Positions 1 through 64,000 of a stretch of 64,000 nt of DNA are shown in pieces (within the stretch, counting starts at the first letter, position 1; each line of letters begins with the position of its first letter). The notes under the pieces are model-generated. The model was not told where the DNA came from and made no database searches. It saw only the letters and a program-made list of their open reading frames with translations. The position numbers and the translations under genes are program-made. The stretch is from Rathayibacter oskolensis (GTDB lineage Bacteria; Actinomycetota; Actinomycetes; Actinomycetales; Microbacteriaceae), in NCBI RefSeq assembly GCF_900177245.1, contig NZ_FXBM01000002.1, forward strand, positions 124,001 to 188,000, written 5' to 3'.

Positions 1-141
1 GCGGTCTCGGCGTGCACCCCTCATCGGCTGTGCAGGGCCTGTTCTTAAGCGGCGCTTCAGACTCGGCTCCGACTCTCGAAGAGAACCGGCCGCACCCGAT
101 CCCGAACGGGGTCGGCACCGGGCCGGACCGAGGAGAGAACC

Positions 142-687
142 ATGAGCGAGACCACGACACCGAAGGGCTCGGGCTTCGGGCCGCGCCGCCTCCGGGGCCG
201 CATGATCGCGGCTTGCATCGCCGCCGGAGCACTCGGGCTGGCGGGCCTCGGAGCGACCGCGGCGTTCGCCGACGGGACGGGGACGCCGACTCCGTCGGTG
301 TCGGCCGGCGCGACGCCGCTCCAGACGCCGGGGGCGGGCGACGGCGCGCCTGGTGCGCGGGCGACCGGCGACGGCACGGCGCCGACCCCGCCCGGGCCGG
401 CGGGATGCGGACCGGCCGGGCCGGGCGCGGCGGGGCTGCCGACGCCTCCGGCCGGCGGCGAGGCGCCGACTCCGCCTGCGGTGCCTAGTGAGGGCGAGGC
501 GCCGACTCCGCCTGCGGCGCCTGCTGATGGCGAGGCGCCGACTCCGCCTGCGGTGCCTGGTGACGGCGAGGCGCCGACTCCGCCTGCTGCGCCCAGCGGC
601 GACGAGGCTCCTACTCCTCCCGCCGACGGCGAGCTGCCCACGCCTCCGGCTGCACCCGCCGAGGGCGACGCCCCGACCGGCAGCTGA
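142..687 (+). CDS. Secreted proline-rich repeat protein, function unknown
   Basis: 181 aa. An N-terminal basic stretch is followed by a hydrophobic segment (about residues 21-43) ending AFA-D, a likely signal peptide with cleavage near residue 43. The mature part is almost entirely low complexity: from residue 106 there are imperfect 12-residue repeats with the core GEAPTPPA. It carries no lipobox, C-terminal membrane anchor or catalytic motif. An AGGAGAG ribosome site lies 5 bases before the ATG. It is probably an extracytoplasmic spacer or wall-associated protein, but nothing in the sequence defines a role. A hairpin terminator follows. The existence of the gene is likely; the product is unknown. 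Confidence 0.7.
   Translation: MSETTTPKGSGFGPRRLRGRMIAACIAAGALGLAGLGATAAFADGTGTPTPSVSAGATPLQTPGAGDGAPGARATGDGTAPTPPGPAGCGPAGPGAAGLPTPPAGGEAPTPPAVPSEGEAPTPPAAPADGEAPTPPAVPGDGEAPTPPAAPSGDEAPTPPADGELPTPPAAPAEGDAPTGS
457..684 (+). repeat. 36-bp tandem repeats encoding GEAPTPPA units
   Basis: About six imperfect in-frame 36-bp units, each encoding a 12-residue block such as GEAPTPPAVPSE. The units vary mostly at the last four residues, and the fifth is shortened. The repeats lie inside a coding gene and have no spacers. Confidence 0.8.
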
Positions 688-697
688 CTCCTCCGCC

Positions 698-762
698 GAG
701 GGAACCCGTTCGCGTCGAGACACCGCGCCGGAAGCGGCACCTCGGCGAGAACGGGTTCCCTC
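698..762 (+). terminator. Hairpin terminator of the repeat-protein gene
   Basis: A perfect 14-bp inverted repeat (GAGGGAACCCGTTC at 698-711 with its complement at 749-762) starts 10 bases after the stop codon at 687. There is no strong T tract, which is common in high-GC actinobacteria. Confidence 0.6.
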
Positions 763-787
763 GCAGGTGCGGCCCGGGACGGGTCGG

Positions 788-833
788 CACGCACGGACGG
801 CCCGGAGAACCGAGGTCCTCCGGGCCGTGCGTG
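788..833 (-). terminator. Hairpin terminator of the surface esterase-like gene
   Basis: The arms CACGCACGG/CCCGGAG (788-807, with a 4-base bulge) pair with CTCCGGGCCGTGCGTG (818-833). It lies just past the stop codon at 876 on the minus strand, so the two converging genes each have a hairpin. Confidence 0.5.
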
Positions 834-875
834 TCGTTCAGTCGATCAGCGTTCAGCGGATCAGCGGAGCAGCGG

Positions 876-3440
876 TCAGCGCGCGGTGCGGCGCCTGCGG
901 GTGAGGCCGAGCGCGAGCGCTCCGCCGGCCATCAGCGCGAGGGCGGCCGCGGCGGCCCAGCCCGTCTCGACTCCGGTGCTCGCCAGTCCCGAGCCGGGGC
1001 GCGTCGGCGTGGTGCCGGCAGCGGGGGCTGCGGTCGCGGTCGGGTGCGCGGTCGGTGCGACGGTCGGCCCGGCGGTGGGCGCGGTCGTCGGCTCAACGGT
1101 CGGCTCCGCGGTCGGCGCGACGGTCGGCTCCGTGGTCGGCGTCGCGGTCGGCTCGACGGTCGGCGTGGCGGTGGGCTCCGGAGTCGCAGCGGACCCGAAC
1201 ACCTCCTCGGCCGATCCCAGCGAGGCGAACACCGTCTCGCCGTTGGCGTCGTCCACTCCGTCGTTGTCGGTCACCACGAACACCTCGCCCGACCCGGTGA
1301 TGCCGAGGCCCTCGAGCTTCTCCTGGGTCCAGCCGTTGCCGGCCTCGAGCACAGGCAGCACGTCGGCCGCGAGCGTCTTCTCGAGCACGGGGAGCTCCTC
1401 GCCGACGGCGGCACCGGCGGCGGTGGGCAGGTCGACCGTGTAGACGGCCTTGAGCGCCGCATCCGGGCCGTTGCGCTTGTCGCGCTCGATCACGGCGAGG
1501 GTGCCCGCCGGGGTCAGCGTGATCTCGGAGAGGCCGTTCCAGTCGCCCTCGGCGCCGGACGCCGGCTCGAGCGGGTAGCCGAAGAAGCTCCAGCTCTCGG
1601 CCGCGACGTCGTAGCGTCCGAGACGGACGACGCCGTCGGCGTCGGTCGAGGCCTCGCGCTGCAGCGCAGTCCAGACGATGTCGCCCTCGGCGCCGCTCTC
1701 GATGGTCACGCCCTCGAAGCCCTGCGAGCCGAGCGCGTCGGCCACCTCCGCGGGGAGGGTGATGCGCTGCTGCACGGCGCCGTCGGCGTCGAGCTCGAGC
1801 AGTGCGTTCTCGGGGCCGGTGGCGCCCTCGGTGACGGCCCAGAAGCCGCCCTCGGTGCGCGCCGCGATGCCCTCGAGGTCGAGGGCTGCGGGCTCACCCG
1901 CCTCCGTCACGGTGAACGACGAGTCGATCAGCGCGGGAGAGACGGAGGTGTCGATCGAGTAGACCTCGCTCGGCGCGTAGGCGCTGTCGCTGACCGCGAA
2001 CAGGCGGTCGTCGTCGGCGGGGTCGGTCGACAGGCCCGAGAGCGCGCCCCAGGGGAGGGGCGAGTCGTCGACGTCGGCCGAGACGATGCTCGGGAACGCG
2101 GGCGAGGAGGCGCCGAGCTCGTAGACCTGGACGCTCGCGCGCACGGCCGCCTCAGCGTCGTCGGTCTCGCTCGAGACGACGAGCAGGTCGCGCTCGGGCA
2201 GGGCGAGGAGCCCCTCCGGCCCCGGCGTCGACGGCAGCACCTGCACGAAGCGCGGCTCGGTCGGGTCGGACACGTCGTAGACCGCGACGAAGTTCGCGCG
2301 CTCGGCCCCGACGAAGACGTAGGGCACGCCGTCGAAGGTCGCCGAGAGCAGGCCCTCGGGCTCCGAGCCCTTGGCGTCGGAGCGCCCGTCGGGGTAGAGG
2401 CCGACGCTCACCGCGAGGTGATCGAACGAGTTGCCGGCGTCCCAGGTGACGGCGCCGGTGGCCGCGTCGAGGATCGACCAGCCGCGGGTCCCGCCCTTCC
2501 AGTCGCCCTCGTTGGCGATGGCGATGTGGTCGTCGCCGACCCAGCCGATCGCGTCGGGCTCACGCGGCACGTCGGTGATCGAGTCGGTCAGCGAGATGTG
2601 GTCGTCGTCGAGGGTGTCGATCCCGGTCACGGAGGCGGTGCCCGCGGAGTAGGACGCGGTCACGGTCCGGGTGGCCAGGTCGACGATCGCGACGGCGTTG
2701 TTCTCCTGCAGGGTCACCGCGACGGCGGTGTCGCCGGGGTTGATCGAGACGTACTCGGGCTCCGGGTCGCTCGGGGTGTCGAGCCCCGCGAGTCCGGTCA
2801 TGTCGATGTGCTCGGCGACCCACGTGGTGGGGTCTCCCGCGAGGTCCATCACCACGAGCTCGCCGGCGGGCAGCTGCGGGAGGTCGCCCTCCTCGCCGCC
2901 CTCGGGGGTGAACTCCTCGTCGCGCTGGTTCTCGATCGCGATGACGGCGGTGTCGCCCGCGGTCGTCACGTCGATGGAGTCGGGCTGGCCGCCGAGCTCG
3001 ATGGTCGCGACGGGCGCGAGGTCGTCGGCGTGCAGGACGCTGACGTGACCCGACGGGTTCGCGAAGTCGCCGTCGCTGGTGTCGACGACCGCGAGGACGT
3101 ACTCGCCGGTCGCGTAGACCGAGGTGGGCTCGCCTCCGACGCCCACGCCGCCGAGCGGCTCCGGAGCGTCGGGGTCGCTGATGTCGAGCACGTTGATGCG
3201 CTGACCGGCCGAGTCGGTCGAGTAGACGAGGCGGCCGTCGGGCGACGCGCTCGAGATCTCGGCGACGGCGGCGTCGACGGCCGGGTCGGCGGCGTTGAGG
3301 TAGGCGGGCACGGTGGCGATGCGGGTGAAGAACGAGTCTCCCGCGGCGGAGGCGGGGAGGGCTGCGCCGAGGGTGCAGCTCGCGAGAGTGAGGGCGATCG
3401 CGGCGCCGGCGGCGCGACGGGGGGCGGGGTGACGGGGCAC
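876..3440 (-). CDS. Cell-wall-anchored esterase/phytase-like beta-propeller protein
   Basis: About 854 aa. It has a signal peptide (hydrophobic segment ending PASAAG), then repeated propeller-like blocks (SPDGRLVYSTDSAG, INVLDISDP, VAVYDVSDP), then a segment resembling the esterase-like domain of the phytase family (NGLSEITLTPAGTLAVIERD). A long threonine/proline stalk of TxEPT units follows, then an LASTG sortase-like motif, a hydrophobic helix and an RRRRTAR tail, so it should be displayed on the wall. The GTG at 3440 is preferred because AGGAG lies just upstream; a GTG at 3476 is also open. Substrate unknown; phosphate-ester or related hydrolysis is only a family-level guess. Confidence 0.75.
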   Translation of the reverse strand: MPRHPAPRRAAGAAIALTLASCTLGAALPASAAGDSFFTRIATVPAYLNAADPAVDAAVAEISSASPDGRLVYSTDSAGQRINVLDISDPDAPEPLGGVGVGGEPTSVYATGEYVLAVVDTSDGDFANPSGHVSVLHADDLAPVATIELGGQPDSIDVTTAGDTAVIAIENQRDEEFTPEGGEEGDLPQLPAGELVVMDLAGDPTTWVAEHIDMTGLAGLDTPSDPEPEYVSINPGDTAVAVTLQENNAVAIVDLATRTVTASYSAGTASVTGIDTLDDDHISLTDSITDVPREPDAIGWVGDDHIAIANEGDWKGGTRGWSILDAATGAVTWDAGNSFDHLAVSVGLYPDGRSDAKGSEPEGLLSATFDGVPYVFVGAERANFVAVYDVSDPTEPRFVQVLPSTPGPEGLLALPERDLLVVSSETDDAEAAVRASVQVYELGASSPAFPSIVSADVDDSPLPWGALSGLSTDPADDDRLFAVSDSAYAPSEVYSIDTSVSPALIDSSFTVTEAGEPAALDLEGIAARTEGGFWAVTEGATGPENALLELDADGAVQQRITLPAEVADALGSQGFEGVTIESGAEGDIVWTALQREASTDADGVVRLGRYDVAAESWSFFGYPLEPASGAEGDWNGLSEITLTPAGTLAVIERDKRNGPDAALKAVYTVDLPTAAGAAVGEELPVLEKTLAADVLPVLEAGNGWTQEKLEGLGITGSGEVFVVTDNDGVDDANGETVFASLGSAEEVFGSAATPEPTATPTVEPTATPTTEPTVAPTAEPTVEPTTAPTAGPTVAPTAHPTATAAPAAGTTPTRPGSGLASTGVETGWAAAAALALMAGGALALGLTRRRRTAR

Positions 3441-3555
3441 GGGTCTCCTGAGACGATTCGAAGGGAACCCGCCCACGCTCGCGGGCCGAGGTGAACAATC
3501 GGGCGTCCCGAGGTGTCCGGACGGCGAACGCGCGGAGACGCCCTCGGCGGCGGCC

Positions 3556-4644
3556 TCAGCCCCCGAGGCCGCCCGCCGCCGAGCCCCAGGCCGCCAGGGC
3601 CGCGCGCACGCGCTCGTCGCGCGCCAGCCCGAGCGCCTCGGCGTAGCCCTCCTCGAGCACGTCGTCGATGCGCACGCGCGCCGCGGTCTCGGAGGAGCGC
3701 ACCGCCGCCTCGACCATCGCGAGGCTCCGCACGTTCGAGTGCACCTCTCCCGAGGGCGTCGCCCCCGTCTGCAGCGCCGAGACGAACTCCGCGAGCGAGC
3801 CGGCGATCTCCGTCGGCACCGGCTCGAACGCGGCGACCTGCACCTCGTCCGCGTCGCGCGCCTGCCACTCGGGTGCGCCCTCGCCGTCCCAGTGCGCCGT
3901 GCCGCTGGCGCCGTTCACGCGCCAGTCGCCGTTCCACGACGTCTCGAGACCGTCGGCGCACCAGCTGCCCGTGTAGGTGAAGCGCACCCCGTCGGCGAAC
4001 TCGAAGACGGCACTCGCCGCGGCGCCGTCGGCGTACCAGCTCCAGCCCGGGTTGTACTCCTCGCAGTACACGGCCACGGGGTCGCGGTCGAGGAGGTAGC
4101 GGGCGGCGTCGAACGCGTGGATCGCCATGTCGACGAGCAGCACATGCGCCATCTCGTCGCGGAAGCCTCCGAAGCGCGGTGCCTTGGCGAACGACACGGA
4201 GGCGGTGCCCAGCTGCCCGAGCCCCGCGATCTGCTCGCGGAACGCGGCGATCGAGGCGTAGTAACGGCGCGACTGGCTCGTCATCAGCAGCCGCTCCGCC
4301 ACCTCGGCGGTCGCCGCGAGGATCAGCGACTCCGCGATCGTCGGGGCGATCGGCTTCTCGGACAGCACCGGCAGCCCCGCGAACAGCGCCTCGGAGCTGA
4401 CCGGCAGGTGCGCGCGGGGCACCGTCACGTTGACGACCGCGTCGGCGCCGGTGCGGGCCGCGACCTCGGCGACGGAACTGCCGACCGCGAGCGGCGCGAC
4501 TCCCTCCTCCTCGCCGGCCCGCGTGGCCAGATCGACGTCGAGGTCGACGAGGCCGACCAGCTCGGCATCGGGGGAGTCGCGGATCGTGCGGATCCAGGCG
4601 CGCCCCATCGCGCCGGCGCCCACCTGGACGATGCGCACCGTCAT
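3556..4644 (-). CDS. Gfo/Idh/MocA-family sugar oxidoreductase
   Basis: 362 aa, the usual length for this NAD(P)-dependent family. The Rossmann motif GAGAMG is at residues 9-14 and the family EKP motif at 96-98; D172 and H176 in VDMAIHAFD fit the catalytic region. The ATG at 4642-4644 overlaps the stop of the upstream ThuA gene as ATGA, so the two are translationally coupled. In rhizobial ThuA/ThuB and in puerarin-degrading DgpA, relatives oxidise sugar hydroxyls to keto-sugars. By inference this one interconverts a 3-keto-glycoside or 3-keto-sugar. Exact substrate unknown. Confidence 0.88.
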
Positions 4645-5420
4645 CGGACGAGCGCTCCCTGGTAGTCCTGGCCGTTGTAGAAGTCCTCGGTCTCGTAGCG
4701 CTGCAGCACGGGGAGGCTGCGGGCGGGACGCGAGCTGCGCGCCCACTCCACGCCGTTCGCGATCACGCGGCGCACGTGCTCGTGGTGGTAGACGGGGTAG
4801 TCCTGATCGCCGGGCGAGAAGAAGAAGATGCGCCCGTGGCCGCGCTTGTAGGTCATGCCCGAGCGGAACACCTCGCCGCCCGAGAACGTCGAGAGGAACA
4901 CCAGCTCGTCGGGGGCGGGGACGTCGAAGAACTCGCCGTACATCTCCTGCTGCGGGATCACGAAGGGGTGCGGCACGCCCTGCGCGATGGGGTGCGTGGG
5001 GTCGACGGTCCAGACCAGCTCGCGGTCCTCCTCCGAGCGCCAGCGCAGCGTGCAGGTGGTGCCCATCAGCTTGCCGAAGATCTTCGACCAGTGGCCGGAG
5101 TGGAGCACCAGCAGGCCCATGCCGGCGAGGACGTGGCGGTGCACGCGCTCGACGATCGCGTCGTCGACGTCGCCGTGCGCCATGTGCCCCCACCAGACGA
5201 GGACGTCGGTGGCGTCGAGGACGTCCTCGGTGAGGCCGTGCTCGGGCTCGTCGAGCGTGGTGGTGCTGACGACGGCGCGCTCGCCGAGGTTCTCGAGGAT
5301 GCCCTCGGCGATGGTCGTGTGCATGCCGTCGGGGTAGATCGCTCTGACCTTCTCCTCGACCTGCTCGTGGCGGTTCTCGCCCCAGACGAGGACGCGGACG
5401 GGGGATGCGGGTGTGGTCAC
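4641..5420 (-). CDS. ThuA-family (trehalose-utilisation-like) protein
   Basis: 259 aa with the glutamine-amidotransferase-like fold typical of Thu[30 protein letters not shown] and a late [19 protein letters not shown] segment. The GTG start has GAAGGA upstream. It is first in a two-gene operon with the Gfo/Idh gene and is divergent from a LacI regulator, with a LacI-type operator between them. ThuA proteins work with ThuB in oxidised-disaccharide metabolism. A role in 3-keto-sugar conversion is inferred from the many keto-glycoside genes nearby. A second ThuA paralogue lies at 49003-49872. Confidence 0.85.
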
Positions 5421-5464
5421 GGGGGTTCCTTCTTCATCGATGGAGAGAGGGGTGCTCAGCGCGC

Positions 5465-5480
5465 GGTTAAGCGCTTTACC
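5465..5480. promoter_or_regulatory. LacI-family operator
   Basis: GGTTAAGCGCTTTACC is a 16-bp near-perfect palindrome centred on GC, with the classical LacI/GalR-family core. It lies between the divergent ThuA start (5420) and LacI gene (5558), where it can control both promoters. Confidence 0.75.
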
Positions 5481-5557
5481 GTTTCTCGCTCCTAGAATGC
5501 GGGAGACCCCCGCCCTGCGTCAACCACGCACCGGCGCACCGATCGCGAGGAGGCGCC

Positions 5558-6556
5558 GTGGCCACCATGCGAGACGTCGCGCGCCTGGCCGGGGTGTCGA
5601 TGACCACTGTGTCGTTCGTGGTCAACGACACGAAGCCGGTCTCGCCGCAGACGCGCGAGCGGGTCAGGGAGGCGATGCGCGAGCTCGGCTACCGCCCGAA
5701 CGCCGTCGCCCGCGCGCTCGCCCGCCGCCGCTCCCTCATCGTCGCGGTCGTGTACCCGCTGGTCTCGAGCCGGCCGCTGAACACGGCCACGTCCTTCCTC
5801 ACCGGCGCCGCCGAGGCGGCGGCCGAGAACGGCTACTCGATCGTCCTCTGGCCGACGGTGGGCGGGTCGGAGCGGTTGGCCGACCTGCGCTCGGACGGGC
5901 TGATCGACGGCGTGGTGCTGATGCAGGTGACCTCGGAGGACGAGCGGGTCGCGATCCTCCGCGACTCCGGCACACCCTTCGCGCTGATCGGCCGCACCCG
6001 CGACCCGTCGGCCCTCGACTGGGTCGACATCGACTTCGAGGGCATGGTCGAGGAGGCGCTCGAGCGGCTGGCCGGGCTCGGCCACACCCGGATCGCCCTG
6101 GTCCTCGGCGCCGAGGGCTCCGACTTCGGCCCCTACGCGCGCACCAGGGAGGCGTTCGAGCGGGGGTGCGCGGCGCGCGGACTCACCGGCTCCCTCCTCC
6201 GCTGCGACGAGTCGCCGGCCGGCGGTCGCGCGCTGGCGCGGTCGCTCGACGCGAGCGCGCTGACGGCGGCCGTCGTCATCAACGGAGGCGCCGCCGTCGG
6301 CTTCGCGCACGAGCTGCGGCACCGCGGGGTGAGCGTTCCCGGCGACCTGTCGATCGTGCTGCTCGCCTCCGACCCCGACGTCGCCGACCTGGCCGACCCG
6401 ACCCTCGACCTGCTGGTCGGCCCCGGTCACGCGCTCGGCCGCCGCGCCGTCGAGGCGCTGCTGGCGCGGCTCGCCGACCCCGCCGCGCCGCTCCTCCAGG
6501 AGCGCATCGGCGGCCCGTGGCGCCCCGGCGGCTCGGTCGGGGCCCCGCGCTCCTGA
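5558..6556 (+). CDS. LacI-family transcriptional regulator
   Basis: 332 aa. The N-terminal helix-turn-helix (VARLAGVSMTTVSFVVN, about residues 7-23) is the canonical LacI DNA-binding motif, followed by a hinge (YRPNAVARALARRRS) and a periplasmic-binding-protein-like effector domain. GTG start with GCGAGGAGG 5 bases upstream. It probably represses the divergent ThuA-Gfo/Idh operon through the palindrome at 5465-5480, and could also reach the downstream ABC importer operon. The inducer is probably a sugar derivative. Confidence 0.9.
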   Translation: MATMRDVARLAGVSMTTVSFVVNDTKPVSPQTRERVREAMRELGYRPNAVARALARRRSLIVAVVYPLVSSRPLNTATSFLTGAAEAAAENGYSIVLWPTVGGSERLADLRSDGLIDGVVLMQVTSEDERVAILRDSGTPFALIGRTRDPSALDWVDIDFEGMVEEALERLAGLGHTRIALVLGAEGSDFGPYARTREAFERGCAARGLTGSLLRCDESPAGGRALARSLDASALTAAVVINGGAAVGFAHELRHRGVSVPGDLSIVLLASDPDVADLADPTLDLLVGPGHALGRRAVEALLARLADPAAPLLQERIGGPWRPGGSVGAPRS

Positions 6557-6595
6557 CCCTCTGGCGAGGGTTCGCCTCCTCGACAGGGCTCCGCC

Positions 6596-6627
6596 CACTT
6601 ATGTCCCGTATCGCGAAGTCTTATGTG
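6596..6627. promoter_or_regulatory. Two CTTATGT direct repeats upstream of the importer operon
   Basis: CACTTATGTC (6596-6605) and CTTATGTG (6620-6627) are spaced 22 bp apart, about two helical turns, about 100 bp before the binding-protein start. The first 10-mer recurs exactly, in reverse, upstream of the ROK regulator (20661-20670). This suggests an operator. Confidence 0.45.
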
Positions 6628-6708
6628 TGTTTCAGACGCATCGCTGTGATACTGAGGCGAAGCCGCCCCCGGCTCCCCACCGTGACATCGACGTCAGAAA
6701 GGTTGGAC

Positions 6709-7995
6709 ATGTCAGAGCAGCGTCGCTTCCCTGTCCGCAGATCCGCTTACCTCGCCCTCCCCGCCGTCGCGGCCGTGCTCCTCGCCGGCTGCTCGGGATC
6801 GCCTTCGGGTGAGAGCTCCGACGGCTCGACCTCGTTCTCGCTCACCTACGCGAAGTCCAACACCATCGCCAGCCCGTTCGAGATCCTCGCCCAGGACTAC
6901 ATGGACAGCCACGAGGGTGTCGAGATCACCCTCTCGCCCCAGCCCAATGACACCTACGGCGATGCCATCCGCACCCAGCTCCAGGCGGGTAACGCCCCCG
7001 ACGTCATGGAGACCGAGGCCGGATCGGGCCAGAGCCGGAGCGTCATCCCTCTCGCCGAGGCCGGCTTCCTCGAGCCGATCCCGGACGCCGCCGACGTCAT
7101 CCCGCCGGGCAGTGAGAGCAGCTACACCTTCGACGACGCGATCTACGGGCTGCCGCTGGGCGTCTCGTACGCGGGCCTGATCCTCAACCAGACCGCGACC
7201 GACGCCGCAGGCCTCTCGACGTTCCCGACCGACCTCGACTCGCTCGAGGCTGCGTGCGCCACGGCGGCCGACGCCGGCAAGTCGATGTTCGTGGTCGCCG
7301 GCGGTGCCGCGCCCAACGCGGGCATCACCGCTCTGGTCATCTCGGCCACCCGCGTGTTCGCCGAGACTCCCGACTGGAACGAGCAGCGCGCTGCGGGCGA
7401 GGTCACCTTCGCCGACAGCGACGGCTGGAAGGACACCCTGCAGACGGTGCTCGACCTCGAGGAGGCCGGCTGCTTCCAGGCCGGAGTCGAGGGTGCGGGC
7501 TTCGACGCCATCACCAACAACATGACCTCCGGCGCCTCGCTCTCGTTCTTCGGCCCTCTCGGGTCCGCTTCCGAGCTCGCGAAGGCGGCTCCCGACCAGA
7601 CGTTCGTCGCCCAGGCGTTCCCGCCGGCGTCCGAGGGTGACAAGCCCTACGGCGTCGCGAGCCCGACCTACTCGCTCTCGATCAACGCCAAGTCGGCCAA
7701 CAAGGAGGCAGCGAGCGAGTTCCTCGACTGGCTGGCCGCTCCTGAGCAGTCGACCGCCTTCGCCGACGCCTCCGGCGGCCTCCCCGTCGCGGGCCTCGCC
7801 GACATGGACTTCACCGGGGGTACCTACGAGGGAGTGTCCGACCTGCTGAAGAACGGCGACTACACACCGCTGCCCAACCAGGCCTGGGCCAACGCGTCCG
7901 TCTACGACGCCATGGCGACCGGTGTGCAGGGACTGCTCACCGGCCAGTCGACCATCGACCAGGTGCTCAGCTCGATGGACGCCGCCTGGGACTAG
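6709..7995 (+). CDS. ABC transporter sugar-binding lipoprotein
   Basis: 428 aa. It has a basic N-terminus, a hydrophobic segment and the lipobox LLAGC with the lipidated cysteine at residue 28. The body is a family-1 extracellular solute-binding protein (ALIAQD-type N-lobe; NAPDVMETEAG; ASEFLDWLAAPEQS near the C-terminus). AGAAAGG precedes the ATG at 6709. It heads a long plus-strand operon with two permeases and then glycoside-catabolism genes, so the cargo is probably a glycoside or oligosaccharide. No ATPase gene is nearby. Confidence 0.92.
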   Translation: MSEQRRFPVRRSAYLALPAVAAVLLAGCSGSPSGESSDGSTSFSLTYAKSNTIASPFEILAQDYMDSHEGVEITLSPQPNDTYGDAIRTQLQAGNAPDVMETEAGSGQSRSVIPLAEAGFLEPIPDAADVIPPGSESSYTFDDAIYGLPLGVSYAGLILNQTATDAAGLSTFPTDLDSLEAACATAADAGKSMFVVAGGAAPNAGITALVISATRVFAETPDWNEQRAAGEVTFADSDGWKDTLQTVLDLEEAGCFQAGVEGAGFDAITNNMTSGASLSFFGPLGSASELAKAAPDQTFVAQAFPPASEGDKPYGVASPTYSLSINAKSANKEAASEFLDWLAAPEQSTAFADASGGLPVAGLADMDFTGGTYEGVSDLLKNGDYTPLPNQAWANASVYDAMATGVQGLLTGQSTIDQVLSSMDAAWD

Positions 7996-8094
7996 TGATC
8001 CCGGGCCCGCCCGGCTGCTCGTCGGCCGGGCGGGACGCCCCGCTCACCCCGATCGCGTACGAATCCCGCTGACGACGACGTAGCAGAGGACCCG

Positions 8095-9063
8095 ATGACA
8101 TCGACTGTGAATGACGCGACGACAGGACTCGTCGTCCCGCCCAGGAAGCCGAAGGGTCCACTCGACCGGGTGACCCACCCGCCGCGTCGCAAGAAGGGCC
8201 TGCTGCAGCTCGGTCACTGGTGGTGGGCGCTGCCCGGCATCCTGATGGTGATCGCCATCCACTACGTCTCGACCAGCGTCGGCGCCTTCTTCGCCTTCAC
8301 GGACTGGACGGGCATCGGCGGCTTCGACTGGGTCGGCTTCGACAACTTCGCCCGGATCTTCGCCGACCCCAGCAAGATCGGCGCGCTGCTGAACACGCTG
8401 TTCCTCGCCTTCGCCTCGGTGGTCCTCTCGAACATCGCCGGCCTCGGCCTCGCGATCGGGCTGAACCGGCTCCTCAAGACCCGCTACATCCTCCGCACCC
8501 TCTTCTTCATGCCGGTGGTGCTCAGCCCGCTCGCCACGTCGTACATCTGGAAGTTCATCTTCCAGTTCGACGGCCCGCTCAACGTGGTCCTGCAGGGCGT
8601 CGGCCTCGGCTCGATGGCCCGCTCCTGGTTGGCCGACCCTGTCTGGGCGATCTGGGCGGTGCTGATCGTCGTCGTCTGGCAGAACATCGGCTTCGCGATG
8701 GTCATCTACGCGGCGGGCCTCGCCTCCGTCCCGATCGAGATCGAAGAGGCCGCGGCGATCGACGGTGCCAACCTCTGGACGCGGTTCCTCCACGTGACCC
8801 TGCCGTCGATCCGCCCCTCCGTCGCGATCGCGACGACCCTCGGGCTGGTGAACGGGCTCCGCATCTTCGACCAGATCATGGCCCTCACCGGAGGCGGCCC
8901 GGCAGGCGCCACCGCCACCCTCGCCACCGAGGTCTACAAGCAGGCGTTCAGCCTCGGGCAGTTCGGCAACGGTGCCGCGCTCGCGCTGATCCTCACCCTC
9001 ATCATCCTGTTCTTCGCAGTCGTCCAGCAGCGGGTCACGCAGGACCGAACCGGCAAGGAGTGA
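8095..9063 (+). CDS. Sugar ABC transporter permease (MalF type)
   Basis: 322 aa with about six membrane helices. The EAA loop that docks the ATPase is visible as IEEAAAIDGANLWTRF (about residues 217-232). The N-terminus has a cytosolic basic extension before the first helix. It is followed after one base by the second permease gene. As in many actinobacteria, it probably uses a shared MsiK-type ATPase encoded elsewhere. Confidence 0.93.
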   Translation: MTSTVNDATTGLVVPPRKPKGPLDRVTHPPRRKKGLLQLGHWWWALPGILMVIAIHYVSTSVGAFFAFTDWTGIGGFDWVGFDNFARIFADPSKIGALLNTLFLAFASVVLSNIAGLGLAIGLNRLLKTRYILRTLFFMPVVLSPLATSYIWKFIFQFDGPLNVVLQGVGLGSMARSWLADPVWAIWAVLIVVVWQNIGFAMVIYAAGLASVPIEIEEAAAIDGANLWTRFLHVTLPSIRPSVAIATTLGLVNGLRIFDQIMALTGGGPAGATATLATEVYKQAFSLGQFGNGAALALILTLIILFFAVVQQRVTQDRTGKE

Positions 9064-9064
9064 C

Positions 9065-9901
9065 ATGTTCCGCTACACGAGATGGACCGCCGTCCGCGAG
9101 GTCTCGCTCTGGGTCGTCGCCCTGGTCTACCTCCTCCCCTTCTACTTCCTCATCGCCATCTCTCTGAAGCCCGACGACGAGGTGTTCAGCACCTCCCGGC
9201 TCGCGCCGCCGACCTCGCCGACGATCCAGAACTTCGTCGACGTCCTCTCGGCGACCGGCCAGTCGAACGTGCTGCTCGGCCTGCTCAACAGCGCGATCAT
9301 CACCGCGGGCAGCATCCTCGCGATGGTGCTGCTCGGCTCCCTGACCGGCTACGTGATCTCGCGCAGCACGCGCCGCTGGAGCCGCGGCGCCTACCTGCTG
9401 TTCCTGATCGCGATCGTGCTCCCGACCCAGCTCGGCACCGTGCCGCTCTACATCGGAGCCCGCTCGATCGGGCTCACCGGCTCGGTCTGGGGGATGATCA
9501 TCCTCTACAGCGGGATGCTCCTGCCGCTGGCGATCTTCCTCTACGCGGGCTTCTTCCGCGGGCTCGGCACCGAGTACGAGGAGGCCGCCTCGATCGACGG
9601 GGCGACGCGGACGCAGATCTTCTTCCGCGTCGTGCTGCCCCTGATGTCGCCCGCGACAGGAACCGTGGCGATCCTCGCCGGCCTCATCGTCTGGAACGAC
9701 TTCTTCACGTCGCTGATCTTCCTCGGCGGCTCCACCAGCCAGACGTTGCCGGTCGCCATGTACTACTACATCGGCTCGCTGGTCTCGCAGTGGAACCAGA
9801 TCTTCGCGATCGTCATCATCTCGATGATCCCGATCCTCGCCTTCTACCTCTTCGCTCAGAAGCGCTTCATCCAGGGCTTCGCCGGAGGCCTCAAGGGATG
9901 A
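9065..9901 (+). CDS. Sugar ABC transporter permease (MalG type)
   Basis: 278 aa with six predicted membrane helices and the EAA loop YEEAASIDGATRTQIF. The N-terminal VYLLPFYFLIAISLKP and C-terminal LFAQKRFIQGFAGGLKG are typical of MalG-type inner-membrane components. It partners the preceding permease and binding protein. Its stop codon overlaps the next start (ATGA). Confidence 0.93.
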   Translation: MFRYTRWTAVREVSLWVVALVYLLPFYFLIAISLKPDDEVFSTSRLAPPTSPTIQNFVDVLSATGQSNVLLGLLNSAIITAGSILAMVLLGSLTGYVISRSTRRWSRGAYLLFLIAIVLPTQLGTVPLYIGARSIGLTGSVWGMIILYSGMLLPLAIFLYAGFFRGLGTEYEEAASIDGATRTQIFFRVVLPLMSPATGTVAILAGLIVWNDFFTSLIFLGGSTSQTLPVAMYYYIGSLVSQWNQIFAIVIISMIPILAFYLFAQKRFIQGFAGGLKG

Positions 9902-10305
9902 GCGCCGCAGAGGCGAGCACCGTCGAGGAGCCGACGGGCGACCGCCGCGCCGACTTCGCCCGGTTCGTCGAGCTGTTCTACACCCGCAAGCGGGTCGGGG
10001 AGGCGTTCGCCTTCCTGGTCGCCGACGACTACCGCCAGCACAATCCGAACATCCCCGACGGGCCGGCGATCGCCGTCGAGATGCTCACCCCGAAGTTCGA
10101 CGGCTCGCCCGAGGCGCGATTCTCCGTGCAGCGCACCCTCGTCGACGGCGACCTGGCCGTGGTGCACCTCCGCGCCTCCCGCCCCGGTGCGCCCGACACC
10201 GCCGTCGCCGACTTCTACCGCTTCGAGGGCGACCGGATCGTCGAGCACTGGGACGTGCTGCAGGCGGTCCCTGAGACGCCGGTCCACGACCATCCCCTGT
10301 TCTGA
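9898..10305 (+). CDS. NTF2/SnoaL-like protein
   Basis: 135 aa, one small alpha+beta barrel of the nuclear-transport-factor-2/SnoaL type: FVELFYTRKRVGEAFAFLVADDYRQHNPNIPDG, and near the end FYRFEGDRIVEHWDV. Such proteins often act as small isomerases, cyclases or dehydratases on hydrophobic or sugar-derived molecules. The ATG overlaps the permease stop. Its place between the importer and the keto-glycoside enzymes suggests it handles an intermediate. No specific reaction can be assigned. Confidence 0.85.
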   Translation: MSAAEASTVEEPTGDRRADFARFVELFYTRKRVGEAFAFLVADDYRQHNPNIPDGPAIAVEMLTPKFDGSPEARFSVQRTLVDGDLAVVHLRASRPGAPDTAVADFYRFEGDRIVEHWDVLQAVPETPVHDHPLF

Positions 10306-10324
10306 CAGAAACCCAGGAGACCCC

Positions 10325-11122
10325 ATGTACCAGTTAGCACCCAACATCGAACTCCTCTTCACCGAGGCCGGCGCCGACTACGCCGATCGGGTCCGCGCGG
10401 CCGCGGCGGCGGGCTTCACGGCCGTCGAGATGTGGGGGCCGACGGGCGTCGATGCTCCTGCCAAGCCCAAGGACGTGCCCGCGCTCGCGGCGGCGCTGGA
10501 GGAGACCGGGCTCGTGCTCACCGCGCAGCTCTCGGAGCCGCGCACCCAGTTCATGATCCCGCCGTTCGACGACTCGCCGTTCTTCAACGCCCTCGACGGC
10601 GGCGTCGAGATCGCGCAGCAACTGAAGTGCACCAGGATGGTCGTGGGCAGCGGCACGGGCTTCGGCGGCAGCAAGCGCCAGGTGCAGCTGGACAAGCTCG
10701 CCGACATCTACCGACGGGCGATCGCGCAGATCGAGGGCTCCGGCATCACCCTCGTGCTCGAGCCGGTCAACGTCCGCGTCGACCACCCCGGCTCGCTCCT
10801 GGACCGCACCGCCGAGGCCGCCTACGTCGCCCGCCAGGTCGGCTCGCCCTTCTTCGGCGTGCTCTACGACCTCTACCACTCGACCGTCGAGGGCGAGGAC
10901 CCGGCGACCGAGCTCACCGCCGCCGCCGACGTCATCCGCTACGTGCAGATCGCCGACGCTCCGGGTCGCGGTGAGCCGGGCACCGGGGACATCGACTGGC
11001 CGGCCCGCCTCGCCGACCTGCGCGCTTCCGGCTACGACGGCCCGATCGGCCTGGAGTACTACCCGGAGACCGAGTCCGCGGCGTCGGTCGAGCGGATCAA
11101 GGAGTGGGCGGCCCAGGCATGA
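10325..11122 (+). CDS. Hydroxypyruvate-isomerase-like TIM-barrel sugar isomerase
   Basis: 265 aa xylose-isomerase-like TIM barrel. The four metal-ligand positions of the Hyi/IolE group are visible: E146 (LVLEPVNV), D182 (VLYDLYH), Q208 (RYVQIAD) and E244 (IGLEYYP). ATG at 10325 after a CCAGGAGA ribosome site. It probably isomerises or epimerises a sugar product such as a keto-sugar released by the neighbouring enzymes. It is shorter than, and distinct from, the deglycosidase alpha-like proteins downstream. Confidence 0.88.
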   Translation: MYQLAPNIELLFTEAGADYADRVRAAAAAGFTAVEMWGPTGVDAPAKPKDVPALAAALEETGLVLTAQLSEPRTQFMIPPFDDSPFFNALDGGVEIAQQLKCTRMVVGSGTGFGGSKRQVQLDKLADIYRRAIAQIEGSGITLVLEPVNVRVDHPGSLLDRTAEAAYVARQVGSPFFGVLYDLYHSTVEGEDPATELTAAADVIRYVQIADAPGRGEPGTGDIDWPARLADLRASGYDGPIGLEYYPETESAASVERIKEWAAQA

Positions 11123-12660
11123 CGGACGCAGGCATGAGTCGCTACCCCGAGCGCGTCGACGTCGCGATCGTCGGCAGCGGCCCCACCGGCGCCGCCTACG
11201 CCCGCATTCTCACCGAGACCTCGCCCGGCACCACGATCGCGATGTTCGAGCTCGGCCCCACTGTCACCTCGCCGGCCGGTGCGCACGTCAAGAACATCGA
11301 GGACCGCGACGAGCGCACCCGTGCCCAGCACCTCTCGGAGGGCTCGGCGGCCGGAGCCCCGACCATCAGCAACCCCGGGGGCGTGAAGGCCGGCATGCGC
11401 GCGGCCCGAGCCGGCACCTTCCTCCTCGACAAGCACTACCGGCTCGAGGGCGAGGACGGCCTGCCCGCCGTCGCGATGTCGAGCAACGTCGGCGGCATGG
11501 CGGCCCACTGGACCGGCGCCTGCCCGCGCCCCGGCGGCTCGGAGCGGATCGCCTTCCTCCCGGACCTCGACGAGCTGCTCGGCGAGGCGGAGCGCCTGCT
11601 CGGAGTCACGACGCACGCGTTCGACGGCGCGCCGTTCGGGGACCTGGTGCGCGAGCGCCTCGCCGAAGCGGTCGACGAGGGCCGCGTCGCCGAGACTGCG
11701 GTGCAGCCGATGCCGCTCGCCGCGCACCGCCGCGACGACGGCCGACTCGTGTGGTCCGGCTCGGATGTGGTGCTCGGCGACGAGACCCGCGCCAACCCCG
11801 ACTTCACGCTCTTCGACGAGTCGCAGGTCGTCCGGGTCGTTCTCGGAGCCGACGGCCGCGCCTCGGGAGTCGAGGTGCGGGACGTCCGCACCGGCGCCAG
11901 AAGCACCGTCGTGGCCCGCGCCGTCGTGGTCGCCGCCGACGCGTTGCGCACCCCGCAGCTGCTCTGGGCGTCGGGCGTCCGCCCGCCGGCCCTCGGCCGC
12001 ACACTCAACGACCAGGCGCAGATCGTCTTCGCCGTCCGGATCCGCGACGCGGCCGATGTCGTCCAAGCGGTCGACTCCGGCGCCGCCACCGGCCTCAGCG
12101 AGCAGAGCGGCGTCACCTGGGTGCCCTTCGTCGACGAGCTGCCCTTCCACGGGCAGATCATGCAGCTGGACGCCTCGCCCGTGCCGATCGCGGAGGACGA
12201 CCCGGCCGCACCCGGCTCGATCGTGGGCCTCGGCCTGTTCTGCGCCAAGGACCTGCAGTCGAGCGACCGCGTCGAGTTCTCGGACGACGAGCTCGACGAG
12301 ACAGGCCTGCCCGCGCCGGTGATCCACTACACGCTCACTGCGCGCGACCACGAGACGATCGGGCGCGCCTGTACCGAGATCGTGCGGCTCGGCCGGGCGA
12401 TCGGCGAGCCGCTCGACGACCGCGCGTTCGTGATGCCGCTCGGCTCCTCTTTGCACTACCAGGGCACCACACGGATGGGCGAGCACGACGACGGCGAGAG
12501 CGTCTGCGACACCGACAGCGAGGTCTGGGGAGTCCCTGGCCTGTTCCTCGGCGGCAACGGCGTGATCCCCACGGCGACCGCCTGCAACCCGACGCTCACC
12601 TCGGTCGGGCTCGCCGTCCGCGGCGCCCGTCGCATCGCCGACCGGCTCGCCCGCTCCTGA
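11119..12660 (+). CDS. GMC/pyranose-oxidase-like FAD oxidoreductase (candidate glycoside 3-oxidase)
   Basis: 513 aa. The FAD-binding motif GSGPTG is at residues 19-24. The C-terminal GMC block carries H446 (SSLHYQGTTRMG) and N490 (TACNPTLTSV), spaced as in pyranose oxidases. The ATG overlaps the previous stop (ATGA). In Microbacterium carminate degradation a related FAD enzyme, CarA, oxidises the C3 hydroxyl of the C-glucosyl group so that a deglycosidase can act. The two genes immediately downstream are the beta and alpha partners of such an enzyme. The glycoside 3-oxidase assignment is inferred from this context. Confidence 0.85.
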   Translation: MTDAGMSRYPERVDVAIVGSGPTGAAYARILTETSPGTTIAMFELGPTVTSPAGAHVKNIEDRDERTRAQHLSEGSAAGAPTISNPGGVKAGMRAARAGTFLLDKHYRLEGEDGLPAVAMSSNVGGMAAHWTGACPRPGGSERIAFLPDLDELLGEAERLLGVTTHAFDGAPFGDLVRERLAEAVDEGRVAETAVQPMPLAAHRRDDGRLVWSGSDVVLGDETRANPDFTLFDESQVVRVVLGADGRASGVEVRDVRTGARSTVVARAVVVAADALRTPQLLWASGVRPPALGRTLNDQAQIVFAVRIRDAADVVQAVDSGAATGLSEQSGVTWVPFVDELPFHGQIMQLDASPVPIAEDDPAAPGSIVGLGLFCAKDLQSSDRVEFSDDELDETGLPAPVIHYTLTARDHETIGRACTEIVRLGRAIGEPLDDRAFVMPLGSSLHYQGTTRMGEHDDGESVCDTDSEVWGVPGLFLGGNGVIPTATACNPTLTSVGLAVRGARRIADRLARS

Positions 12661-12724
12661 CCACCCGACTCCCCACACCAGACGACGACGTCGGGCTGCT
12701 GCCCGGCGAGATGGAGGTACTCCC

Positions 12725-13120
12725 GTGATACCCGACCGCATCATCGAGAGCGGAACGCTCACCAGCCAGGGCGGCCGCGTCGCCGTCGAGGTCCGCATCC
12801 CGTGGTACCGCGCACTGCCGGGGTCGTGCATCGCGGGCGCCGGACTCACCGTCGACGGCGTCACCGCCCCGGAGGAGTCGCTGCGCTGGAGCATGAACGG
12901 CCGCGAGTTCCGCTTCGAGGAGCTCATCGACGCCACCGACGAGTGGTGGTTCCCGCTCGACTCCGCCGTCCTCTCGGGTGACCTCCCGCTCGCCGATTCC
13001 GACGCCGACCACGAGGTCGCCGTCGATCTGACGCTGTACATCCCGTACATCGTCACCGACCACGGCGTGCTCCACATCGAGGAGCACGGCACTGCGACCA
13101 TGAAGGCGGCCCAGTCATGA
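12725..13120 (+). CDS. C-glycoside deglycosidase beta-subunit-like protein, set 1 (DUF6379 type)
   Basis: 131 aa small beta-rich protein. The family hallmark PWYR is at residues 26-29, followed by a loop (GAGLTVDGV) and a C-terminal strand with LYIPYIV. In known C-glycoside deglycosidases (CarC, DgpB/C type complexes) this small subunit clamps onto the TIM-barrel alpha subunit and shapes the active site. Its stop overlaps the next start, so beta 1 and alpha 1 are coupled. It is one of five such domains in this window. Confidence 0.82.
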   Translation: MIPDRIIESGTLTSQGGRVAVEVRIPWYRALPGSCIAGAGLTVDGVTAPEESLRWSMNGREFRFEELIDATDEWWFPLDSAVLSGDLPLADSDADHEVAVDLTLYIPYIVTDHGVLHIEEHGTATMKAAQS

Positions 13121-14214
13121 CCCCCGGCACACCGATCCAGGGAGTGACGCTCTACAGCTTCACCCGCGCCTTCCACGCCCGCGAGTACGACCTCGAGCAG
13201 CTGATCCGCAAGGTCGCGACCGACGGCTACGGCCCGGGCCTCGAGATCATCGGCTTCTCCAGCTTCCGCGGCTTCCCCGAGATCGAGGACTCCTTCGCCG
13301 GGTGGTTCAAGGACCTGGTCGTCGAGACCGGCCTCGTGCAGACCTCGCTCGCGGTGAACGCCGACGTGGGTCTGCGCCGCGACCGCCTGCTCGACCAGGA
13401 CGAGCTGATCGCCTACATGGAGCGCCAGATCGTCGCCGCGGCGACCCTCGGCTTCCCGATCGCGCGCGTGCAGATCTCGCTGACGCCGGATTCGATGGAG
13501 GCGCTCCTCCCCGTCGCCGAGAAGCACGGCGTCACCCTCGCGCTCGAGGTGCACGCCGATCAGTACGCCTCGCACCCGCGGATCCTCGCGCTGCGGGACC
13601 GCTTCGCGCAGCTCGACTCCCCGCTGCTCGGCTTCACCGCCGACTGGGGGGCGACCGTCTCGGCGTTCGCGCCGTCGCTGCTGGAGGCCTACCGCCGCCG
13701 CGGCGCGAGCGACGAGCTGCTGCGCGCCGTCGTCGACCTGTGGAACGGCTTCTACGCCGAGGGCCCGCCCGCGAACCAGGAGGTGCACGGCCAGCGCTTC
13801 GGGGCGTTCATCGGCCTCGCGCACCGCTTCGGCCGGCCGGACCTCGGCATCGACTTCGCGATCAACGGCACCGGCCTCTTCGGCCCCGCGAGGGTCGAGG
13901 ACTGGCTCGAGATCATGCCGTTCGTGCGCCACGTGCACGGCAAGTTCTTCGGCATCGACGAGAACGCGGAGGAGCCGTCCGTCCCCGTGCGCGACCTCGT
14001 CCGCCTGCTCGTCGAGCAGGGCTACACCGGCGCGATCTCGAGCGAGTACGAGGGCTGGCACTGGAACTTCTGGCAGGACCCGTTCGAGATCATCCGCGAC
14101 GAGCAGGCCGTTCAGCGCTCGGCGGCCGAGGCCGCGGGCTCTCGGATGACGACCGACGCCGAGGCGGCGCGCGCCCAGCTCGCGCGGCACCTCGCCGCCC
14201 CGGTCCGCGCGTGA
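13117..14214 (+). CDS. C-glycoside deglycosidase alpha-subunit-like TIM barrel, set 1
   Basis: 365 aa xylose-isomerase-like TIM barrel. Metal-ligand candidates are E144 (LEVHAD), D176 (FTADWG), H274 (RHVHGKFF) and E310 (ISSEYEG); H146 follows the first ligand in the E-V/I-H pattern shared with sets 2, 4 and 5. ATGA overlap with beta 1. By analogy with characterised C-glycoside deglycosidases it would bind Mn2+ or a similar metal and cleave the sugar-aglycone C-C bond of a 3-keto-C-glycoside. An O-glycoside or isomerase role is possible. Confidence 0.82.
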   Translation: MTPGTPIQGVTLYSFTRAFHAREYDLEQLIRKVATDGYGPGLEIIGFSSFRGFPEIEDSFAGWFKDLVVETGLVQTSLAVNADVGLRRDRLLDQDELIAYMERQIVAAATLGFPIARVQISLTPDSMEALLPVAEKHGVTLALEVHADQYASHPRILALRDRFAQLDSPLLGFTADWGATVSAFAPSLLEAYRRRGASDELLRAVVDLWNGFYAEGPPANQEVHGQRFGAFIGLAHRFGRPDLGIDFAINGTGLFGPARVEDWLEIMPFVRHVHGKFFGIDENAEEPSVPVRDLVRLLVEQGYTGAISSEYEGWHWNFWQDPFEIIRDEQAVQRSAAEAAGSRMTTDAEAARAQLARHLAAPVRA

Positions 14215-14278
14215 CCGCGCGCCGCACCGCACCCCTGGTCACTCCCACCGTCATCACCACCGACGAAAGAGATCTCCC

Positions 14279-15364
14279 ATGACAGACACGCAGACCACCA
14301 CCGCGACGTCGGACGGCATCGCCGGAACCGGCATCGAGCTCGGCACGACGCTCTACTCGATGACGAGCGAGTTCGCGGCCGGCCAGTACACGCCCGAGAC
14401 GCTGATCAAGGCCGTGCACGACGAGGGCATCGGCCCGGGCGTCGAGTTCAACATCGCGCAGCTGCTGCGCACCTACCCCGACGTCGACGACGAGTTCGTG
14501 AAGCTCTGGTTCGACTCGCTCGAGAAGTACGGCCTCGAGGCGAGCGCCGTCGGCACCAACCTCGACATGGGGCGCCGCAAGGAGCGCGACATGAGCCCCG
14601 ACGAGGAGCACGACTTCCTCGCCCGCCAGCTCGAGACGGCCCACACGCTCGGCTTCTCGAAGGTCGTCATCCGCTCGCACGGCAAGGAGCTGCTGCGCAG
14701 CCTCCTCCCGATCGCGGAGAAGTACGACCTCAAGCTCGGCTACGAGATCCACGCGCCGTCGGGGCCCAACAACCCGCAGGTGCTGCAGATGCGCGAGATG
14801 TACGACGAGCTGCAGTCCGACCGGCTCGGCTTCACGGCGGACTTCTCGTCGACCATGCACAGCCTCTCGCCGACCCTTCTGCGCACCCTGTCGCAGATGG
14901 GGATGGACGAGAGGCACTTCCCCGTGATGGACGAGATCTGGCACGAGCCGACTCCGATGCACGTGCGCAACCAGAAGTTCGAGGACTACCTCTCGGGCGA
15001 GGGCGTCGACTTCCTCCGCTTCGGGCCGTTCACACGCCTGGCCTTCAACATGCACGGGCTGGTGCCCCCGGAGGAGTGGCTCGACATCATGCCGCAGATC
15101 TTCCACGTGCACGCCAAGTTCTACGACATCGGCGCCGACGGCGAGGAGCCGGCGATGGACATACCGCGCATCGTGAAGCAGTTCGTCGACGGCGGCTACA
15201 CCGGCTACCTCTCCAGCGAATGGGAGGGCCACGCCTTCTCCGACCTGGGCGAGTCCGACCCGATCGACCTGGTGAAGAAGCAGCATGCGCTGATGCGCAC
15301 GGCGATCGAGGATGCCGTCGCCGCGTCGTCCGCCTCCGCCGACCCGTCCTCCCGCGAGCAGTAA
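14279..15364 (+). CDS. C-glycoside deglycosidase alpha-subunit-like TIM barrel, set 2
   Basis: 361 aa. Ligand positions: E156 and H158 (YEIHAPSG), D188 (FTADFS), H278 (FHVHAKFYD) and E314 (LSSEWEG). It closely resembles the alpha half of the fusion protein at 47317-48792, sharing STMH..SP, FNMHG and HVHAKFYDI blocks. The beta 2 gene follows 9 bases later. Probable role as for set 1, on a different substrate. Confidence 0.83.
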   Translation: MTDTQTTTATSDGIAGTGIELGTTLYSMTSEFAAGQYTPETLIKAVHDEGIGPGVEFNIAQLLRTYPDVDDEFVKLWFDSLEKYGLEASAVGTNLDMGRRKERDMSPDEEHDFLARQLETAHTLGFSKVVIRSHGKELLRSLLPIAEKYDLKLGYEIHAPSGPNNPQVLQMREMYDELQSDRLGFTADFSSTMHSLSPTLLRTLSQMGMDERHFPVMDEIWHEPTPMHVRNQKFEDYLSGEGVDFLRFGPFTRLAFNMHGLVPPEEWLDIMPQIFHVHAKFYDIGADGEEPAMDIPRIVKQFVDGGYTGYLSSEWEGHAFSDLGESDPIDLVKKQHALMRTAIEDAVAASSASADPSSREQ

Positions 15365-15373
15365 GGAACCGTC

Positions 15374-15772
15374 ATGGCCACGCACAACTCCCTCTTCGCC
15401 CCCGAGGACGTCCGCCGCACCGATGACGGCCTCGCCGTCTCGGTCCAGCTCCCCTGGTACCGCAGCCTCTGGCTCTCCGCGGTCTCGGACGTCGGCGCCA
15501 CCGTCGACGGCGTCCAGATCCCGCGCGAGCGCCTGCGCTTCGAGCTGCAGGGGAGGAGCTACCGCATCGAGGAGCTCGAGGACCAGTGGGAGACCCTCTG
15601 GTTCGTCGCCGACCGCCCCGACGTCGTGATCGCGCTCGACGACCCGCCGGCCGCCGGCGCTGCCGTGGAGGTCGAGATCGTCCTCACGATGCGCCTGCTC
15701 TACATGCAGATCGCTCCGCAGCGCTATGTCACCAACCGCGTGACCGTCGCCCGCGAGGCCGTGCTCGCGTAG
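15374..15772 (+). CDS. C-glycoside deglycosidase beta-subunit-like protein, set 2
   Basis: 132 aa, with PWYR at residues 27-30 and a C-terminal LYMQIAP strand. It starts MATHN after a TAAGGA ribosome site, exactly as the beta half of the fusion protein does. The gene order here is alpha then beta, the reverse of sets 1 and 4. It is the last gene of the long plus-strand operon beginning at 6709; it faces the minus-strand alpha 3 gene. Confidence 0.83.
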   Translation: MATHNSLFAPEDVRRTDDGLAVSVQLPWYRSLWLSAVSDVGATVDGVQIPRERLRFELQGRSYRIEELEDQWETLWFVADRPDVVIALDDPPAAGAAVEVEIVLTMRLLYMQIAPQRYVTNRVTVAREAVLA

Positions 15773-15785
15773 CCGTGCTCGCGTA
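15758..15785. repeat. 14-bp tandem duplication over a stop codon
   Basis: GCCGTGCTCGCGTA occurs twice back to back. The first copy ends at the stop codon of the beta 2 gene, so the duplication leaves the protein intact. It looks like a recent slippage event. Confidence 0.8.
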
Positions 15786-15814
15786 GCCGTCGGGCGAGTG
15801 AGGGCACGGCGGCC

Positions 15815-16819
15815 TCAGCGCACGGCGCGGGTGAGCGCTGCGGCGGCGAGGTCGAGGTGGGCGCGGGTCACGGCGGCCGGGTCCTCGTCGGGGAGCCACT
15901 CGTGGCCGCCCCACTCACTGGTGAGGGTGCCGCGGAAGCCGGAGTCGCGGAGCAGGGGCGCGAGCGCCTCGAGCGGCGAGGTGATGCGGCCGTCGGCGTC
16001 GTCGAGGTCCCAGAACTTGAGGTGGACGCCCGTGGTCAGCGGGAGCAGGGGGATCAGCTCGCGCGGTTGAGTGCGGCCGAAGCGGATCAGCAGGTCCATG
16101 AAGAGGACGTGCGCGCGCGGGGGAACGGCGCCGGAGCGCAGGACGCGGACGACCTCCTCGCCGGTCTCGGGGGCGAGCCACTCGTCGGCGAGGCGCGCGA
16201 CGAAGTCGACGGGAAGGCCGGCGGCGGCGAGCTCTGCGAGGTAGCTGGTGGGCAGCGCCGGCATCAGGAGGCTGACGTCGAGGGCGAGGCGGATCCGCGG
16301 GTCGTCGAGGTCTGCGATCGTCGCGAGGTTCGCCGCGATGTCGGGTCGGGCGGGCGACTGCTGACCCTGGATCTCCTCCTGCAGCACCAGATCGAGCTCG
16401 TGCAGCTGAGGGAGCAGCGCCTCGAGCAGAGGCGCGCCGGCCTGGCCGAGAGGGAGCCGCACCGAGCGGGCGCCGAGCCACCGGGCGGCGCGCAGCTGAG
16501 GGAGGAGGAACGCCAGGCGCTCGTCGTGCGAGCGCCGCCGGGTCGGCGTGACGAAGTCGTCGAGGCTCGCGCCGAAGACCTCGACGCGCACGCCCGCGTC
16601 CGCGAGGCGCTCGGCGAGGCCCTCGGACTCGTACTGAGTGGCCGCGGGGAAGGAGCGGAGCACCTGGCCTGCCTCGAGCTCGACGACCTCGGCGACGCCG
16701 GCAGTGCCGATGCTCGCGACGATCTCGGCGGCGGTGCGGGTGGCGCGCTGGAACTCGACGGTCCAGTTGAACGTGCTCGCGGCCAGGGTCCAGTCGGCGG
16801 GGAGAGCTGCATCGGTCAT
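15815..16819 (-). CDS. Deglycosidase alpha-like TIM barrel, divergent set 3
   Basis: 334 aa, the most divergent alpha-like protein here. Ligand positions appear as E149 (LQEEIQGQ), D181 (ALDVSL), H266 (GVHLKFWD) and E302 (TSEWGG). The histidine that follows the first ligand in the other four is Q151. The ATG at 16819 is chosen because AAAGGGG lies just upstream; a GTG at 16846 is also open. It is divergent from beta 3, unlike the other sets, which are co-oriented. It may be an isomerase rather than a C-C lyase. Confidence 0.75.
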   Translation of the reverse strand: MTDAALPADWTLAASTFNWTVEFQRATRTAAEIVASIGTAGVAEVVELEAGQVLRSFPAATQYESEGLAERLADAGVRVEVFGASLDDFVTPTRRRSHDERLAFLLPQLRAARWLGARSVRLPLGQAGAPLLEALLPQLHELDLVLQEEIQGQQSPARPDIAANLATIADLDDPRIRLALDVSLLMPALPTSYLAELAAAGLPVDFVARLADEWLAPETGEEVVRVLRSGAVPPRAHVLFMDLLIRFGRTQPRELIPLLPLTTGVHLKFWDLDDADGRITSPLEALAPLLRDSGFRGTLTSEWGGHEWLPDEDPAAVTRAHLDLAAAALTRAVR

Positions 16820-16840
16820 TGCCCCTTTGTACCGTTCGTG

Positions 16841-16854
16841 CGACACTTCTGTCG
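16841..16854. promoter_or_regulatory. CGACA-N4-TGTCG palindrome in the divergent alpha 3/beta 3 promoter
   Basis: CGACACTTCTGTCG sits between the two divergent starts (16819 and 16900). Nine bases of it, CTTCTGTCG, recur inverted at 17272-17280 ahead of the MFS gene, suggesting a shared operator. Confidence 0.4.
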
Positions 16855-16899
16855 ACTTCCGAAAGAAGATCCGCCCGTCACGAGGAGGAAGAGCACCCG

Positions 16900-17268
16900 A
16901 TGTCGACCGCCCTGCGCGAGGACGCGCTGCAGAGGACGGCCGATGGTGTCGAGCTCGCCATCGGACTGCCGTGGATCCGCTCGCTCGCGCTCAATTGCGT
17001 GCTCGGGCTGGAGGTGCTGATCGACGGCGAGCCGGTCGAGAGTGTCTGCGCGCTCGTCGACGGGCGACTCGTCGAGCTGGCGGCGCTCGCGGAGGAGCCC
17101 GGCTGGTGGTTCCTGCAGGACCGGCTCCGGCTCGCCGCTCCAGGCTCGCCCGCACCGGGCGAGCATCGGGTCGAGGTGGCGATGGAGCTGCTGATTCCCT
17201 ACCTCTCGGCCGGCGGAGAGCGCCCGCTGATAGTGCCGATCCGGCTGTCCGAGCACCTCAAAGTCTGA
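16900..17268 (+). CDS. Deglycosidase beta-subunit-like protein, set 3
   Basis: 122 aa, with PWIR at residues 24-27 in place of PWYR and a C-terminal LLIPYLS strand. CGAGGAGGAAG precedes the ATG. It is the shortest and most divergent beta-like protein in the window and pairs with the divergent alpha 3 gene. An MFS transporter gene follows 140 bases downstream. Confidence 0.75.
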   Translation: MSTALREDALQRTADGVELAIGLPWIRSLALNCVLGLEVLIDGEPVESVCALVDGRLVELAALAEEPGWWFLQDRLRLAAPGSPAPGEHRVEVAMELLIPYLSAGGERPLIVPIRLSEHLKV

Positions 17269-17408
17269 TTGCGACAGAAGAGTGCTCTGATAAGGCTTAA
17301 GTGGTACGCTCGGTGGGACGCCGGGGTCAGCACGACCCGTTCGCCGCCTCTGACGGAGGCTGCGGCACACACGGTCGCGTCGATCATCCGATCGATCGGG
17401 TGCCCCTC

Positions 17409-18989
17409 ATGACTCGTTCCTCCTCTTCTCCTGCTCCGTCCGCCACCGCGCCCGAGACGCCCGTCCTCTCGCCGCTCCGGCTCCGGCTGCTCGTCGGCTC
17501 CCTGCTCGCGGTGTCCTTCCTCGGCGCTCTCGACCACACCGTCGTCTCGACCTCGCTCGCCACGATCGCCGGCGACATCGGCGCGCTGGATCAGATGAGC
17601 TGGGTGATCGTCGCCTACACGCTCGCGAGCACCGTGCTGCTGCCGGTCCTCGGCCGCTTCGGCGACCAGGTCGGCCCGCGCCGCGTCTTCCTCGCCTCGC
17701 TCGTGCTCTTCCTGCTCGCCTCGCTGGTCTGCGGCTTCGCGACCGACCTGCCGCAGCTCATCGCGGCGCGAGTCGTGCAGGGGATGAGCTCGGCCGGGCT
17801 GCAGCTGATGTCGCAGACGATCGTCGCGACCGTCACGACGCCCCGCGACCGCCCGCGGGTCATGAGCATCGTCGGCGCTGCCTTCCCGCTCGCGATCCTG
17901 ATCGGCCCCGTGCTCGGCGGCCTGATCACCGACACCATCGGCTGGCCCTGGATCTTCTGGATCAACCTGCCGGTCGGCACCGCCGCGCTCGTCCTCGCGG
18001 TCTGGGCGATCCCGGCGCTCCCGCCGCGGGGCCGGCGCCGCTTCGACGGAGCGGGTGCCGTCGCCCTGACGGTCGCGCTGGTCGGCCTGGTCGTGGGAGT
18101 GACCCGCGTCGGCGCCGGCCTGGACGCGATCACCGTGTCCGCCTTCGCGGTGGCGGTGATCGCAGCCGCGGTGCTGGTCGTCGTCGAGCGCCGCACCGAC
18201 GTGCCGATCCTGCCGCTGCACCTGCTGCGCGACCGCACCGTCGCCTGCGCCATCGCCCTCTCGGCGATCATCGGCGTCGGCCTGTTCTCGATCGTCTCCT
18301 ACGTCCCGACCTTCATCCAGATGGCCTACCGGACCACCGCCACCGTCTCGGGGCTCGTGCCGATCGCCACGGTGTTCGGGATGCTCGTCGCCAACATCGC
18401 CTCGGGCTGGATCATCAGCCGCTCCGGCCGCTACCGGGCGTTCCCGCTGGTCGGCACGTCGCTGGCGACCGTCGGCCTCGCCGCGATGGCCTTCGTGCCG
18501 CACGGCGCTCCGCTCGTCGTTCCGATGGCGCTGATGGCCGTCGTCGGCATCGGCACCGGCTGCTTCATGAGCCTGATCGTGGTGCTCGCGCAGAGCGGTG
18601 TCGCGCCGGGCGAGATCGGCGCGATCACCGCGACGTCGAACCTCGTGCGGCAGATGGGCTCGACCGTCGGCACGGCGGCGATCGGCGGTGCGCTCGGTGC
18701 CGGCGTCGCTGCGCTCCTGCCCGCGGGGCTGGACGCCGCCCGGGCGACCCCCGAGGCGATCCGCTCGGCGGATGCGGCGACCCAGGAGGCGGTCGCCTCC
18801 GCCTACGCCGACGTGATGGCGCCGATCTTCCTCGTGCTCGCCGGCGTCTACGCCCTCGGGATCGTCGTCTCGGCGCTTCTGCCGCCCGCCCGCCTCTCCG
18901 ACGAGCGCCCTGCCGCAGCGACCGCTCCGGCATCGGCTCCCACCTCGACCTCCACCCCCACGTCCTCGACCGCCGACCGCCCGGCGTGA
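17409..18989 (+). CDS. MFS transporter, DHA2 (EmrB/QacA) type, 14 helices
   Basis: 526 aa with about 14 hydrophobic helices. The DHA2 hallmarks are present: LDHTVVSTSLATIAGDIG in helix 1, a WVIVAYTLAS helix and GRFGDQVGPRRVF in the first cytosolic loop. The ATG at 17409 is preferred; an upstream GTG at 17301 would add an unlikely polar extension. A CCGATCGATCGG palindrome sits 10 bp upstream (17388-17399). Lying between deglycosidase and GMC-oxidase genes, it may move glycosides or expel toxic aglycones. Direction of transport unknown. Confidence 0.88.
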   Translation: MTRSSSSPAPSATAPETPVLSPLRLRLLVGSLLAVSFLGALDHTVVSTSLATIAGDIGALDQMSWVIVAYTLASTVLLPVLGRFGDQVGPRRVFLASLVLFLLASLVCGFATDLPQLIAARVVQGMSSAGLQLMSQTIVATVTTPRDRPRVMSIVGAAFPLAILIGPVLGGLITDTIGWPWIFWINLPVGTAALVLAVWAIPALPPRGRRRFDGAGAVALTVALVGLVVGVTRVGAGLDAITVSAFAVAVIAAAVLVVVERRTDVPILPLHLLRDRTVACAIALSAIIGVGLFSIVSYVPTFIQMAYRTTATVSGLVPIATVFGMLVANIASGWIISRSGRYRAFPLVGTSLATVGLAAMAFVPHGAPLVVPMALMAVVGIGTGCFMSLIVVLAQSGVAPGEIGAITATSNLVRQMGSTVGTAAIGGALGAGVAALLPAGLDAARATPEAIRSADAATQEAVASAYADVMAPIFLVLAGVYALGIVVSALLPPARLSDERPAAATAPASAPTSTSTPTSSTADRPA

Positions 18990-19030
18990 CACCGTCGTCC
19001 GCCGCCGGCCCCCACCCTCAGGAGCATCCC

Positions 19031-20647
19031 GTGACCAGCACCAGCACCACCCGCACGACCCCCGTCGCCGTGATCATCGGCAGCGGCCCCATCGGCTCCG
19101 CGTACGCCCGGATCCTGCTCGAGTCGACCGACGACCTCCGCGTGGTCATGCTCGAGGCCGGGCCGCAGGTCACCGAGCGCCCCGGCGAGAGCGTGCGCAA
19201 CATCGCAGACCCCGACGAGAAGGAGCGGGCGCGCGAGCGCTCGCAGGGTCCGCAGGCGGGGGAGCACCGCGAGTCGCTCGGCATCCCGGCCGCCGCGGTG
19301 GTCGAGGGCATGTTCACCGCGCGGCAGGGCACGCACCTGCTCGACTTCGGCGGGGCGGGCGCCGCGCACACCGAGACCTTCCCGGCCGCCGCGGCGTCGA
19401 CGAACGTCGGCGGGATGGGCGCGCACTGGACCTGCGCGATTCCGCGCCCCGCCGGCTCCGAGCGGGTGCCGTTCCTCGACGAGGCCGAGTGGGACGGGCT
19501 GATCGCGACGGCGGAGGGCCTGCTGCACGCGCAGGCCGCCGCGTTCGCCGACTCCGGCATCGGCGCAGCGCTGCGCGCACTGCTCGCGGAGGAGTTCGGC
19601 GCCGAGCTGCCGGCGGACGCCGGCGTCGGGACCCTGCCGGTGGCTGGCGACCCGCAGCCCGACGGCACCATGCGCTGGGCCGGCGCCGACGTCGTGCTCG
19701 GCCCGCTGATCGACCCCGCATCGCCGCTCTCGCAGCGGTTCGAGCTGCGCGACCTGCACCTCGTCCGTCGCATCCTGCTCGAGGGCACGACCGCGGTCGG
19801 CGTCCGTGTCGAGGACCTGCGCAACGGCGAGGTCGAGGATCTGCCCGCCAATCTCGTCGTCGTGGCCGCGGATGCCTTCCGCACCCCGCAACTGCTCTGG
19901 GCCTCGGGTGTGCGGCCGGCGGCGCTCGGTCGCTATCTGACCGAGCACCCGGTGGTCATCTCGACCGTCTCGCTCGACGGGGAGTCGATGACGCGGTTCG
20001 CGACCCGCGACGACCTGGCGCGCGAGAAGGCGGCGCGCGCCCTGAACCCGGCCGACCCGATCTCCGCGGTCAACCGCATCCCGTTCTCCGAGCCCGGCCA
20101 CCCCTTCTCCCTGCAGGTGATGTACGCCGAGGACCCGCCCTTCCCTCTGTCGCCCGACCACCCCGAGCACGGCAACGAGTGGGGCTACGTGAACATGGGC
20201 TACGGCATGCGCAAGCAGCCGCGAGTCGAGGACGGCGTCTCGTTCGACGACGACGAGCTCGACTACCGGGGCTTCCCGAACATGACCGTCGAGTACGCGC
20301 TCGGCGAGCAGGAGCTCGCTGAGATCGCCGACGCCACCGAGCACCTCCGGCGCGCAGGGGAGGCGCTCGGAGTCTTCATCGCCGAGCCGCGCCTGCTCCC
20401 GCCGGGATCGAGCCTGCACTACATGGGCACGACCCGCATGGGTGCCGTCGACGACGGTACGTCGGTCGTCGACCCGGCATCGCGGGTCTGGGGGTACGAG
20501 GGCCTGGTGGTCGGCGGCAACGGAGTGATCCCGACGGCGACCTCGATGAACCCGACGCTGATGAGCGTGGCGCTGGCCGTCCGGGGTGCTCGGGAGGCCG
20601 CGAAGGAGCTGTCGCCGAACACCGCTTCTGCTTCAGATCGACGCTGA
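19031..20647 (+). CDS. Second GMC/pyranose-oxidase-like FAD oxidoreductase
   Basis: 538 aa. The FAD motif GSGPIG is near the N-terminus; H463 (SSLHYMGTTRMG) and N507 (TSMNPTLMSV) match the spacing in the paralogue at 11119-12660. The GTG at 19031 is preferred because CAGGAG lies 7 bases upstream; an in-frame GTG at 18986 overlaps the MFS stop. The stretch after the FAD motif (GPQVTERPGESVRNIADPDE) is also shared with the first paralogue. It probably oxidises a glycoside at C3. Two oxidases for five alpha/beta sets suggests different substrates. Confidence 0.84.
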   Translation: MTSTSTTRTTPVAVIIGSGPIGSAYARILLESTDDLRVVMLEAGPQVTERPGESVRNIADPDEKERARERSQGPQAGEHRESLGIPAAAVVEGMFTARQGTHLLDFGGAGAAHTETFPAAAASTNVGGMGAHWTCAIPRPAGSERVPFLDEAEWDGLIATAEGLLHAQAAAFADSGIGAALRALLAEEFGAELPADAGVGTLPVAGDPQPDGTMRWAGADVVLGPLIDPASPLSQRFELRDLHLVRRILLEGTTAVGVRVEDLRNGEVEDLPANLVVVAADAFRTPQLLWASGVRPAALGRYLTEHPVVISTVSLDGESMTRFATRDDLAREKAARALNPADPISAVNRIPFSEPGHPFSLQVMYAEDPPFPLSPDHPEHGNEWGYVNMGYGMRKQPRVEDGVSFDDDELDYRGFPNMTVEYALGEQELAEIADATEHLRRAGEALGVFIAEPRLLPPGSSLHYMGTTRMGAVDDGTSVVDPASRVWGYEGLVVGGNGVIPTATSMNPTLMSVALAVRGAREAAKELSPNTASASDRR

Positions 20648-20658
20648 CCTCAGCGTCG
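20639..20658. promoter_or_regulatory. Perfect inverted repeat at the GMC stop / ROK promoter
   Basis: CGACGCTGA-CC-TCAGCGTCG, 9-bp arms with a 2-bp centre, spans the GMC stop codon and lies about 40 bp before the ROK start. There is no T tract, so an operator for the ROK regulator is as plausible as a terminator. Confidence 0.45.
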
Positions 20659-20660
20659 TA

Positions 20661-20691
20661 GACATAAGTGACCCGTGCGCTGACCTATCAT
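20661..20691 (+). promoter_or_regulatory. ROK promoter: shared GACATAAGTG site and -10 TATCAT
   Basis: GACATAAGTG (20661-20670) is the reverse complement of the 10-mer before the importer operon. TATCAT (20686-20691) lies 5 bases before the ATG and there is no ribosome site, fitting a leaderless transcript starting at the A of the ATG. Confidence 0.4.
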
Positions 20692-20696
20692 CGATC

Positions 20697-21968
20697 ATGG
20701 CCACCTCTTCTTCACTGCGCTTCGCCGCGCAGACCGACTCGACGACGAGCCTGCTCGCCATCGTCGACCTCGTCCGCACCGGCGCGGCGCGGACGAAGCC
20801 CGAGCTCGGGCGCGCCACCGGCCTCGGCCGCGGGGTCATCACTCAGCGCCTCGACCAGGCCACCGAGATGGGCTACCTCGAGGAGTCGACGTTCGGCCCC
20901 TCCTCGGGAGGGCGAGCGCCTCGCACTCTCCGGTTCCGCGCCGAGCGCGGGCTGATCCTGGTCTGCGCGGCCGGCGCGCTGCACCTGCGCGTCGGCGTAG
21001 CCGATCTCGACGGTGTCGTGCTCGCCCGCGACCACCGCGACTGGGACATCGCGGCCGGGCCGGTCGCGACCATCGAGGCCGCGACGACCATGCTCGACGC
21101 GCTTCTCGCCGAGCGCGACGACGACGTGCCCGTCTGGGGAGTCGGCATCGGGCTGCCGGGCCCCGTCGAGTTCGACAGCGGCCGCCCGGTCGCCCCTCCG
21201 ATCATGCCCGGCTGGAACGGCTACGACGTGCGCACGCCCTTCGTCGAGCGCTACGGAGCGCCCGTCTGGGTCGACAACGACTCCAACCTGCTGGCGCTCA
21301 GCGAGCGTCGTCGCCAGCGCTGGGGTACCCGCGCCGACCTCATCTACTTCAAGGTCGGCACCGGCATCGGCGCTGCGCTGCTGACCCGCGGTGTCCTGCA
21401 CCGCGGCGCCTCCGGAGCGGCCGGCGACATCGGCCACGTCAGGGTCGCCGAGGGCACCCACCTCTGCCGATGCGGCAAGATCGGCTGCCTGGAGGCCGAG
21501 GCGGGCGGCTGGGCGCTCGTCCGCGACGCCCGTGCGGCCGTCGCGGAGGGACGCAGCGCCGCGCTGGCCGCGCTGCTCGAGGAGTCGGGAGACATCACTC
21601 CGGTCGACATCTCGATCGCCGCCCAGAACGGCGATCCCGTCTCGATCGAGCTGATCCAGCTCTCGGCCCGTCTCGCCGGCGAATCGGTCGCCACGCTCGT
21701 CAACGTGTTCAACCCGGCCGCGATCGTCCTGGGCGGAGCGGTCGCCGCCTCAGGCGAGATGTTCCTGGCCGGTGTGCGCCAGCGCGTCTACGAGCTGTCG
21801 CTGCCGTTGGCGACGCGCGATCTCCAGATGGTCCGCTCCGTCGGCGACGAGGACGAGCCGCTGACCGGTGGTGCGGAGATGGTGCGCGAGCAGCTGTTCG
21901 ACGTCTCGTTCCCGCGGTGGATCGCGGACGGGCGCCCGGGCGTCTCGGCGATGAGCGTCAGCAGCTGA
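20697..21968 (+). CDS. ROK-family transcriptional regulator
   Basis: 423 aa. The N-terminal winged helix is TKPELGRATGLGRGVITQRL (residues 33-52). The ROK sugar-kinase-like domain has VGTGIGAALL and the zinc motif CRCGKIGC (C257, C259, C264, with H247 upstream). It is the only ROK protein in the window and is embedded in the glycoside genes, so it is a good candidate regulator of the importer and deglycosidase genes through CTTATGTC sites. The ligand may be glucose, a keto-sugar or a phosphorylated sugar. Confidence 0.9.
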   Translation: MATSSSLRFAAQTDSTTSLLAIVDLVRTGAARTKPELGRATGLGRGVITQRLDQATEMGYLEESTFGPSSGGRAPRTLRFRAERGLILVCAAGALHLRVGVADLDGVVLARDHRDWDIAAGPVATIEAATTMLDALLAERDDDVPVWGVGIGLPGPVEFDSGRPVAPPIMPGWNGYDVRTPFVERYGAPVWVDNDSNLLALSERRRQRWGTRADLIYFKVGTGIGAALLTRGVLHRGASGAAGDIGHVRVAEGTHLCRCGKIGCLEAEAGGWALVRDARAAVAEGRSAALAALLEESGDITPVDISIAAQNGDPVSIELIQLSARLAGESVATLVNVFNPAAIVLGGAVAASGEMFLAGVRQRVYELSLPLATRDLQMVRSVGDEDEPLTGGAEMVREQLFDVSFPRWIADGRPGVSAMSVSS

Positions 21969-21970
21969 CG

Positions 21971-23017
21971 ATGCCGCTCCCGATGGCGCTGATCGGCGCG
22001 GGCATGAGCGGGCTCGGAATCCACGTTCCGCTGCTTCGCTCGGTGAGCGGGCTGGAACTCGTCGCGGTCGTCGCGCACTCGGGGGCCGGAGCCGCTCGCG
22101 CAGCCACCGCCGCCGTGCCGGTGGTCGCGTCGATCGCCGAGCTGGCCGGCCTCTCGCCGCGTCCGGTCGTCGCGATCGTGGCGACCCCCGACCGGCTGCA
22201 CGTGGCGCACGTGTCCATGCTGCTCGATCTCGGTATCGGGGCCGTCGTCGAGAAGCCGCTCGCAGGCACCCCCGAGCAGGCGAGGATGCTCGCCCGACGG
22301 GCCGAGAAGGCGGGGCTCCCGCTGGTCGGCTTCCTCAACCGCCGCTGGGACGGCGACCTCCTGACGCTCCGCTCGGTGCTCGAAAAGGGGCTCGTCGGCG
22401 AGCCGGTGCTGTTCGAGTCGACGATCGCGCGCTGGGTCGAGGGAGCGGCGCCCGGGTGGCGGGGCGAGGCCCTCCCGAGCGGCGTCGACGGCGTCCTCGG
22501 CGGTTTCGGCAGCCATCTCGTCGACCAGGCGGTGTCGCTGTTCGGGCCCGTCGAGCGGGTGTTCGCCGAGGTCGGCAGCCGCCGGGGCGCGAGCGCCGTG
22601 CCGGACGACGCGTTCCTCCTCCTGCGTCACGAGAGCAGCATGCGCTCGCATCTGCGCATGACCATGGTCAGCAGTGTCGAGCAGCCGCGGTTCCGGCTGC
22701 AGGGGCTCGCCGGCGCCTTCGAGAAGCACGGCTTCGACGGCCAGCAGGAGGCGCTGGTGCGCCGCGGCGAGGATCCGCTCGCCCCCGCGTACGGCCGCGA
22801 GCCGGCCGAGTTCTGGGGATCGCTGCACACGACCGAGGGTGTCGAGCGCGTCGAGACACGACCGGGCGCGTGGCGGGAGTTCTACGTGGGACTCGCCGCG
22901 CACCTCCGGGGCGGGCCGTCGCCGGTCCCGATGGTCGACGTCATGCACGGGCTCGATGTGCTGCACGCAGCGCGCCGGTCGGCCGACTCGGGGGAGTCGG
23001 TGCTGCTCGAGAGCTGA
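21971..23017 (+). CDS. Second Gfo/Idh/MocA-family oxidoreductase
   Basis: 348 aa. NAD(P) motif GAGMSG at residues 9-14, EKP at 94-96, and the catalytic-region segment GGFGSHLVDQ with H182 and D185. The ATG starts 3 bases after the ROK stop, so the two are cotranscribed. It probably interconverts a sugar hydroxyl and ketone (for example 3-keto-glucose reduction). It has little sequence in common with the paralogue at 3556-4644 beyond family motifs. Confidence 0.88.
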   Translation: MPLPMALIGAGMSGLGIHVPLLRSVSGLELVAVVAHSGAGAARAATAAVPVVASIAELAGLSPRPVVAIVATPDRLHVAHVSMLLDLGIGAVVEKPLAGTPEQARMLARRAEKAGLPLVGFLNRRWDGDLLTLRSVLEKGLVGEPVLFESTIARWVEGAAPGWRGEALPSGVDGVLGGFGSHLVDQAVSLFGPVERVFAEVGSRRGASAVPDDAFLLLRHESSMRSHLRMTMVSSVEQPRFRLQGLAGAFEKHGFDGQQEALVRRGEDPLAPAYGREPAEFWGSLHTTEGVERVETRPGAWREFYVGLAAHLRGGPSPVPMVDVMHGLDVLHAARRSADSGESVLLES

Positions 23018-23045
23018 GCTCCGCCGACTCCCCCGAGTGCGGGCC

Positions 23046-24062
23046 TCAGCCCCGCCCCTGCACCGCGTACGGGTTGAGCAGCGCGTCCTTGATCTCGTCG
23101 GGCACGCCCTCCTCGGTCGCGCTCGGGCCGTCGGCCGGAGGGAACGACTCCGTCATCGACATCGGCATCGCGCTGTTGCGGTAGAAGTTGTTCGAGCCGA
23201 GCGAGGGCTTCCAGGTGTTGGGCTCCCAGTCGGGCACGTAGTTGCGGTAGCCGCCCGTGTTCATCTCGATGCGCAGCGTCGAGGGGTCGCGGAAGTAGAG
23301 GAAGTTCTGCTCGCCGATCCCGTGGATCGAGGGGCCGTACTCCATGGGAACGCCGTTCTCCATGAGGATGTCGGCGGCCTGCAGCAGATCCTCGCGCTGG
23401 TCGACCCAGAACGCGTAGTGGTTCACGCGTCCGGGGCGCGAGGAGCCGTCGAGGACGACGCCCAGGTCGTGCGACTTCTCGTTGGTGGTGAGCACCGAGA
23501 AGACCGAGATCGGAGCCTCGTCGAGCACGGTGCGCGCCATGATGCGGAAGCCCAGGACGTCGTTGTACCACTTCGCGAAGCCGTCCACGTCGCGCGAGGC
23601 GATGGTGACGTGGTCGAGCTGACGGGGCGCGCCGAGGTGGCGGCTGCGGCGCGAGGGGCGGTCGGGGTAGATCGAGCCGGCGTCGCCCTCGGCGTGGAAG
23701 TGCTCGACGTCCCAGTGCAGGGTCATCGAGTGGCCGTAGGGTCCGACGAAGCGGTAGGCGCGGCCGATGCCGGCGCCCTCGAACCACTCGCCGCCCGAGC
23801 CCGCCTCCTCGATGCGGCGCGCCGCCTCCTCGAGGGCCTCGGCACTCGAGGTGCGCCACGCCATGGTCTCGAGCGACGGCTCGTCGCCGGCGACGATCAC
23901 CACGCTGTAGCGGTAGTAGTCGCCCCAGCAGCGCAGGTAGACGGCGTCGTCGGTGCGGTCGACGACCGTGAGTCCCACCTGCTCCTCGTAGAAGCGCACG
24001 CTGGCCTCGACGTCGGGTGCGGTGATGGTCACGAACGACAGATGGGAGAGCAGCTTGATCAT
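23046..24062 (-). CDS. Extradiol (catechol 2,3-dioxygenase-type) ring-cleavage dioxygenase
   Basis: 338 aa with two VOC repeats. The C-terminal repeat has the metal triad H151 (LDHVTI), H215 (VNHYAFW) and E266 (LRIEMN), plus catalytic-type H198 (SHDLG), H247 (SIHGIG) and Y256 (FLYFRDP), so it should be active on a catecholic substrate using Fe(II) or Mn(II). GGAAAGGA precedes the ATG. It is divergent from the operon at 24316 that encodes downstream ring-cleavage enzymes. The C-terminal extension after residue 270 is longer than in many relatives. Confidence 0.9.
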   Translation of the reverse strand: MIKLLSHLSFVTITAPDVEASVRFYEEQVGLTVVDRTDDAVYLRCWGDYYRYSVVIVAGDEPSLETMAWRTSSAEALEEAARRIEEAGSGGEWFEGAGIGRAYRFVGPYGHSMTLHWDVEHFHAEGDAGSIYPDRPSRRSRHLGAPRQLDHVTIASRDVDGFAKWYNDVLGFRIMARTVLDEAPISVFSVLTTNEKSHDLGVVLDGSSRPGRVNHYAFWVDQREDLLQAADILMENGVPMEYGPSIHGIGEQNFLYFRDPSTLRIEMNTGGYRNYVPDWEPNTWKPSLGSNNFYRNSAMPMSMTESFPPADGPSATEEGVPDEIKDALLNPYAVQGRG

Positions 24063-24315
24063 CGTTGATCCTTTCCTGGGCGGGAGACGAGGCGGGACGA
24101 CCTCGACGGTCGACGCGGCGTGCCCCCACTCTCGTGACGCCGGGGTCCATCAGGGAACACGCAGTTGCCTATCGCTCGCATCACTTCTGCCGATGCGGCA
24201 CGGTATCCGTCCCGTCGATCCGCGGCATCGCCGAATCGATGTGGCGGATCGCCCGGGGCACCGACAGAGTGAAGGAGCGGCGACGACGCCGCAGGATGCG
24301 GAAGGACCGTCACCG
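24063..24315. promoter_or_regulatory. Divergent control region of the meta-cleavage genes
   Basis: 253 bp between divergent starts with no credible ORF. It contains a TGCCG-ATG-CGGCA palindrome at 24189-24201. No promoter hexamers are clear, and no regulator gene adjoins the region. Confidence 0.35.
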
Positions 24316-25290
24316 ATGACGCTGCGACCCGAGGACGCGCTCGTCCGCTTCGGCCTGGTGCGCTACTGCGCGACCGACGGCGCCCCCACCCTCGGTGTCT
24401 TCTCCGAGGGGCGAGTCCATCGACTCGACCTCGACGAGCTCGGCGTCGCCGACGCCCACGAGGTCTTCGCCCGCTGGGGCGAGATCGAGGAGGCCGTGCG
24501 CGCTGTCCCGACCGCCTCCGAGGGAGTCGCGCTCGACGAGGTCGAGCTGCTCGCCCCCGTCGCTCCCCGGCAGCTGCTGCAGACCGGCGCCAACTACCGG
24601 ACGCACGTGATCGGCCTGGTCGTGGGACATCGCTCGCCCGACGACCCGCGCCCGGTCGAGCAGGTCCGCGAGGAGGCCGCCGCGATGATGGACAGGCGCG
24701 CCGCTCACGGCGAGCCGTACTTCTTCATCGGCCTCCCGCAGACCGTCGTCGCCGCCGACTCCGATCTGGTGCTGCCGGCGGCCAGCGACAAGCACGACTG
24801 GGAGCTCGAGCTCGCGGTCGTCATCGGCACGGAGGCGTTCCGCGTCGCACCCGAGGACGCCCTCGACCACGTGTGGGGCTACACGATCGTCAACGACGTC
24901 AGCACCCGCGACCTGATCTTCCGCAAGGACATGCCCGAGATCGGCACCGACTGGTTCCGTGCCAAGAACTCGCCCGGCTTCAACCCGACCGGTCCCTTCG
25001 CGGTGCCCGCCTCCGAGTTCGCCGACGGGCCGTTCGAGCTCCGCCTCGACCTCAACGGCGAGACGATGCAGGACGCCGACACGGGTGATCTGCTCTTCGA
25101 CATCCCCCGGCTGATCTCGGCCGCGTCGCAGACCATCCCCCTCCTCCCGGGAGACCTGCTGCTCACCGGCAGCCCCGCAGGCAACGGTCAGGCGCGCGGC
25201 ATCTTCCTGTCGGCGGGCGACGTCGTCGAGGGCTCGATCACGGGCCTGGGCACCCAGCGCTTCCGCTGCGTGGCGGAGGAGACGCGATGA
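24316..25290 (+). CDS. Fumarylacetoacetate-hydrolase-family protein 1 (hydratase/hydrolase)
   Basis: 324 aa. The FAH fold has its metal ligands at E163 and E165 (DWELELAVVIG) and D194 (GYTIVNDVSTRD). The C-terminal PLLPGDLLLTGSPAG block is typical. In meta-cleavage pathways such enzymes hydrate 2-oxopent-4-enoates, decarboxylate oxalocrotonates or hydrolyse acylpyruvates. It is the first gene of a five-gene operon with coupled stops and starts. Confidence 0.87.
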   Translation: MTLRPEDALVRFGLVRYCATDGAPTLGVFSEGRVHRLDLDELGVADAHEVFARWGEIEEAVRAVPTASEGVALDEVELLAPVAPRQLLQTGANYRTHVIGLVVGHRSPDDPRPVEQVREEAAAMMDRRAAHGEPYFFIGLPQTVVAADSDLVLPAASDKHDWELELAVVIGTEAFRVAPEDALDHVWGYTIVNDVSTRDLIFRKDMPEIGTDWFRAKNSPGFNPTGPFAVPASEFADGPFELRLDLNGETMQDADTGDLLFDIPRLISAASQTIPLLPGDLLLTGSPAGNGQARGIFLSAGDVVEGSITGLGTQRFRCVAEETR

Positions 25291-26282
25291 CCACGCCTGC
25301 CACCCGCGAGCCCGCGGCCCTCGACCGCACCGACCCGGCCGAGGAGGTGCGCCGCTCGGCCGACGCCCACCGCAACTGGGGACGGTGGGGCGAGGACGAC
25401 CGCATCGGCACGGCCAACTTGATCACCGACGAGCGCCGCCTCGCCGCGGCCCGACTCGTCACCCGCGGCGCCGCCTTCAGCCTCGCCCAGCGCTTCGACG
25501 CCGAGGGCCCGCAGAACGGCTGGCGCCGCCGCACCAACCCCGTCCACACGATGCTCGACACGGGGCTCGACGCCGAGTTCGGCGACCAGGGCTTCCCGCA
25601 CGGCATCGGCGGCGCGGACGACGTGGTGGCGATGCCGCTGCAGGCCTCGACCCAGTGGGACGGCCTCGGGCACATCTTCGACCGAGGCAAGGCCTGGAAC
25701 GGCCGGTCGGCAGGGCGGGTCGTGACGAGCGAGGGCGACCAGCTCACCGGCATCGAGCACGTCAGTGCCGTGCTGAACGGCCGCGGCGTGCTGCTCGACG
25801 TCGGAGGCGCTCTCCGCGAGGGCGGGGAGCTGCCCGACGGCTACGCGATCACGATCGACGACCTCGAGCGCACGATCGCCGAGCAGGGCCCGAGCTCGCA
25901 GGTCGGCGAGGGCGACCTGCTGCTCGTGCGCACCGGCCGTCTCGCCCGCGCCAAGCGCGAGGGCTGGAACGGCTATGCGGGAGGCCCCAGCGCGGGGCTC
26001 TCGTTCACCACCGCCGGCTGGCTGCGCGAGCGCGATGTCGCGGCGGTGGCCACCGACACATGGGGCTTCGAGGTGCGGCCGAACGAGTTCGACGAGGCGT
26101 TCCAGCCGTTGCACCAGGTCGCCATCCCGAACATGGGCCTGACCATCGGCGAGATGTGGGACCTCGACGCCCTCGCGGCCGACTGCCGCGGCGACGGCAG
26201 GTGGGAGTTCCTCCTCGTCGCTGCGCCCATCCCCTTCACCGGCGCCGTCGGCGCGCCCGTGAACCCCATCGCGATCAAGTAG
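25287..26282 (+). CDS. Cyclase-family (kynurenine-formamidase-like) metal hydrolase
   Basis: 331 aa. The family metal-binding loop, usually HxGTHxD, reads ASTQWDGLGH here, with Q123, W124, D125 and H129, a variant of the large cyclase-family branch. ATGA overlap with the FAH gene. It probably hydrolyses a lactone, amide or enol intermediate of the ring-cleavage pathway. The precise substrate is not deducible. Confidence 0.82.
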   Translation: MTTPATREPAALDRTDPAEEVRRSADAHRNWGRWGEDDRIGTANLITDERRLAAARLVTRGAAFSLAQRFDAEGPQNGWRRRTNPVHTMLDTGLDAEFGDQGFPHGIGGADDVVAMPLQASTQWDGLGHIFDRGKAWNGRSAGRVVTSEGDQLTGIEHVSAVLNGRGVLLDVGGALREGGELPDGYAITIDDLERTIAEQGPSSQVGEGDLLLVRTGRLARAKREGWNGYAGGPSAGLSFTTAGWLRERDVAAVATDTWGFEVRPNEFDEAFQPLHQVAIPNMGLTIGEMWDLDALAADCRGDGRWEFLLVAAPIPFTGAVGAPVNPIAIK

Positions 26283-26308
26283 TCGCACACTCTCTAAGGA
26301 GCCGGTCC

Positions 26309-27451
26309 ATGCCAGCACTCTCCTCCGTCGGCATCGTCGGGGCCGGTTTCGCCGGTCTCGCCGCTGCGATCCTGCTGCGCGAGGGAGGGGTCGACGTCGA
26401 CCTCCTCGACTCGCGCGACGGCCTCTCCGACATCGGGTCGGGCATCACGATCCAGGGCAACGCCTGCCGCACCCTCGCCCGGTTGGGAGTCTGGGACGAG
26501 GTGCTTGAGCGGTCGTACCCCGCCGACGTGCTCGGGCTGCGCGCCCCCGATCCGCAGGCGACGGTGGTCGCCCTCATCCCCGACGCGAAGACGGGCGGCC
26601 CCGACTTCCCCGCGACGATCGGGATGTACCGCCCCGAGCTCGCCCGGATCCTGCTCGCCCGCGCCGAGGAGCTCGGCACGACCGTGCGCTGGTCGACCCT
26701 CGTCGACGGCCTCGAGGACGACGGCGACGGGGTCACCCTGCACTCGACGTCGAACGGCGAGCGCCTCACCGACCGCTACGACCTGGTGATCGGGGCCGAC
26801 GGCCTGCACTCGGCCGTGCGCTCGATGATCGGCATCGAGACGACTCCCGAGCGCAACGGGATGGGCATCTGGCGGGCCTTCGTGCCCCGGCCCGACGAGG
26901 TCACCCACACCGACCTCGTCTACGGCGGCCCCTGCTACATCGCGGGCTACTGCCCGACGAGCGAGGACCGCATGTACGCCTACCTCGTCGAGGACGCGCA
27001 GGACCGCACCCTGCTCTCGCCCGAGGAGCAGGTGGCCACCATGAAGCAGCTCGCCCAGGCCTATCACGGGCCGTGGGACGAGGTGCGCGAGAGCATCGAC
27101 GACACCTCCCGGGTCAACTACACCTGGTTCACCAGCCACCTCATCGACGGGCCGTGGAACCGCGGCCGCGTCGTCGTGATCGGCGACGCCGCCCACAGCT
27201 GCCCGCCCACCGTCGCCCAGGGCGCGGCCATGGCGCTCGAGGACGCCCTGGTGCTCTCGGAGCTGCTGCTCGCCGCCGACGCGGTCGACGACTCCGTCTT
27301 CGCCGCCTTCACCGAGCGCCGTCTCGGCCGCGCGCGCGAGGTGGTCGGGGCCTCGGTGCAGTTGTGCGACTGGCTCTTCGCGCACGACCGCACCGCGGAC
27401 GTCCCCGGGCTGATGCGCCGGGTCGCCGCGGTCGTGGGGCAGCCGGCATGA
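26309..27451 (+). CDS. Class A FAD-dependent aromatic monooxygenase
   Basis: 380 aa, salicylate-hydroxylase-like. The FAD motif GAGFAG is at residues 11-16, the DG motif in VIGADGLHSAVR and the GD motif in VVVIGDAAHSCPP. A TAAGGAGC ribosome site precedes the ATG. It probably hydroxylates, or hydroxylates and decarboxylates, the aromatic acid to make the catechol substrate of the neighbouring extradiol dioxygenase. Confidence 0.9.
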   Translation: MPALSSVGIVGAGFAGLAAAILLREGGVDVDLLDSRDGLSDIGSGITIQGNACRTLARLGVWDEVLERSYPADVLGLRAPDPQATVVALIPDAKTGGPDFPATIGMYRPELARILLARAEELGTTVRWSTLVDGLEDDGDGVTLHSTSNGERLTDRYDLVIGADGLHSAVRSMIGIETTPERNGMGIWRAFVPRPDEVTHTDLVYGGPCYIAGYCPTSEDRMYAYLVEDAQDRTLLSPEEQVATMKQLAQAYHGPWDEVRESIDDTSRVNYTWFTSHLIDGPWNRGRVVVIGDAAHSCPPTVAQGAAMALEDALVLSELLLAADAVDDSVFAAFTERRLGRAREVVGASVQLCDWLFAHDRTADVPGLMRRVAAVVGQPA

Positions 27452-28455
27452 GTGTCGTCGATGTGCACGCCCACGTGCTCCTGCCCGGCCTGCAGGCGGC
27501 GGTCGCCGAGCGCGACCCAGCGGGCGCAGCGGCGGCGCAGGCTCTCGACGCCCTGCGTCAGGGTCCGGAGTCGCTGCGCGTCTCGGGAGGCATGATCCGC
27601 GAGCGGTTCGAGCGCCTCACCGTGCTCGAGCGGCGCCTCGCCGACATGGACGCGGGCGGCATCGATGTGCAGATCGTGTCGCCGTCGCCCTCGCACTACT
27701 ACCCGTGGGCCGACGCGGCGCTCGCCGAGTGGTCGGCGCGGGAGGCGAACCGCCTGGTGGCCGAGCTGGTCGGCCGGGCGCCCTCGCGCCTGCGCGGCTT
27801 GGGCCTCATCGCGGCGCAGCACCCGGAGCTCTGCGTCGAGCTGCTCGACGACGCCCTCGCGCAGGGGCTGGCGGGAGTCGAGATCTCGTCGACCGCGAAC
27901 GGCGTCGAGCTCTCGGACCGCCGCCTCGACCCCTTCTGGGCCCGCGCCGAGGAGTCGCGCGCCGTGCTGTTCCTGCACCCCTTCGGCTGCACGCTCGACG
28001 AGCGGATCGACACCCACTACCTCTCGAACATCGTCGGCCAGCCCACCGAGAACGCGATCGCGCTCTCGCACCTGATCTTCGGGGGCGTCCTCGACCGCTT
28101 CCCCGGGCTGCGAGTCGTCGCCGCGCACGGCGGCGGCTACCTGCCGACCTCGATCGGCCGCAGCGATCACGGCTGGCGGGTGCGTCCGGAGGCGCGCTCG
28201 TGCGAGAACCCGCCATCGAGCTACCTGCGCCGCCTGTACTTCGACTCGCTGACCCACTCGCCCGCCGAGCTGCGCGCGCTGGTCGCCGTCGCCGGCTCCG
28301 GTCGGGTGCTGCTCGGCTCCGACTACCCGTTCGACATGGGCGTCGACGACCCGGTGGGCGCGGCCCGCGAGGCGGGCCTGCGCCCCGACACGCTCGACGC
28401 GCTGCTCGGCGGCAACGCCTCCGCGCTCTTCGCGCTCGAGGCGGTCGCGCGGTGA
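27448..28455 (+). CDS. ACMSD-like amidohydrolase (decarboxylase or hydrolase)
   Basis: 335 aa TIM-barrel amidohydrolase of the amidohydrolase-2 family. Metal ligands: H7 and H9 (DVHAHV), H177 (FLHPFG), H227 (AAHGGG) and D292 (LLGSDYPFD). Relatives are non-oxidative decarboxylases such as 2-amino-3-carboxymuconate semialdehyde decarboxylase and gamma-resorcylate decarboxylase. Together with the monooxygenase and dioxygenase this suggests a carboxylated aromatic or semialdehyde substrate. ATGA overlap with the previous gene. Confidence 0.88.
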   Translation: MSVVDVHAHVLLPGLQAAVAERDPAGAAAAQALDALRQGPESLRVSGGMIRERFERLTVLERRLADMDAGGIDVQIVSPSPSHYYPWADAALAEWSAREANRLVAELVGRAPSRLRGLGLIAAQHPELCVELLDDALAQGLAGVEISSTANGVELSDRRLDPFWARAEESRAVLFLHPFGCTLDERIDTHYLSNIVGQPTENAIALSHLIFGGVLDRFPGLRVVAAHGGGYLPTSIGRSDHGWRVRPEARSCENPPSSYLRRLYFDSLTHSPAELRALVAVAGSGRVLLGSDYPFDMGVDDPVGAAREAGLRPDTLDALLGGNASALFALEAVAR

Positions 28456-29435
28456 GGCTCGCTCGCTGGAGCCTGGCGGACGGCTCGGCCGGCGAGGGGC
28501 TCGTCGTCGACGATCACGTCGTCTCCTTCGTCGACGGCCTGACGGTGCTCGACGTCGTCCGCGGAGGTCTGGCGGAGGCGCTGCGCCGCGGCGACTCGCT
28601 CGTCGCGGGCCCGCGGTCGGCACTCGATTCGGTGCGGCTGCGCACCCCGCTCGATCCGCCGAGCATCCGCGACTTCGTCGCCTTCGAGGAGCACGTCGAG
28701 GGAGTCGTCCGCAGCGTCGACTCGTCGGAGGGCGTCGTGCCCGAGTGGTACGAGGCGCCGACCTTCTACTTCACCAACCCGCACACGCTGCTGGCAACGG
28801 GTGAGGAGCTCGTGCCGCCCGCCTCCGAGCGCCTCGACTTCGAGCTCGAGGTCGCGGCCGTCATCGGAGGCACGGGGCCGTCGCGCTCGCTCGACGCCTC
28901 GGCTGCCCACGAGCGGATCTTCGGCTACGCCGTCTTCAACGACTGGTCGGCGCGCGACGTGCAGGCCCGCGAGATGAAGGTGCGGCTCGGGCCGTGCAAG
29001 GGGAAGGACTTCGGCAGCACGCTCGGGCCGTGGCTCACCACGGCCGACGAGGTCGCGGACCGCCACGATCCGGAGGGGTTCCTCGACCTGGCCATGACCG
29101 TCACGGTCAACGGCGTCGAGATCGGCCGCGACACGCTCGCCGACATGGGCTGGCCGTTCGCCGAGCTGGTGGCGTATGCCTCGCGCGACTCGCGCCTCGT
29201 CGCGGGCGACGTGCTCGGATCGGGCACCGCGGGCACCGGGTGTCTGGCGGAGCTGTGGGGGCGCGCGGGATCGCTGACGCCTCCGCCGCTGACTCTCGGC
29301 GATGAGGTGACCATGACGGTCGAGCGGCTGGGCGCGATCACGACCGTGGTCGGAGCGCCGCAGCCGGTGCCGCTCGTGCCGCGCGCGCGGCGGCGCCCGG
29401 GGTCGCCGGCGGCGCAGGCCCGCACCGCGCACTGA
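28452..29435 (+). CDS. Fumarylacetoacetate-hydrolase-family protein 2
   Basis: 327 aa. Metal ligands E131 and E133 (DFELEVAAVIG) and D164 (FNDWSARD), followed by GPCKGKDFGSTLGPWL, the block of true fumarylacetoacetate/acylpyruvate hydrolases that protein 1 lacks. GTG start overlapping the previous stop (GTGA). The two FAH proteins therefore probably catalyse different steps, this one a C-C hydrolysis. Confidence 0.87.
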   Translation: MRLARWSLADGSAGEGLVVDDHVVSFVDGLTVLDVVRGGLAEALRRGDSLVAGPRSALDSVRLRTPLDPPSIRDFVAFEEHVEGVVRSVDSSEGVVPEWYEAPTFYFTNPHTLLATGEELVPPASERLDFELEVAAVIGGTGPSRSLDASAAHERIFGYAVFNDWSARDVQAREMKVRLGPCKGKDFGSTLGPWLTTADEVADRHDPEGFLDLAMTVTVNGVEIGRDTLADMGWPFAELVAYASRDSRLVAGDVLGSGTAGTGCLAELWGRAGSLTPPPLTLGDEVTMTVERLGAITTVVGAPQPVPLVPRARRRPGSPAAQARTAH

Positions 29436-29473
29436 GCGCGCGGTGGAGACGTGTCCGCGACGGCTGCCGCGGA

Positions 29474-30137
29474 TCAGCCCGCGTTCGGCAGCAGCACCTC
29501 GACCCGACCCTCGGTGACGCGTGTCTCGAACCACGGCTGCGGCGACGTCGCGGGCCCACGCAGCACCTCGCCGGTCTCGAGCGAGTAGGCGCTCGCGTGC
29601 CAGGGGCACGTGATGCATGCCTCGTCGTCGCCGGCGTCGCTGAGCTCGCCCTCGTCGAGCGGGCCCACGAGCCTGTTCTGCGGCAGGTCGTCGAGAGCGC
29701 CGAGGGGCTGCCAGCCCTCCGGGAAGCGGTGCGGAACGTCCTCGGCGCTGGATGTACGACGCCGCGGAGAGACCCGTCGCGACCACGTTGGCCGCCGCGT
29801 GGACGAGCCCGACGCGCATCTGCTGCTCGTGCAGCTCCGACCAGTCGGTGTGTCCGGCGGCCGCGGTCGGCAGGACACTGCCCACTCCCACGCCGACGAG
29901 GGTGCGTGCCGCACGGTCGTTGCCGGGCAGCAGGTCGAGCACGGCCGCCGACACCCAGGCGCCGGTCGGCACGAGGACGAGCAGCGGATGCACGGGGTGG
30001 CCGACCGGCACGCCGTGCAGAAGGTCCCGCACGGGCTGCGGCCGGATGACCGAGTTCACGACCGTCTTCACCCGGCCGACGAGCGGATCGAGGGCGGCGA
30101 CGTTCTCGAGGCGGCTGACGAGTCCGACGAGCTTCAC
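29474..30137 (-). pseudogene. Broken DUF2231-Rieske membrane protein gene
   Basis: The first part reads as a DUF2231 membrane domain (VGHPVHPLLVLVPTGAWVSA up to SAASYIQRR). Near 29745 the frame shifts to AEDVPHRFPEGWQPLGALDDLPQNR, then LVGPLDEGELSD and the second Rieske motif CPWH. Compared with the usual fused architecture, the second half of DUF2231 is missing, and so is the segment that should carry the first [2Fe-2S] motif (CxH). At least two deletions are needed, one out of frame. The product cannot be a working Rieske protein. Confidence 0.65.
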
Positions 30138-30282
30138 TCGCGCATTTCTCAGCGCACCGCGTGGCGGCCGCGGCGACAAGGGGATTGCGGGTGCGGGCTC
30201 GGACTCGTCTGCCGCGCGGACGAGGCAGGTGCACCCGGGAATGGCCGGGGGTGCACCTGCGCTCGCCTCGCCAGGTGGCGCG

Positions 30283-31119
30283 CTACTCCTGGATGAAGGC
30301 CAGCAGGTCGGGGTTGATGACGTCGGCGTGGACCGTCAGCATGCCGTGGGGGTAGCCCTCGTAGATCTTGAGCGTCGAGTTCTGCAGCAGCTCGTGCTGC
30401 TTCAGCGCGGCGTCCTCGTAGGGCACGACCTGGTCGTCGTCGCCCTGGGTGACGAGGACCGGGACGGTGATGGCCTCGAGGTCCTCGGTCTGGTCGGTCT
30501 CGGAGAACGCGGTGATGCCCTCGTAGTGCGCGAGCGCTCCGCCGGTCATGCCCTGACGCCACCAGTTGTCGATCACGGGCTGGGAGACGGTCGCGCCGGG
30601 GCGGTTGAAGCCGTAGAAGGGGCCGGACGCGACGGCCTGGAAGAACTCGGCGCGGTTGGCGGCGAGCGCCTCGCGGAAGCCGTCGAAGACGGAGATCGGC
30701 GTGCCCTCGGGGTTCGACTCGGTCTGCACCATCAGCGGGGGCACGGACGACACGAGGATCGCCTTGGCCACGCGGCCCTGCGGCTCGCCGTACCGGGCGA
30801 CGTAGCGGGCGACCTGACCGCCTCCGGTGGAGTGGCCGATGTGGACGGCGTTCTGCAGGTCGAGGTGCTCGACCACGGCGTTGACGTCGCTCGCGTAGTG
30901 GTCCATGTCGTGGCCGGTGCCGACCTGGGCCGACCTGCCGTGGCCGCGGCGGTCGCTGGCGATGACGCGGTAGCCGTGGGCGTGGAAGAACAGCATCTGC
31001 GCGTCCCAGTCGTCCGACGACAGCGGCCAGCCGTGGTGGAACACGATGGGCTGGGCGTCGGTGCTGCCCCAGTCCTTGTAGTAGATGTCGACGCCATCGT
31101 CAGTGGTGATGAACGGCAT
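30283..31119 (-). CDS. Alpha/beta hydrolase, chloroperoxidase/perhydrolase type
   Basis: 278 aa. The nucleophile elbow GHSTGGG carries S97; the oxyanion segment is HHGWPLSSDDW, with the acid in TQGDDDQVVP and the histidine in GYPHGML. These are hallmarks of cofactor-free haloperoxidases/arylesterases of the Streptomyces type. CGGAGG lies upstream of the ATG. It may hydrolyse aromatic esters or give stress protection. Not clearly tied to the neighbouring genes. Confidence 0.9.
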   Translation of the reverse strand: MPFITTDDGVDIYYKDWGSTDAQPIVFHHGWPLSSDDWDAQMLFFHAHGYRVIASDRRGHGRSAQVGTGHDMDHYASDVNAVVEHLDLQNAVHIGHSTGGGQVARYVARYGEPQGRVAKAILVSSVPPLMVQTESNPEGTPISVFDGFREALAANRAEFFQAVASGPFYGFNRPGATVSQPVIDNWWRQGMTGGALAHYEGITAFSETDQTEDLEAITVPVLVTQGDDDQVVPYEDAALKQHELLQNSTLKIYEGYPHGMLTVHADVINPDLLAFIQE

Positions 31120-31351
31120 GATCCAACCTCCGTGCTCAGGGTGAAGTCTCTCCGCGGGAGGGGAGAGCAGCTCCACGATAGAGGCGGGGGAGCGCTCTCT
31201 GGGCGGCGGATCCCGACGTTCCGACTTCTGTCCGGACCCGTTCAGATGCCATACGGATTCGTGTCTGAACGGCCGTTCCGTCGCGCGGCCAGGACGCAGG
31301 ACGGCGGAGGTCGCCGGCTCCTGGGAAAGCGGATCACGCTGCGCACGGCAT

Positions 31352-31393
31352 CGATAAGGTTATCGGTTGGGTGTCACACTGATAACATTACCG
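31352..31393. promoter_or_regulatory. Two tandem GATAA-N2-TTAYCG palindromic sites
   Basis: CGATAAGGTTATCG (31352-31365) and TGATAACATTACCG (31380-31393) lie 28 bp apart and end just before the ATPase start. They look like paired operators for an unknown repressor. Confidence 0.45.
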
Positions 31394-31395
31394 AC

Positions 31396-32618
31396 GTGCG
31401 TGACGCTCTCGACAATCCGTTCAGTCCCGGTTCCGACGCCGTCCCCGAGATCTGGGCGGGGCGGACGCAGCAGCTGAGCGACTGGCGGGACATCCTCCGC
31501 CCCCGCCTCCTCCGCGGTCTGCCCGAGCGGGGCCGCACGATCCTCGGCGAGCCGGGCCTCGGCAAGTCGTCCCTGGTGCGCCGGATCGCGCAGGACGCCG
31601 CGGCCGGTGGCGACTGGGTGACTCCGCAGCTGCGCATCCCGTCGGGGTCGGACCCCGTGAAGCTCGTGGCGGCCGCGCTGCTGGCCCTCGCCGACACCGC
31701 GGGTCTCGCGACAGCGCGGGAGAAGCGGATCGCAGGCCTCCTGGAGCGTGTGCAGTCGGTCGCCGCGTCCGGGATCTCGCTCACCGTCCGCGGTCAGGAG
31801 GGACCGGAGCCGCACGTCGCGCTGACCGAGCTTCTCGTCGAGCTGGGCCGGGCAGCGATCGCGCGCGGTGTCGTCGTGCTCGTGCACCTCGACGAGGTGC
31901 AGAACATCGCCGACGAGAGCGCCCTCTCGCAGCTCCTGATCGCGCTCGGCGACGCCATCACTCACGAAGAGATCGTCACCCTGCCCGGAGGCGCCCGGTC
32001 AGCCGGTTCCTGCCACTCGCGGTCTACCTGACCGGGCTCCCCGATTTCGAGGACCGCGCCGGCGGGCAGAAGGGCGCGACCTTCGCACGCCGCTTCAAGA
32101 CGACGGTGCTGACGGCGATCGACGACGACGACATCGTCGCGGCGCTGCAGGACTTCGTCCTGCCCGGGTGGGAGGTGCCGGACGGCGAGGGCCGGATCCG
32201 CATGGAGGCCGACGCGGTCGCGGCGATCGTCGACCTCTGCCGCGGCGAGCCGTTCCTGTTCCAGCTCGCCGGCGAGAGCGCCTGGTACGCGGGCACCGAC
32301 GCGACCATCACCCGACGCGAGGTGCTCGCGGGGTGGCGCGGCGCTCAGCGGGAGGCGGCGGCGCACGTCGAGCGGATCCTCGGCCGGCTGCCTCCGCGCG
32401 AGCGCACCTTCCTCGAGGCGATGGCCGAGCTGCCCGCGCGGGACCGGACGCTCACCCGGATCGCCCGCTCGCTCGGCCTGTCGAAGGCGACCGAGGTCGG
32501 CACGACGGCTCAGCGCCTCGACACGGTGCGGGGGATCATCGACCGCGGGAAGCTGTACGGGTTCAGGCACCGGGCGATCGAGGCGTACGTGACGAGTGAA
32601 TGGCCGCGGGTGGAGTGA
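31396..32618 (+). pseudogene. P-loop ATPase with winged-helix-like C-terminus, split by a frameshift
   Basis: Part 1 runs from GTG 31396 through the Walker A motif GEPGLGKSS and a Walker-B-like VVLVHLDEVQN, and its frame stops at 32031. Part 2 continues in another frame from about 31995 (RFLPLAVYLTGLPDFEDRA) to 32618, with an R-rich arginine-finger region and an ERTFLEAMAEL helix region. Restoring one base near 31985-32000 would give a single ORF of about 407 aa. It resembles actinobacterial AAA-like ATP-binding proteins of unknown role. Either a true mutation or a base-call error. Confidence 0.7.
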
Positions 32619-32738
32619 GGGCAACCCCCTCCTCGACGGACGAGGACGTCAGAGATCGGATCCCCTGGGCCTGGAGTCGTTCTCCGTGCTCGGCCATCGT
32701 GGTTCATCCGGTCGCCGCCGAGGCGCGACCAGGAGGAG

Positions 32739-34115
32739 TCATCGAGGGTCCTGGGCCGAGAGCAGGGCGTTCAGTTCAGCCTCGACCGCGGTGATCTCCT
32801 TCGTGCTCTCCGCCATCTCGAACGACAGTATCGATGGCACAAGGAGAACTGTCGCTCTGCCCGGAGCTCTTCTCAGCAGACGAGCTCCTGCCAGGAGTAG
32901 AGGCGGCATCACTACCGGCGGTAGGGCGACGATCAGTGCCATCACCGATTCTTCCCCCAGCGGGGGTGAAGTGAATCCGGAGGTGAGAACCGAGGCGATC
33001 CACGCTAGTGCCAGTGCCGTATAGAGCAAGCCGGCGAGCCGTGTCCGGCGCTTCCAGTCTCGAACCCGGAAATACTCGAAGACGATGCATGGAACGAAGA
33101 AGATGTAGTACGCGAAGGTGTACAGAGACGCGATCAAGACGAAAGTGGCGACGATGAGGAGCCCGGCGCCCACAGTGATGTCTTCCCACCGGCTCGAGGC
33201 GGTTCCGAGAATCACGACGACCACGACGCCCGCGGTTCCGGCGCCCGCCGCGGCCAGAACCCCCGAGGTCTTCACGAGCAGCAGTGCGCTCAAGGGAGGC
33301 ACGGGCTTCGCCCTGTAGGGCGTGAAGCCGTAATCCTCGAGTGCTTCCTCCAGCGATCTCTTCTGAGCGCTGAGATCGAGGCTCAGTTGCTCTTTCCTGA
33401 AAGTCAGTTCTGTCACCCCGCGGGGCTCGCTGATCGCTCGTCCAGCCATGATCGTGACACACGCGATGAGCAGCAGCAGCAGCGCCGTTCCGGGCGCCTG
33501 CTGAATCCGCGTGGCGGCAAGGGAGAGGGATGTCGCTCCGGCCAGGACCGCGATGCTCTGGGCATCGCGTGCGACGAAGAATGCCCGCGCGGATCGAGAC
33601 CATGAGGACCGGTCTCCGATCTGCAATGCGGCCAGGGCGACATTGATGGTCGCGACCAGAACCAGCAGGGCAGTCGCGACCACCACTGCGTCCGCGTCGG
33701 AGACTCCGAGGCTCAGATCCCCCTGTATCCGCAGGTCGGTCGCCTGCCCATCGGCAAGAGTGGACAGGACTGTGAACAAGCGCACGAAGAACTCGAAATT
33801 GACGATCAGTTCTGCCAAGGAGAAGAGGACGGCGGCCAGCTGGAGGGTCCTCCGAACGCTCTGGGCCAGAGACGCCCTTCGCGCCTCCTGCTCGGATCGG
33901 AGTGCTCCGAAGCCGATGGCCTCAGGCGGTGACTCGGCACCATCCATCGACTCGTCCGATCGGGGTTCGGACGGAGTGGGGAGAACCGAGGTCGACGCGC
34001 GGAGGTCGTCCCCTCGCCTGCGTTGCACCCATCGGTGAAAGGGCCGCAGTATCGACACCTCTTCGCGGCCCCGGCGGGAGTCGAACTGCTCACGAGCGCT
34101 GCGCTTGGCCCTCAT
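32739..34115 (-). CDS. Multi-helix membrane protein of unknown function, lower GC
   Basis: 458 aa from the ATG at 34115, which overlaps the LysR stop (ATGA), or 402 aa from the ATG at 33947. About eight hydrophobic segments, with a charged cytosolic block around SLDLSAQKRSLEEALEDYGF between the fourth and fifth. I recognise no family. Its base composition is visibly lower in GC than both flanks, and its codon use is more mixed. This fits recent acquisition. The first 55 residues are basic and low-complexity, so the shorter start is plausible. Confidence 0.65.
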   Translation of the reverse strand: MRAKRSAREQFDSRRGREEVSILRPFHRWVQRRRGDDLRASTSVLPTPSEPRSDESMDGAESPPEAIGFGALRSEQEARRASLAQSVRRTLQLAAVLFSLAELIVNFEFFVRLFTVLSTLADGQATDLRIQGDLSLGVSDADAVVVATALLVLVATINVALAALQIGDRSSWSRSARAFFVARDAQSIAVLAGATSLSLAATRIQQAPGTALLLLLIACVTIMAGRAISEPRGVTELTFRKEQLSLDLSAQKRSLEEALEDYGFTPYRAKPVPPLSALLLVKTSGVLAAAGAGTAGVVVVVILGTASSRWEDITVGAGLLIVATFVLIASLYTFAYYIFFVPCIVFEYFRVRDWKRRTRLAGLLYTALALAWIASVLTSGFTSPPLGEESVMALIVALPPVVMPPLLLAGARLLRRAPGRATVLLVPSILSFEMAESTKEITAVEAELNALLSAQDPR

Positions 34116-35038
34116 TCCCCGTCGATCACCCGCCCGTGCTTCCGGAACTGCTGCCGCATCCACTGGTGCCCCGGGTCGTCGTTGTGCATCGGGTGCCACC
34201 ACAGGGCGCCCGAGAGACGCAGCGCGTCGAACGGCAGCGGCAGCACGCGGAGGTCGCCGCCGGCGAGCATGCGGTCGGCGAGCCGCTTCTGCACGATGCC
34301 GATCCGGTCGGTCCCGACGATGAAGTAGGGCAGGGCGAGGAATCCCTCGACGACCACGTCGACCCGTGGCTCGATGCCGATCGTCTCGAGCTGGCGCGAG
34401 GCGGCGGTGAAGGCGCTGCGGGTCTTGTAGGTGAAGACCCACGGGAGGCGGTGCAGATCCTCCAGGGTCAGGGCCTCGCCGACGGACTCGTTGCCGGCCC
34501 AGACGACCGCGAGCCAGTCGTCCTCGTAGAGGTCCATCGAGGGGAGGTCGCTCGCGAAGCCGCGCGGCAGGAGCATGCCGTCGACGTTGCGGAGGGTGTT
34601 CATCGGGTCCTCGACGATGGCCGGGTTGTGCAGGTTGAAGCGGAAGCGCACGTGCGGGGCCGTCTCGCGGACGGCCAGTGAGACGCGACTGCCGACGATC
34701 GCGAACGAGTAGTCCGAGCCGTAGAGGCTGAACTCGCGCGGCGAGGTGGCGGGGTCGAACAGCGCGGCGGTCGAGAAGACCATGCGCGTCGCCTCCAGAG
34801 CCGAGCTGGTCTGATCGATGAGTCGGATCGCGAGCGGCGTCAGCCGATAGGTGTTGCCGTCGCGGGTGAGGATCTGGTCGTCGAAGTGGATCCGCAACCG
34901 GGCGAGGGAGGCGCTCACCGCCGGCTGGCTGAGGCCGAGGCTCTGCGCCGCCCGCGTCACACTGCGCTCGGCGAGCAGCGCATCGAGCACCACCAGCAGG
35001 TTCATGTCGGGCCGGGGGCTCATCCGCCCGGTGCTCAT
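34112..35038 (-). CDS. LysR-family transcriptional regulator (NodD-like)
   Basis: 308 aa. N-terminal helix-turn-helix around RSVTRAAQSLGLSQPAVSASLARLR; effector domain with the NodD/LinR-type pattern (RVDVVVEGFLALPYFIVGTDRIGIV). It lies about 100 bp downstream of the set 4 deglycosidase genes in the same orientation. NodD-type regulators often sense flavonoids or other aromatics, which fits the glycoside theme; the ligand is inferred only. Confidence 0.9.
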   Translation of the reverse strand: MSTGRMSPRPDMNLLVVLDALLAERSVTRAAQSLGLSQPAVSASLARLRIHFDDQILTRDGNTYRLTPLAIRLIDQTSSALEATRMVFSTAALFDPATSPREFSLYGSDYSFAIVGSRVSLAVRETAPHVRFRFNLHNPAIVEDPMNTLRNVDGMLLPRGFASDLPSMDLYEDDWLAVVWAGNESVGEALTLEDLHRLPWVFTYKTRSAFTAASRQLETIGIEPRVDVVVEGFLALPYFIVGTDRIGIVQKRLADRMLAGGDLRVLPLPFDALRLSGALWWHPMHNDDPGHQWMRQQFRKHGRVIDGE

Positions 35039-35141
35039 GCGGTCACGACCGTGCGCTCACGCTCACGCGGTGTCCATGATCGGGTGCTCATGGTTCCTCC
35101 TCGGGGCGCGTCGGTGCGCCTCCCCTCACGGTAGCGCGGCG

Positions 35142-36035
35142 TCATCCCTCGAGCGTCGCCTCGATCCCGCGCATCAGCGCGTGCTGGCGGCGCAGCTGCT
35201 CGATGGAGCGCCACGGGTCGCGGTCGCCCTCGTACTCGCTCGACAGGTAGCCGGTGTAGCCGCCGTCGTGCAGAGCCTGCAGCACCGGCCGCCACGGGAT
35301 GTTCTGGTCGACGAGCTCGTCGTCGATGTCGTGGAACTTGGCCTGGACGAACACGACGTGGTCGATCACGTCGAGCAGGTCTCGCGGATCCACTCCGATG
35401 CCGTCGAGGAACGCCGGCCGTGTCTCGCGGGTCTCGCCGGGGCGGAGGGGGATCGGCCGGTCCTGGAAGATGCCGGTGTCGATCAGCAAGCCGAAGTGCT
35501 TCGTGCCGGTGCGCTCGATGAAGGCGAGGTAGTCGTCGACGACGGGGTGCTTGATGGGCGTCGGCGAGTGGATCTCGGGGCAGATGACGACGTCGAGCTC
35601 CTCGGCGGTCGAGAGGCTGCGCTCGACGACCTCGGTCCAGATCGGGTGCGGCACGAGGTCGCTCGAGACGACCCCGATCTTCGGCCGCACGAAGCGGAAG
35701 CCGAGCTGCGAGGCGAGCCGCAGGTCGCGGGTGAGGATCGCGGTCCCCTCCTCGACCGTCATGTCCCGGTCGCGGTGGAGGCGGGTGTCGATCCACGAGC
35801 CGTAGTTGGTCGGCTCGAGCCGGTGCCGCTCGAGGGAGGCGAACCACGCGTCGATCCACGCGGTGGTCGGCCCCGGGTAGCCGGGCACGTGGCCCTCGCC
35901 GAGGATCTCGACGCCGGTCGCACCGAGATCGGCGACGATGCTCAGCGCCTCCTCGAGACCGAGGACGGTGCCGTAGTCGCCCATGAAGCTGTAGAGGGAC
36001 ACTCCGTACTTGAAGCCGCTGGTTGAAGCGCTCAT
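35142..36035 (-). CDS. Deglycosidase alpha-like TIM barrel, set 4
   Basis: 297 aa, shorter than alpha 1 and 2. Ligand positions: E154 and H156 (CPEIHSPT), D186 (LLIDTG) and E267 (LSSEYEG). The position equivalent to the third ligand His of sets 1, 2 and 5 is Q231 (VFVQAKFHD), giving an E-D-Q-E set as in hydroxypyruvate isomerase. ATGA overlap with beta 4 upstream. It could be a C-C deglycosidase with altered metal geometry, or an isomerase that kept a beta partner. Confidence 0.8.
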   Translation of the reverse strand: MSASTSGFKYGVSLYSFMGDYGTVLGLEEALSIVADLGATGVEILGEGHVPGYPGPTTAWIDAWFASLERHRLEPTNYGSWIDTRLHRDRDMTVEEGTAILTRDLRLASQLGFRFVRPKIGVVSSDLVPHPIWTEVVERSLSTAEELDVVICPEIHSPTPIKHPVVDDYLAFIERTGTKHFGLLIDTGIFQDRPIPLRPGETRETRPAFLDGIGVDPRDLLDVIDHVVFVQAKFHDIDDELVDQNIPWRPVLQALHDGGYTGYLSSEYEGDRDPWRSIEQLRRQHALMRGIEATLEG

Positions 36036-36439
36036 CGGACGATCGTCACCTTCCTGGTGCTGCGGTACCGCGACGGCTGGTGCTCGATCGGGATGTAGGA
36101 GGCGCGGAGCAGCAGCTCGACCTCGACCTCGTGGACTCCCGGGGCGAGGCCGCCGGGATGCGGGACGGTGACGACTCCCGGTTCCTCGAGCTGCCAGCGC
36201 AGGCCGTCGCTCAGCCGCAGCTCGTCGATGCCGATGTCGCGGCCGTCGAAGCGCCAGAGCGGGGTGTCGTGGTCGACGTCGACGACATCGTCGACGCGCA
36301 CCGAGACTCCGTCGATGAGGCTCGCGGCCAGCCCCCGGTACGAGGGCATGCGCAGGTGCAGCCGGAAGCCGGTCACCTCGTCGCCCTCGCGGACGTTCGT
36401 GAAGCCCTGCGATTGGATGAGCTCTCTCTCCAGGAACAT
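36032..36439 (-). CDS. Deglycosidase beta-subunit-like protein, set 4
   Basis: 135 aa. The hallmark motif is PSYR (residues 32-35) instead of PWYR. The order of strands, the IDELRLSDGLRWQLEEPG middle and the C-terminal LLLRASYIPIEHQPSRY are as in the other beta proteins. CTGGAGAGA precedes the ATG. It is first gene of the beta 4-alpha 4 operon, with a TGTC-N7-GACA site about 50 bp upstream that also occurs before the fusion gene and ThuA. Confidence 0.78.
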   Translation of the reverse strand: MFLERELIQSQGFTNVREGDEVTGFRLHLRMPSYRGLAASLIDGVSVRVDDVVDVDHDTPLWRFDGRDIGIDELRLSDGLRWQLEEPGVVTVPHPGGLAPGVHEVEVELLLRASYIPIEHQPSRYRSTRKVTIVR

Positions 36440-36484
36440 CGTCGTCCTCTCCGTCGAGTCGTGCTGCGGCTCGTGCCGTAGTTG

Positions 36485-36499
36485 TGTCGAATTCAGACA
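36485..36499. promoter_or_regulatory. TGTC-N7-GACA site upstream of set 4
   Basis: TGTCGAATTCAGACA is an inverted repeat (TGTC/GACA). Its reverse complement shares 14 consecutive bases, TGTCTGAATTCGAC, with 48901-48914 in the divergent promoter of the fusion and ThuA genes. A common regulator is likely. Confidence 0.55.
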
Positions 36500-36634
36500 A
36501 CACTATGTCGTGAAGAAACAGAAGCGAAGGGGGCGCATCCATCTCGGCGAAGCGCGGCATCACCGATCACGTCTTCGCAGGCGCCGCACCCGTGACCAGG
36601 ATGGAGGGAGCCCAGCTCGACCGGAGGATCGCCG

Positions 36635-37825
36635 ATGATCACCACGCCCACTCGCCGCGCCGTCGTCGTCGGCTACGCCAGGACCCCGTTCGCGCGGTAC
36701 CTGGGCCGGTTCGCCTCCCTCCCCGCCACCGCCCTCGGCACGCACGCCGTCACGGCGGCGCTGTCGCGCTCGGGGGTCTCGCCCGACGACATCGAGGTCG
36801 TGCTGATGGGCCAGGTGCTGCAGGCCGGCGCCGGCCAGAATCCGGCACGGCAGACCGCCCGGGGTGCCGGGATCCCGCTGCACGTGCCGGCGATGACGCT
36901 CAACGCCGTCTGCCTCTCGGGCTCGGAGGCGGTGGCCGACGCCGCCCGCCGCATCGTCCTCGGCGAGATCGACGTCGCGGTGGCCGGTGGGCAGGAGTCG
37001 ATGTCGCTCGCGCCCCATGTGTGGCCCGACTCCCGGCGCGGACGGCGTTTCGGCGAGGTGGTGATGCTCGACACGATGGAGCACGACGGGCTGAGCGACG
37101 CGTTCGAGCACCGCTCGATGGGCGCCTCCACCGAGGAGGAGAACGGCCGGCTCGGCCTGGGACGCGCCGAGCAGGACTCGTTCGCCGCCTCCTCCCACGC
37201 TCGAGCGGCAGCGTCGGCCGAGGTGCTGGCCGAGGAGATCGAGCCGGTCGCCACGACGGGACGCGACGCCTCCGTCGTGTCGGCCGACGACGGCGTGCGG
37301 CCCGAGACGACCGCGACCGTGCTCGCCGCGCTCCGCCCGGCCTTCGCTGCCGACGGCACGATCACGGCCGGCAACTCGTCGCAGATCACCGACGGCGCCG
37401 CGGCGCTCGTGCTGATGGAGGAGGCGCAGGCGCAGCGCCGCGGCCTCCGCCCGCTCGCGCGCATCGAGGCGGCCGCGATGGTCGCCGGGCCGGGGCTGAC
37501 GCTGCACTCGCAGCCGTCGGCCGCGATCCTCCGGGCGCTCGAGCGGACCCCGTGGGGCGCCTCCGATCTCGCGGCCGTCGAGATCAACGAGGCGTTCGCG
37601 GCCGTCGCCGTGCAGTCGACCGCCGATCTCGGCGTCGACCCCTCGATCGTGAACCCCCACGGAGGGGCGATCGCTCTCGGCCACCCGATCGGGGCCTCCG
37701 GAGCCCGCATCGTGGGCCACCTCGCCCGCCGCCTGGCCGCGCTCGGGCCCGGTTCGGTCGGCGCGGCAGGCATCTGCGGAGGCGGGGGCCAGGGCTCGGC
37801 TCTGATCCTCTCCGCGGTGGGCTGA
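36635..37825 (+). CDS. Thiolase (acetyl-CoA C-acetyltransferase family)
   Basis: 396 aa. Nucleophile C93 (LNAVCLSGSEA), the NEAFA loop, H in GHPIGASG and the second Cys in GICGGGGQG are all present. CCGGAGGA precedes the ATG. It sits at the head of the plus-strand aromatic genes, next to the IclR regulator. A second thiolase (pcaF) ends the operon, so this one may serve side-chain beta-oxidation of phenylpropanoids. That is inference. Confidence 0.9.
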   Translation: MITTPTRRAVVVGYARTPFARYLGRFASLPATALGTHAVTAALSRSGVSPDDIEVVLMGQVLQAGAGQNPARQTARGAGIPLHVPAMTLNAVCLSGSEAVADAARRIVLGEIDVAVAGGQESMSLAPHVWPDSRRGRRFGEVVMLDTMEHDGLSDAFEHRSMGASTEEENGRLGLGRAEQDSFAASSHARAAASAEVLAEEIEPVATTGRDASVVSADDGVRPETTATVLAALRPAFAADGTITAGNSSQITDGAAALVLMEEAQAQRRGLRPLARIEAAAMVAGPGLTLHSQPSAAILRALERTPWGASDLAAVEINEAFAAVAVQSTADLGVDPSIVNPHGGAIALGHPIGASGARIVGHLARRLAALGPGSVGAAGICGGGGQGSALILSAVG

Positions 37826-37828
37826 GCC

Positions 37829-38593
37829 GTGTCCGCACCCGTCTCGGTGGCGGGCCGGCTCCTGTCGATCCTCGATGTCTTCGCGGAGCCCGGCACGCGC
37901 GCGTCGCTCAGCCTGTCCGAGATCGCGCAGCGCACCGACCTGCCCGTCTCGACGACCCATCGGATGCTCGCCGAGCTCGTCGACTGGGGCGGACTCGTGC
38001 GCCGCGACGACGGCCGCTACACACTCGGGCTGCGCCTCTGGGAGCTGGGGACGCGCGTGCCCGCCACCCGCTCGCTGCGCGCGATCGCGCTGCCGTTCCT
38101 CGAGGACCTCTACGAGGCGACGCACCAGCACGTGCACCTCGCGGTGCTCGACGGCTCCGAGGCGCTCTACATCGAGAAGCTCTCGGCGCACCGCGCGGTT
38201 CCGGTGGTGTCGCGGGTGGGCGCGCGGCTGCCGCTGCACTCGACCGGCGTCGGGCTCGTCCTGCTCGCCCACGCGATGCCCGACGACCTCGACGAGTACG
38301 TCGCACGCGACCTGCCGCGATTCCTTCCGGGCACGGTCACGTCGGCTCAGGTGCTGCGGAGGCGCCTCGCCGAGATCAGGCAGAGCGGCGTCGCCCGCTC
38401 GTCGGAGGAGATGACCGCGGGCACGAGCTCGGTCGCGGCGCCGATCCGCGACCGCGCGTCCCGGGTCGTCGCCGCGCTCTCGGTCGTGACGGGCTCGGAG
38501 CCCCGCCAGGGCGATGCGCTGGAGCGCGAGGTGCGGGCCGCGGCGGCCGGGGTGAGCCGGGCGCTGGGGTACCGGCGCTCGGTGGTCGCGTGA
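37829..38593 (+). CDS. IclR-family regulator, probable regulator of the pob/pca genes
   Basis: 254 aa. N-terminal winged helix (LSLSEIAQRTDLPVSTTHRMLAELVDWG with the recognition helix VSTTHRML) and C-terminal IclR effector domain (LPLHSTGVGLVLLAHA, GTSSVAAPI). PcaR, PcaU and PobR, which control the same pathway in other bacteria, belong to this family. It lies directly before pobA, with a TTTCCA-N5-TGGAAA inverted repeat between the two. GTG start 3 bases after the thiolase stop. Confidence 0.88.
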   Translation: MSAPVSVAGRLLSILDVFAEPGTRASLSLSEIAQRTDLPVSTTHRMLAELVDWGGLVRRDDGRYTLGLRLWELGTRVPATRSLRAIALPFLEDLYEATHQHVHLAVLDGSEALYIEKLSAHRAVPVVSRVGARLPLHSTGVGLVLLAHAMPDDLDEYVARDLPRFLPGTVTSAQVLRRRLAEIRQSGVARSSEEMTAGTSSVAAPIRDRASRVVAALSVVTGSEPRQGDALEREVRAAAAGVSRALGYRRSVVA

Positions 38594-38628
38594 GCGGCAT
38601 TCCTGCCCAGAACTGTGGGGAGCCGCTT

Positions 38629-38645
38629 TTTCCACTGGATGGAAA
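38629..38645. promoter_or_regulatory. Candidate IclR-type operator before pobA
   Basis: TTTCCACTGGATGGAAA has 6-bp arms around CTGGA and also contains the smaller TCCA-C-TGGA palindrome. It lies 68 bp before the pobA start. The TGGAAA/TTTCCA halves match the IclR consensus elements but in everted order. Confidence 0.45.
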
Positions 38646-38712
38646 CGACCCGCCCCGCGATCGCACCGATGTCGAGCATGGTGATGTCCCTGTCACCGTC
38701 GCGAGGAACCCC

Positions 38713-39906
38713 GTGCCCCCACACTCCACACAGGTCGCCGTCATCGGCGCCGGGCCCGCGGGCCTCCTGCTCAGCTGGGCGCTCCGACGCGCCGGCATCG
38801 ACTCCGTCGTCCTCGAGAACCGCTCGCGCGAGTACGTGCTGTCGCGCATCCGCGCCGGTGTCCTCGAGCAGAGCTCGGTCGACGTGCTCACGGAGCTCGG
38901 CCTGGGCGAGCGGATCGCCAGCGACGGGATGCGCCACCGGGGCATCTACCTGCAGGGCCCCGACGCGAACGGCGTCAGCCGCCGCCATCACGTCGACTTC
39001 GACGAGCTCATCGGTCGCACCGTCACGGTCTACGGGCAGCAGGAGGTGGTGAAGGACCTGATCGCGGCGCACGAGGCCGAGGGCAGCGACATCCGCTACG
39101 GCGTCTCCTCCGTCGAGCTGCACGATCTCGACGGCGAGCACCCGGCGGTCACCTACCGGCACGGAGGCGAGGAGCACCGGCTCGAGGCCTCGTACGTCGT
39201 CGGCGCCGACGGCTTCCACGGCATCAGCCGACCGAGCATCCCGGCCGACGAGCGCGCCGAGCTCGACCGTGCCTACCCGTACGCCTGGCTGGGGGTCCTG
39301 GCCGACGTCGCCCCCTCGACCGACGAGCTGATCTACGCGCTGCACACCGACGGCTTCGCGATGCACTCGATGCGCAGCTCCTCGGTGTCTCGCCTCTACC
39401 TGCAGGTCGACCCCGATGACGACATCGCCGCCTGGCCCGACGAGCGCATCTGGGAGGCGCTGCAGACGCGGCTGGGCGTCGAGGGCTGGACCCTGCACGA
39501 GGGGCCGATCACCGAGAAGTCGATCACGCCGATGCGCAGCTTCGTCTCGTCGCGACTGGCCCACGGACGACTGTTCCTGGTGGGCGACGCCGGCCACATC
39601 GTGCCGCCGACCGGCGCCAAGGGGCTCAACTCGGCCATCGCCGACGTCGTCCTGCTGGTGCGGGGACTGATCGCCGCCGTCGGGGGCGATGACGCGCTGC
39701 TCGAGGGCTACGAGGCCGCCGCGCTCTCGCGGCAGTGGCGGGTGCAGCAGTTCTCGGTGTGGATGACCGAGCTGCTGCATCGACCGCCGGCGACCGTGAG
39801 CGGCGAGTTCGACTTCCACGCGCAGCTCGGACGCCTCGGGTACGTCGTCGACTCGGTGCACGCCCGGCGCTCCCTGGCCGAGCAGTACACGGGGCTCCCG
39901 CTGTGA
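38713..39906 (+). CDS. pobA: 4-hydroxybenzoate 3-monooxygenase
   Basis: 397 aa, the usual length for PobA. FAD motif GAGPAG (residues 12-17), the PHBH block RIRAGVLEQ, VVGADGFHG, and GDAGHIVPPTGAKGLN at the FAD ribityl site. It makes protocatechuate from 4-hydroxybenzoate with NAD(P)H and O2. GTG start preceded by GCGAGGAA. It is followed by pcaH with a GTGA overlap. Confidence 0.95.
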   Translation: MPPHSTQVAVIGAGPAGLLLSWALRRAGIDSVVLENRSREYVLSRIRAGVLEQSSVDVLTELGLGERIASDGMRHRGIYLQGPDANGVSRRHHVDFDELIGRTVTVYGQQEVVKDLIAAHEAEGSDIRYGVSSVELHDLDGEHPAVTYRHGGEEHRLEASYVVGADGFHGISRPSIPADERAELDRAYPYAWLGVLADVAPSTDELIYALHTDGFAMHSMRSSSVSRLYLQVDPDDDIAAWPDERIWEALQTRLGVEGWTLHEGPITEKSITPMRSFVSSRLAHGRLFLVGDAGHIVPPTGAKGLNSAIADVVLLVRGLIAAVGGDDALLEGYEAAALSRQWRVQQFSVWMTELLHRPPATVSGEFDFHAQLGRLGYVVDSVHARRSLAEQYTGLPL

Positions 39907-40694
39907 GCGCGCCGCTGAGCCGGCCGCCGCTGGGACAGGCCGAGATCTCGGAGGAGATCGCCGCCGTCCAGGAGGACGCCCGGCGCCGTGTCGTCGAGGG
40001 CGGTGCGCCCGAGCTGCACCCGCGCCGCGACTACCCGCCCTACCGGAGCACGGTGCTGCGCCATCCGACCCACGAGCTGGTGCGGGCCGATCCCGAGGAG
40101 ATCGAGCTCACCTCGCCCGCCTTCGGCCACACCGACGTCGACGAGTACGAGAGCGACCTCACCGTCCAGCACGCCGGCGAGCCGCTCGGCGAGCGCATCA
40201 CCGTCTCGGGCCGGGTGCTCGACGGAGACGGTCGCCCCGTTGCCGGGCAGCTGGTCGAGCTGTGGCAGGCGAACGCGTCCGGCCGCTACGTGCACAAGCG
40301 CGACCAGCACCCGGCCCCGCTCGACCCCAACTTCACCGGTGTCGGGAGGCTCATCACGGGCGCCGACGGCGGCTACCGATTCACCACGATCAAGCCGGGC
40401 GCCTACCCGTGGCGCAACCACCGCAACGCGTGGCGCCCCGCGCACATCCACTTCTCGTTCTTCGGCACCGCATTCACCCAGCGCCTGATCACGCAGATGT
40501 ACTTCCCTGGAGACCCGCTGTTCGCGCTCGACCCGATCCTGCAGTCGATCGCCGACCCCGCCGCCCGCGAGCGGCTCGTCGGCGCCTACGACCACGACAG
40601 CAGCACCCCCGAGTTCTCGCTCGGCTACCGCTGGGACGTCGTGCTCACCGGATCGCGGTCGACGCCGCTCGAGGGGGAGGAAGAGCATGTCTGA
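39903..40694 (+). CDS. pcaH: Protocatechuate 3,4-dioxygenase beta subunit
   Basis: 263 aa. The non-haem Fe(III) ligands are visible: Y129 (SGRYVHKRD), Y168 (PGAYPWRN), H181 and H183 (RPAHIHF). It carries out intradiol cleavage of protocatechuate to 3-carboxy-cis,cis-muconate with PcaG. Coupled to pobA upstream and overlapping pcaG by 8 bases downstream. Confidence 0.96.
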   Translation: MSAPLSRPPLGQAEISEEIAAVQEDARRRVVEGGAPELHPRRDYPPYRSTVLRHPTHELVRADPEEIELTSPAFGHTDVDEYESDLTVQHAGEPLGERITVSGRVLDGDGRPVAGQLVELWQANASGRYVHKRDQHPAPLDPNFTGVGRLITGADGGYRFTTIKPGAYPWRNHRNAWRPAHIHFSFFGTAFTQRLITQMYFPGDPLFALDPILQSIADPAARERLVGAYDHDSSTPEFSLGYRWDVVLTGSRSTPLEGEEEHV

Positions 40695-41265
40695 GCCGCG
40701 CGCCACGGCGCAGACGCCGTCGCAGACGGTCGGCCCGTTCTTCGGCTACGCGCTGCCCTACGACGGGGGCCCCGAGCTGGTCGCGCCGTCGCACCCGGCG
40801 GCCATCCGCCTCCGCGGCACGATCACCGACGGGGCAGGCGATCCCGTGCCCGACGCTATCGTCGAGATCTGGCAGCGCGACGCCGAGGGTCGCGTGCCGA
40901 CTGCGCGGGGGAGCCTGCTGCGCGACGGCATCGCCTTCACGGGATTCGGACGCACCGCCACCACGCGCTCCGGTGAGTACGCCTTCACCACGGTGCGCCC
41001 GGGAGCCCCCGACGGCGCGGAACCGTTCGTCGTCGTCACGGTCTTCGCGCGCGGCGTCACCCACCACCTGAGCACCCGCGCCTACTTCGCTGGCGACGAC
41101 TCCACCGACCGCCTGCTGCGCTCGCTCGATCCGGTGCGTCGGCGCACCCTGCTCGTCGTCGACGAGGGCGACGCGACGGGGCTGCCTGTCGTCCGGTTCG
41201 ACATCCGGCTGCAGGGCGAGGGCGAGACCGTCTTCCTCGACCTCTCGGGAGGACTCGATGGCTGA
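40687..41265 (+). CDS. pcaG: Protocatechuate 3,4-dioxygenase alpha subunit
   Basis: 192 aa with the N-terminal QTVGPFFGYALPYDGG block and the intradiol-dioxygenase beta sandwich (GTITDGAGDPVPDAIVEIWQ). It lacks the Fe ligands, as expected of the alpha subunit. Overlaps both neighbours. Confidence 0.95.
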   Translation: MSEPRATAQTPSQTVGPFFGYALPYDGGPELVAPSHPAAIRLRGTITDGAGDPVPDAIVEIWQRDAEGRVPTARGSLLRDGIAFTGFGRTATTRSGEYAFTTVRPGAPDGAEPFVVVTVFARGVTHHLSTRAYFAGDDSTDRLLRSLDPVRRRTLLVVDEGDATGLPVVRFDIRLQGEGETVFLDLSGGLDG

Positions 41266-42691
41266 GCGGAGGAGCCTCGTCGACCCACTCGCCTCGCCGT
41301 CGATCCGCGAGGCGACCGGGGACGAGGCGCTGCTCGGGGCGATGATCGACGCCGAGCTGGCACTCGCCGCCGCTCTCGCCGACGAGGGCGTCGTCGACGT
41401 CGACCTCGCCCCGCACGCCGGGGCGATCCGAGCCGCCGTGCTCGCGCAGCTCGACGCGATCGCCGACGAGGCCCGCGCGGGAGGCAACCCCGTGATCCCG
41501 CTCGTGCCGCGCCTCCGGAACGCCGCCGATGCGCTGGTACCGGGGTCGGGCTCCACGCTCCACCTCGGTGCGACCAGCCAGGACATCGTCGACACCGCGA
41601 CGATGATCCGCGCGGCGGCCGTGCTCGAGCGGATCGACGCCGAGCTGGTCCGGCTGGGCCACTCCCTCGCCGAGCTCGCCGATCGGCACCGGGGCACGCC
41701 CACGGTCGGCCGCACGCTCGGCCAGCACGCGGCCCCCACGGTGTTCGGTGCGGTCGCCGCCTCGAGGCTGGGCGGTGTGACCTCGGCGCTCGCCGCGGTC
41801 CGCCGCGCTCGGACATCGCTTCCCGCACAGCTCGGCGGGGCCGTCGGCACCCTCGCGACGCTGGTCGCCGTCGTCGGCCAGCGCTCGGGGCAGTCAGGCG
41901 CCCTCGAATGCACCCTGCGGGTCGTCGACGGATTCGCCGCCCGCGTGGGCCTGCGCGCCCGCGCCGTCTGGCACACCGACCGCACGCCCGTCGTCGAGCT
42001 GGCCTCGGCGCTCGGACTCGCCGCCGGAGCCGCGGGCGCCGTCGCGCTCGACGTCACCGTGCTCGCCCGCACCGAGACCGGCGAGCTCACCGAGAGTCTC
42101 GGCGAGGGCGAGGGCGGTTCGTCGGCGATGCCGCACAAGCGCAATCCGATCGGCGCCGTGCTGGTCGTCGCCGCCGCCCGGCAGGCTCCCGGACTCGTCG
42201 GCGCGCTCTTCTCGGCGCTCGCCGCCGAGGACCAGCGCCCCAGCGGCTCCTGGCACGCCGAGTGGCGCCCGCTGCAGCAGCTGCAGGAGTCGGCGCTCGC
42301 CGCGGTCACCGGTGCCGCCGACCTCGCCGGGTCGCTCGAGGTGCACGTCGAGACGATGCGCGAGCAGCTCGTCTCGGGCGACGGCTCCGCCTTCAGCGAG
42401 GACGTGGCGGTCCTGCTCGGCGAGCATCTCGGCCGTCCGGAGGCGTTCGCGCTGCTCGCTCGGGCGTCCCACGAGAGCACCGCCACCGGTCGGCCCCTGC
42501 GCGTCGTGGTCTCGGGCATGATCGGCTCTCTGGGCGACGACTCCCTGCAGGAGCGCGTCGCGCGCGCCTTCGAGCCCTCGGCCTCGCCGGGAGTGGCCGG
42601 CGCGTGGATCGACGCGGCGGTCGCGCGGTTCGCCGCGGTGCGCGGCTCCGGCGCTCCCTCCGCGGGCTCCGACCGGGAGGCCGCCTCATGA
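41258..42691 (+). CDS. pcaB: 3-carboxy-cis,cis-muconate cycloisomerase
   Basis: 477 aa fumarase/aspartase-superfamily protein with the signature GGSSAMPHKRNP and the N-terminal TGDEALLGAMIDAELALA segment. It converts 3-carboxy-cis,cis-muconate to 4-carboxymuconolactone. Overlaps pcaG by 8 bases and pcaL by ATGA. Confidence 0.95.
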   Translation: MAERRSLVDPLASPSIREATGDEALLGAMIDAELALAAALADEGVVDVDLAPHAGAIRAAVLAQLDAIADEARAGGNPVIPLVPRLRNAADALVPGSGSTLHLGATSQDIVDTATMIRAAAVLERIDAELVRLGHSLAELADRHRGTPTVGRTLGQHAAPTVFGAVAASRLGGVTSALAAVRRARTSLPAQLGGAVGTLATLVAVVGQRSGQSGALECTLRVVDGFAARVGLRARAVWHTDRTPVVELASALGLAAGAAGAVALDVTVLARTETGELTESLGEGEGGSSAMPHKRNPIGAVLVVAAARQAPGLVGALFSALAAEDQRPSGSWHAEWRPLQQLQESALAAVTGAADLAGSLEVHVETMREQLVSGDGSAFSEDVAVLLGEHLGRPEAFALLARASHESTATGRPLRVVVSGMIGSLGDDSLQERVARAFEPSASPGVAGAWIDAAVARFAAVRGSGAPSAGSDREAAS

Positions 42692-43878
42692 CCGTCCCCG
42701 TGCTCGCCGGACTCACGACCGCGACGACCTCGTCCCGGGCCGACACCCCTCTGCTGGTGCTCGGCCCCTCACTCGGCACCACCACCCGGTTGTGGGAGGC
42801 GTGCCTGCCCGAGCTGGCGCGCTCGTTCCGAGTGCTGCGCTTCGACCTCCCCGGGCACGGGCGCAGCCCCGCCGCCTCCGAACCTTTCACGATCGACGAG
42901 CTGGCGCAGGCGGTGCTCGTCCTCGTCGACGCGGCCGGGGGCGGCGCCTTCCACTACGCGGGCATCTCGCTGGGCGGCGCGATCGGCCTGCAGCTCGCGG
43001 CCGACGCTCCCGAGCGGCTCGCCTCCCTCACCGTCGTCTGCTCGGCGCCCCGGATCGGCACTCCCGACGGCTGGGCCGAGCGGGCCGAGCGCGCCCGCCG
43101 CGGGGGCACCGCCTCCCTGGTCACGCTCAGCGCCGAGCGGTGGTTCGCGCCCGACTTCGTGCGCCTCGCCCCCGACACCGTCGGTGCCGCGCTGGGCGAG
43201 CTGGTCGATGTCGACGACGAGTCCTACGCGCTGTGCTGCGAGGCGCTCGCGGGCCCGGGGGAGCGGACGGTCACGAGCGAGGTCCTGCTCGTCGCCGGCG
43301 CGGTCGACGCCGCGATGCCGCTCGAGAGCGTGCGCGAGCAGGCCGAGGCGATGCCCCGCGCCCGCGTCGAGGTGCTCGACGGAGTCGCGCACCTGCCCGG
43401 CTACGAGGCGCCCGCACGACTGGCCGCGATCGTCGCGCGCCACGCCTCCGCGGGCACGTCGACCCGCCGGGCCGTGCTCGGCGACGCGCACGTCGCCGCC
43501 GCCGCAGCGCGCGTCACGCCCGAGACCGCCGACTTCCAGGAGTTCCTCACGCGCTACGCCTGGGGTGAGGTGTGGACGAGGCCCGGTCTCGCCCGACGCG
43601 AGCGCAGCATGATCACCCTCGCTGCGCTGGTGGCGCTGCGCGCCGAGGATGAGATCCCGATGCACCTGCGCGGTGCGCTGCGCAACGGCGTCACCCGCGC
43701 CGAGCTCTCGGAGGTGCTGCTGCACACCGCGCTCTACGCGGGGCTGCCGGCCGCCAACTCCGCGTTCGCGCGCCTCCGCGAGGTGCTGGCCGAGCTCGGC
43801 GGCACCGACTCCGGCGCCACCGACCCCGGCGGCACCGACCCCACGACCACGAACGACGAAGCAGAGGACCGACGATGA
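42688..43878 (+). CDS. pcaL: Fused 3-oxoadipate enol-lactonase / 4-carboxymuconolactone decarboxylase
   Basis: 396 aa, two domains. Residues 1 to about 250 are an alpha/beta hydrolase (nucleophile S94 in GISLGG, His in GVAHLPGY), the PcaD activity. Residues from about 270 on are a carboxymuconolactone decarboxylase ([21 protein letters not shown]...HLRGALRNG), the PcaC activity. Such PcaD-PcaC fusions are typical of actinobacteria. A glycine/threonine/aspartate-rich tail follows. Confidence 0.95.
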
Positions 43879-44675
43879 CGGTGGACAAGAGCCGAGCGAG
43901 CGCGGCGGTCGCCGTCGCGGACATCCCCGACGGAGCCTCGATCGCGGTGGGCGGCTTCGGCCTGGTCGGCGTGCCGATCGTGCTGATCCGCGCGCTCCTC
44001 GCCCAGGGCACGACGGGCCTGTCGGTGGTCTCGAACAACTGCGGGGTCGACGGCTGGGGTCTCGGCGAGCTGCTCGCAGCGGGCCGGATCGACCGCGTCA
44101 CCGCCTCCTACATCGGCGAGAACAAGGACTTCGCGCGCCGCTACCTCGGCGGCGAACTGGAGGTCGAGCTGACCCCTCAGGGCACGCTCGCCGAGCGGCT
44201 GCGCGCCGGTGGCAGCGGCATCCCCGCCTTCTTTACCGCCAGCGGCGTCGGCACGATGGTCGCCGAGGGCGGGCTCCCCTGGCGCTACGGCGCCGACGGC
44301 AGTGTCGTCGTGCGGAGCGACCCCAAGGAGGTACGCGTCTTCGAGTCGCTCGGGAAGCCCGCGCAGTACGTGCTCGAGGAGGCGATAGTCACCGACTTCG
44401 CGTTCGTGCGCGCCGCTCGTGGCGACCGCCACGGCAACCTCGTCTTCGCGAGGTCGGCACGCAACTTCAACCCGCCGGCTGCGATGGCGGGGCGCATCAC
44501 GATCGCCGAGGTCGACGAGCTCGTCGAGCCGGGCGTGCTCGATCCCGACGACATCCACCTGCCGGGCATCTACGTCGACCGCATCGTCGAGCTCTCGGCC
44601 GACGAGGCCGCCGACCTGCCGATCGAGAAGCGCACCGTGAGGCCCCGCGCCTCGCGAGAGGAGGTTCGCGCATGA
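43875..44675 (+). CDS. pcaI: 3-oxoadipate CoA-transferase subunit A
   Basis: 266 aa class I CoA-transferase alpha subunit with the GGFG oxyanion motif ([13 protein letters not shown]), [12 protein letters not shown], and a CoA-transferase end block ([20 protein letters not shown]). It activates 3-oxoadipate with succinyl-CoA as donor, with PcaJ. ATGA overlaps on both sides. Confidence 0.94.
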
Positions 44676-45325
44676 CCCCGCTCACCCGTGACGAGATGGC
44701 TGCCCGCGCGGCTCTCGAACTCACCGACGGCGCCTACGTGAACCTCGGAATCGGGCTGCCGACGCTCATCCCCAACCACATCCCCGACGGCGTCGAGGTG
44801 ATCCTCCACTCCGAGAACGGCGTGCTGGGTGTCGGGCCCTACCCGTGGGAGGGCGAGGAGGATCCCACCCTCATCAACGCGGGCAAGGAGACCATCACCG
44901 TGAACTCAGGCGCCGCCTACTTCGACTCCGCGCAGAGCTTCGCGATGATCCGCAGCGGTCGCGTCGACGTGGCCGTGCTGGGCGCGATGCAGGTCTCGGT
45001 GCACGGGGACATCGCCAACTGGGCGGTGCCCGGGCGCATGGTCAAGGGCATGGGAGGCGCGATGGACCTCGTCCACGGCGCCGACACGGTCATCGTGCTG
45101 ATGGAGCACGTGACGAAGACCGGCGAGCACAAGATCGTGCCCGAGTGCCTCCTGCCCCTCACCGGACGCCGGGTCGTCGACCGCATCGTGACCGACCTCG
45201 CCGTGATCGACGTGACCGAGGAGGGGCTGGTGCTGCGCGAGACGGCGCCCGGTGTCACCGTCGCCGAGGTGCAGGCCGCGACCGGTGCTCCCCTGATCGT
45301 GGCCGTCGCGGAGTCGACACGATGA
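44672..45325 (+). CDS. pcaJ: 3-oxoadipate CoA-transferase subunit B
   Basis: 217 aa class I CoA-transferase beta subunit. The catalytic glutamate is E48 in LHSENGVLG, and the [10 protein letters not shown] and [14 protein letters not shown] blocks are typical. Overlaps pcaI and pcaF by ATGA. Confidence 0.95.
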
Positions 45326-46548
45326 CGCAGCTGCGCGAGGTCGTCGTCTGCGAGCCGCTGCGCACCCCCATCGGCCGCCTCGGCGGAGCGCTGCGCACGG
45401 TCGCTCCGTCCGAGCTCGCCGCCACCGTGCTGCGTGCGCTCGTCGAACGCACAGGACTCGACGGGGGCGACGTCGACGACGTGATCCTCGGTCAGGGCTA
45501 CCCCACGGCCGAGGCCCCGCCGATCGGACGCGTCGCCGCCCTCGATGCAGGCCTTCCGATCACGGTCGGCGGCGCCCAGGTCGACCGGCGCTGCGGGTCC
45601 GGGCTGCAGGCCGTGCTCGACGCCGCGATGCAGATCCAGACCGGGGTCAGCGATCTCTGCCTCGCGGGCGGAGTCGACTCGATGAGCCAGGCGCCGCTCT
45701 ACACGGTCGAGGGGCGCTGGGGCGTGCCGGGTACCGGCGGCCTGCTCCTCCGTGACGCACTGGGTCGCGGTCGCGAGACAGCGGGGGGCCGGAACCACCC
45801 GGTCCCCGGCGGGATGCTCGAGACAGCGGAGAACCTCCGTCGCGAGTACGGGATCGCACGGGAGGCGCAGGACGCGCTGGCCCTGCGCTCGCACCGGCGC
45901 GCGGTCGCCGCGATCGACGCGGGTCTGTTCGCCGACGAGATCGTGCCTGTCGCGGTGCTCGGCCGTCGCGGCGCCTCCGTGCTGGTCGAGCGCGATGAGG
46001 GCCCGCGCGCCGACACCACGCTCGACGCGTTGGCGCGGCTCTCGCCCGTGCGGCACGACCTCGACGACGCGGCCACGGTGACCGCCGGCAACGCCTCCGG
46101 TCAGAACGACGCCGCTGCCGTGTGCATCGTCACGACTCCCGAGCGGGCCACGCAGCTGGGCCTGCGTCCGCTGGTCCGGCTCGTCTCGTGGGCCCGTGCC
46201 GGCGTCGAACCCGAGCGGATGGGCATCGCGCCCGTCGCCGCGACCGCGCGCGCCCTCGACCGCGTCGGTCTGACCCTGGCCGACATGGACCTCATCGAGC
46301 TGAACGAGGCCTTCGCCGCGCAGGTTCTCGCGGTCGGCCGCGAGTGGCGCTTCACCGACGACGACTGGGAGCGCACCAATCCGCTCGGCTCGGGGATCTC
46401 GCTCGGCCACCCGGTGGGAGCGACGGGCGCCAGGATGCTCGCGACCGGCTCGCGTCACCTCGCGCGCACGGGGGGCCGTCACCTGCTCGAGACGATGTGC
46501 ATCGGCGGCGGGCAGGGCCTCGCCGCGGTCTGGGCCGCCTGCGAGTAG
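45322..46548 (+). CDS. pcaF: 3-oxoadipyl-CoA thiolase
   Basis: 408 aa thiolase. Nucleophile C91 ([12 protein letters not shown]), NEAFAAQ loop, GHPVGATG and the second cysteine in [11 protein letters not shown]. It cleaves 3-oxoadipyl-CoA to acetyl-CoA and succinyl-CoA, finishing the beta-ketoadipate pathway. Last gene of the pob/pca operon. Directly after its stop lies the remnant of a toxin gene on the other strand. Confidence 0.93.
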
Positions 46549-46550
46549 CG

Positions 46551-46826
46551 GATCCTGCCACCCTTGTCGACACAGCTCCAGAAGACGCCTGACGAGACCT
46601 CGAGCTGTTCACGCCAGATGTGCGACCACATCGATGAGGAGCAGTCGCTCCGGTCGATCGGACGTGCGATCCGGGTGCGCAGGACGCGGGTGTCCCGGAG
46701 TGTGAGTTCCTACGTCCAGTGATGAGTGACGGGCTCGCCGCTCGCGCTCCGGACCAGCGTCCACTTCTCCGTCTCGCCTAACTGATCGTGTTCCTCGCGT
46801 GTGGCCGGCGGATGCTTCTCACTCAC
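46551..46826 (-). pseudogene. Remnant of a toxin-antitoxin toxin gene (in-frame amber stop, truncated)
   Basis: Starting at GTG 46826, which overlaps the antitoxin stop, the frame reads VSEKHPPATREEHDQLGETE and on to THHWT, then TAG at 46710-46712. Beyond it the same frame continues with RDTRVLRTRIARPID, SMWSHIWREQLEV and FWSCVD up to the end of pcaF. This layout resembles actinobacterial proteins annotated as cytotoxic translational repressors of toxin-antitoxin systems. The usual C-terminal part is missing. The family call is from memory of motifs. Confidence 0.55.
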
Positions 46827-47004
46827 CGCTGTGCCTGAACCAGGCGATCAGCTCGTCGTCGGTGGACAGCCTGACCAGCTGCACGAGAGCCCAGTTCTCA
46901 CTGTGGTTCGGTGCGTGCTGGAGTCGGGCCTCCCAGTCCTCCGCATACTCGCGGAGGGAGAGTGCCAGATCGTCGAGAGCGCCGTCGACATCGGCGCCCT
47001 CGGA

Positions 47005-47112
47005 GACGAACGGCCGGTCCTCCGTCAGGGCGATGACTCGGTCGCCCTCGTGCGCGACGGAGATGCGGGGGGCGACCGAGTCATCGCCCTGACGGAGGAC
47101 CGGCCGTTCGTC
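47005..47112. repeat. Perfect 42-bp inverted repeat with 24-bp loop
   Basis: Arms 47005-47046 and 47071-47112 are exact reverse complements. The right arm is followed by a further copy of CGTCAGGGCGATGA (47109-47122), also present in the left arm (47023-47036). This pattern fits template switching or a chimeric assembly. Confidence 0.9.
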
Positions 47113-47120
47113 AGGGCGAT

Positions 47121-47163
<43 letters not shown>

Positions 47164-47316
47164 GACCGTGCGGAGGAAGTAGTCACGGAGACGATCGGCC
47201 GACACGTGGTCGTTACGGCGCATGGTCCCGGTTCGCCCGTGCTCGACGGAGTCCAGGACGTCCTTCCGGTGCATGCGAGCGTCAGAGGCAGTCGGCTCGA
47301 GGCCCGCCGAGCCTCC

Positions 47317-48792
47317 TCAGACCGCGGCGAGGCTCGCGTGCATCGCCCGGCGGATCAGGTTGTGCTGCCGCCGCACGAGCGCGATCGGGTCGACCTCCCC
47401 GAGGTCGAGGAACGCGTGTCCCTCCCACTCGCTCGACATGTAGCCGCGGAATTCGCCGCGCACGAAGACGTCCACGATCGCCGGGTAGTCGATCGCCGGC
47501 TCCTGCCCCTCGTCGTCGATGTCGTAGAACTTCGCGTGCACGTGCAGGATCTGCGGCATGATGTCGGCCCACTCCTCCACGGGCACGTGACCGTGCATGT
47601 TGAACGCGAGGAACGCGAACGAGCCGAAGTCGCCCGGGTCGATGCCGCGCGATGACAGATAGCCGAGGAACTCGCCCTGGCGCTCGCGACCGGGGGCGTC
47701 CCCGGCCCAGATGCGCTGGAGTGTCGCGGTCGCCTCCTCGTCGAGTCCCATCCGGCGCATCGTGCGGAGGATCGCGGGCGACATCGCGTGCATCGTCGAC
47801 GAGAAGTCGGCGACGAAGCCCAGCAGCGGTGAATCGAGCTCGGCGTAGAGCTCGCGGATCTCCTGCACAGCCGGTGCGTTGGGGCCCGACGGGGCGTGGA
47901 TCTCGTAGCCCAGCGCGACGTCGAGCGACTCCGCGAGGGGGAGGAGGCGCTCGAGCAGGGTGCGCCGCGCGCTCTGGATCCGCATGAGCGGGAACCCGAG
48001 GCGGTGGGCGCCGCGCAGCAGCTCGGCCGAGAACTCGTACTCCTCGTCGTCGTTCATGTCTCGCGTGCGCAGGCGCCCCATGTCGAGGTTCGCGCCGAAG
48101 GCGCTCGCCTCGAAGCCGTGACGGTCGAACGCCGCGCGCCAGGTCGAGACGAAGTCGGGAGTGACGACGGGGTACTCGCGGAGGGTCTGCGACGCGACGA
48201 TCTCGATCCCGGGGCCGACGCCCTCCTGGGCGACGCGGACGAGCAGCGACTCGAGGTCGTACTGTCCCGCGTTGAGCTCCGAGGTCGCGGAGTAGAGGGT
48301 CAGCCCGAGCTTGAACGGCTCGTCCGGCGCGGCGGGCACCGCCTCCACGGTGGTCGTCTCGAGCCGGAGCTCGTCGTGAGTGGGCTCCTCGGCGGTCCGC
48401 GCGATGAGATCGCGGGTCTGGTGGACGACCTGGGGCACGTAGGTCTCAGGCTTGATCTGCATGTAGGGCAGGCTCAGTCGAGCGGAGGCGACCACGCGGT
48501 GGGTCGACCCTGCGGCGATCGGCGCGTCGAGGGCCAGCACGAGCGTCGCCGCGTCCGAGAGGAACCAGAGGACGTCACACTGCTCGCGCAGCTCGTCGAC
48601 GCGGTAGGAGCGCCCGGCGAGCTCGAAGCGGAGTCGGTCGGTGCTCACTGGAGAGCCGTTGATCGACACCTCCAGACCGTCGACGGATGACAGCCAGAGG
48701 CTGCGGTACCAGGGCAGGTGGAGTAGGAGCGCGGCGCCGTCGGGGTGGACCCGCAGGCTGTGGTCGTCGATCAGGATGTTGTGGGTCGCCAT
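47317..48792 (-). CDS. Natural beta-alpha fusion of a C-glycoside deglycosidase-like enzyme (set 5)
   Basis: 491 aa. Residues 1 to about 130 are a complete DUF6379-type beta domain (PWYR at 27-30; LPYMQIKPETY). A roughly 30-residue linker rich in E, T and P follows, then from about 159 a full TIM-barrel alpha domain with E297 and H299 (YEIHAPSG), D329 (FVADFS), H419 (LHVHAKFYD) and E455 (MSSEWEG). Both halves are closest to set 2. The ATG at 48792 is preferred over 48813 because AAGG lies upstream and beta 2 also starts MATHN. Divergent from a ThuA gene. Confidence 0.88.
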   Translation of the reverse strand: MATHNILIDDHSLRVHPDGAALLLHLPWYRSLWLSSVDGLEVSINGSPVSTDRLRFELAGRSYRVDELREQCDVLWFLSDAATLVLALDAPIAAGSTHRVVASARLSLPYMQIKPETYVPQVVHQTRDLIARTAEEPTHDELRLETTTVEAVPAAPDEPFKLGLTLYSATSELNAGQYDLESLLVRVAQEGVGPGIEIVASQTLREYPVVTPDFVSTWRAAFDRHGFEASAFGANLDMGRLRTRDMNDDEEYEFSAELLRGAHRLGFPLMRIQSARRTLLERLLPLAESLDVALGYEIHAPSGPNAPAVQEIRELYAELDSPLLGFVADFSSTMHAMSPAILRTMRRMGLDEEATATLQRIWAGDAPGRERQGEFLGYLSSRGIDPGDFGSFAFLAFNMHGHVPVEEWADIMPQILHVHAKFYDIDDEGQEPAIDYPAIVDVFVRGEFRGYMSSEWEGHAFLDLGEVDPIALVRRQHNLIRRAMHASLAAV

Positions 48793-48801
48793 GCCGAGAA
48801 C

Positions 48802-48815
48802 CTTATGTCTCATTC
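48802..48815. promoter_or_regulatory. CTTATGTCTCATTC site before the fusion gene
   Basis: Ten bases upstream of the fusion start. It shares TTATGTCT with the site at 48897 and CTTATGTC with 6598-6605. Confidence 0.4.
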
Positions 48816-48896
48816 AATCAAAAGAGGGCCTCCATACCGAACGTCGATGACCGACATCACCGGAGGCAGATGCGCCGATTTCACCGCGAGCTTTGC

Positions 48897-48914
48897 TTTA
48901 TGTCTGAATTCGAC
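48897..48914. promoter_or_regulatory. TTTATGTCTGAATTCGAC site in the divergent fusion/ThuA promoter
   Basis: Contains TGTC-TGAATTC-GAC, identical over 14 bases to the reverse complement of the set 4 upstream site. It lies midway between the divergent starts at 48792 and 49003. Confidence 0.55.
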
Positions 48915-49002
48915 TTTAGTGTGTAGAAAAATGACTCTGAGGTCGACAGGCCGCTCACCGATGAGCTGGACCCGCCCGCGCACCTCGCCTCTGGAGGTCC
49001 CT

Positions 49003-49872
49003 ATGCCCGACGTCCTCGACGTGCTCATCCTCTCCGGTCACATGACCATCGAGCACGACAACGAGTTCCGCAGCTTCCGCACTCACAATCAGTGGCTCAC
49101 CACGGTGCTCCAGGACACGGGCCGCTTCCGCGTCCGCGTCACGGAGGACCCCCGTGGCCTCACCTCCGCGATCATCGACCGCTACGACGTGGTGATCGTC
49201 GTCTTCGAGGGCCGCGACGGCTACCACGAGAAGGCGACTGGGTTCGGCGCCGAGACCGACGCCGCGCTCCTGCGCTTCGTGCACGACGAGGGCAAGGGCA
49301 TCGTCTGGTTCCACGGCTCCGCGGTGCAGGAGGACGACTGGGGCTACCCCGAGGAGTACAACGTGATGCGCGGCGCGAAGCTGAGCGTGCCGACCGGTAT
49401 CCGCCCGCGCCCCTGGGGGGAGGCGCTGCTGACGACCGCCGAGCCGCGCCATGCGATCACCGAGGGCATCTCGAAGACCTGGACCGTCACCGGCGACGAC
49501 ATCCTCACCGGAGTCGAGCTCTACGACGGCGCGGAGGTGCTGATCAGCACCTTCGACGATCTCGAGTCGTACGAGAACGCCCCGGTGTGGCCGATGTCGC
49601 ACTACCCGGTCGCCATTCCCGAGACCGGACTCGCCGACCTGCCCGGCATGAACACCGATCAGCCCCTCGCCTGGATCAATCGCTACGGAGCCGGCCGTTC
49701 GTTCACCATCACCATCGGGCACGACATCGACACGTTCCGGCGCATCGAGTTCATCCGGATGTTCCCGCGCGGAGTCGAGTGGGCGGCTACCGGCGAGGTC
49801 ACGCTCAGCGGGCCCGACCGCCGAGGCGACCGGCGCTTCCTGCCGTGGCCCTACTACAACCAGGAGGGCTGA
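49003..49872 (+). CDS. Second ThuA-family protein
   Basis: 289 aa ThuA-like domain: VLILSGHMTIEHDNEF at the N-terminus, YDVVIVVFEGRDGY, GIVWFHGSAVQEDDWGYPEEYN, and RSFTITIGHDIDTFRR near the end, where many ThuA proteins have a GHD/GR motif. CTGGAGG precedes the ATG. It is divergent from the fusion deglycosidase gene and shares its control region, so it probably acts on the keto-sugar released or on its glycoside. Confidence 0.85.
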   Translation: MPDVLDVLILSGHMTIEHDNEFRSFRTHNQWLTTVLQDTGRFRVRVTEDPRGLTSAIIDRYDVVIVVFEGRDGYHEKATGFGAETDAALLRFVHDEGKGIVWFHGSAVQEDDWGYPEEYNVMRGAKLSVPTGIRPRPWGEALLTTAEPRHAITEGISKTWTVTGDDILTGVELYDGAEVLISTFDDLESYENAPVWPMSHYPVAIPETGLADLPGMNTDQPLAWINRYGAGRSFTITIGHDIDTFRRIEFIRMFPRGVEWAATGEVTLSGPDRRGDRRFLPWPYYNQEG

Positions 49873-49930
49873 GGCTCCCTCTCGCCGCACGCCTCTTCTC
49901 CGCGCGATTGAACGGGCGGCGCGCCGCCTG

Positions 49931-50728
49931 TCAGGGCACGATCGAGTCGATGTAGCCGCCGTCGACCCGCACCGCCGCGCCCGTGGTGGCGGAGGCGAGC
50001 GGCGACGCGAGGTAGACGACCATGTTCGCGATCTCCTCCGGCTCGATCAGGCGCTTCAGCAGCGACTGCGGCCGGTGCAGGCGCATGAACTCGCGCTGCG
50101 CCTCGTCCCACGGCAGGTCGGAGCCGACGAGGGAGTGGACGAAGTCCTCGACGCCGCCGGTGTGCGTCGGCCCCGCGAGCACGCTGTTCACCGTCACGCC
50201 GGTGCCGGCCGCCGTCTTCGCGAAGCCCCTCGAGACTCCGAGCAGCGCCGTCTTCGAGACTCCGTAGTGGATCATCTCGGCCGGGGTGACGACGGCGGAG
50301 TCGCTGCCGATGTACATCACGCGGCCCCACCCGCGCTCGGTCATGCCGGGCAGGTAGGCGCGGGTGAGGCGCACGCCGGTCAGCACGTTCACCTCGAAGT
50401 AGCGGCGCCACTCGTCGTCGGTGATCTCGAGCGCATCGGCGCTGCCGAAGATCCCGAGGTTGTTGACCAGCACGTCGAGCGCCGGCACGGCGTCGAGCAG
50501 GGCGGCCGTGCCGTCGTCGCTCGACACGTCGGCGGCGACGCCCGTGACGGAGGCGCCAGGCGCGGCCGCGCGCACCTCGCCGATCGCGCGGTCCACCGAC
50601 TCCTGCGAGCGCGCGTTGACGACGACCGCGGCGCCGGCCCGCGCCAGGCCGATCGCGATGGCGAGGCCGATGCCCTGCCCCGATCCGGTCACCAGGGCGG
50701 TGCGCCCCTCGAGGTCCAAGCCGATCAT
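49931..50728 (-). CDS. Short-chain dehydrogenase/reductase
   Basis: 265 aa classical SDR. Cofactor motif TGSGQGIG (residues 14-21), NNLG in place of NNAG, and the catalytic YxxxK pair in MIHYGVSKTALL. It converges on the ThuA gene. The acidic or basic determinant after strand 2 (NARSQES) suggests NADP(H) preference. Substrate unknown; sugar or aromatic alcohol oxidation is possible. Confidence 0.9.
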   Translation of the reverse strand: MIGLDLEGRTALVTGSGQGIGLAIAIGLARAGAAVVVNARSQESVDRAIGEVRAAAPGASVTGVAADVSSDDGTAALLDAVPALDVLVNNLGIFGSADALEITDDEWRRYFEVNVLTGVRLTRAYLPGMTERGWGRVMYIGSDSAVVTPAEMIHYGVSKTALLGVSRGFAKTAAGTGVTVNSVLAGPTHTGGVEDFVHSLVGSDLPWDEAQREFMRLHRPQSLLKRLIEPEEIANMVVYLASPLASATTGAAVRVDGGYIDSIVP

Positions 50729-51186
50729 CGCCGCTCCGCTCCCGCACGCCCCCGCGGGCGCGCTCCCCGTCGAGCGTGCCACACACGCCGCGCCTCGTGG
50801 CCGGCGCGTTCGATCGGTCACGAACGGCGGGCTCCCGCGACTCCAGGGGGCCGATCGCGACGGATCGGACGGCGCCAGCGGGGAAGGGCAGGGGCGCCCG
50901 GCGGGCCTTGCGCTCGCGAGCCGCCCGCGCGTACCGTTCTCGGGTACCTCGTCGCGAGCCGCGACGTCGGTGCGGCCACCTCACCGGCCGATCTGGCGGC
51001 TCGCGGACACGGGGGCTCCCCGCACGGAAGACGGTCTCTTGCGCATCAGCACCGGTACTGCGTCCACGACGCAGACGCTGCCCTCGCACTGACGACCCCC
51101 GTGCCCGCCCGCTGAGGGCGAGGCCCCGCTTCCGGACACCGGGAGCCCGGTGGTCGGCGTGCGCCGACACCATCACCGGGAGCACC
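50729..51186. other. 458-bp gap before the ABC-F gene, no credible gene
   Basis: High-GC sequence whose ORFs lack plausible starts and composition. It probably carries the SDR promoter and a leader for the ABC-F gene. The only clear structure is the hairpin at 51153-51168. Confidence 0.5.
51153..51168 (+). promoter_or_regulatory. Hairpin just before the ABC-F ribosome site
   Basis: GTCGGCG-TG-CGCCGAC, a perfect 7-bp stem 18 bp before the ATG and directly upstream of ACCGGGAG. Antibiotic-responsive ABC-F genes are often attenuated by such leaders. Confidence 0.35.
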
Positions 51187-52782
51187 ATGCCCTCCATCAG
51201 CACCACACCCTCCGTCGTCCTCACCGACTGCTCGTTCGCCTGGCCGGACGGCTCGGTCGTCCTCGACCGGGTCACCACAGCCTTCGGGCGGGGGCGCACC
51301 GGACTCGTCGGGGCCAACGGCGCCGGCAAGTCGACCCTCGTCCGGCTCGTCACCGGGCGGCTCGCGCCCACGGCCGGAACCGTCTCGACGACCGGGCCGG
51401 TCGACCTGCTGCCGCAGAGACTCCGGCGCGGGCCGGACGACACCGTCGCCGACCTGCTCGGGGTCCGCGAGCGCCTCGACGCCCTGCACGCGATCCTGGG
51501 CGGCGACGCCGATCCGCGGCACTTCGACGCGCTCGAGGACGACTGGGACGTCGAGTCCCGGGCGGTCGCCGCACTCGCGGAGGCGGGGCTCGATCTCGAC
51601 GAGGCCGATCTGCGGCGGCCGGTCGCCACGCTCTCGGGCGGGCAGGCGATCCTCACCGCGGTGACGGGCGTCCGCCTCCGCGATCGGCCGATCGCCGTGC
51701 TCGACGAGCCGACGAACGACCTCGACCGCCGCTCGCGCGGACTGCTGCTCGCCCTCGTCGACCGGTGGCGCGGCACGCTCGTCGTGGTGAGCCACGACCG
51801 CGAGCTCCTCGAGCACGTCGACGAGATCGCGGAGCTGCGCGACGGCTCGCTGCGCACCTCCGGAGGCACGTGGTCGGCGTTCGAGGAGCGCCTGGCGGTC
51901 GAGCGCGCGGCCGCCGAGCGCGACCTCCGCGACGCCGACCAGCTGCTGCGCGCCGAGCGCCGGCAGCGCATCGAGGCCGAGACGACGATCGCGCGCCGGG
52001 CGAAGGCGGGAGCCCGATCGGCGGAGTCGATGCCGAAGATCATCGCCGACGCGCGCAGGAACAGGGCGGAGTCGACCGCCGGGCGCCTGCGCTCGGGGCA
52101 CGGCGAGGCGGAGGCGCGCGCCAGGGAGCGGGTCGACGCCGCGTCGCGAGCGGTGCGCGACGACGACGCGGTGCGCATCGAGCTGCCCGATCCCTCGGTG
52201 CCCGTCGGGCGCCGCCTGGCCGAGTGGACGGTCCTCGGGCGCACCACCGTGCTGCAGGGGCCCGAGCGGATCGCCGTCGTGGGCGCCAACGGCACGGGCA
52301 AGACGACCCTGCTCGAGCAGCTCGTCGGAGCACCCGGGGCGCGACCGCATCCGCTCGTCGACACTCGTGCGACGGCGCTGACCGACCGCATCGGCTGGCT
52401 CCCTCAGCGCCGCGACGGGCTGCTCGACGACGAGCGCACCGTGCTCGAGCACGTGTCGAAGGCGGCTCCGTCCGTGCCGACCGGTGAGCTGCGCAACGCC
52501 CTGGCCCGCCTGCTGATCAGGGGCACGATCGTCGACCGCACGGCGGCGACGCTGTCGGGAGGGGAGCGGTTCAGGGTGGCGCTCGCCGGCCTCGTTCTCG
52601 CGCAGCCGGTCCCGCAGCTGCTCGTGCTCGACGAGCCGACGAACGACCTCGACATGGCGACGACCGACCACCTCGTCGACGTGCTCGCGGCCTGGCGGGG
52701 CGGGCTCGTCGTGGTGAGCCATGACGAGACGTTCCTCGAGCGGCTCGGGCTGGACGGGAGGGTGGTGCTCGACGCCGGCTGA
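51187..52782 (+). CDS. ABC-F ATP-binding protein (possible ribosome protection factor)
   Basis: 531 aa with two ABC domains and no membrane segment. Walker A: GANGAGKST and GANGTGKTT; signatures: LSGGQ and LSGGE; Walker B: LDEPTNDLD twice. The inter-domain linker is charged and helical (RAAAERDLRDADQLLRAERR). ABC-F proteins bind the ribosomal E site; some give resistance to macrolide, lincosamide or pleuromutilin drugs, others help translation. The sequence alone does not tell which. Confidence 0.92.
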   Translation: MPSISTTPSVVLTDCSFAWPDGSVVLDRVTTAFGRGRTGLVGANGAGKSTLVRLVTGRLAPTAGTVSTTGPVDLLPQRLRRGPDDTVADLLGVRERLDALHAILGGDADPRHFDALEDDWDVESRAVAALAEAGLDLDEADLRRPVATLSGGQAILTAVTGVRLRDRPIAVLDEPTNDLDRRSRGLLLALVDRWRGTLVVVSHDRELLEHVDEIAELRDGSLRTSGGTWSAFEERLAVERAAAERDLRDADQLLRAERRQRIEAETTIARRAKAGARSAESMPKIIADARRNRAESTAGRLRSGHGEAEARARERVDAASRAVRDDDAVRIELPDPSVPVGRRLAEWTVLGRTTVLQGPERIAVVGANGTGKTTLLEQLVGAPGARPHPLVDTRATALTDRIGWLPQRRDGLLDDERTVLEHVSKAAPSVPTGELRNALARLLIRGTIVDRTAATLSGGERFRVALAGLVLAQPVPQLLVLDEPTNDLDMATTDHLVDVLAAWRGGLVVVSHDETFLERLGLDGRVVLDAG

Positions 52783-53092
52783 TCGCTGGTCGACGCCCCG
52801 GAGCTCTCTCGTCGGTGACCGCGGTTCTGCCCGTTGTCGCCGGGCGGGCTCCGGGTCTACTCTCAGCGTCAACCCGACGCGTCGTCGGTGAAGTCGAAGT
52901 CGACGTCGCCCCGTACCCGACCGCGTGGCGACGACCTCGGCGCCCTTCAGCGACACAGGGGTGCGCCGATCCGGACGTCGTCCCCGGTGCTGGAGCTCCG
53001 GTCGACGTCCACTCCGGTCGCCGTCGTCCTTGCTGCGCGCACTCGCCCGTCGGTGCGCGCACTCGTCCGCCGGAGAAGAGGAAGCCGTCGCC
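52783..53092. other. 310-bp intergenic region upstream of the FecR-like gene
   Basis: No credible gene. It holds a CGACACAGG half-site (52951-52959) that matches one half of the Crp-like palindromes downstream, and a 20-bp tandem repeat next to the FecR-like start. Confidence 0.4.
53034..53073. repeat. 20-bp tandem repeat before the FecR-like gene
   Basis: TGCGCGCACTCGCCCGTCGG and TGCGCGCACTCGTCCGCCGG lie back to back with two mismatches, 19 bp before the GTG start. Confidence 0.7.
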
Positions 53093-54211
53093 GTGCGCAC
53101 CTCCACCGTGAAGACAGCACTCGCCGTCGTCGTCGTCCTGCTCCTCGCGGGATGCACGTCGGGCCCGACGGCGGACGCGTCGTCCCTCGAGACGAGCGTC
53201 GCGATCCAGCCGACGTCCGGAGACCCGGAGCCTGTGGCGTCCACGGCACCCGTCGCCGTCGGGGACGTCGTGACGACGGACAGTGCCGGGCTGTCGGAGG
53301 TGACGTTCGCCGACGGCTCCTACACACGCGTCGGTCCCTCCTCGGAGCTGAGGGTCGTCGAGCTGTCCACGGCCGAAGCGCAGCGGACCGTCACCGGTCT
53401 CGAGATCGCGGAGACCTGGCACCGGGTGAAGGAGCTCGCCGCCGAGGACGCGACCTACGAGGTGGAGACGCCCGTCGGCACCGCCTCCGTCAGAGGCACC
53501 GTCTTCGCGGTCGTGTGCACCTCCGCGACCGAGTGCACCTTCACCGTCCTGGAGGGCGAGGTGGAGGTCGAGCTCGAGGACGGCACGACCGTCACCGTGA
53601 ACGCCTTCGAACGCCTGACCGTGCCGGGCGAGCAGACCACTCCGTTCCCCGTCGACCTGATCCAGGCGGACGAGTGGATCATGAGGAACCTCGAGCTCGA
53701 CGAGGTCGACCTGTCCACGATCGCGAGCGCGGCCGGCATCGAGGACTGGCAGGCGAGCACCGCGGGGACGTGGCACGCCGTCTACACCGTCGTCGCGAGC
53801 GACATCAGCGCCTACACCGTCGGCGACGTCCTCGAGAGGGACTGGACCGTCGATCCCGGGGAGTGCTCCGGCTCCTCGTGCGCCGTCAGCGTGGTCTCCT
53901 CCGGCGGTGCGCCGTTCGTCATGGACGTGTCCGGGGGCGGGCTGACCTGGGGAGCCGAGGAGCCGGCCGCCTGCTACGACGTCGAGCCGCCGTTCGACCT
54001 CCGCACGGACTACGGTTTCGACCTCACCACCACGACCACGCTCACCCCCTCGACCGTCTCGGACATCGACGGGGTGCCGACCGTCACACAGCTGACGGGG
54101 ACCAGGACCGTGCTGCTCGATGAGAAGGTCCCCCCGGACCCGGCCTGCGAAGCCGTGCAGCCGCACACCTCCGCCACCTACTCCGTCACCGTGACCCGCA
54201 CAGACGGGTGA
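53093..54211 (+). CDS. FecR-domain lipoprotein
   Basis: 372 aa. Signal peptide with lipobox LLAGC, lipidated cysteine C21. Residues about 50-190 match the FecR domain pattern: VGDVVTTDSAGLSEVTFADGSYTRVGPSSELRV, then ETPVGTASVRGTVFAV and VLEGEVEVELEDG. The C-terminal half is a threonine-rich beta domain I do not recognise. FecR-domain proteins often pair with CHASE2 cyclases, and a CHASE2 cyclase gene follows with almost no gap. It is probably an extracytoplasmic sensor or partner of the cyclase. Confidence 0.85.
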   Translation: MRTSTVKTALAVVVVLLLAGCTSGPTADASSLETSVAIQPTSGDPEPVASTAPVAVGDVVTTDSAGLSEVTFADGSYTRVGPSSELRVVELSTAEAQRTVTGLEIAETWHRVKELAAEDATYEVETPVGTASVRGTVFAVVCTSATECTFTVLEGEVEVELEDGTTVTVNAFERLTVPGEQTTPFPVDLIQADEWIMRNLELDEVDLSTIASAAGIEDWQASTAGTWHAVYTVVASDISAYTVGDVLERDWTVDPGECSGSSCAVSVVSSGGAPFVMDVSGGGLTWGAEEPAACYDVEPPFDLRTDYGFDLTTTTTLTPSTVSDIDGVPTVTQLTGTRTVLLDEKVPPDPACEAVQPHTSATYSVTVTRTDG

Positions 54212-54227
54212 TCGCATCAGACCGGCA

Positions 54228-56084
54228 CTGACCAGCGTCCTCATCGCCGGCGCTACGACGCTCGTCTTCGCGGGCGCGGCGTGGAGCGGCGTCGGCGCGC
54301 AGACCGCTGCGCACGCGAGCGACCTGCTGTGGCCCGACGGGTCCGCCGATCGGCGGGTGGTGATCGTCGCGGTCGACGACGACTCCGTGGCCGAGGTGGG
54401 GGAGTGGCCGTGGTCTCGGCAGGCGCAGGGCGAGCTGGTCGACGCGGTGGCGGACGCCGGAGCGGCGGTCATCGGCTACGACGTGCTGCTGCCCGGGGAC
54501 GCCGGTGACGACGACTCCCTCGCGCGCGCGCTGTCGCGGGTGCCGACGGTCGTCGCCGAGGGGTACTCGAGCGCCGTGCGCACCGACCGCGGTCTGCTGT
54601 CGGTCTCGGGTGCGGTGGCGCCGGGGCCCGAGATCTCGAGCGCAGCACGGGCGGTGGGGCACGCCGTGATCACGGCCGACACCGACGGAGTGACCCGCAC
54701 CGTCCCCCTGGTGGTCGCGCCGGCGGGCGAGGACTTCGCGGGCTCGCTCGCGCTCCGGGTCGCGGATCTCGCCGACGGCGCGGTGGATCAGCTCTACGTC
54801 CGCCCGGGGATGGTGCAGGTCGGTGGCCTCTCCGTGCCCACGGAGGGTGACGCCGCCGTCCGGGTCCACTGGTCGGCCGGTCTCGAGCCGCGCGGCCCGA
54901 GCATCGTCTCGGCAGCCGACCTGCTCGACGGCTCCATCGATCCGGCCGTCCTCGACGGCGCGGTCGTGTTCGTGGGAGCGACGGCCGTCGCGCTCGGCGA
55001 TCGGCACGTCACCCCTCTGAGGCCGGGGGCGACGACGCCGGGGGTCGTCGTGCAGGCGCAGGTCGCGTCGACGATCCTGTCGAGCGGATGGGTGCTGCCG
55101 GTGGCACCCTGGTGGTCGGCCCTCCTCGTCCTGGTGCTGTCGTCCGGCCTCGCTCGGGCCGCCCTCACGCTGAGGCTCCGGTGGGTCGCGGTCGCCGCCG
55201 TCGGAGTGCCGGCCCTCTACCTCGTCGCCGCGGTCGTGGTCTTCGGGACGCTCGGGCTGCTCGCCGACACCGTCCGCGTCCCGGTCGCGCTCGTCGGCTC
55301 GACCGTCCTCGCAGTGGTCGTCCGGCTGCTGGTCGAGCAGCGGGAGCGCCGCCGCACGATCGACCTGTTCACGCGCTACGTGCCCGAGAGCGTCGCGGAG
55401 CATCTGCTGCGCACGGGTCGCGCGCGGGAGGCCGCAGACGGCGAGCGCGTGCGGGTCGGACTCGTCTTCTGCGATCTGCGGGGATTCACTCCGCTGGCCG
55501 CGTCCCTGCGACCGGGGCAGGTGCGCGAGATCCTCGACCGGTACTACGACTTCGCCTGCGCCGTCGTCTTCGAGCACCGCGGCACGGTGATGCAGTTCGT
55601 CGGGGACGAGGTCTTCGCGGTGTTCGGCGCCCCGGATCCGCTGGACGACCCGGCTTCAGCCGCGAGGGCCTGCGGTCTGGCTCTGCAGGCTCGCGCGGGC
55701 GAGCTCGAACGGGAGCTCGCGGCAGCCGGACTGCCGGAGGTGCGCTTCGGGGTCGGCGTCCACGTCGGCGAGGTCGTCGCCGCGCACGTGGGGCCGGTCC
55801 GCCGCCGCCAGTACGCGGTCATCGGCGATCCGGTGAACGTCGGCTCGCGGCTCTGCGGGACGGCACGGGCGGGGGAGGTGGTGCTCTCGGTCGCGGTGGC
55901 GGAGGGCGCTGTCGGCGGTGACGTCGAGGCGGTCGAGTTGAAGGGAGTGGCCGACCCGGTCGCGATGATCCGGGTGGCGGCGCCGGTGGGCTGGAGCGGC
56001 GGGCCGACGGCGACGAGTCCCGCCCCCGCGGACGGGGACGGGACTCGAGGGGAGCCGGCTGCGGCTCATCCGAACCAGACGTAG
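54228..56084 (+). CDS. CHASE2-domain class III adenylate cyclase
   Basis: About 618 aa. An N-terminal helix (LTSVLIAGATTLVFAGAAW) leads into an extracellular CHASE2 domain (VVIVAVDDDSVAEVGEWPW). Two or three membrane helices follow, then a cytosolic cyclase domain with metal Asp in FCDLRGFT and FVGDEVFAVFG, and the transition-state Asn/Arg in NVGSRL. The usual adenine-selecting Lys before GD is Gln (MQFVGD). The frame has no ATG, GTG or TTG between the stop at 54192 and GTG 54357, which is inside CHASE2; CTG 54228 is my best guess at the start. It probably makes cAMP for the Crp protein at 58411. Confidence 0.85.
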   Translation: MTSVLIAGATTLVFAGAAWSGVGAQTAAHASDLLWPDGSADRRVVIVAVDDDSVAEVGEWPWSRQAQGELVDAVADAGAAVIGYDVLLPGDAGDDDSLARALSRVPTVVAEGYSSAVRTDRGLLSVSGAVAPGPEISSAARAVGHAVITADTDGVTRTVPLVVAPAGEDFAGSLALRVADLADGAVDQLYVRPGMVQVGGLSVPTEGDAAVRVHWSAGLEPRGPSIVSAADLLDGSIDPAVLDGAVVFVGATAVALGDRHVTPLRPGATTPGVVVQAQVASTILSSGWVLPVAPWWSALLVLVLSSGLARAALTLRLRWVAVAAVGVPALYLVAAVVVFGTLGLLADTVRVPVALVGSTVLAVVVRLLVEQRERRRTIDLFTRYVPESVAEHLLRTGRAREAADGERVRVGLVFCDLRGFTPLAASLRPGQVREILDRYYDFACAVVFEHRGTVMQFVGDEVFAVFGAPDPLDDPASAARACGLALQARAGELERELAAAGLPEVRFGVGVHVGEVVAAHVGPVRRRQYAVIGDPVNVGSRLCGTARAGEVVLSVAVAEGAVGGDVEAVELKGVADPVAMIRVAAPVGWSGGPTATSPAPADGDGTRGEPAAAHPNQT

Positions 56085-56701
56085 CCGTTGTAGGCGATGC
56101 AGTTCGAGACGGTGCACACGTTCTCAGAGGCCGCTGTCGGCAGGAAGTGCCGGTACCCGGTCATCGTGAAGCTCGAGGAGTCGTACCACTCGACGGTCCC
56201 GGCGACGCGGTAGTAGTTGCCCGAGAAGTTGCCCATCAGCCCGGGGTACGCCGTGACCTGCGTCTGACCCGCCTGGAGCCAGACCTCGCTCGAGCGCGAG
56301 TCGGTCGCGTAGTTGACCCAGCGGCCGTTCTCCCAGGTCTGGACCTGCCAGGTGATGATGACCTTCTGCAGGGTGTTCGCCCGCACCGAGGCGCTGCGAG
56401 TGACGCTGACGGGCGGTCCGTAGATCGTCTTCGGGCCACCAGGGCCCACCGGGCTCTTGTTGATGTAGGTGGTGCCGACCGCGATGCCGCCGACGGGCCC
56501 GACCGGGGTCGGGAACGAGTACGCCTGCGCTGCTCCGGCGCCGCCGAAGGCGACGGCCGACGTGACCAGGAGGGAGAGGAGTGCGAGCAGAACGGCACGG
56601 CGGGCTCCGCGGCGAGGGCGGTGGGAGGGCTCGGCTCCCGGTGCGGAGGCCTCGTTCGAGGAGTCGAGGATCGGGGGACGGACGAGCGCGGTGGCGGACA
56701 T
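56066..56701 (-). CDS. Secreted protein of unknown function
   Basis: 211 aa. A basic segment, then a hydrophobic signal sequence (LLALLSLLVTSAVAFGGAG) ending AQA-Y around residue 60. The mature domain is polar and rich in Y, T, S and W (TWQVQTWENGRW, SGNYYRVAGTVEWYDSSSFT), beta-sandwich-like, with one cysteine pair near the C-terminus (VCTVSNC). GAAAGG precedes the ATG. A palindrome GTGT-N10-ACAC lies about 100 bp upstream (56802-56819), as upstream of the protease/crp pair. It converges on the cyclase gene. No family recognised. Confidence 0.75.
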   Translation of the reverse strand: MSATALVRPPILDSSNEASAPGAEPSHRPRRGARRAVLLALLSLLVTSAVAFGGAGAAQAYSFPTPVGPVGGIAVGTTYINKSPVGPGGPKTIYGPPVSVTRSASVRANTLQKVIITWQVQTWENGRWVNYATDSRSSEVWLQAGQTQVTAYPGLMGNFSGNYYRVAGTVEWYDSSSFTMTGYRHFLPTAASENVCTVSNCIAYNGYVWFG

Positions 56702-56801
56702 CAGGTGGCCTTTCGGAGGAGGGGATCCCACCGGGTATCCGGTGGTGAGAGCAGTCTCTCGGCGAGCCTCTCCGGCCGATGTCGTGGTCTGCACGGCCGC
56801 T

Positions 56802-56819
56802 GTGTCGGGTCGCCGACAC
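56802..56819. promoter_or_regulatory. Crp-like palindrome GTGT-N10-ACAC, site A
   Basis: GTGTCGGGTCGCCGACAC, extended to 10 of 12 matching bases per arm (56799-56822). It lies upstream of the secreted-protein gene. Its right half CGCCGACACAG matches site B at 10 of 12 positions. Confidence 0.6.
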
Positions 56820-56872
56820 AGCACATCGCCCGCCGGGGCCGACCCGCCGAACCGCACGTCGCCCGACGGGGC

Positions 56873-56923
56873 ACACGAAGGAGCGCGCCGTCCCGAGAGG
56901 GGACGACGCGCTCCTTCGTGTGT
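56873..56923 (-). terminator. Strong terminator hairpin of the protease gene
   Basis: Perfect 16-bp stem (CACACGAAGGAGCGCG at 56873-56888 with its complement at 56908-56923), with an inner GTCCC/GGGGAC stem. It starts 6 bases past the protease stop on the minus strand. Confidence 0.75.
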
Positions 56924-56928
56924 TCGGT

Positions 56929-58185
56929 TCAGCGGACGGGAGCCGCGGGGCTCGTCCGGATCTCCTCCGCCTGAGGCGCGGCCCAGGCCGAGGCGGTCGC
57001 GGCCGCCGGCTGCTGCGCGGTGCGGCGGAGGTTGCGGCGGAACAGGACCAGGAGGGTCGCGACTCCCGCGGTGCCGAGGGCCAGGAGGCCCGAGAGCAGG
57101 GCGATCAGGACGGTCGCGGACCCCGTCTCCGAGCCCTGCGTGTCGGTGCGGGAGGTGCCGGTCTCGGCGCGGTCGGCGGTGTCCGCGGCGGGGACGGCCG
57201 CGTCGTCACCGGAGACCGCTGCGGTCCCTTCGGCGTCGCTCCCGGATCCCGCCTCGAGGGCGGTGCCGGTCACGGAGTCGTCGGAGCCGACGATCGGGTC
57301 CACTCCGTGCTGCTCGAGGAACGAGGCGAGGCCGTCGGTGTCGGTGACGAAGTTGAAGCTCTGCGACTCGCCGGTGATCCCGAAGCTGTTGATGCCGACG
57401 ACGGCGCCGGTCTCGTCGACCGTCGGACCGCCCGACATCCCGGCGCTGACCTGCGCGTTGATCTCGATGATCGGGACGCCCCCGTCGGTGACCTGCCGAC
57501 TCGAGACGGTTCCGGTCTTGAAGGAGGCGGACAGGCGCTGGGAGTCGACCACGTTCTGCACGGACGCCGGGAAGCCGATCGAGGTGATGGTGTCACCGAC
57601 CTCGGCCTCTCCTCCCGACAGAGCGAGCGGCGTCGCGTCCGTCACTCCGGCGACCTTGAGGAGCGCCGCGTCTCCGTCCTCGAAGGACTCGAAGTCGACC
57701 ACCTGGGCGACGGTGAGCTCGTCGAGCACGGCGTCCTCCACTCCGTCGGGCTGGACGACCTCGACGACGCGGTCGACGTCGCTGCCGTCCTCGTAGCCTT
57801 CGACGGTCCACGAGGCGACGGCCTCGTCGAGCAGCTCCTCGGCGCCCACGTCCTCGAGGAAGGAGGAGATGAGGGCCTCCCTGATGCTCGAGTCCGGGTC
57901 GACGCAGTGGCCGGCGGTGGCGATGTGCCCCTCGGCGCTGGCGAACCAGCCGGTGCAGGTCGCCGAGACCGAGACCTGGTCCGACCACTCCCAGCCGCCC
58001 TCCTCCGTGGGGTAAGCGACGTAGCCCGAGTAGGTGGTGAGCACGTGGACGAGCGAGTCCTCCACTGCTCCGAGAGCCGGAGCGCCGTCGGCGGCGGCGG
58101 CGGGAGTGGCGAGTCCGACGGTGGCCGTGAGGCCGAGGGCGGCGGCGGCGAGGACGGTGAGGCGGGTGCGGGGCGTGGTGTTCAT
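56929..58185 (-). CDS. Secreted trypsin-like serine protease with C-terminal membrane anchor
   Basis: 418 aa. A signal peptide (residues 1 to about 33, ending PAAAAD) precedes a chymotrypsin/HtrA-like domain: H93 (ATAGHCVD), D172 (EDGDAALLK) and S251 (SAGMSGGP), with C77 and C94 placed for a disulfide. After a linker rich in G, S, D and T, a transmembrane helix (ATVLIALLSGLLALGTAG) and a basic cytosolic tail follow, so the protease faces outward while tethered. AGAGGAG precedes the ATG. The Crp gene is divergent, with Crp-like site B between them. Confidence 0.9.
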   Translation of the reverse strand: MNTTPRTRLTVLAAAALGLTATVGLATPAAAADGAPALGAVEDSLVHVLTTYSGYVAYPTEEGGWEWSDQVSVSATCTGWFASAEGHIATAGHCVDPDSSIREALISSFLEDVGAEELLDEAVASWTVEGYEDGSDVDRVVEVVQPDGVEDAVLDELTVAQVVDFESFEDGDAALLKVAGVTDATPLALSGGEAEVGDTITSIGFPASVQNVVDSQRLSASFKTGTVSSRQVTDGGVPIIEINAQVSAGMSGGPTVDETGAVVGINSFGITGESQSFNFVTDTDGLASFLEQHGVDPIVGSDDSVTGTALEAGSGSDAEGTAAVSGDDAAVPAADTADRAETGTSRTDTQGSETGSATVLIALLSGLLALGTAGVATLLVLFRRNLRRTAQQPAAATASAWAAPQAEEIRTSPAAPVR

Positions 58186-58257
58186 GATGACTCCTCTGGG
58201 GTGTTGGGGGCCGGTTCTGCGGCGTGGGACAAGAATCCGCCGGGCCGGCCCTGCGGA

Positions 58258-58275
58258 GTGTTCGCCCGCTGACAC
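58258..58275. promoter_or_regulatory. Crp-like palindrome GTGT-N10-ACAC, site B
   Basis: GTGTTCGCCCGCTGACAC lies between the divergent protease (58185) and Crp (58411) genes. It has the same spacing and near-identical right half as site A. Positioned for autoregulation of the Crp gene and control of the protease. Confidence 0.6.
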
Positions 58276-58410
58276 AGGAGGAGTCGACTCCCCGACCCGG
58301 CCGCGAGGGCGCCGTCGACCGGCGCCGGCCGGGCCTCTCTTGTGCATGCTCGGAGCGGCGGTCAGGATTCAGGCACGCGTCGGCGAGACCGCGCGCAGAG
58401 GGAGAGATCG

Positions 58411-59064
58411 ATGCGGATCGTGCTCGAGACGCTGCCGGCCGACGTGCTGCAGACGCTGCAGAGCCGGATGGTCCGCCGCGAGTGGCGCCACGGCGACACG
58501 ATCGTGTTCCAGGGAGACCCTGGAGGCGGCATCTACTACATCCGGTCGGGTCATGTCGGGGTGAAGGTCGGCACCGCGTACGGCGACTCCGTCACCGTGG
58601 CCGTGCTCGGCGCCGGCGAGAGCTTCGGCGAGCTCTCGGTGCTCGATCCCGCTCGTGGCCGCACGGCGAGCGTGGAGGCGCTGGGGCCGACGGTGACGTC
58701 CGTCCTCAGCGAGCGGGACTTCACCGAGATGCGCGCCGCGCACCCCGCCGTCGATCGCGCACTCGTCGATGCGCTGGCCCGACGCGTCGTCGATCTCAGC
58801 GAGCTGCTCGCGCAGGCGGTGTTCGAGACCGCTGATCGCCGGTGCTCACGACGGGTCCTGCACCTGGCCGAGGTCTTCGCGGCGGAGGGGTCTGACACGG
58901 CGGTCGTGCCTCTGACGCAGGGTGACGTCGCGGGGCTCACGGGGGTGACGCGGCCGACGGTGAATCAGGTGCTCGGTCGCATGGCCGGAGCCGGAGTCGT
59001 CGCACTCGCCCGAGGGCGGATCGAGGTGCCGAGCATCAGAGCTCTCCGCGCGCACGTGCGGTGA
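58411..59064 (+). CDS. Crp/Fnr-family cAMP-responsive regulator
   Basis: 217 aa. Cyclic-nucleotide-binding domain with the phosphate-binding cassette GESFGELSVLDPARGRTAS: E74, R84 and T85 sit where CRP binds cAMP. The C-terminal winged helix is LTQGDVAGLTGVTRPTVNQV, with recognition helix TRPTVNQVLGRM. AGGGAGAG precedes the ATG. There is no cysteine cluster, so it is not an FNR oxygen sensor. It is probably driven by the CHASE2 cyclase 2.3 kb upstream. Confidence 0.92.
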   Translation: MRIVLETLPADVLQTLQSRMVRREWRHGDTIVFQGDPGGGIYYIRSGHVGVKVGTAYGDSVTVAVLGAGESFGELSVLDPARGRTASVEALGPTVTSVLSERDFTEMRAAHPAVDRALVDALARRVVDLSELLAQAVFETADRRCSRRVLHLAEVFAAEGSDTAVVPLTQGDVAGLTGVTRPTVNQVLGRMAGAGVVALARGRIEVPSIRALRAHVR

Positions 59065-59112
59065 TCGCCCGCCCGATCCTGACCGCCCCGGGCGCGGGAG
59101 GGAGCGCGCCCC

Positions 59113-59922
59113 TCAGCCCGAGTGGTGCCGCCCGATCGGCAGCACAAGCGGCGTCCGCGACACCGGGTCCTCGATCACCCGAGACTCCATCCCGAAGACG
59201 GCGCGCACCGTGTCGGCCGTGACGACCTCGGCGGGGGTCCCGGAGGCGTAGAGCGCGCCCGCGCGCACCGCGAACAGGTGGTCGGCGTAGCGCGCGGCGA
59301 GGTTCAGGTCGTGCAGCACGATCACGATCGTCGTGCCGCGCTCCCGGTTGAGGTCGGTCAGCAGGTCGAGCACCTCGATCTGGTGCGACACGTCGAGATA
59401 GGTGGTCGGCTCGTCGAGCAGCAGCACATCGGTGCGCTGCGCCAGCGCCATCGCGATCCAGACCCGCTGCCGCTGCCCGCCCGAGAGCTCGTCGACCGGG
59501 CGGTCCGCGATCTCGAGCGTGCCCGTCGCGCGCAGGGCGTCCTCGACCACGGCGTCGTCGTCGGCGGAGGCGCCGCGGCCGAACCAGCCGCGGTGCGGGT
59601 ACCGGCCGCGGGCGACGAGGTCCGAGACGGCGATCCCCTCCGGAGCGATCGGCGTCTGGGGCAGCAGCCCGACCTGCTGGGCGACCTGCCGGGTCGGGAG
59701 GCGGTGGATCGCCTGCCCGTCGAGCAGCACCGCTCCCTCGCGCGGCGTGATCAGCCGCGCCATCGCCCGCAGCAGCGTCGACTTGCCGCACGCGTTCGCG
59801 CCGACGATCACGCTGATACCTCCCGTCGGCACCGCGAGCGAGAGACCGTCGACGACCACCCGGTCGTCGTAGGCGAGGGTCACGCCGTCGACGGAGAGCG
59901 AGCGGGGTGCTGTCGGGGTCAC
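59113..59922 (-). CDS. Siderophore ABC transporter ATP-binding protein (FecE/FepC type)
   Basis: 269 aa. Walker A GANACGKST, signature LSGGQRQR, Walker B LLLDEPTTYLD and the H-loop in VLHDLNLAARYAD. GTG start overlapping the stop of the upstream permease (GTGA). Last gene of a four-gene iron-siderophore import operon. Confidence 0.94.
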   Translation of the reverse strand: MTPTAPRSLSVDGVTLAYDDRVVVDGLSLAVPTGGISVIVGANACGKSTLLRAMARLITPREGAVLLDGQAIHRLPTRQVAQQVGLLPQTPIAPEGIAVSDLVARGRYPHRGWFGRGASADDDAVVEDALRATGTLEIADRPVDELSGGQRQRVWIAMALAQRTDVLLLDEPTTYLDVSHQIEVLDLLTDLNRERGTTIVIVLHDLNLAARYADHLFAVRAGALYASGTPAEVVTADTVRAVFGMESRVIEDPVSRTPLVLPIGRHHSG

Positions 59923-60992
59923 AGGGAGCCTCCGGTGCGGTTGCGGCGGGCGAGGAGCCAGAGCAGGAACGGTGCGCCGATGGCGCCCGTGACCACTCCG
60001 ACCGGGAAGCGGGCGCCGCTGAAGACCAGCCCCGCGACGTTCTGGGCGACCAGGTCGGCGGCGAGCACGACGACCACGCCGACGAGGGCGGAGGGGACCA
60101 GCAGCGATCGCGCGTCCGGCACGATGCGCCGGGCGATCGGACCCGAGACGAAGGCGACGAACGCGATCGGACCGGTGGCGGCCGTCGCCACGGCGACCAG
60201 GCCGACCGCGACCGCGAGCAGCGCCAGGCGGCTCCGGCGCACGTCGAGACCGAGCGCCGTCGCCGACTCGTCGCCGAGCTGCAGCACCGACAGCCGGCCC
60301 GCGAGCAGCAGCGCGAGAGGCACGAGCACGAGCATCGAGGCCGCGAGCGGCGGCACCCCGTCCCACAGCGCCGAGTTGAGGCTTCCGGTCAGCCAGCGCA
60401 GCGACTCCTGCACGTCCTCGAAGTCGGCGCGCGTCTGCACGAACGCGATGACGCTCTGGAACATCGCGCCCACCCCGATCCCGATCAGGATCAGCCGTGC
60501 ACCCACGACTCCTCCGCCGTCGGCGAGGGAGGCGATCAGCAGCGCCGTCGCGAGACCCGCCGCGACCGCGATCACCGAGACCGAGGTGCCCGAGAGCCCG
60601 AAGAACGCGATGGCGACGACCGCGGCGGCGCTCGCACCCGAGGTGATGCCGATGATGTCGGGGCTGGCGAGGGCGTTGCGGAGCATCGTCTGGAAGATCA
60701 CGCCGCCCATGCCGAAGCCGAGCCCGACCAGGACGGCGGTGATCGTGCGCGGCAGCCGCAGGGTGCCGACGGTGAAGGAGGCGCCCGGCACGGTCTCGCC
60801 GAGCATCACCCGGACGACGTCGACCGGCGAGTAGACCGTGTTGCCCACCGTCAGCGCCACGGTCACCAGGGCGATCGCGAGCAGGGAGAGCACCGCGCAG
60901 CCGATCACGGTGCGGCGCCTCCGGCGCCGGCGCCCGGCGACGATCCCGGGAGAGGCGATCCCGGGAGAGCGGAGCGACGTGGCGGCGCTCAC
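59919..60992 (-). CDS. Siderophore ABC transporter permease 2 (FecCD family)
   Basis: 357 aa, 9-10 membrane helices. Family blocks: RLPRTITAVLVGLGFGMGGVIFQTMLRNALASPDIIGI, and ATGPIAFVAFVSGPIARRIV near the C-terminus. GTG start overlaps the stop of permease 1. It begins with a basic RRRRRRR segment before the first helix. Confidence 0.94.
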   Translation of the reverse strand: MSAATSLRSPGIASPGIVAGRRRRRRRTVIGCAVLSLLAIALVTVALTVGNTVYSPVDVVRVMLGETVPGASFTVGTLRLPRTITAVLVGLGFGMGGVIFQTMLRNALASPDIIGITSGASAAAVVAIAFFGLSGTSVSVIAVAAGLATALLIASLADGGGVVGARLILIGIGVGAMFQSVIAFVQTRADFEDVQESLRWLTGSLNSALWDGVPPLAASMLVLVPLALLLAGRLSVLQLGDESATALGLDVRRSRLALLAVAVGLVAVATAATGPIAFVAFVSGPIARRIVPDARSLLVPSALVGVVVVLAADLVAQNVAGLVFSGARFPVGVVTGAIGAPFLLWLLARRNRTGGSL

Positions 60993-62047
60993 AGGGCCCG
61001 CACCTTCGAGCGGCGCACGATCGCGATCAGCACGGGGGCGCCGATCAGGGCGGTGACGATGCCGACCTCGACGTCGCTCGGCCGGGCCACGACGCGCCCG
61101 AGGACGTCGGCGACGAGCAGGAGCAGCGCGCCGAGCAGCGCCGAGAAGGGGAGCAGCCAGGCGTGCGAGGGCCCCGTGACGCGGCGCGCGAGGTGGGGGA
61201 CGATCAGGCCGATGAAGCCGATCGGGCCGGCGATCGCGGTGGCGGCGCCGCACAGCAGCACCGCGGCGACACCCGCGACCAGGCGGATCCGTCCCACTCG
61301 GCACCCGAGTCCGATCGCGAGATCGTCGCCGAGCGCGAGGGCGTCGAGGCCTCGGGCGCTGCCGAGCGCGAGCGCCGCACCGACGGCGAGGAACGGGAGC
61401 ACCTGGAGGATGCCCGTGGTCTCGGCGCCGCCGACTCCGCCGACCTGCCAGAAGCGGAAGCGGTTGAGCGTCTCGTCCTGCGTGAGCAGGACGGCGGTGA
61501 GGAGCGAGGTCAGCGCGGCGGCCGTGGCGGCGCCCGCGAGGGCGAGCTTGAGCGGGGTCGCGCCCTCGCGGCCGAGCGAGGCGACCGCGTACACGAACGC
61601 GCCGGCGGCGGCCGCTCCGACGAAGGCCAGCCAGATGAACTGCGGCAGGCTCGTCGCGCCGATCGTCGAGATGCCCAGGACGACCGCGAGAGACGCCCCG
61701 GCGTTCAGCCCGAGGATCCCGGGGTCGGCGAGCGGGTTCCGCGTCATCCCCTGCATCACCGCGCCGGCCAGCCCGAGGGAGGCGCCCACGAGCAGCGCGA
61801 GCACCGTGCGAGGGATGCGGCCCTGCACCGCCGCGTCGGCGATCGAGTCGGGATCGGGTGCGGTCAGCGCCGGCCAGATCTCGCCGAACGGGATCTCGCG
61901 AGAGCCGTAGACGAGCGAGAGGACGCAGGCGACGACCAGCGCCGCGAGGGCCGCGACGAGCGCGACGGTTCTCGTGCGACCGGCGCCCCGCCCGCGAGTG
62001 TCGTCGGTGGCGGGGCGCCGGAGGGGCGTGGAGGAGCCGGCGCTCAC
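60989..62047 (-). CDS. Siderophore ABC transporter permease 1 (FecCD family)
   Basis: 352 aa, 9-10 membrane helices. Family blocks: RIPRTVLALLVGASLGLAGAVMQGMTRNPLADPGILGL and AIAGPIGFIGLIVPHLARRV. GTG start overlaps the stop of the binding-protein gene by GTGA. Confidence 0.94.
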   Translation of the reverse strand: MSAGSSTPLRRPATDDTRGRGAGRTRTVALVAALAALVVACVLSLVYGSREIPFGEIWPALTAPDPDSIADAAVQGRIPRTVLALLVGASLGLAGAVMQGMTRNPLADPGILGLNAGASLAVVLGISTIGATSLPQFIWLAFVGAAAAGAFVYAVASLGREGATPLKLALAGAATAAALTSLLTAVLLTQDETLNRFRFWQVGGVGGAETTGILQVLPFLAVGAALALGSARGLDALALGDDLAIGLGCRVGRIRLVAGVAAVLLCGAATAIAGPIGFIGLIVPHLARRVTGPSHAWLLPFSALLGALLLLVADVLGRVVARPSDVEVGIVTALIGAPVLIAIVRRSKVRAL

Positions 62048-63090
62048 GACACCTTGTCGGCGGCGGCGGCGAGGCCCGCGGTGTACTCCTCGAGCACCCA
62101 CGGGATGCTGAGCAGGTTGGGCGACGAGGTCGCCATCGCCTCGGAGGAGTCGTCGGTCAGCACGTAGACCGATCCGCGCTCGACGGCGGGGATCTTCGAG
62201 AGCAGCGGGTCGGCCTGCAGCGCGGCGAGGGTGGTGTCGTCGCCGTAGACGATGAGCACGTCGGCGTCGAGCTGGTCGGCCGTCTCGGAGCTGAGGGTGC
62301 CGCTGAACGCCTCGGAGTCGCCGGTGAGGTCGACGACGCTCGGCGCGAGCTCGAGGCCCAGGTCCTCGACGAACTTCACGCGCGCGTCGTTGGCCGTGTA
62401 GTAGGTGAACGAGCTGGCGTCGGTGGGGTCGTACCAGCCGTAGGTGAAGGTCTTGCCGGCGAGCGAGGGGTGCTCGGCGACCGCGGCGTCGATGTCGGAC
62501 TCGACGTCGGCGACCTTCGCCTCCGCCTCGTCCTCGAGGCCGAGCGCGGCGCCGTCGAGCTTCGCCGAGTCCTGCCAGGTCGTGCCCCAGGCCAGGCCCG
62601 GGTAGGCGACGGTCGGCGCGATCTGCGACAGGGTGTCGTAGTCCTCCTGCGTCATGCCGGAGTAGGCGCCGAGGATCACGGAGGGCGTGAGATCGGAGAT
62701 CGCCTCATAGGGGATGCCGTCGGTCTCGTCGAAGAGCGTCGGAGTCTCGTCGCCGGCCGCATCGAGCGCGTCCTTGGTCCAGGCGAGGAGTCCGTCGCCG
62801 TCCTCGTCGCCGTAGGAGGCGCGGGTGAAGCCGACCGGGGTCACGCCGAGCGCGAGGGCGACGTCCTGGTTCGTCCAGCTGATCGCGACGACGCGATCGG
62901 CCGACTCGACGGTGGTCTCGCCGAAGGCGTGCTCGACGCTGACGGGGAAGCCGGCGCCCGCTCCGGAACCGGACGTCGCATCGTCGGACGCGCCCGCGTC
63001 GGCTCCTCCGGAGCAGGCGGTGAGCAGCAGCGCGGTCAGGCCGAGCGAGGCGACGGCGGACAGGCGGAGGGGGGTGCGGGAGGAGGGCAC
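62044..63090 (-). CDS. Iron-siderophore-binding lipoprotein (FepB/FhuD type)
   Basis: 348 aa. Lipobox LLTAC with lipidated C26, then a class III substrate-binding fold (RVVAISWTNQDVALALGVTPVGF, YEAISDLTPSVILGAYSGM, LDADVLIVYGDD). GTG start with AAGGA upstream. First gene of the operon. Two DtxR/IdeR-like boxes lie 31-83 bp upstream, so iron should repress it. Confidence 0.93.
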   Translation of the reverse strand: MPSSRTPLRLSAVASLGLTALLLTACSGGADAGASDDATSGSGAGAGFPVSVEHAFGETTVESADRVVAISWTNQDVALALGVTPVGFTRASYGDEDGDGLLAWTKDALDAAGDETPTLFDETDGIPYEAISDLTPSVILGAYSGMTQEDYDTLSQIAPTVAYPGLAWGTTWQDSAKLDGAALGLEDEAEAKVADVESDIDAAVAEHPSLAGKTFTYGWYDPTDASSFTYYTANDARVKFVEDLGLELAPSVVDLTGDSEAFSGTLSSETADQLDADVLIVYGDDTTLAALQADPLLSKIPAVERGSVYVLTDDSSEAMATSSPNLLSIPWVLEEYTAGLAAAADKVS

Positions 63091-63120
63091 TGACGATCCT
63101 TCGGAGGGGGACGGGGTTGC

Positions 63121-63139
63121 GAAGGTTAACCTAACCTAA
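63121..63139 (-). promoter_or_regulatory. DtxR/IdeR iron box 1
   Basis: Read on the minus strand, TTAGGTTAGGTTAACCTTC matches the IdeR/DtxR consensus TTAGGTTAGGCTAACCTAA at 16 of 19 positions. It lies 31 bp before the siderophore-binding-protein start. Confidence 0.8.
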
Positions 63140-63154
63140 CTCGGTGGGCGCGCT

Positions 63155-63173
63155 CAAGGTGAGGCGAGCCTTA
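63155..63173. promoter_or_regulatory. DtxR/IdeR-like iron box 2 (weaker)
   Basis: CAAGGTGAGGCGAGCCTTA matches the DtxR consensus at 13 of 19 positions and keeps the inverted AGG..CCT core. It lies 16 bp upstream of box 1. Confidence 0.5.
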
Positions 63174-63192
63174 CCTGCAGTGACCCTCCAGA

Positions 63193-63225
63193 AGTTGTCG
63201 TACTCGGTGGTCGAGTACGACAACT
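63193..63225 (-). terminator. Hairpin after the TetR gene
   Basis: AGTTGTCGTACTCG-GTGGT-CGAGTACGACAACT, a perfect 14-bp stem with a 5-base loop, 47 bp past the TetR stop. It may terminate that transcript and insulate the iron operon promoter. Confidence 0.6.
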
Positions 63226-63271
63226 CTCGGAGGGTCGACGGGCGTCTCGACGGTCTGGGCGTCGCGACGCG

Positions 63272-63802
63272 TCAGAGGGCGCGCAGAACGCGCCGGACGT
63301 GCGCGGCGGGCCAGCCCGGCTCGAAGGGCCGCGAGCGCAGGAGCCACCGGTGCAGGACGGCGCCGAGGAGGAGCTCGGCCGCCTCGTCCGCCTCGGCGAC
63401 GCCTCCGCGACGCAGCCGCTCGGCGACGGCGGCGAGCTGGGGCGTGAGCAGGAGCTCGCGGTACTGCTCGGCGAGCGCGGCGTCGGTCTGGATCGCCGCG
63501 GTGAGGGAGCGGAGGAGCGCCTCCCTGGTCGGATCGGTCAGCTCGGCGATCGTCTCGACGAGGAGCAGCTCGAGGTCGGCCGCGAGATCACCGGTGTCGG
63601 GGACGACGACGCGCCCGTCCGCGTCGAGACTGTGAGCGAGCAGCGCGTCGAAGAGGATCGCGCCGGTCGACGGCCAGGTGCGGTAGAGCGTCTGCTTGCT
63701 CACTCCCGCGCGCGCGGCGATGCCCTCCATCGACAGGGCGCCGCTCTCGGCGAGGGCCAGCGCCGCCGTGTGCACGAGGGTCCGGGTCCGCAGGCGCGCC
63801 AT
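63272..63802 (-). CDS. TetR-family transcriptional regulator
   Basis: 176 aa. The helix-turn-helix is MEGIAARAGVSKQTLYRTW (about residues 25-43). The C-terminal ligand domain has the AcrR-type TetR_C pattern. Divergent from the SDR gene at 63863, with GACGGTCCGTC between them as a candidate operator. It probably represses itself and the SDR gene. Confidence 0.9.
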   Translation of the reverse strand: MARLRTRTLVHTAALALAESGALSMEGIAARAGVSKQTLYRTWPSTGAILFDALLAHSLDADGRVVVPDTGDLAADLELLLVETIAELTDPTREALLRSLTAAIQTDAALAEQYRELLLTPQLAAVAERLRRGGVAEADEAAELLLGAVLHRWLLRSRPFEPGWPAAHVRRVLRAL

Positions 63803-63828
63803 GGCTCCGAGGATAGCGGCTGAAACGA

Positions 63829-63839
63829 GACGGTCCGTC
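63829..63839. promoter_or_regulatory. Candidate TetR operator
   Basis: GACGGTCCGTC is an 11-bp palindrome centred on T, located in the 60-bp gap between the divergent TetR and SDR genes. Confidence 0.45.
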
Positions 63840-63862
63840 CAGTTCGGGCTAGAGTCGCTGGC

Positions 63863-64000
63863 ATGACTGAGACGTGGATGATCACGGGCGCCGGCCGCGG
63901 GCTGGGTCGGGCGCTCACCGAGGCGGCCCTGGAGGCAGGGCACACCGTCGTCGCGACGGTGCGCGGTGGGCACGATCTGCCTCCGCACCCCGGGCTCGTC
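63863..64000 (+). CDS. Short-chain dehydrogenase/reductase, 5' part only
   Basis: The first 46 codons, cut by the window end. The N-terminal TGAGRGLG cofactor motif and TVVATVRGG strand are typical of SDRs, and the Arg after strand 2 favours NADP(H). No strong ribosome site is visible upstream of the ATG. Divergent from the TetR gene, its probable regulator. Confidence 0.85.
   Translation, partial: MTETWMITGAGRGLGRALTEAALEAGHTVVATVRGGHDLPPHPGLV

Follow-up and report, generated by a model that had tools for sequence, protein, structure and literature searches.

Can both subunits of a C-glycoside deglycosidase (CGD) be carried on one polypeptide, and if so, is the fusion genuine and what would such a chain do? 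A gene of Rathayibacter oskolensis, here called P0001, raises these questions. CGDs of gut and soil bacteria are built from alpha and beta subunits, with the active site set between the metal-binding barrel of one and a beta-sandwich that helps to hold the aglycone (PMC8563793). Cleavage of 3-keto-C-glycosides proceeds by beta-elimination (PMC10628242, PMC13273386), and the reverse reaction, C-glycosylation, has been demonstrated for PuCGE (PMC13273386).

Gene Structure and Domain Content

P0001 lies at 47317..48792 on the minus strand of the window, the 64,000-nucleotide stretch of R. oskolensis DNA that was analyzed, and encodes 491 aa plus a stop. A preliminary description of the locus had these coordinates right and left the strand unstated. 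The plus strand contains stops in the same frame, and the coding sequence is on the minus strand only. We read the gene from the ATG at 48792 (N-terminus MATHN...). Translation from another ATG, at 48813, would make the protein 7 aa longer; we favor the shorter form because AAGG is found 8 nt 5′ of its ATG and because its N-terminus fits the start of the AgCGD2 beta subunit in alignment.

The chain consists of an N-terminal CGDB/DUF6379 beta-sandwich (residues 1–125; 48418..48792, minus strand), a 33-residue linker (residues 126–158; 48319..48417, minus strand) that is coding as judged by GC3, and a TIM-barrel alpha domain (residues 159–491; 47320..48318, minus strand). Pfam CGDB (PF19906) matches residues 19–110 (E 1.7e-14), and its score of 54 bits passes the cut-off of 27.6. 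In a PDB search, residues 1–130 match the AgCGD2 beta subunit (7dnm_B, E 2.7e-29) and residues 160–486 match the AgCGD2 alpha subunit (7dnm_A, E 2.3e-125) with zero gaps. Thus, P0001 numbering equals AgCGD2 alpha numbering plus 150, and the P0001 alpha domain should still have the lid region. AP_endonuc_2 (PF01261) matches residues 195–474 (E 3.3e-6) at 27.4 bits, under the curated cut-off of 31.1, and none of the NCBIfam models matches P0001 at E 0.001.

These matches bear out the preliminary description in that complete beta and alpha domains share one chain, that the first domain is DUF6379, and that the protein is a single-chain form of a normally heteromeric enzyme of the CarB/CarC (CGD) family. 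Both domains lie within one uninterrupted frame, where CGDs usually have separate chains. Separate chains are the usual CGD trait and not a defining one, since 8qrz also holds both domains on one chain.

Metal Site, Catalytic Residues and Aglycone Pocket

CGD family members have a xylose-isomerase-like TIM-barrel alpha subunit with a Glu/Asp/His/Lys/Glu metal site and a catalytic His with a partner Glu, together with a beta subunit Tyr for the aglycone oxyanion. P0001 has all of these. Alignment to AgCGD2 alpha places five metal ligands at E297, D329, H419, K421, and E455. The ligands had been noted before but counted as four; the E-I-H motif noted with them is present. E297-I-H299 (47896..47904) supplies a ligand Glu and the catalytic His (AgCGD2 E147 and H149), D329 (47806..47808) corresponds to D179, H419-A-K421 (47530..47538) corresponds to H269 and K271, and E455-W-E457 (47422..47430) supplies the last ligand and the Glu partner of the His (E305 and E307), all on the minus strand. 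In the beta domain, Y29 (48706..48708, minus strand) is the equivalent of Tyr39 of the PuCGE beta subunit (DgpB) by alignment to 7bvr_B. Tyr39 is required for C-glycoside cleavage and hardly for O-glycoside cleavage (PMC10628242). The five ligands, H299, E457, and Y29 are identical in 29/29 aligned sequences, comprising P0001 itself and 28 fused orthologues.

The aglycone pocket is conserved in part. Y167, N398, and M399, the equivalents of AgCGD2 Tyr17, Asn248, and Met249 of the alpha subunit, are also identical in 29/29. AgCGD2 Arg123, an aglycone contact in a docking model with orientin, is replaced by Q273 (Gln in 29/29), and Pro241 by S391. Because of these two replacements, the substrate of P0001 may differ from that of AgCGD2. 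Thr3 of the AgCGD2 beta subunit touches the aglycone (PMC8563793) and aligns with T3 of P0001. Among the 29 aligned sequences, Thr3 is found in two, P0001 and its Curtobacterium relative (locus L001), and Met in three; 24 rows are unaligned at that position. Other fused genes whose N-termini were inspected start with MPNGL. An insert of about six residues after YMQI, found in Microbacterium-type fusions, is missing from P0001 and L001, and substrates therefore probably differ between the two groups.

Integrity and Distribution of the Fusion

We scanned contigs for relatives of P0001 and retained the best 80 of 85. The fusion is uninterrupted in 68 of these 80 loci, of which 57 are assigned by NCBI to the Microbacteriaceae, 10 to the Micrococcaceae, and one to no family. 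A misassembly or frameshift artifact, for which a check of reads across the linker had been recommended, is thereby ruled out; the P0001 frame itself runs through the linker without a stop. The counts also run against the rarity implied by the preliminary description, as does the related beta-first fusion in the PDB (8qrz/8un2). In eight of the other 12 loci (L065–L072), beta and alpha are separate, beta-first genes. At L058 (6001–7464), beta and alpha (54% to P0001) are in the same frame with a single TGA between them, a natural near-fusion. L061 and L078 are P0001-type fusions with broken frames (pseudogenes or sequencing errors), and L080 ends at a contig boundary. A copy was also seen on an Arthrobacter plasmid.

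Close orthologues show purifying selection on the linker. For six close orthologue pairs, dN/dS is 0.11–0.30 in the linker, 0.10–0.35 in the beta domain, and 0.06–0.18 in the alpha domain. For P0001 and L001 the values are 0.80, 0.44, and 0.38, respectively, but this pair is near saturation, so the selection holds for close orthologues and not directly for P0001. In P0001, linker GC3 (residues 126–159) is 0.94. The distance from the YVP motif to LGxTLYS is 41 residues in 24/29 sequences and 40–44 in the rest, with 44 in both P0001 and L001, and a Met occurs inside the linker in 4/29. The orthologue data thus indicate that the frame is translated through and that the junction is nearly constant in length.

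These data also bear on whether the chain is cut in the linker, or the alpha domain additionally made from an internal start, to give the usual heterodimer. Many orthologues have a linker that is variable in sequence and rich in proline and acidic residues, which speaks for this reading. The near-constant junction length, the selection on the linker among close orthologues, and the scarcity of linker Met (GTG starts apart) make this reading very improbable.

Fused genes are found across genera and yet are infrequent. Out of 297 genomes of the order, sampled around the Curtobacterium genome, 12 had any match and three a full-length match. In a CGDB survey of 396 Actinomycetota genomes, five had a match at E 0.001, three of them above the cut-off. 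The other two, weak CGDB hits within long ORFs (L137, L138), found no support from purpose-built HMMs.

Predicted Function

On the evidence above, we consider it likely that P0001 is a single-chain C-glycoside deglycosidase (a 3-keto-C-glycoside lyase) of the AgCGD2 branch, which probably strips sugars off plant compounds by breaking a C–C bond. A GMC oxidase would first oxidize the sugar of the glycoside at C3. The N-terminal beta-sandwich would fold back in cis over the barrel mouth and rebuild the active site of the heterodimer. Mn2+ would be bound by the five ligands, H299, backed by E457, would abstract the C2 proton, and Y29 of the beta domain would hold the ionized phenol ortho to the scissile bond. 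Beta-elimination would then break the C–C bond to give the aglycone and 2-hydroxy-3-keto-glucal. In this way the enzyme, encoded in an extensive region for the catabolism of glycosides and aromatic compounds, may make the carbon of plant glycosides available.

The closest characterized relative of P0001 is AgCGD2 of Arthrobacter globiformis (AgCarB2/AgCarC2, PDB 7DNM/7DNN), a C-glycoside deglycosidase for C8-glycosides. The two share both domains at the sequence level, the five metal ligands, the catalytic His and Glu, Thr3 of beta, the three conserved pocket residues, and an alpha domain that aligns without a gap. AgCGD2 differs in being encoded by two genes, alpha first, and in having Arg123 and Pro241 in place of Gln273 and Ser391. 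A preference of P0001 for C8-linked glucosides, by analogy with AgCGD2, is a weak guess. On an A. globiformis contig, a distance of about 8 kb separates a fused gene from the genes for AgCGD2, whose alpha product matches 7dnm_A residue-for-residue over 352 aa.

PuCGE/PuCGD (DgpB–DgpC, 7BVR/7EXZ) has the same fold family, metal site, Tyr39 of beta, and catalytic His, but is assembled from two gene products into an alpha4-beta4 hetero-octamer (PMC8563793). The O-glycoside beta-eliminase AtOGE (8BVK) shares the TIM barrel, Mn2+, the catalytic His, and beta-elimination of 3-keto-glucosides; it has neither a beta subunit nor a lid, and its sequence is unrelated (PMC10628242). That beta and alpha act jointly was already known from the structures of AgCGD2, PuCGD, and EuCGD and from the finding that C-glycoside activity disappears when beta is missing (PMC8563793, PMC10628242). 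The fusion is suggestive of such cooperation but, contrary to the preliminary claim, does not prove it.

A single-chain lyase with the same mechanism could instead act on 3-keto-O-glycosides. PuCGE also cleaves O-linked 3-keto-phlorizin, and its alpha subunit alone retains about 1.4% of the activity (PMC10628242). The Gln in place of AgCGD2 Arg123 would fit such a substrate. The solute-binding protein of an ABC sugar transporter, a family assigned from one representative, was present in 50 of the 81 stretches that were clustered, and suggests sugar-like substrates. Against O-glycosides stand the strict conservation of Y29, the equivalent of the C-glycoside-specific tyrosine of PuCGE, and the C8-glycoside activity of AgCGD2, and we regard this alternative as unlikely.

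The nearest relative of P0001 among the best 80 of 85, L001 of Curtobacterium (67%), suggests that the fused chain is self-sufficient. In that genome (completeness not given), one P0001 match and one CGDB match were found, both of them the fused gene. An MFS transporter gene precedes the L001 gene by 12 nt, and nearby are a divergently oriented GMC oxidase (a glycoside-oxidase homologue) and a ROK-family gene. The best PDB matches of the oxidase are 8qve (400 bits), 7dve (352 bits), and PsG3Ox (7qf8, 334 bits). This neighborhood fits a two-enzyme pathway of oxidase and fused lyase.

The two-chain family and a solved fused member of another clade (8QRZ) are already known. Our literature search, which covered main texts mostly from outside the subscription journals, returned no description of a P0001-type fusion or of 8QRZ, and we found no mention of fused proteins in excerpts of the 2021 CGD paper (PMC8563793). 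Within the literature searched, a single-chain member of the AgCGD2 branch was not found in print. The fusion is real and conserved, and many related soil bacteria carry it. If P0001 is indeed an AgCGD2-like C-glycoside lyase, an enzyme from one gene would be simpler to express, evolve, and use, in either direction, than one of two subunits.

Other Fused Types and Unfused Relatives

P0001 is not the only type of beta-first fusion. The deposited "Sugar phosphate isomerase" 8QRZ/8UN2 is a single chain of 435 aa, and in the PDB search 8qrz_A matched the P0001 beta and alpha domains in the same order. The two are of the same family and differ in clade and in the shorter linker of 8QRZ; 8QRZ-type neighbors are about 25–28% to P0001. 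In the alpha tree, P0001 groups with the AgCGD2-type rows (100/100), outside the 8QRZ-type clade. A Microbacterium ORF directly upstream of a P0001-type fusion (L040) matches 8qrz over residues 1–433 (965 bits), and 8QRZ therefore looks like a natural beta-first fusion from another clade.

In 55/68 fused loci, another beta-alpha fusion terminates immediately upstream of the fused gene; of these upstream ORFs, only that of L040 was compared with 8QRZ. In BLAST clustering, the family of the L040 upstream ORF was present in 59/81 stretches. The two adjacent fused enzymes may therefore work in series; the Curtobacterium genome with just one fused gene found and the invariance of the three pocket residues (29/29) argue against this, and we regard it as improbable.

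A third fused type (L097, L133) has E-I-Q where others show E-I-H, and a fourth is represented by L108. E-I-Q likewise replaces the catalytic E-I-H in a diverged TIM barrel of the window (set 3, 15815–16846, minus strand) and in its relatives, which include L104 and L008 besides this third fused type; the likely beta partner of the window protein is divergently oriented (16819–17268, plus strand). The E-I-Q proteins are predicted to have lost the catalytic base.

The window also contains an unfused 8QRZ-type pair with an ATGA overlap (beta 36032–36439, alpha 35142–36035, minus strand). In the alpha tree, this split counterpart of the 8QRZ-type fusion is the sister (98/96) of the main fused group of that type, and the two offer a good before-and-after comparison.

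Origin of the Fusion and Domain Order

The alpha tree was built from 65 dereplicated alpha domains out of 229 of at least 285 aa. It requires nine changes of fused state, at least eight of them forced by well-supported branches, and the beta tree requires eight, at least six forced. The four fused types occupy separate supported positions, although gain and loss cannot be told apart on the trees. Repeated fusions with surviving split relatives amount to a natural experiment on the effects of joining the two chains of a heterodimer.

In the alpha tree, P0001 pairs with L001 (100/99), and the Microbacterium-type fusions join next (100/97); this group has as its neighbors split pairs with beta first and the rows of AgCGD2/set 2. 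A single fusion for P0001 and the Microbacterium type is thus recovered in the alpha tree but not in the beta tree. In AU tests, neither one nor two fusions was rejected (beta p 0.516, alpha alternative p 0.351). Split pairs have a beta tail and an N-terminal alpha extension that together resemble the linker. This suggests a beta-first operon as the source of the fusion, in which the stop and the spacer between the two genes were probably lost.

The preliminary description contrasted the beta-first order with the closest relatives in the window, set 2, whose genes were correctly given as alpha-first (alpha 14279..15364, 7dnm_A 617 bits; beta 15374..15772; plus strand). Set 2 is AgCGD2-type and is indeed the closest within the window (56% to P0001 alpha, 45% to P0001 beta), but beyond the window, fused orthologues and split beta-first pairs are closer. 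Alpha subunits of the split pairs L065–L072, the most similar unfused relatives, are 62–66% to P0001, and these pairs are beta-first like the fusion, whose order is thus not unusual. Within the supported clade of P0001, alpha-first order occurs solely on the AgCGD2/set 2 branch; alpha-first pairs are found elsewhere in the CGD family too.

The proposed search for other beta-first fusions found 147 fused ORFs in beta-alpha order and none in alpha-beta order, in overlapping loci chosen by likeness to P0001. Unfused dereplicated rows comprise 28 beta-first (including L061, a broken fusion), six alpha-first, two divergent, and two alone. A beta-first bias among fusions is not significant, with about four fusions and 28/34 same-strand unfused pairs that are also beta-first. 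A role of Thr3 in causing this order is unsupported, as Thr3 is present in just 2/29 aligned sequences. As a wider proposal, which we regard as possible but doubtful, a self-sufficient C–C lyase would form a complete two-protein pathway for C-glycoside deglycosylation with one glycoside 3-oxidase, as in the Curtobacterium arrangement, and beta and alpha would have fused at least four separate times in the family, beta-first in every case seen. The reason might be a need for an unblocked beta N-terminus next to the aglycone pocket, which is the weakest part of the proposal.

Genomic Neighborhood

From 8 to 36.5 kb, the window contains CGD sets 1–3, the unfused 8QRZ-type pair, two GMC oxidases, an ABC permease, and a hydroxypyruvate-isomerase-like protein. 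Set 1 is a beta-first pair (beta 12725..13120, 31% to P0001 beta; alpha 13117..14214, 34% to P0001 alpha; plus strand). Both GMC oxidoreductases are likely glycoside 3-oxidases. The first (11104..12660, plus strand) matches PF05199/PF00732, and scores 211 bits against NCBIfam pyranose_ox, under the cut-off of 545. The second (18986..20647, plus strand) matches 7dve (362 bits), PsG3Ox (7qf8, 362 bits), and 8qve (358 bits) in the PDB. P0001 itself has no adjoining GMC oxidase gene in the window.

Protocatechuate pathway genes (38700–46550, plus strand) adjoin P0001. They encode a 4-hydroxybenzoate hydroxylase, PcaHG, a PcaB-like protein, a PcaDC fusion, a CoA-transferase, and a thiolase (about 38.7–46.5 kb). 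The region resembles a catabolic island for glycosides and aromatic compounds, and, judging by position alone, the product of P0001 may feed the protocatechuate pathway. A 151-aa ORF with a long proline run (46819–47274, minus strand) has no Pfam match at E 0.01 and is a doubtful gene. Divergent from the fusion is a ThuA-family ORF (48745..49872, plus strand; PF06283, E 2e-25), whose real start is probably further in. Another ThuA-family ORF is located near the CGD genes (4641–5420, minus strand), and genes of the ThuA cluster also occur near a CGD gene in five other loci (L005, L045, L067, L068, and L069).
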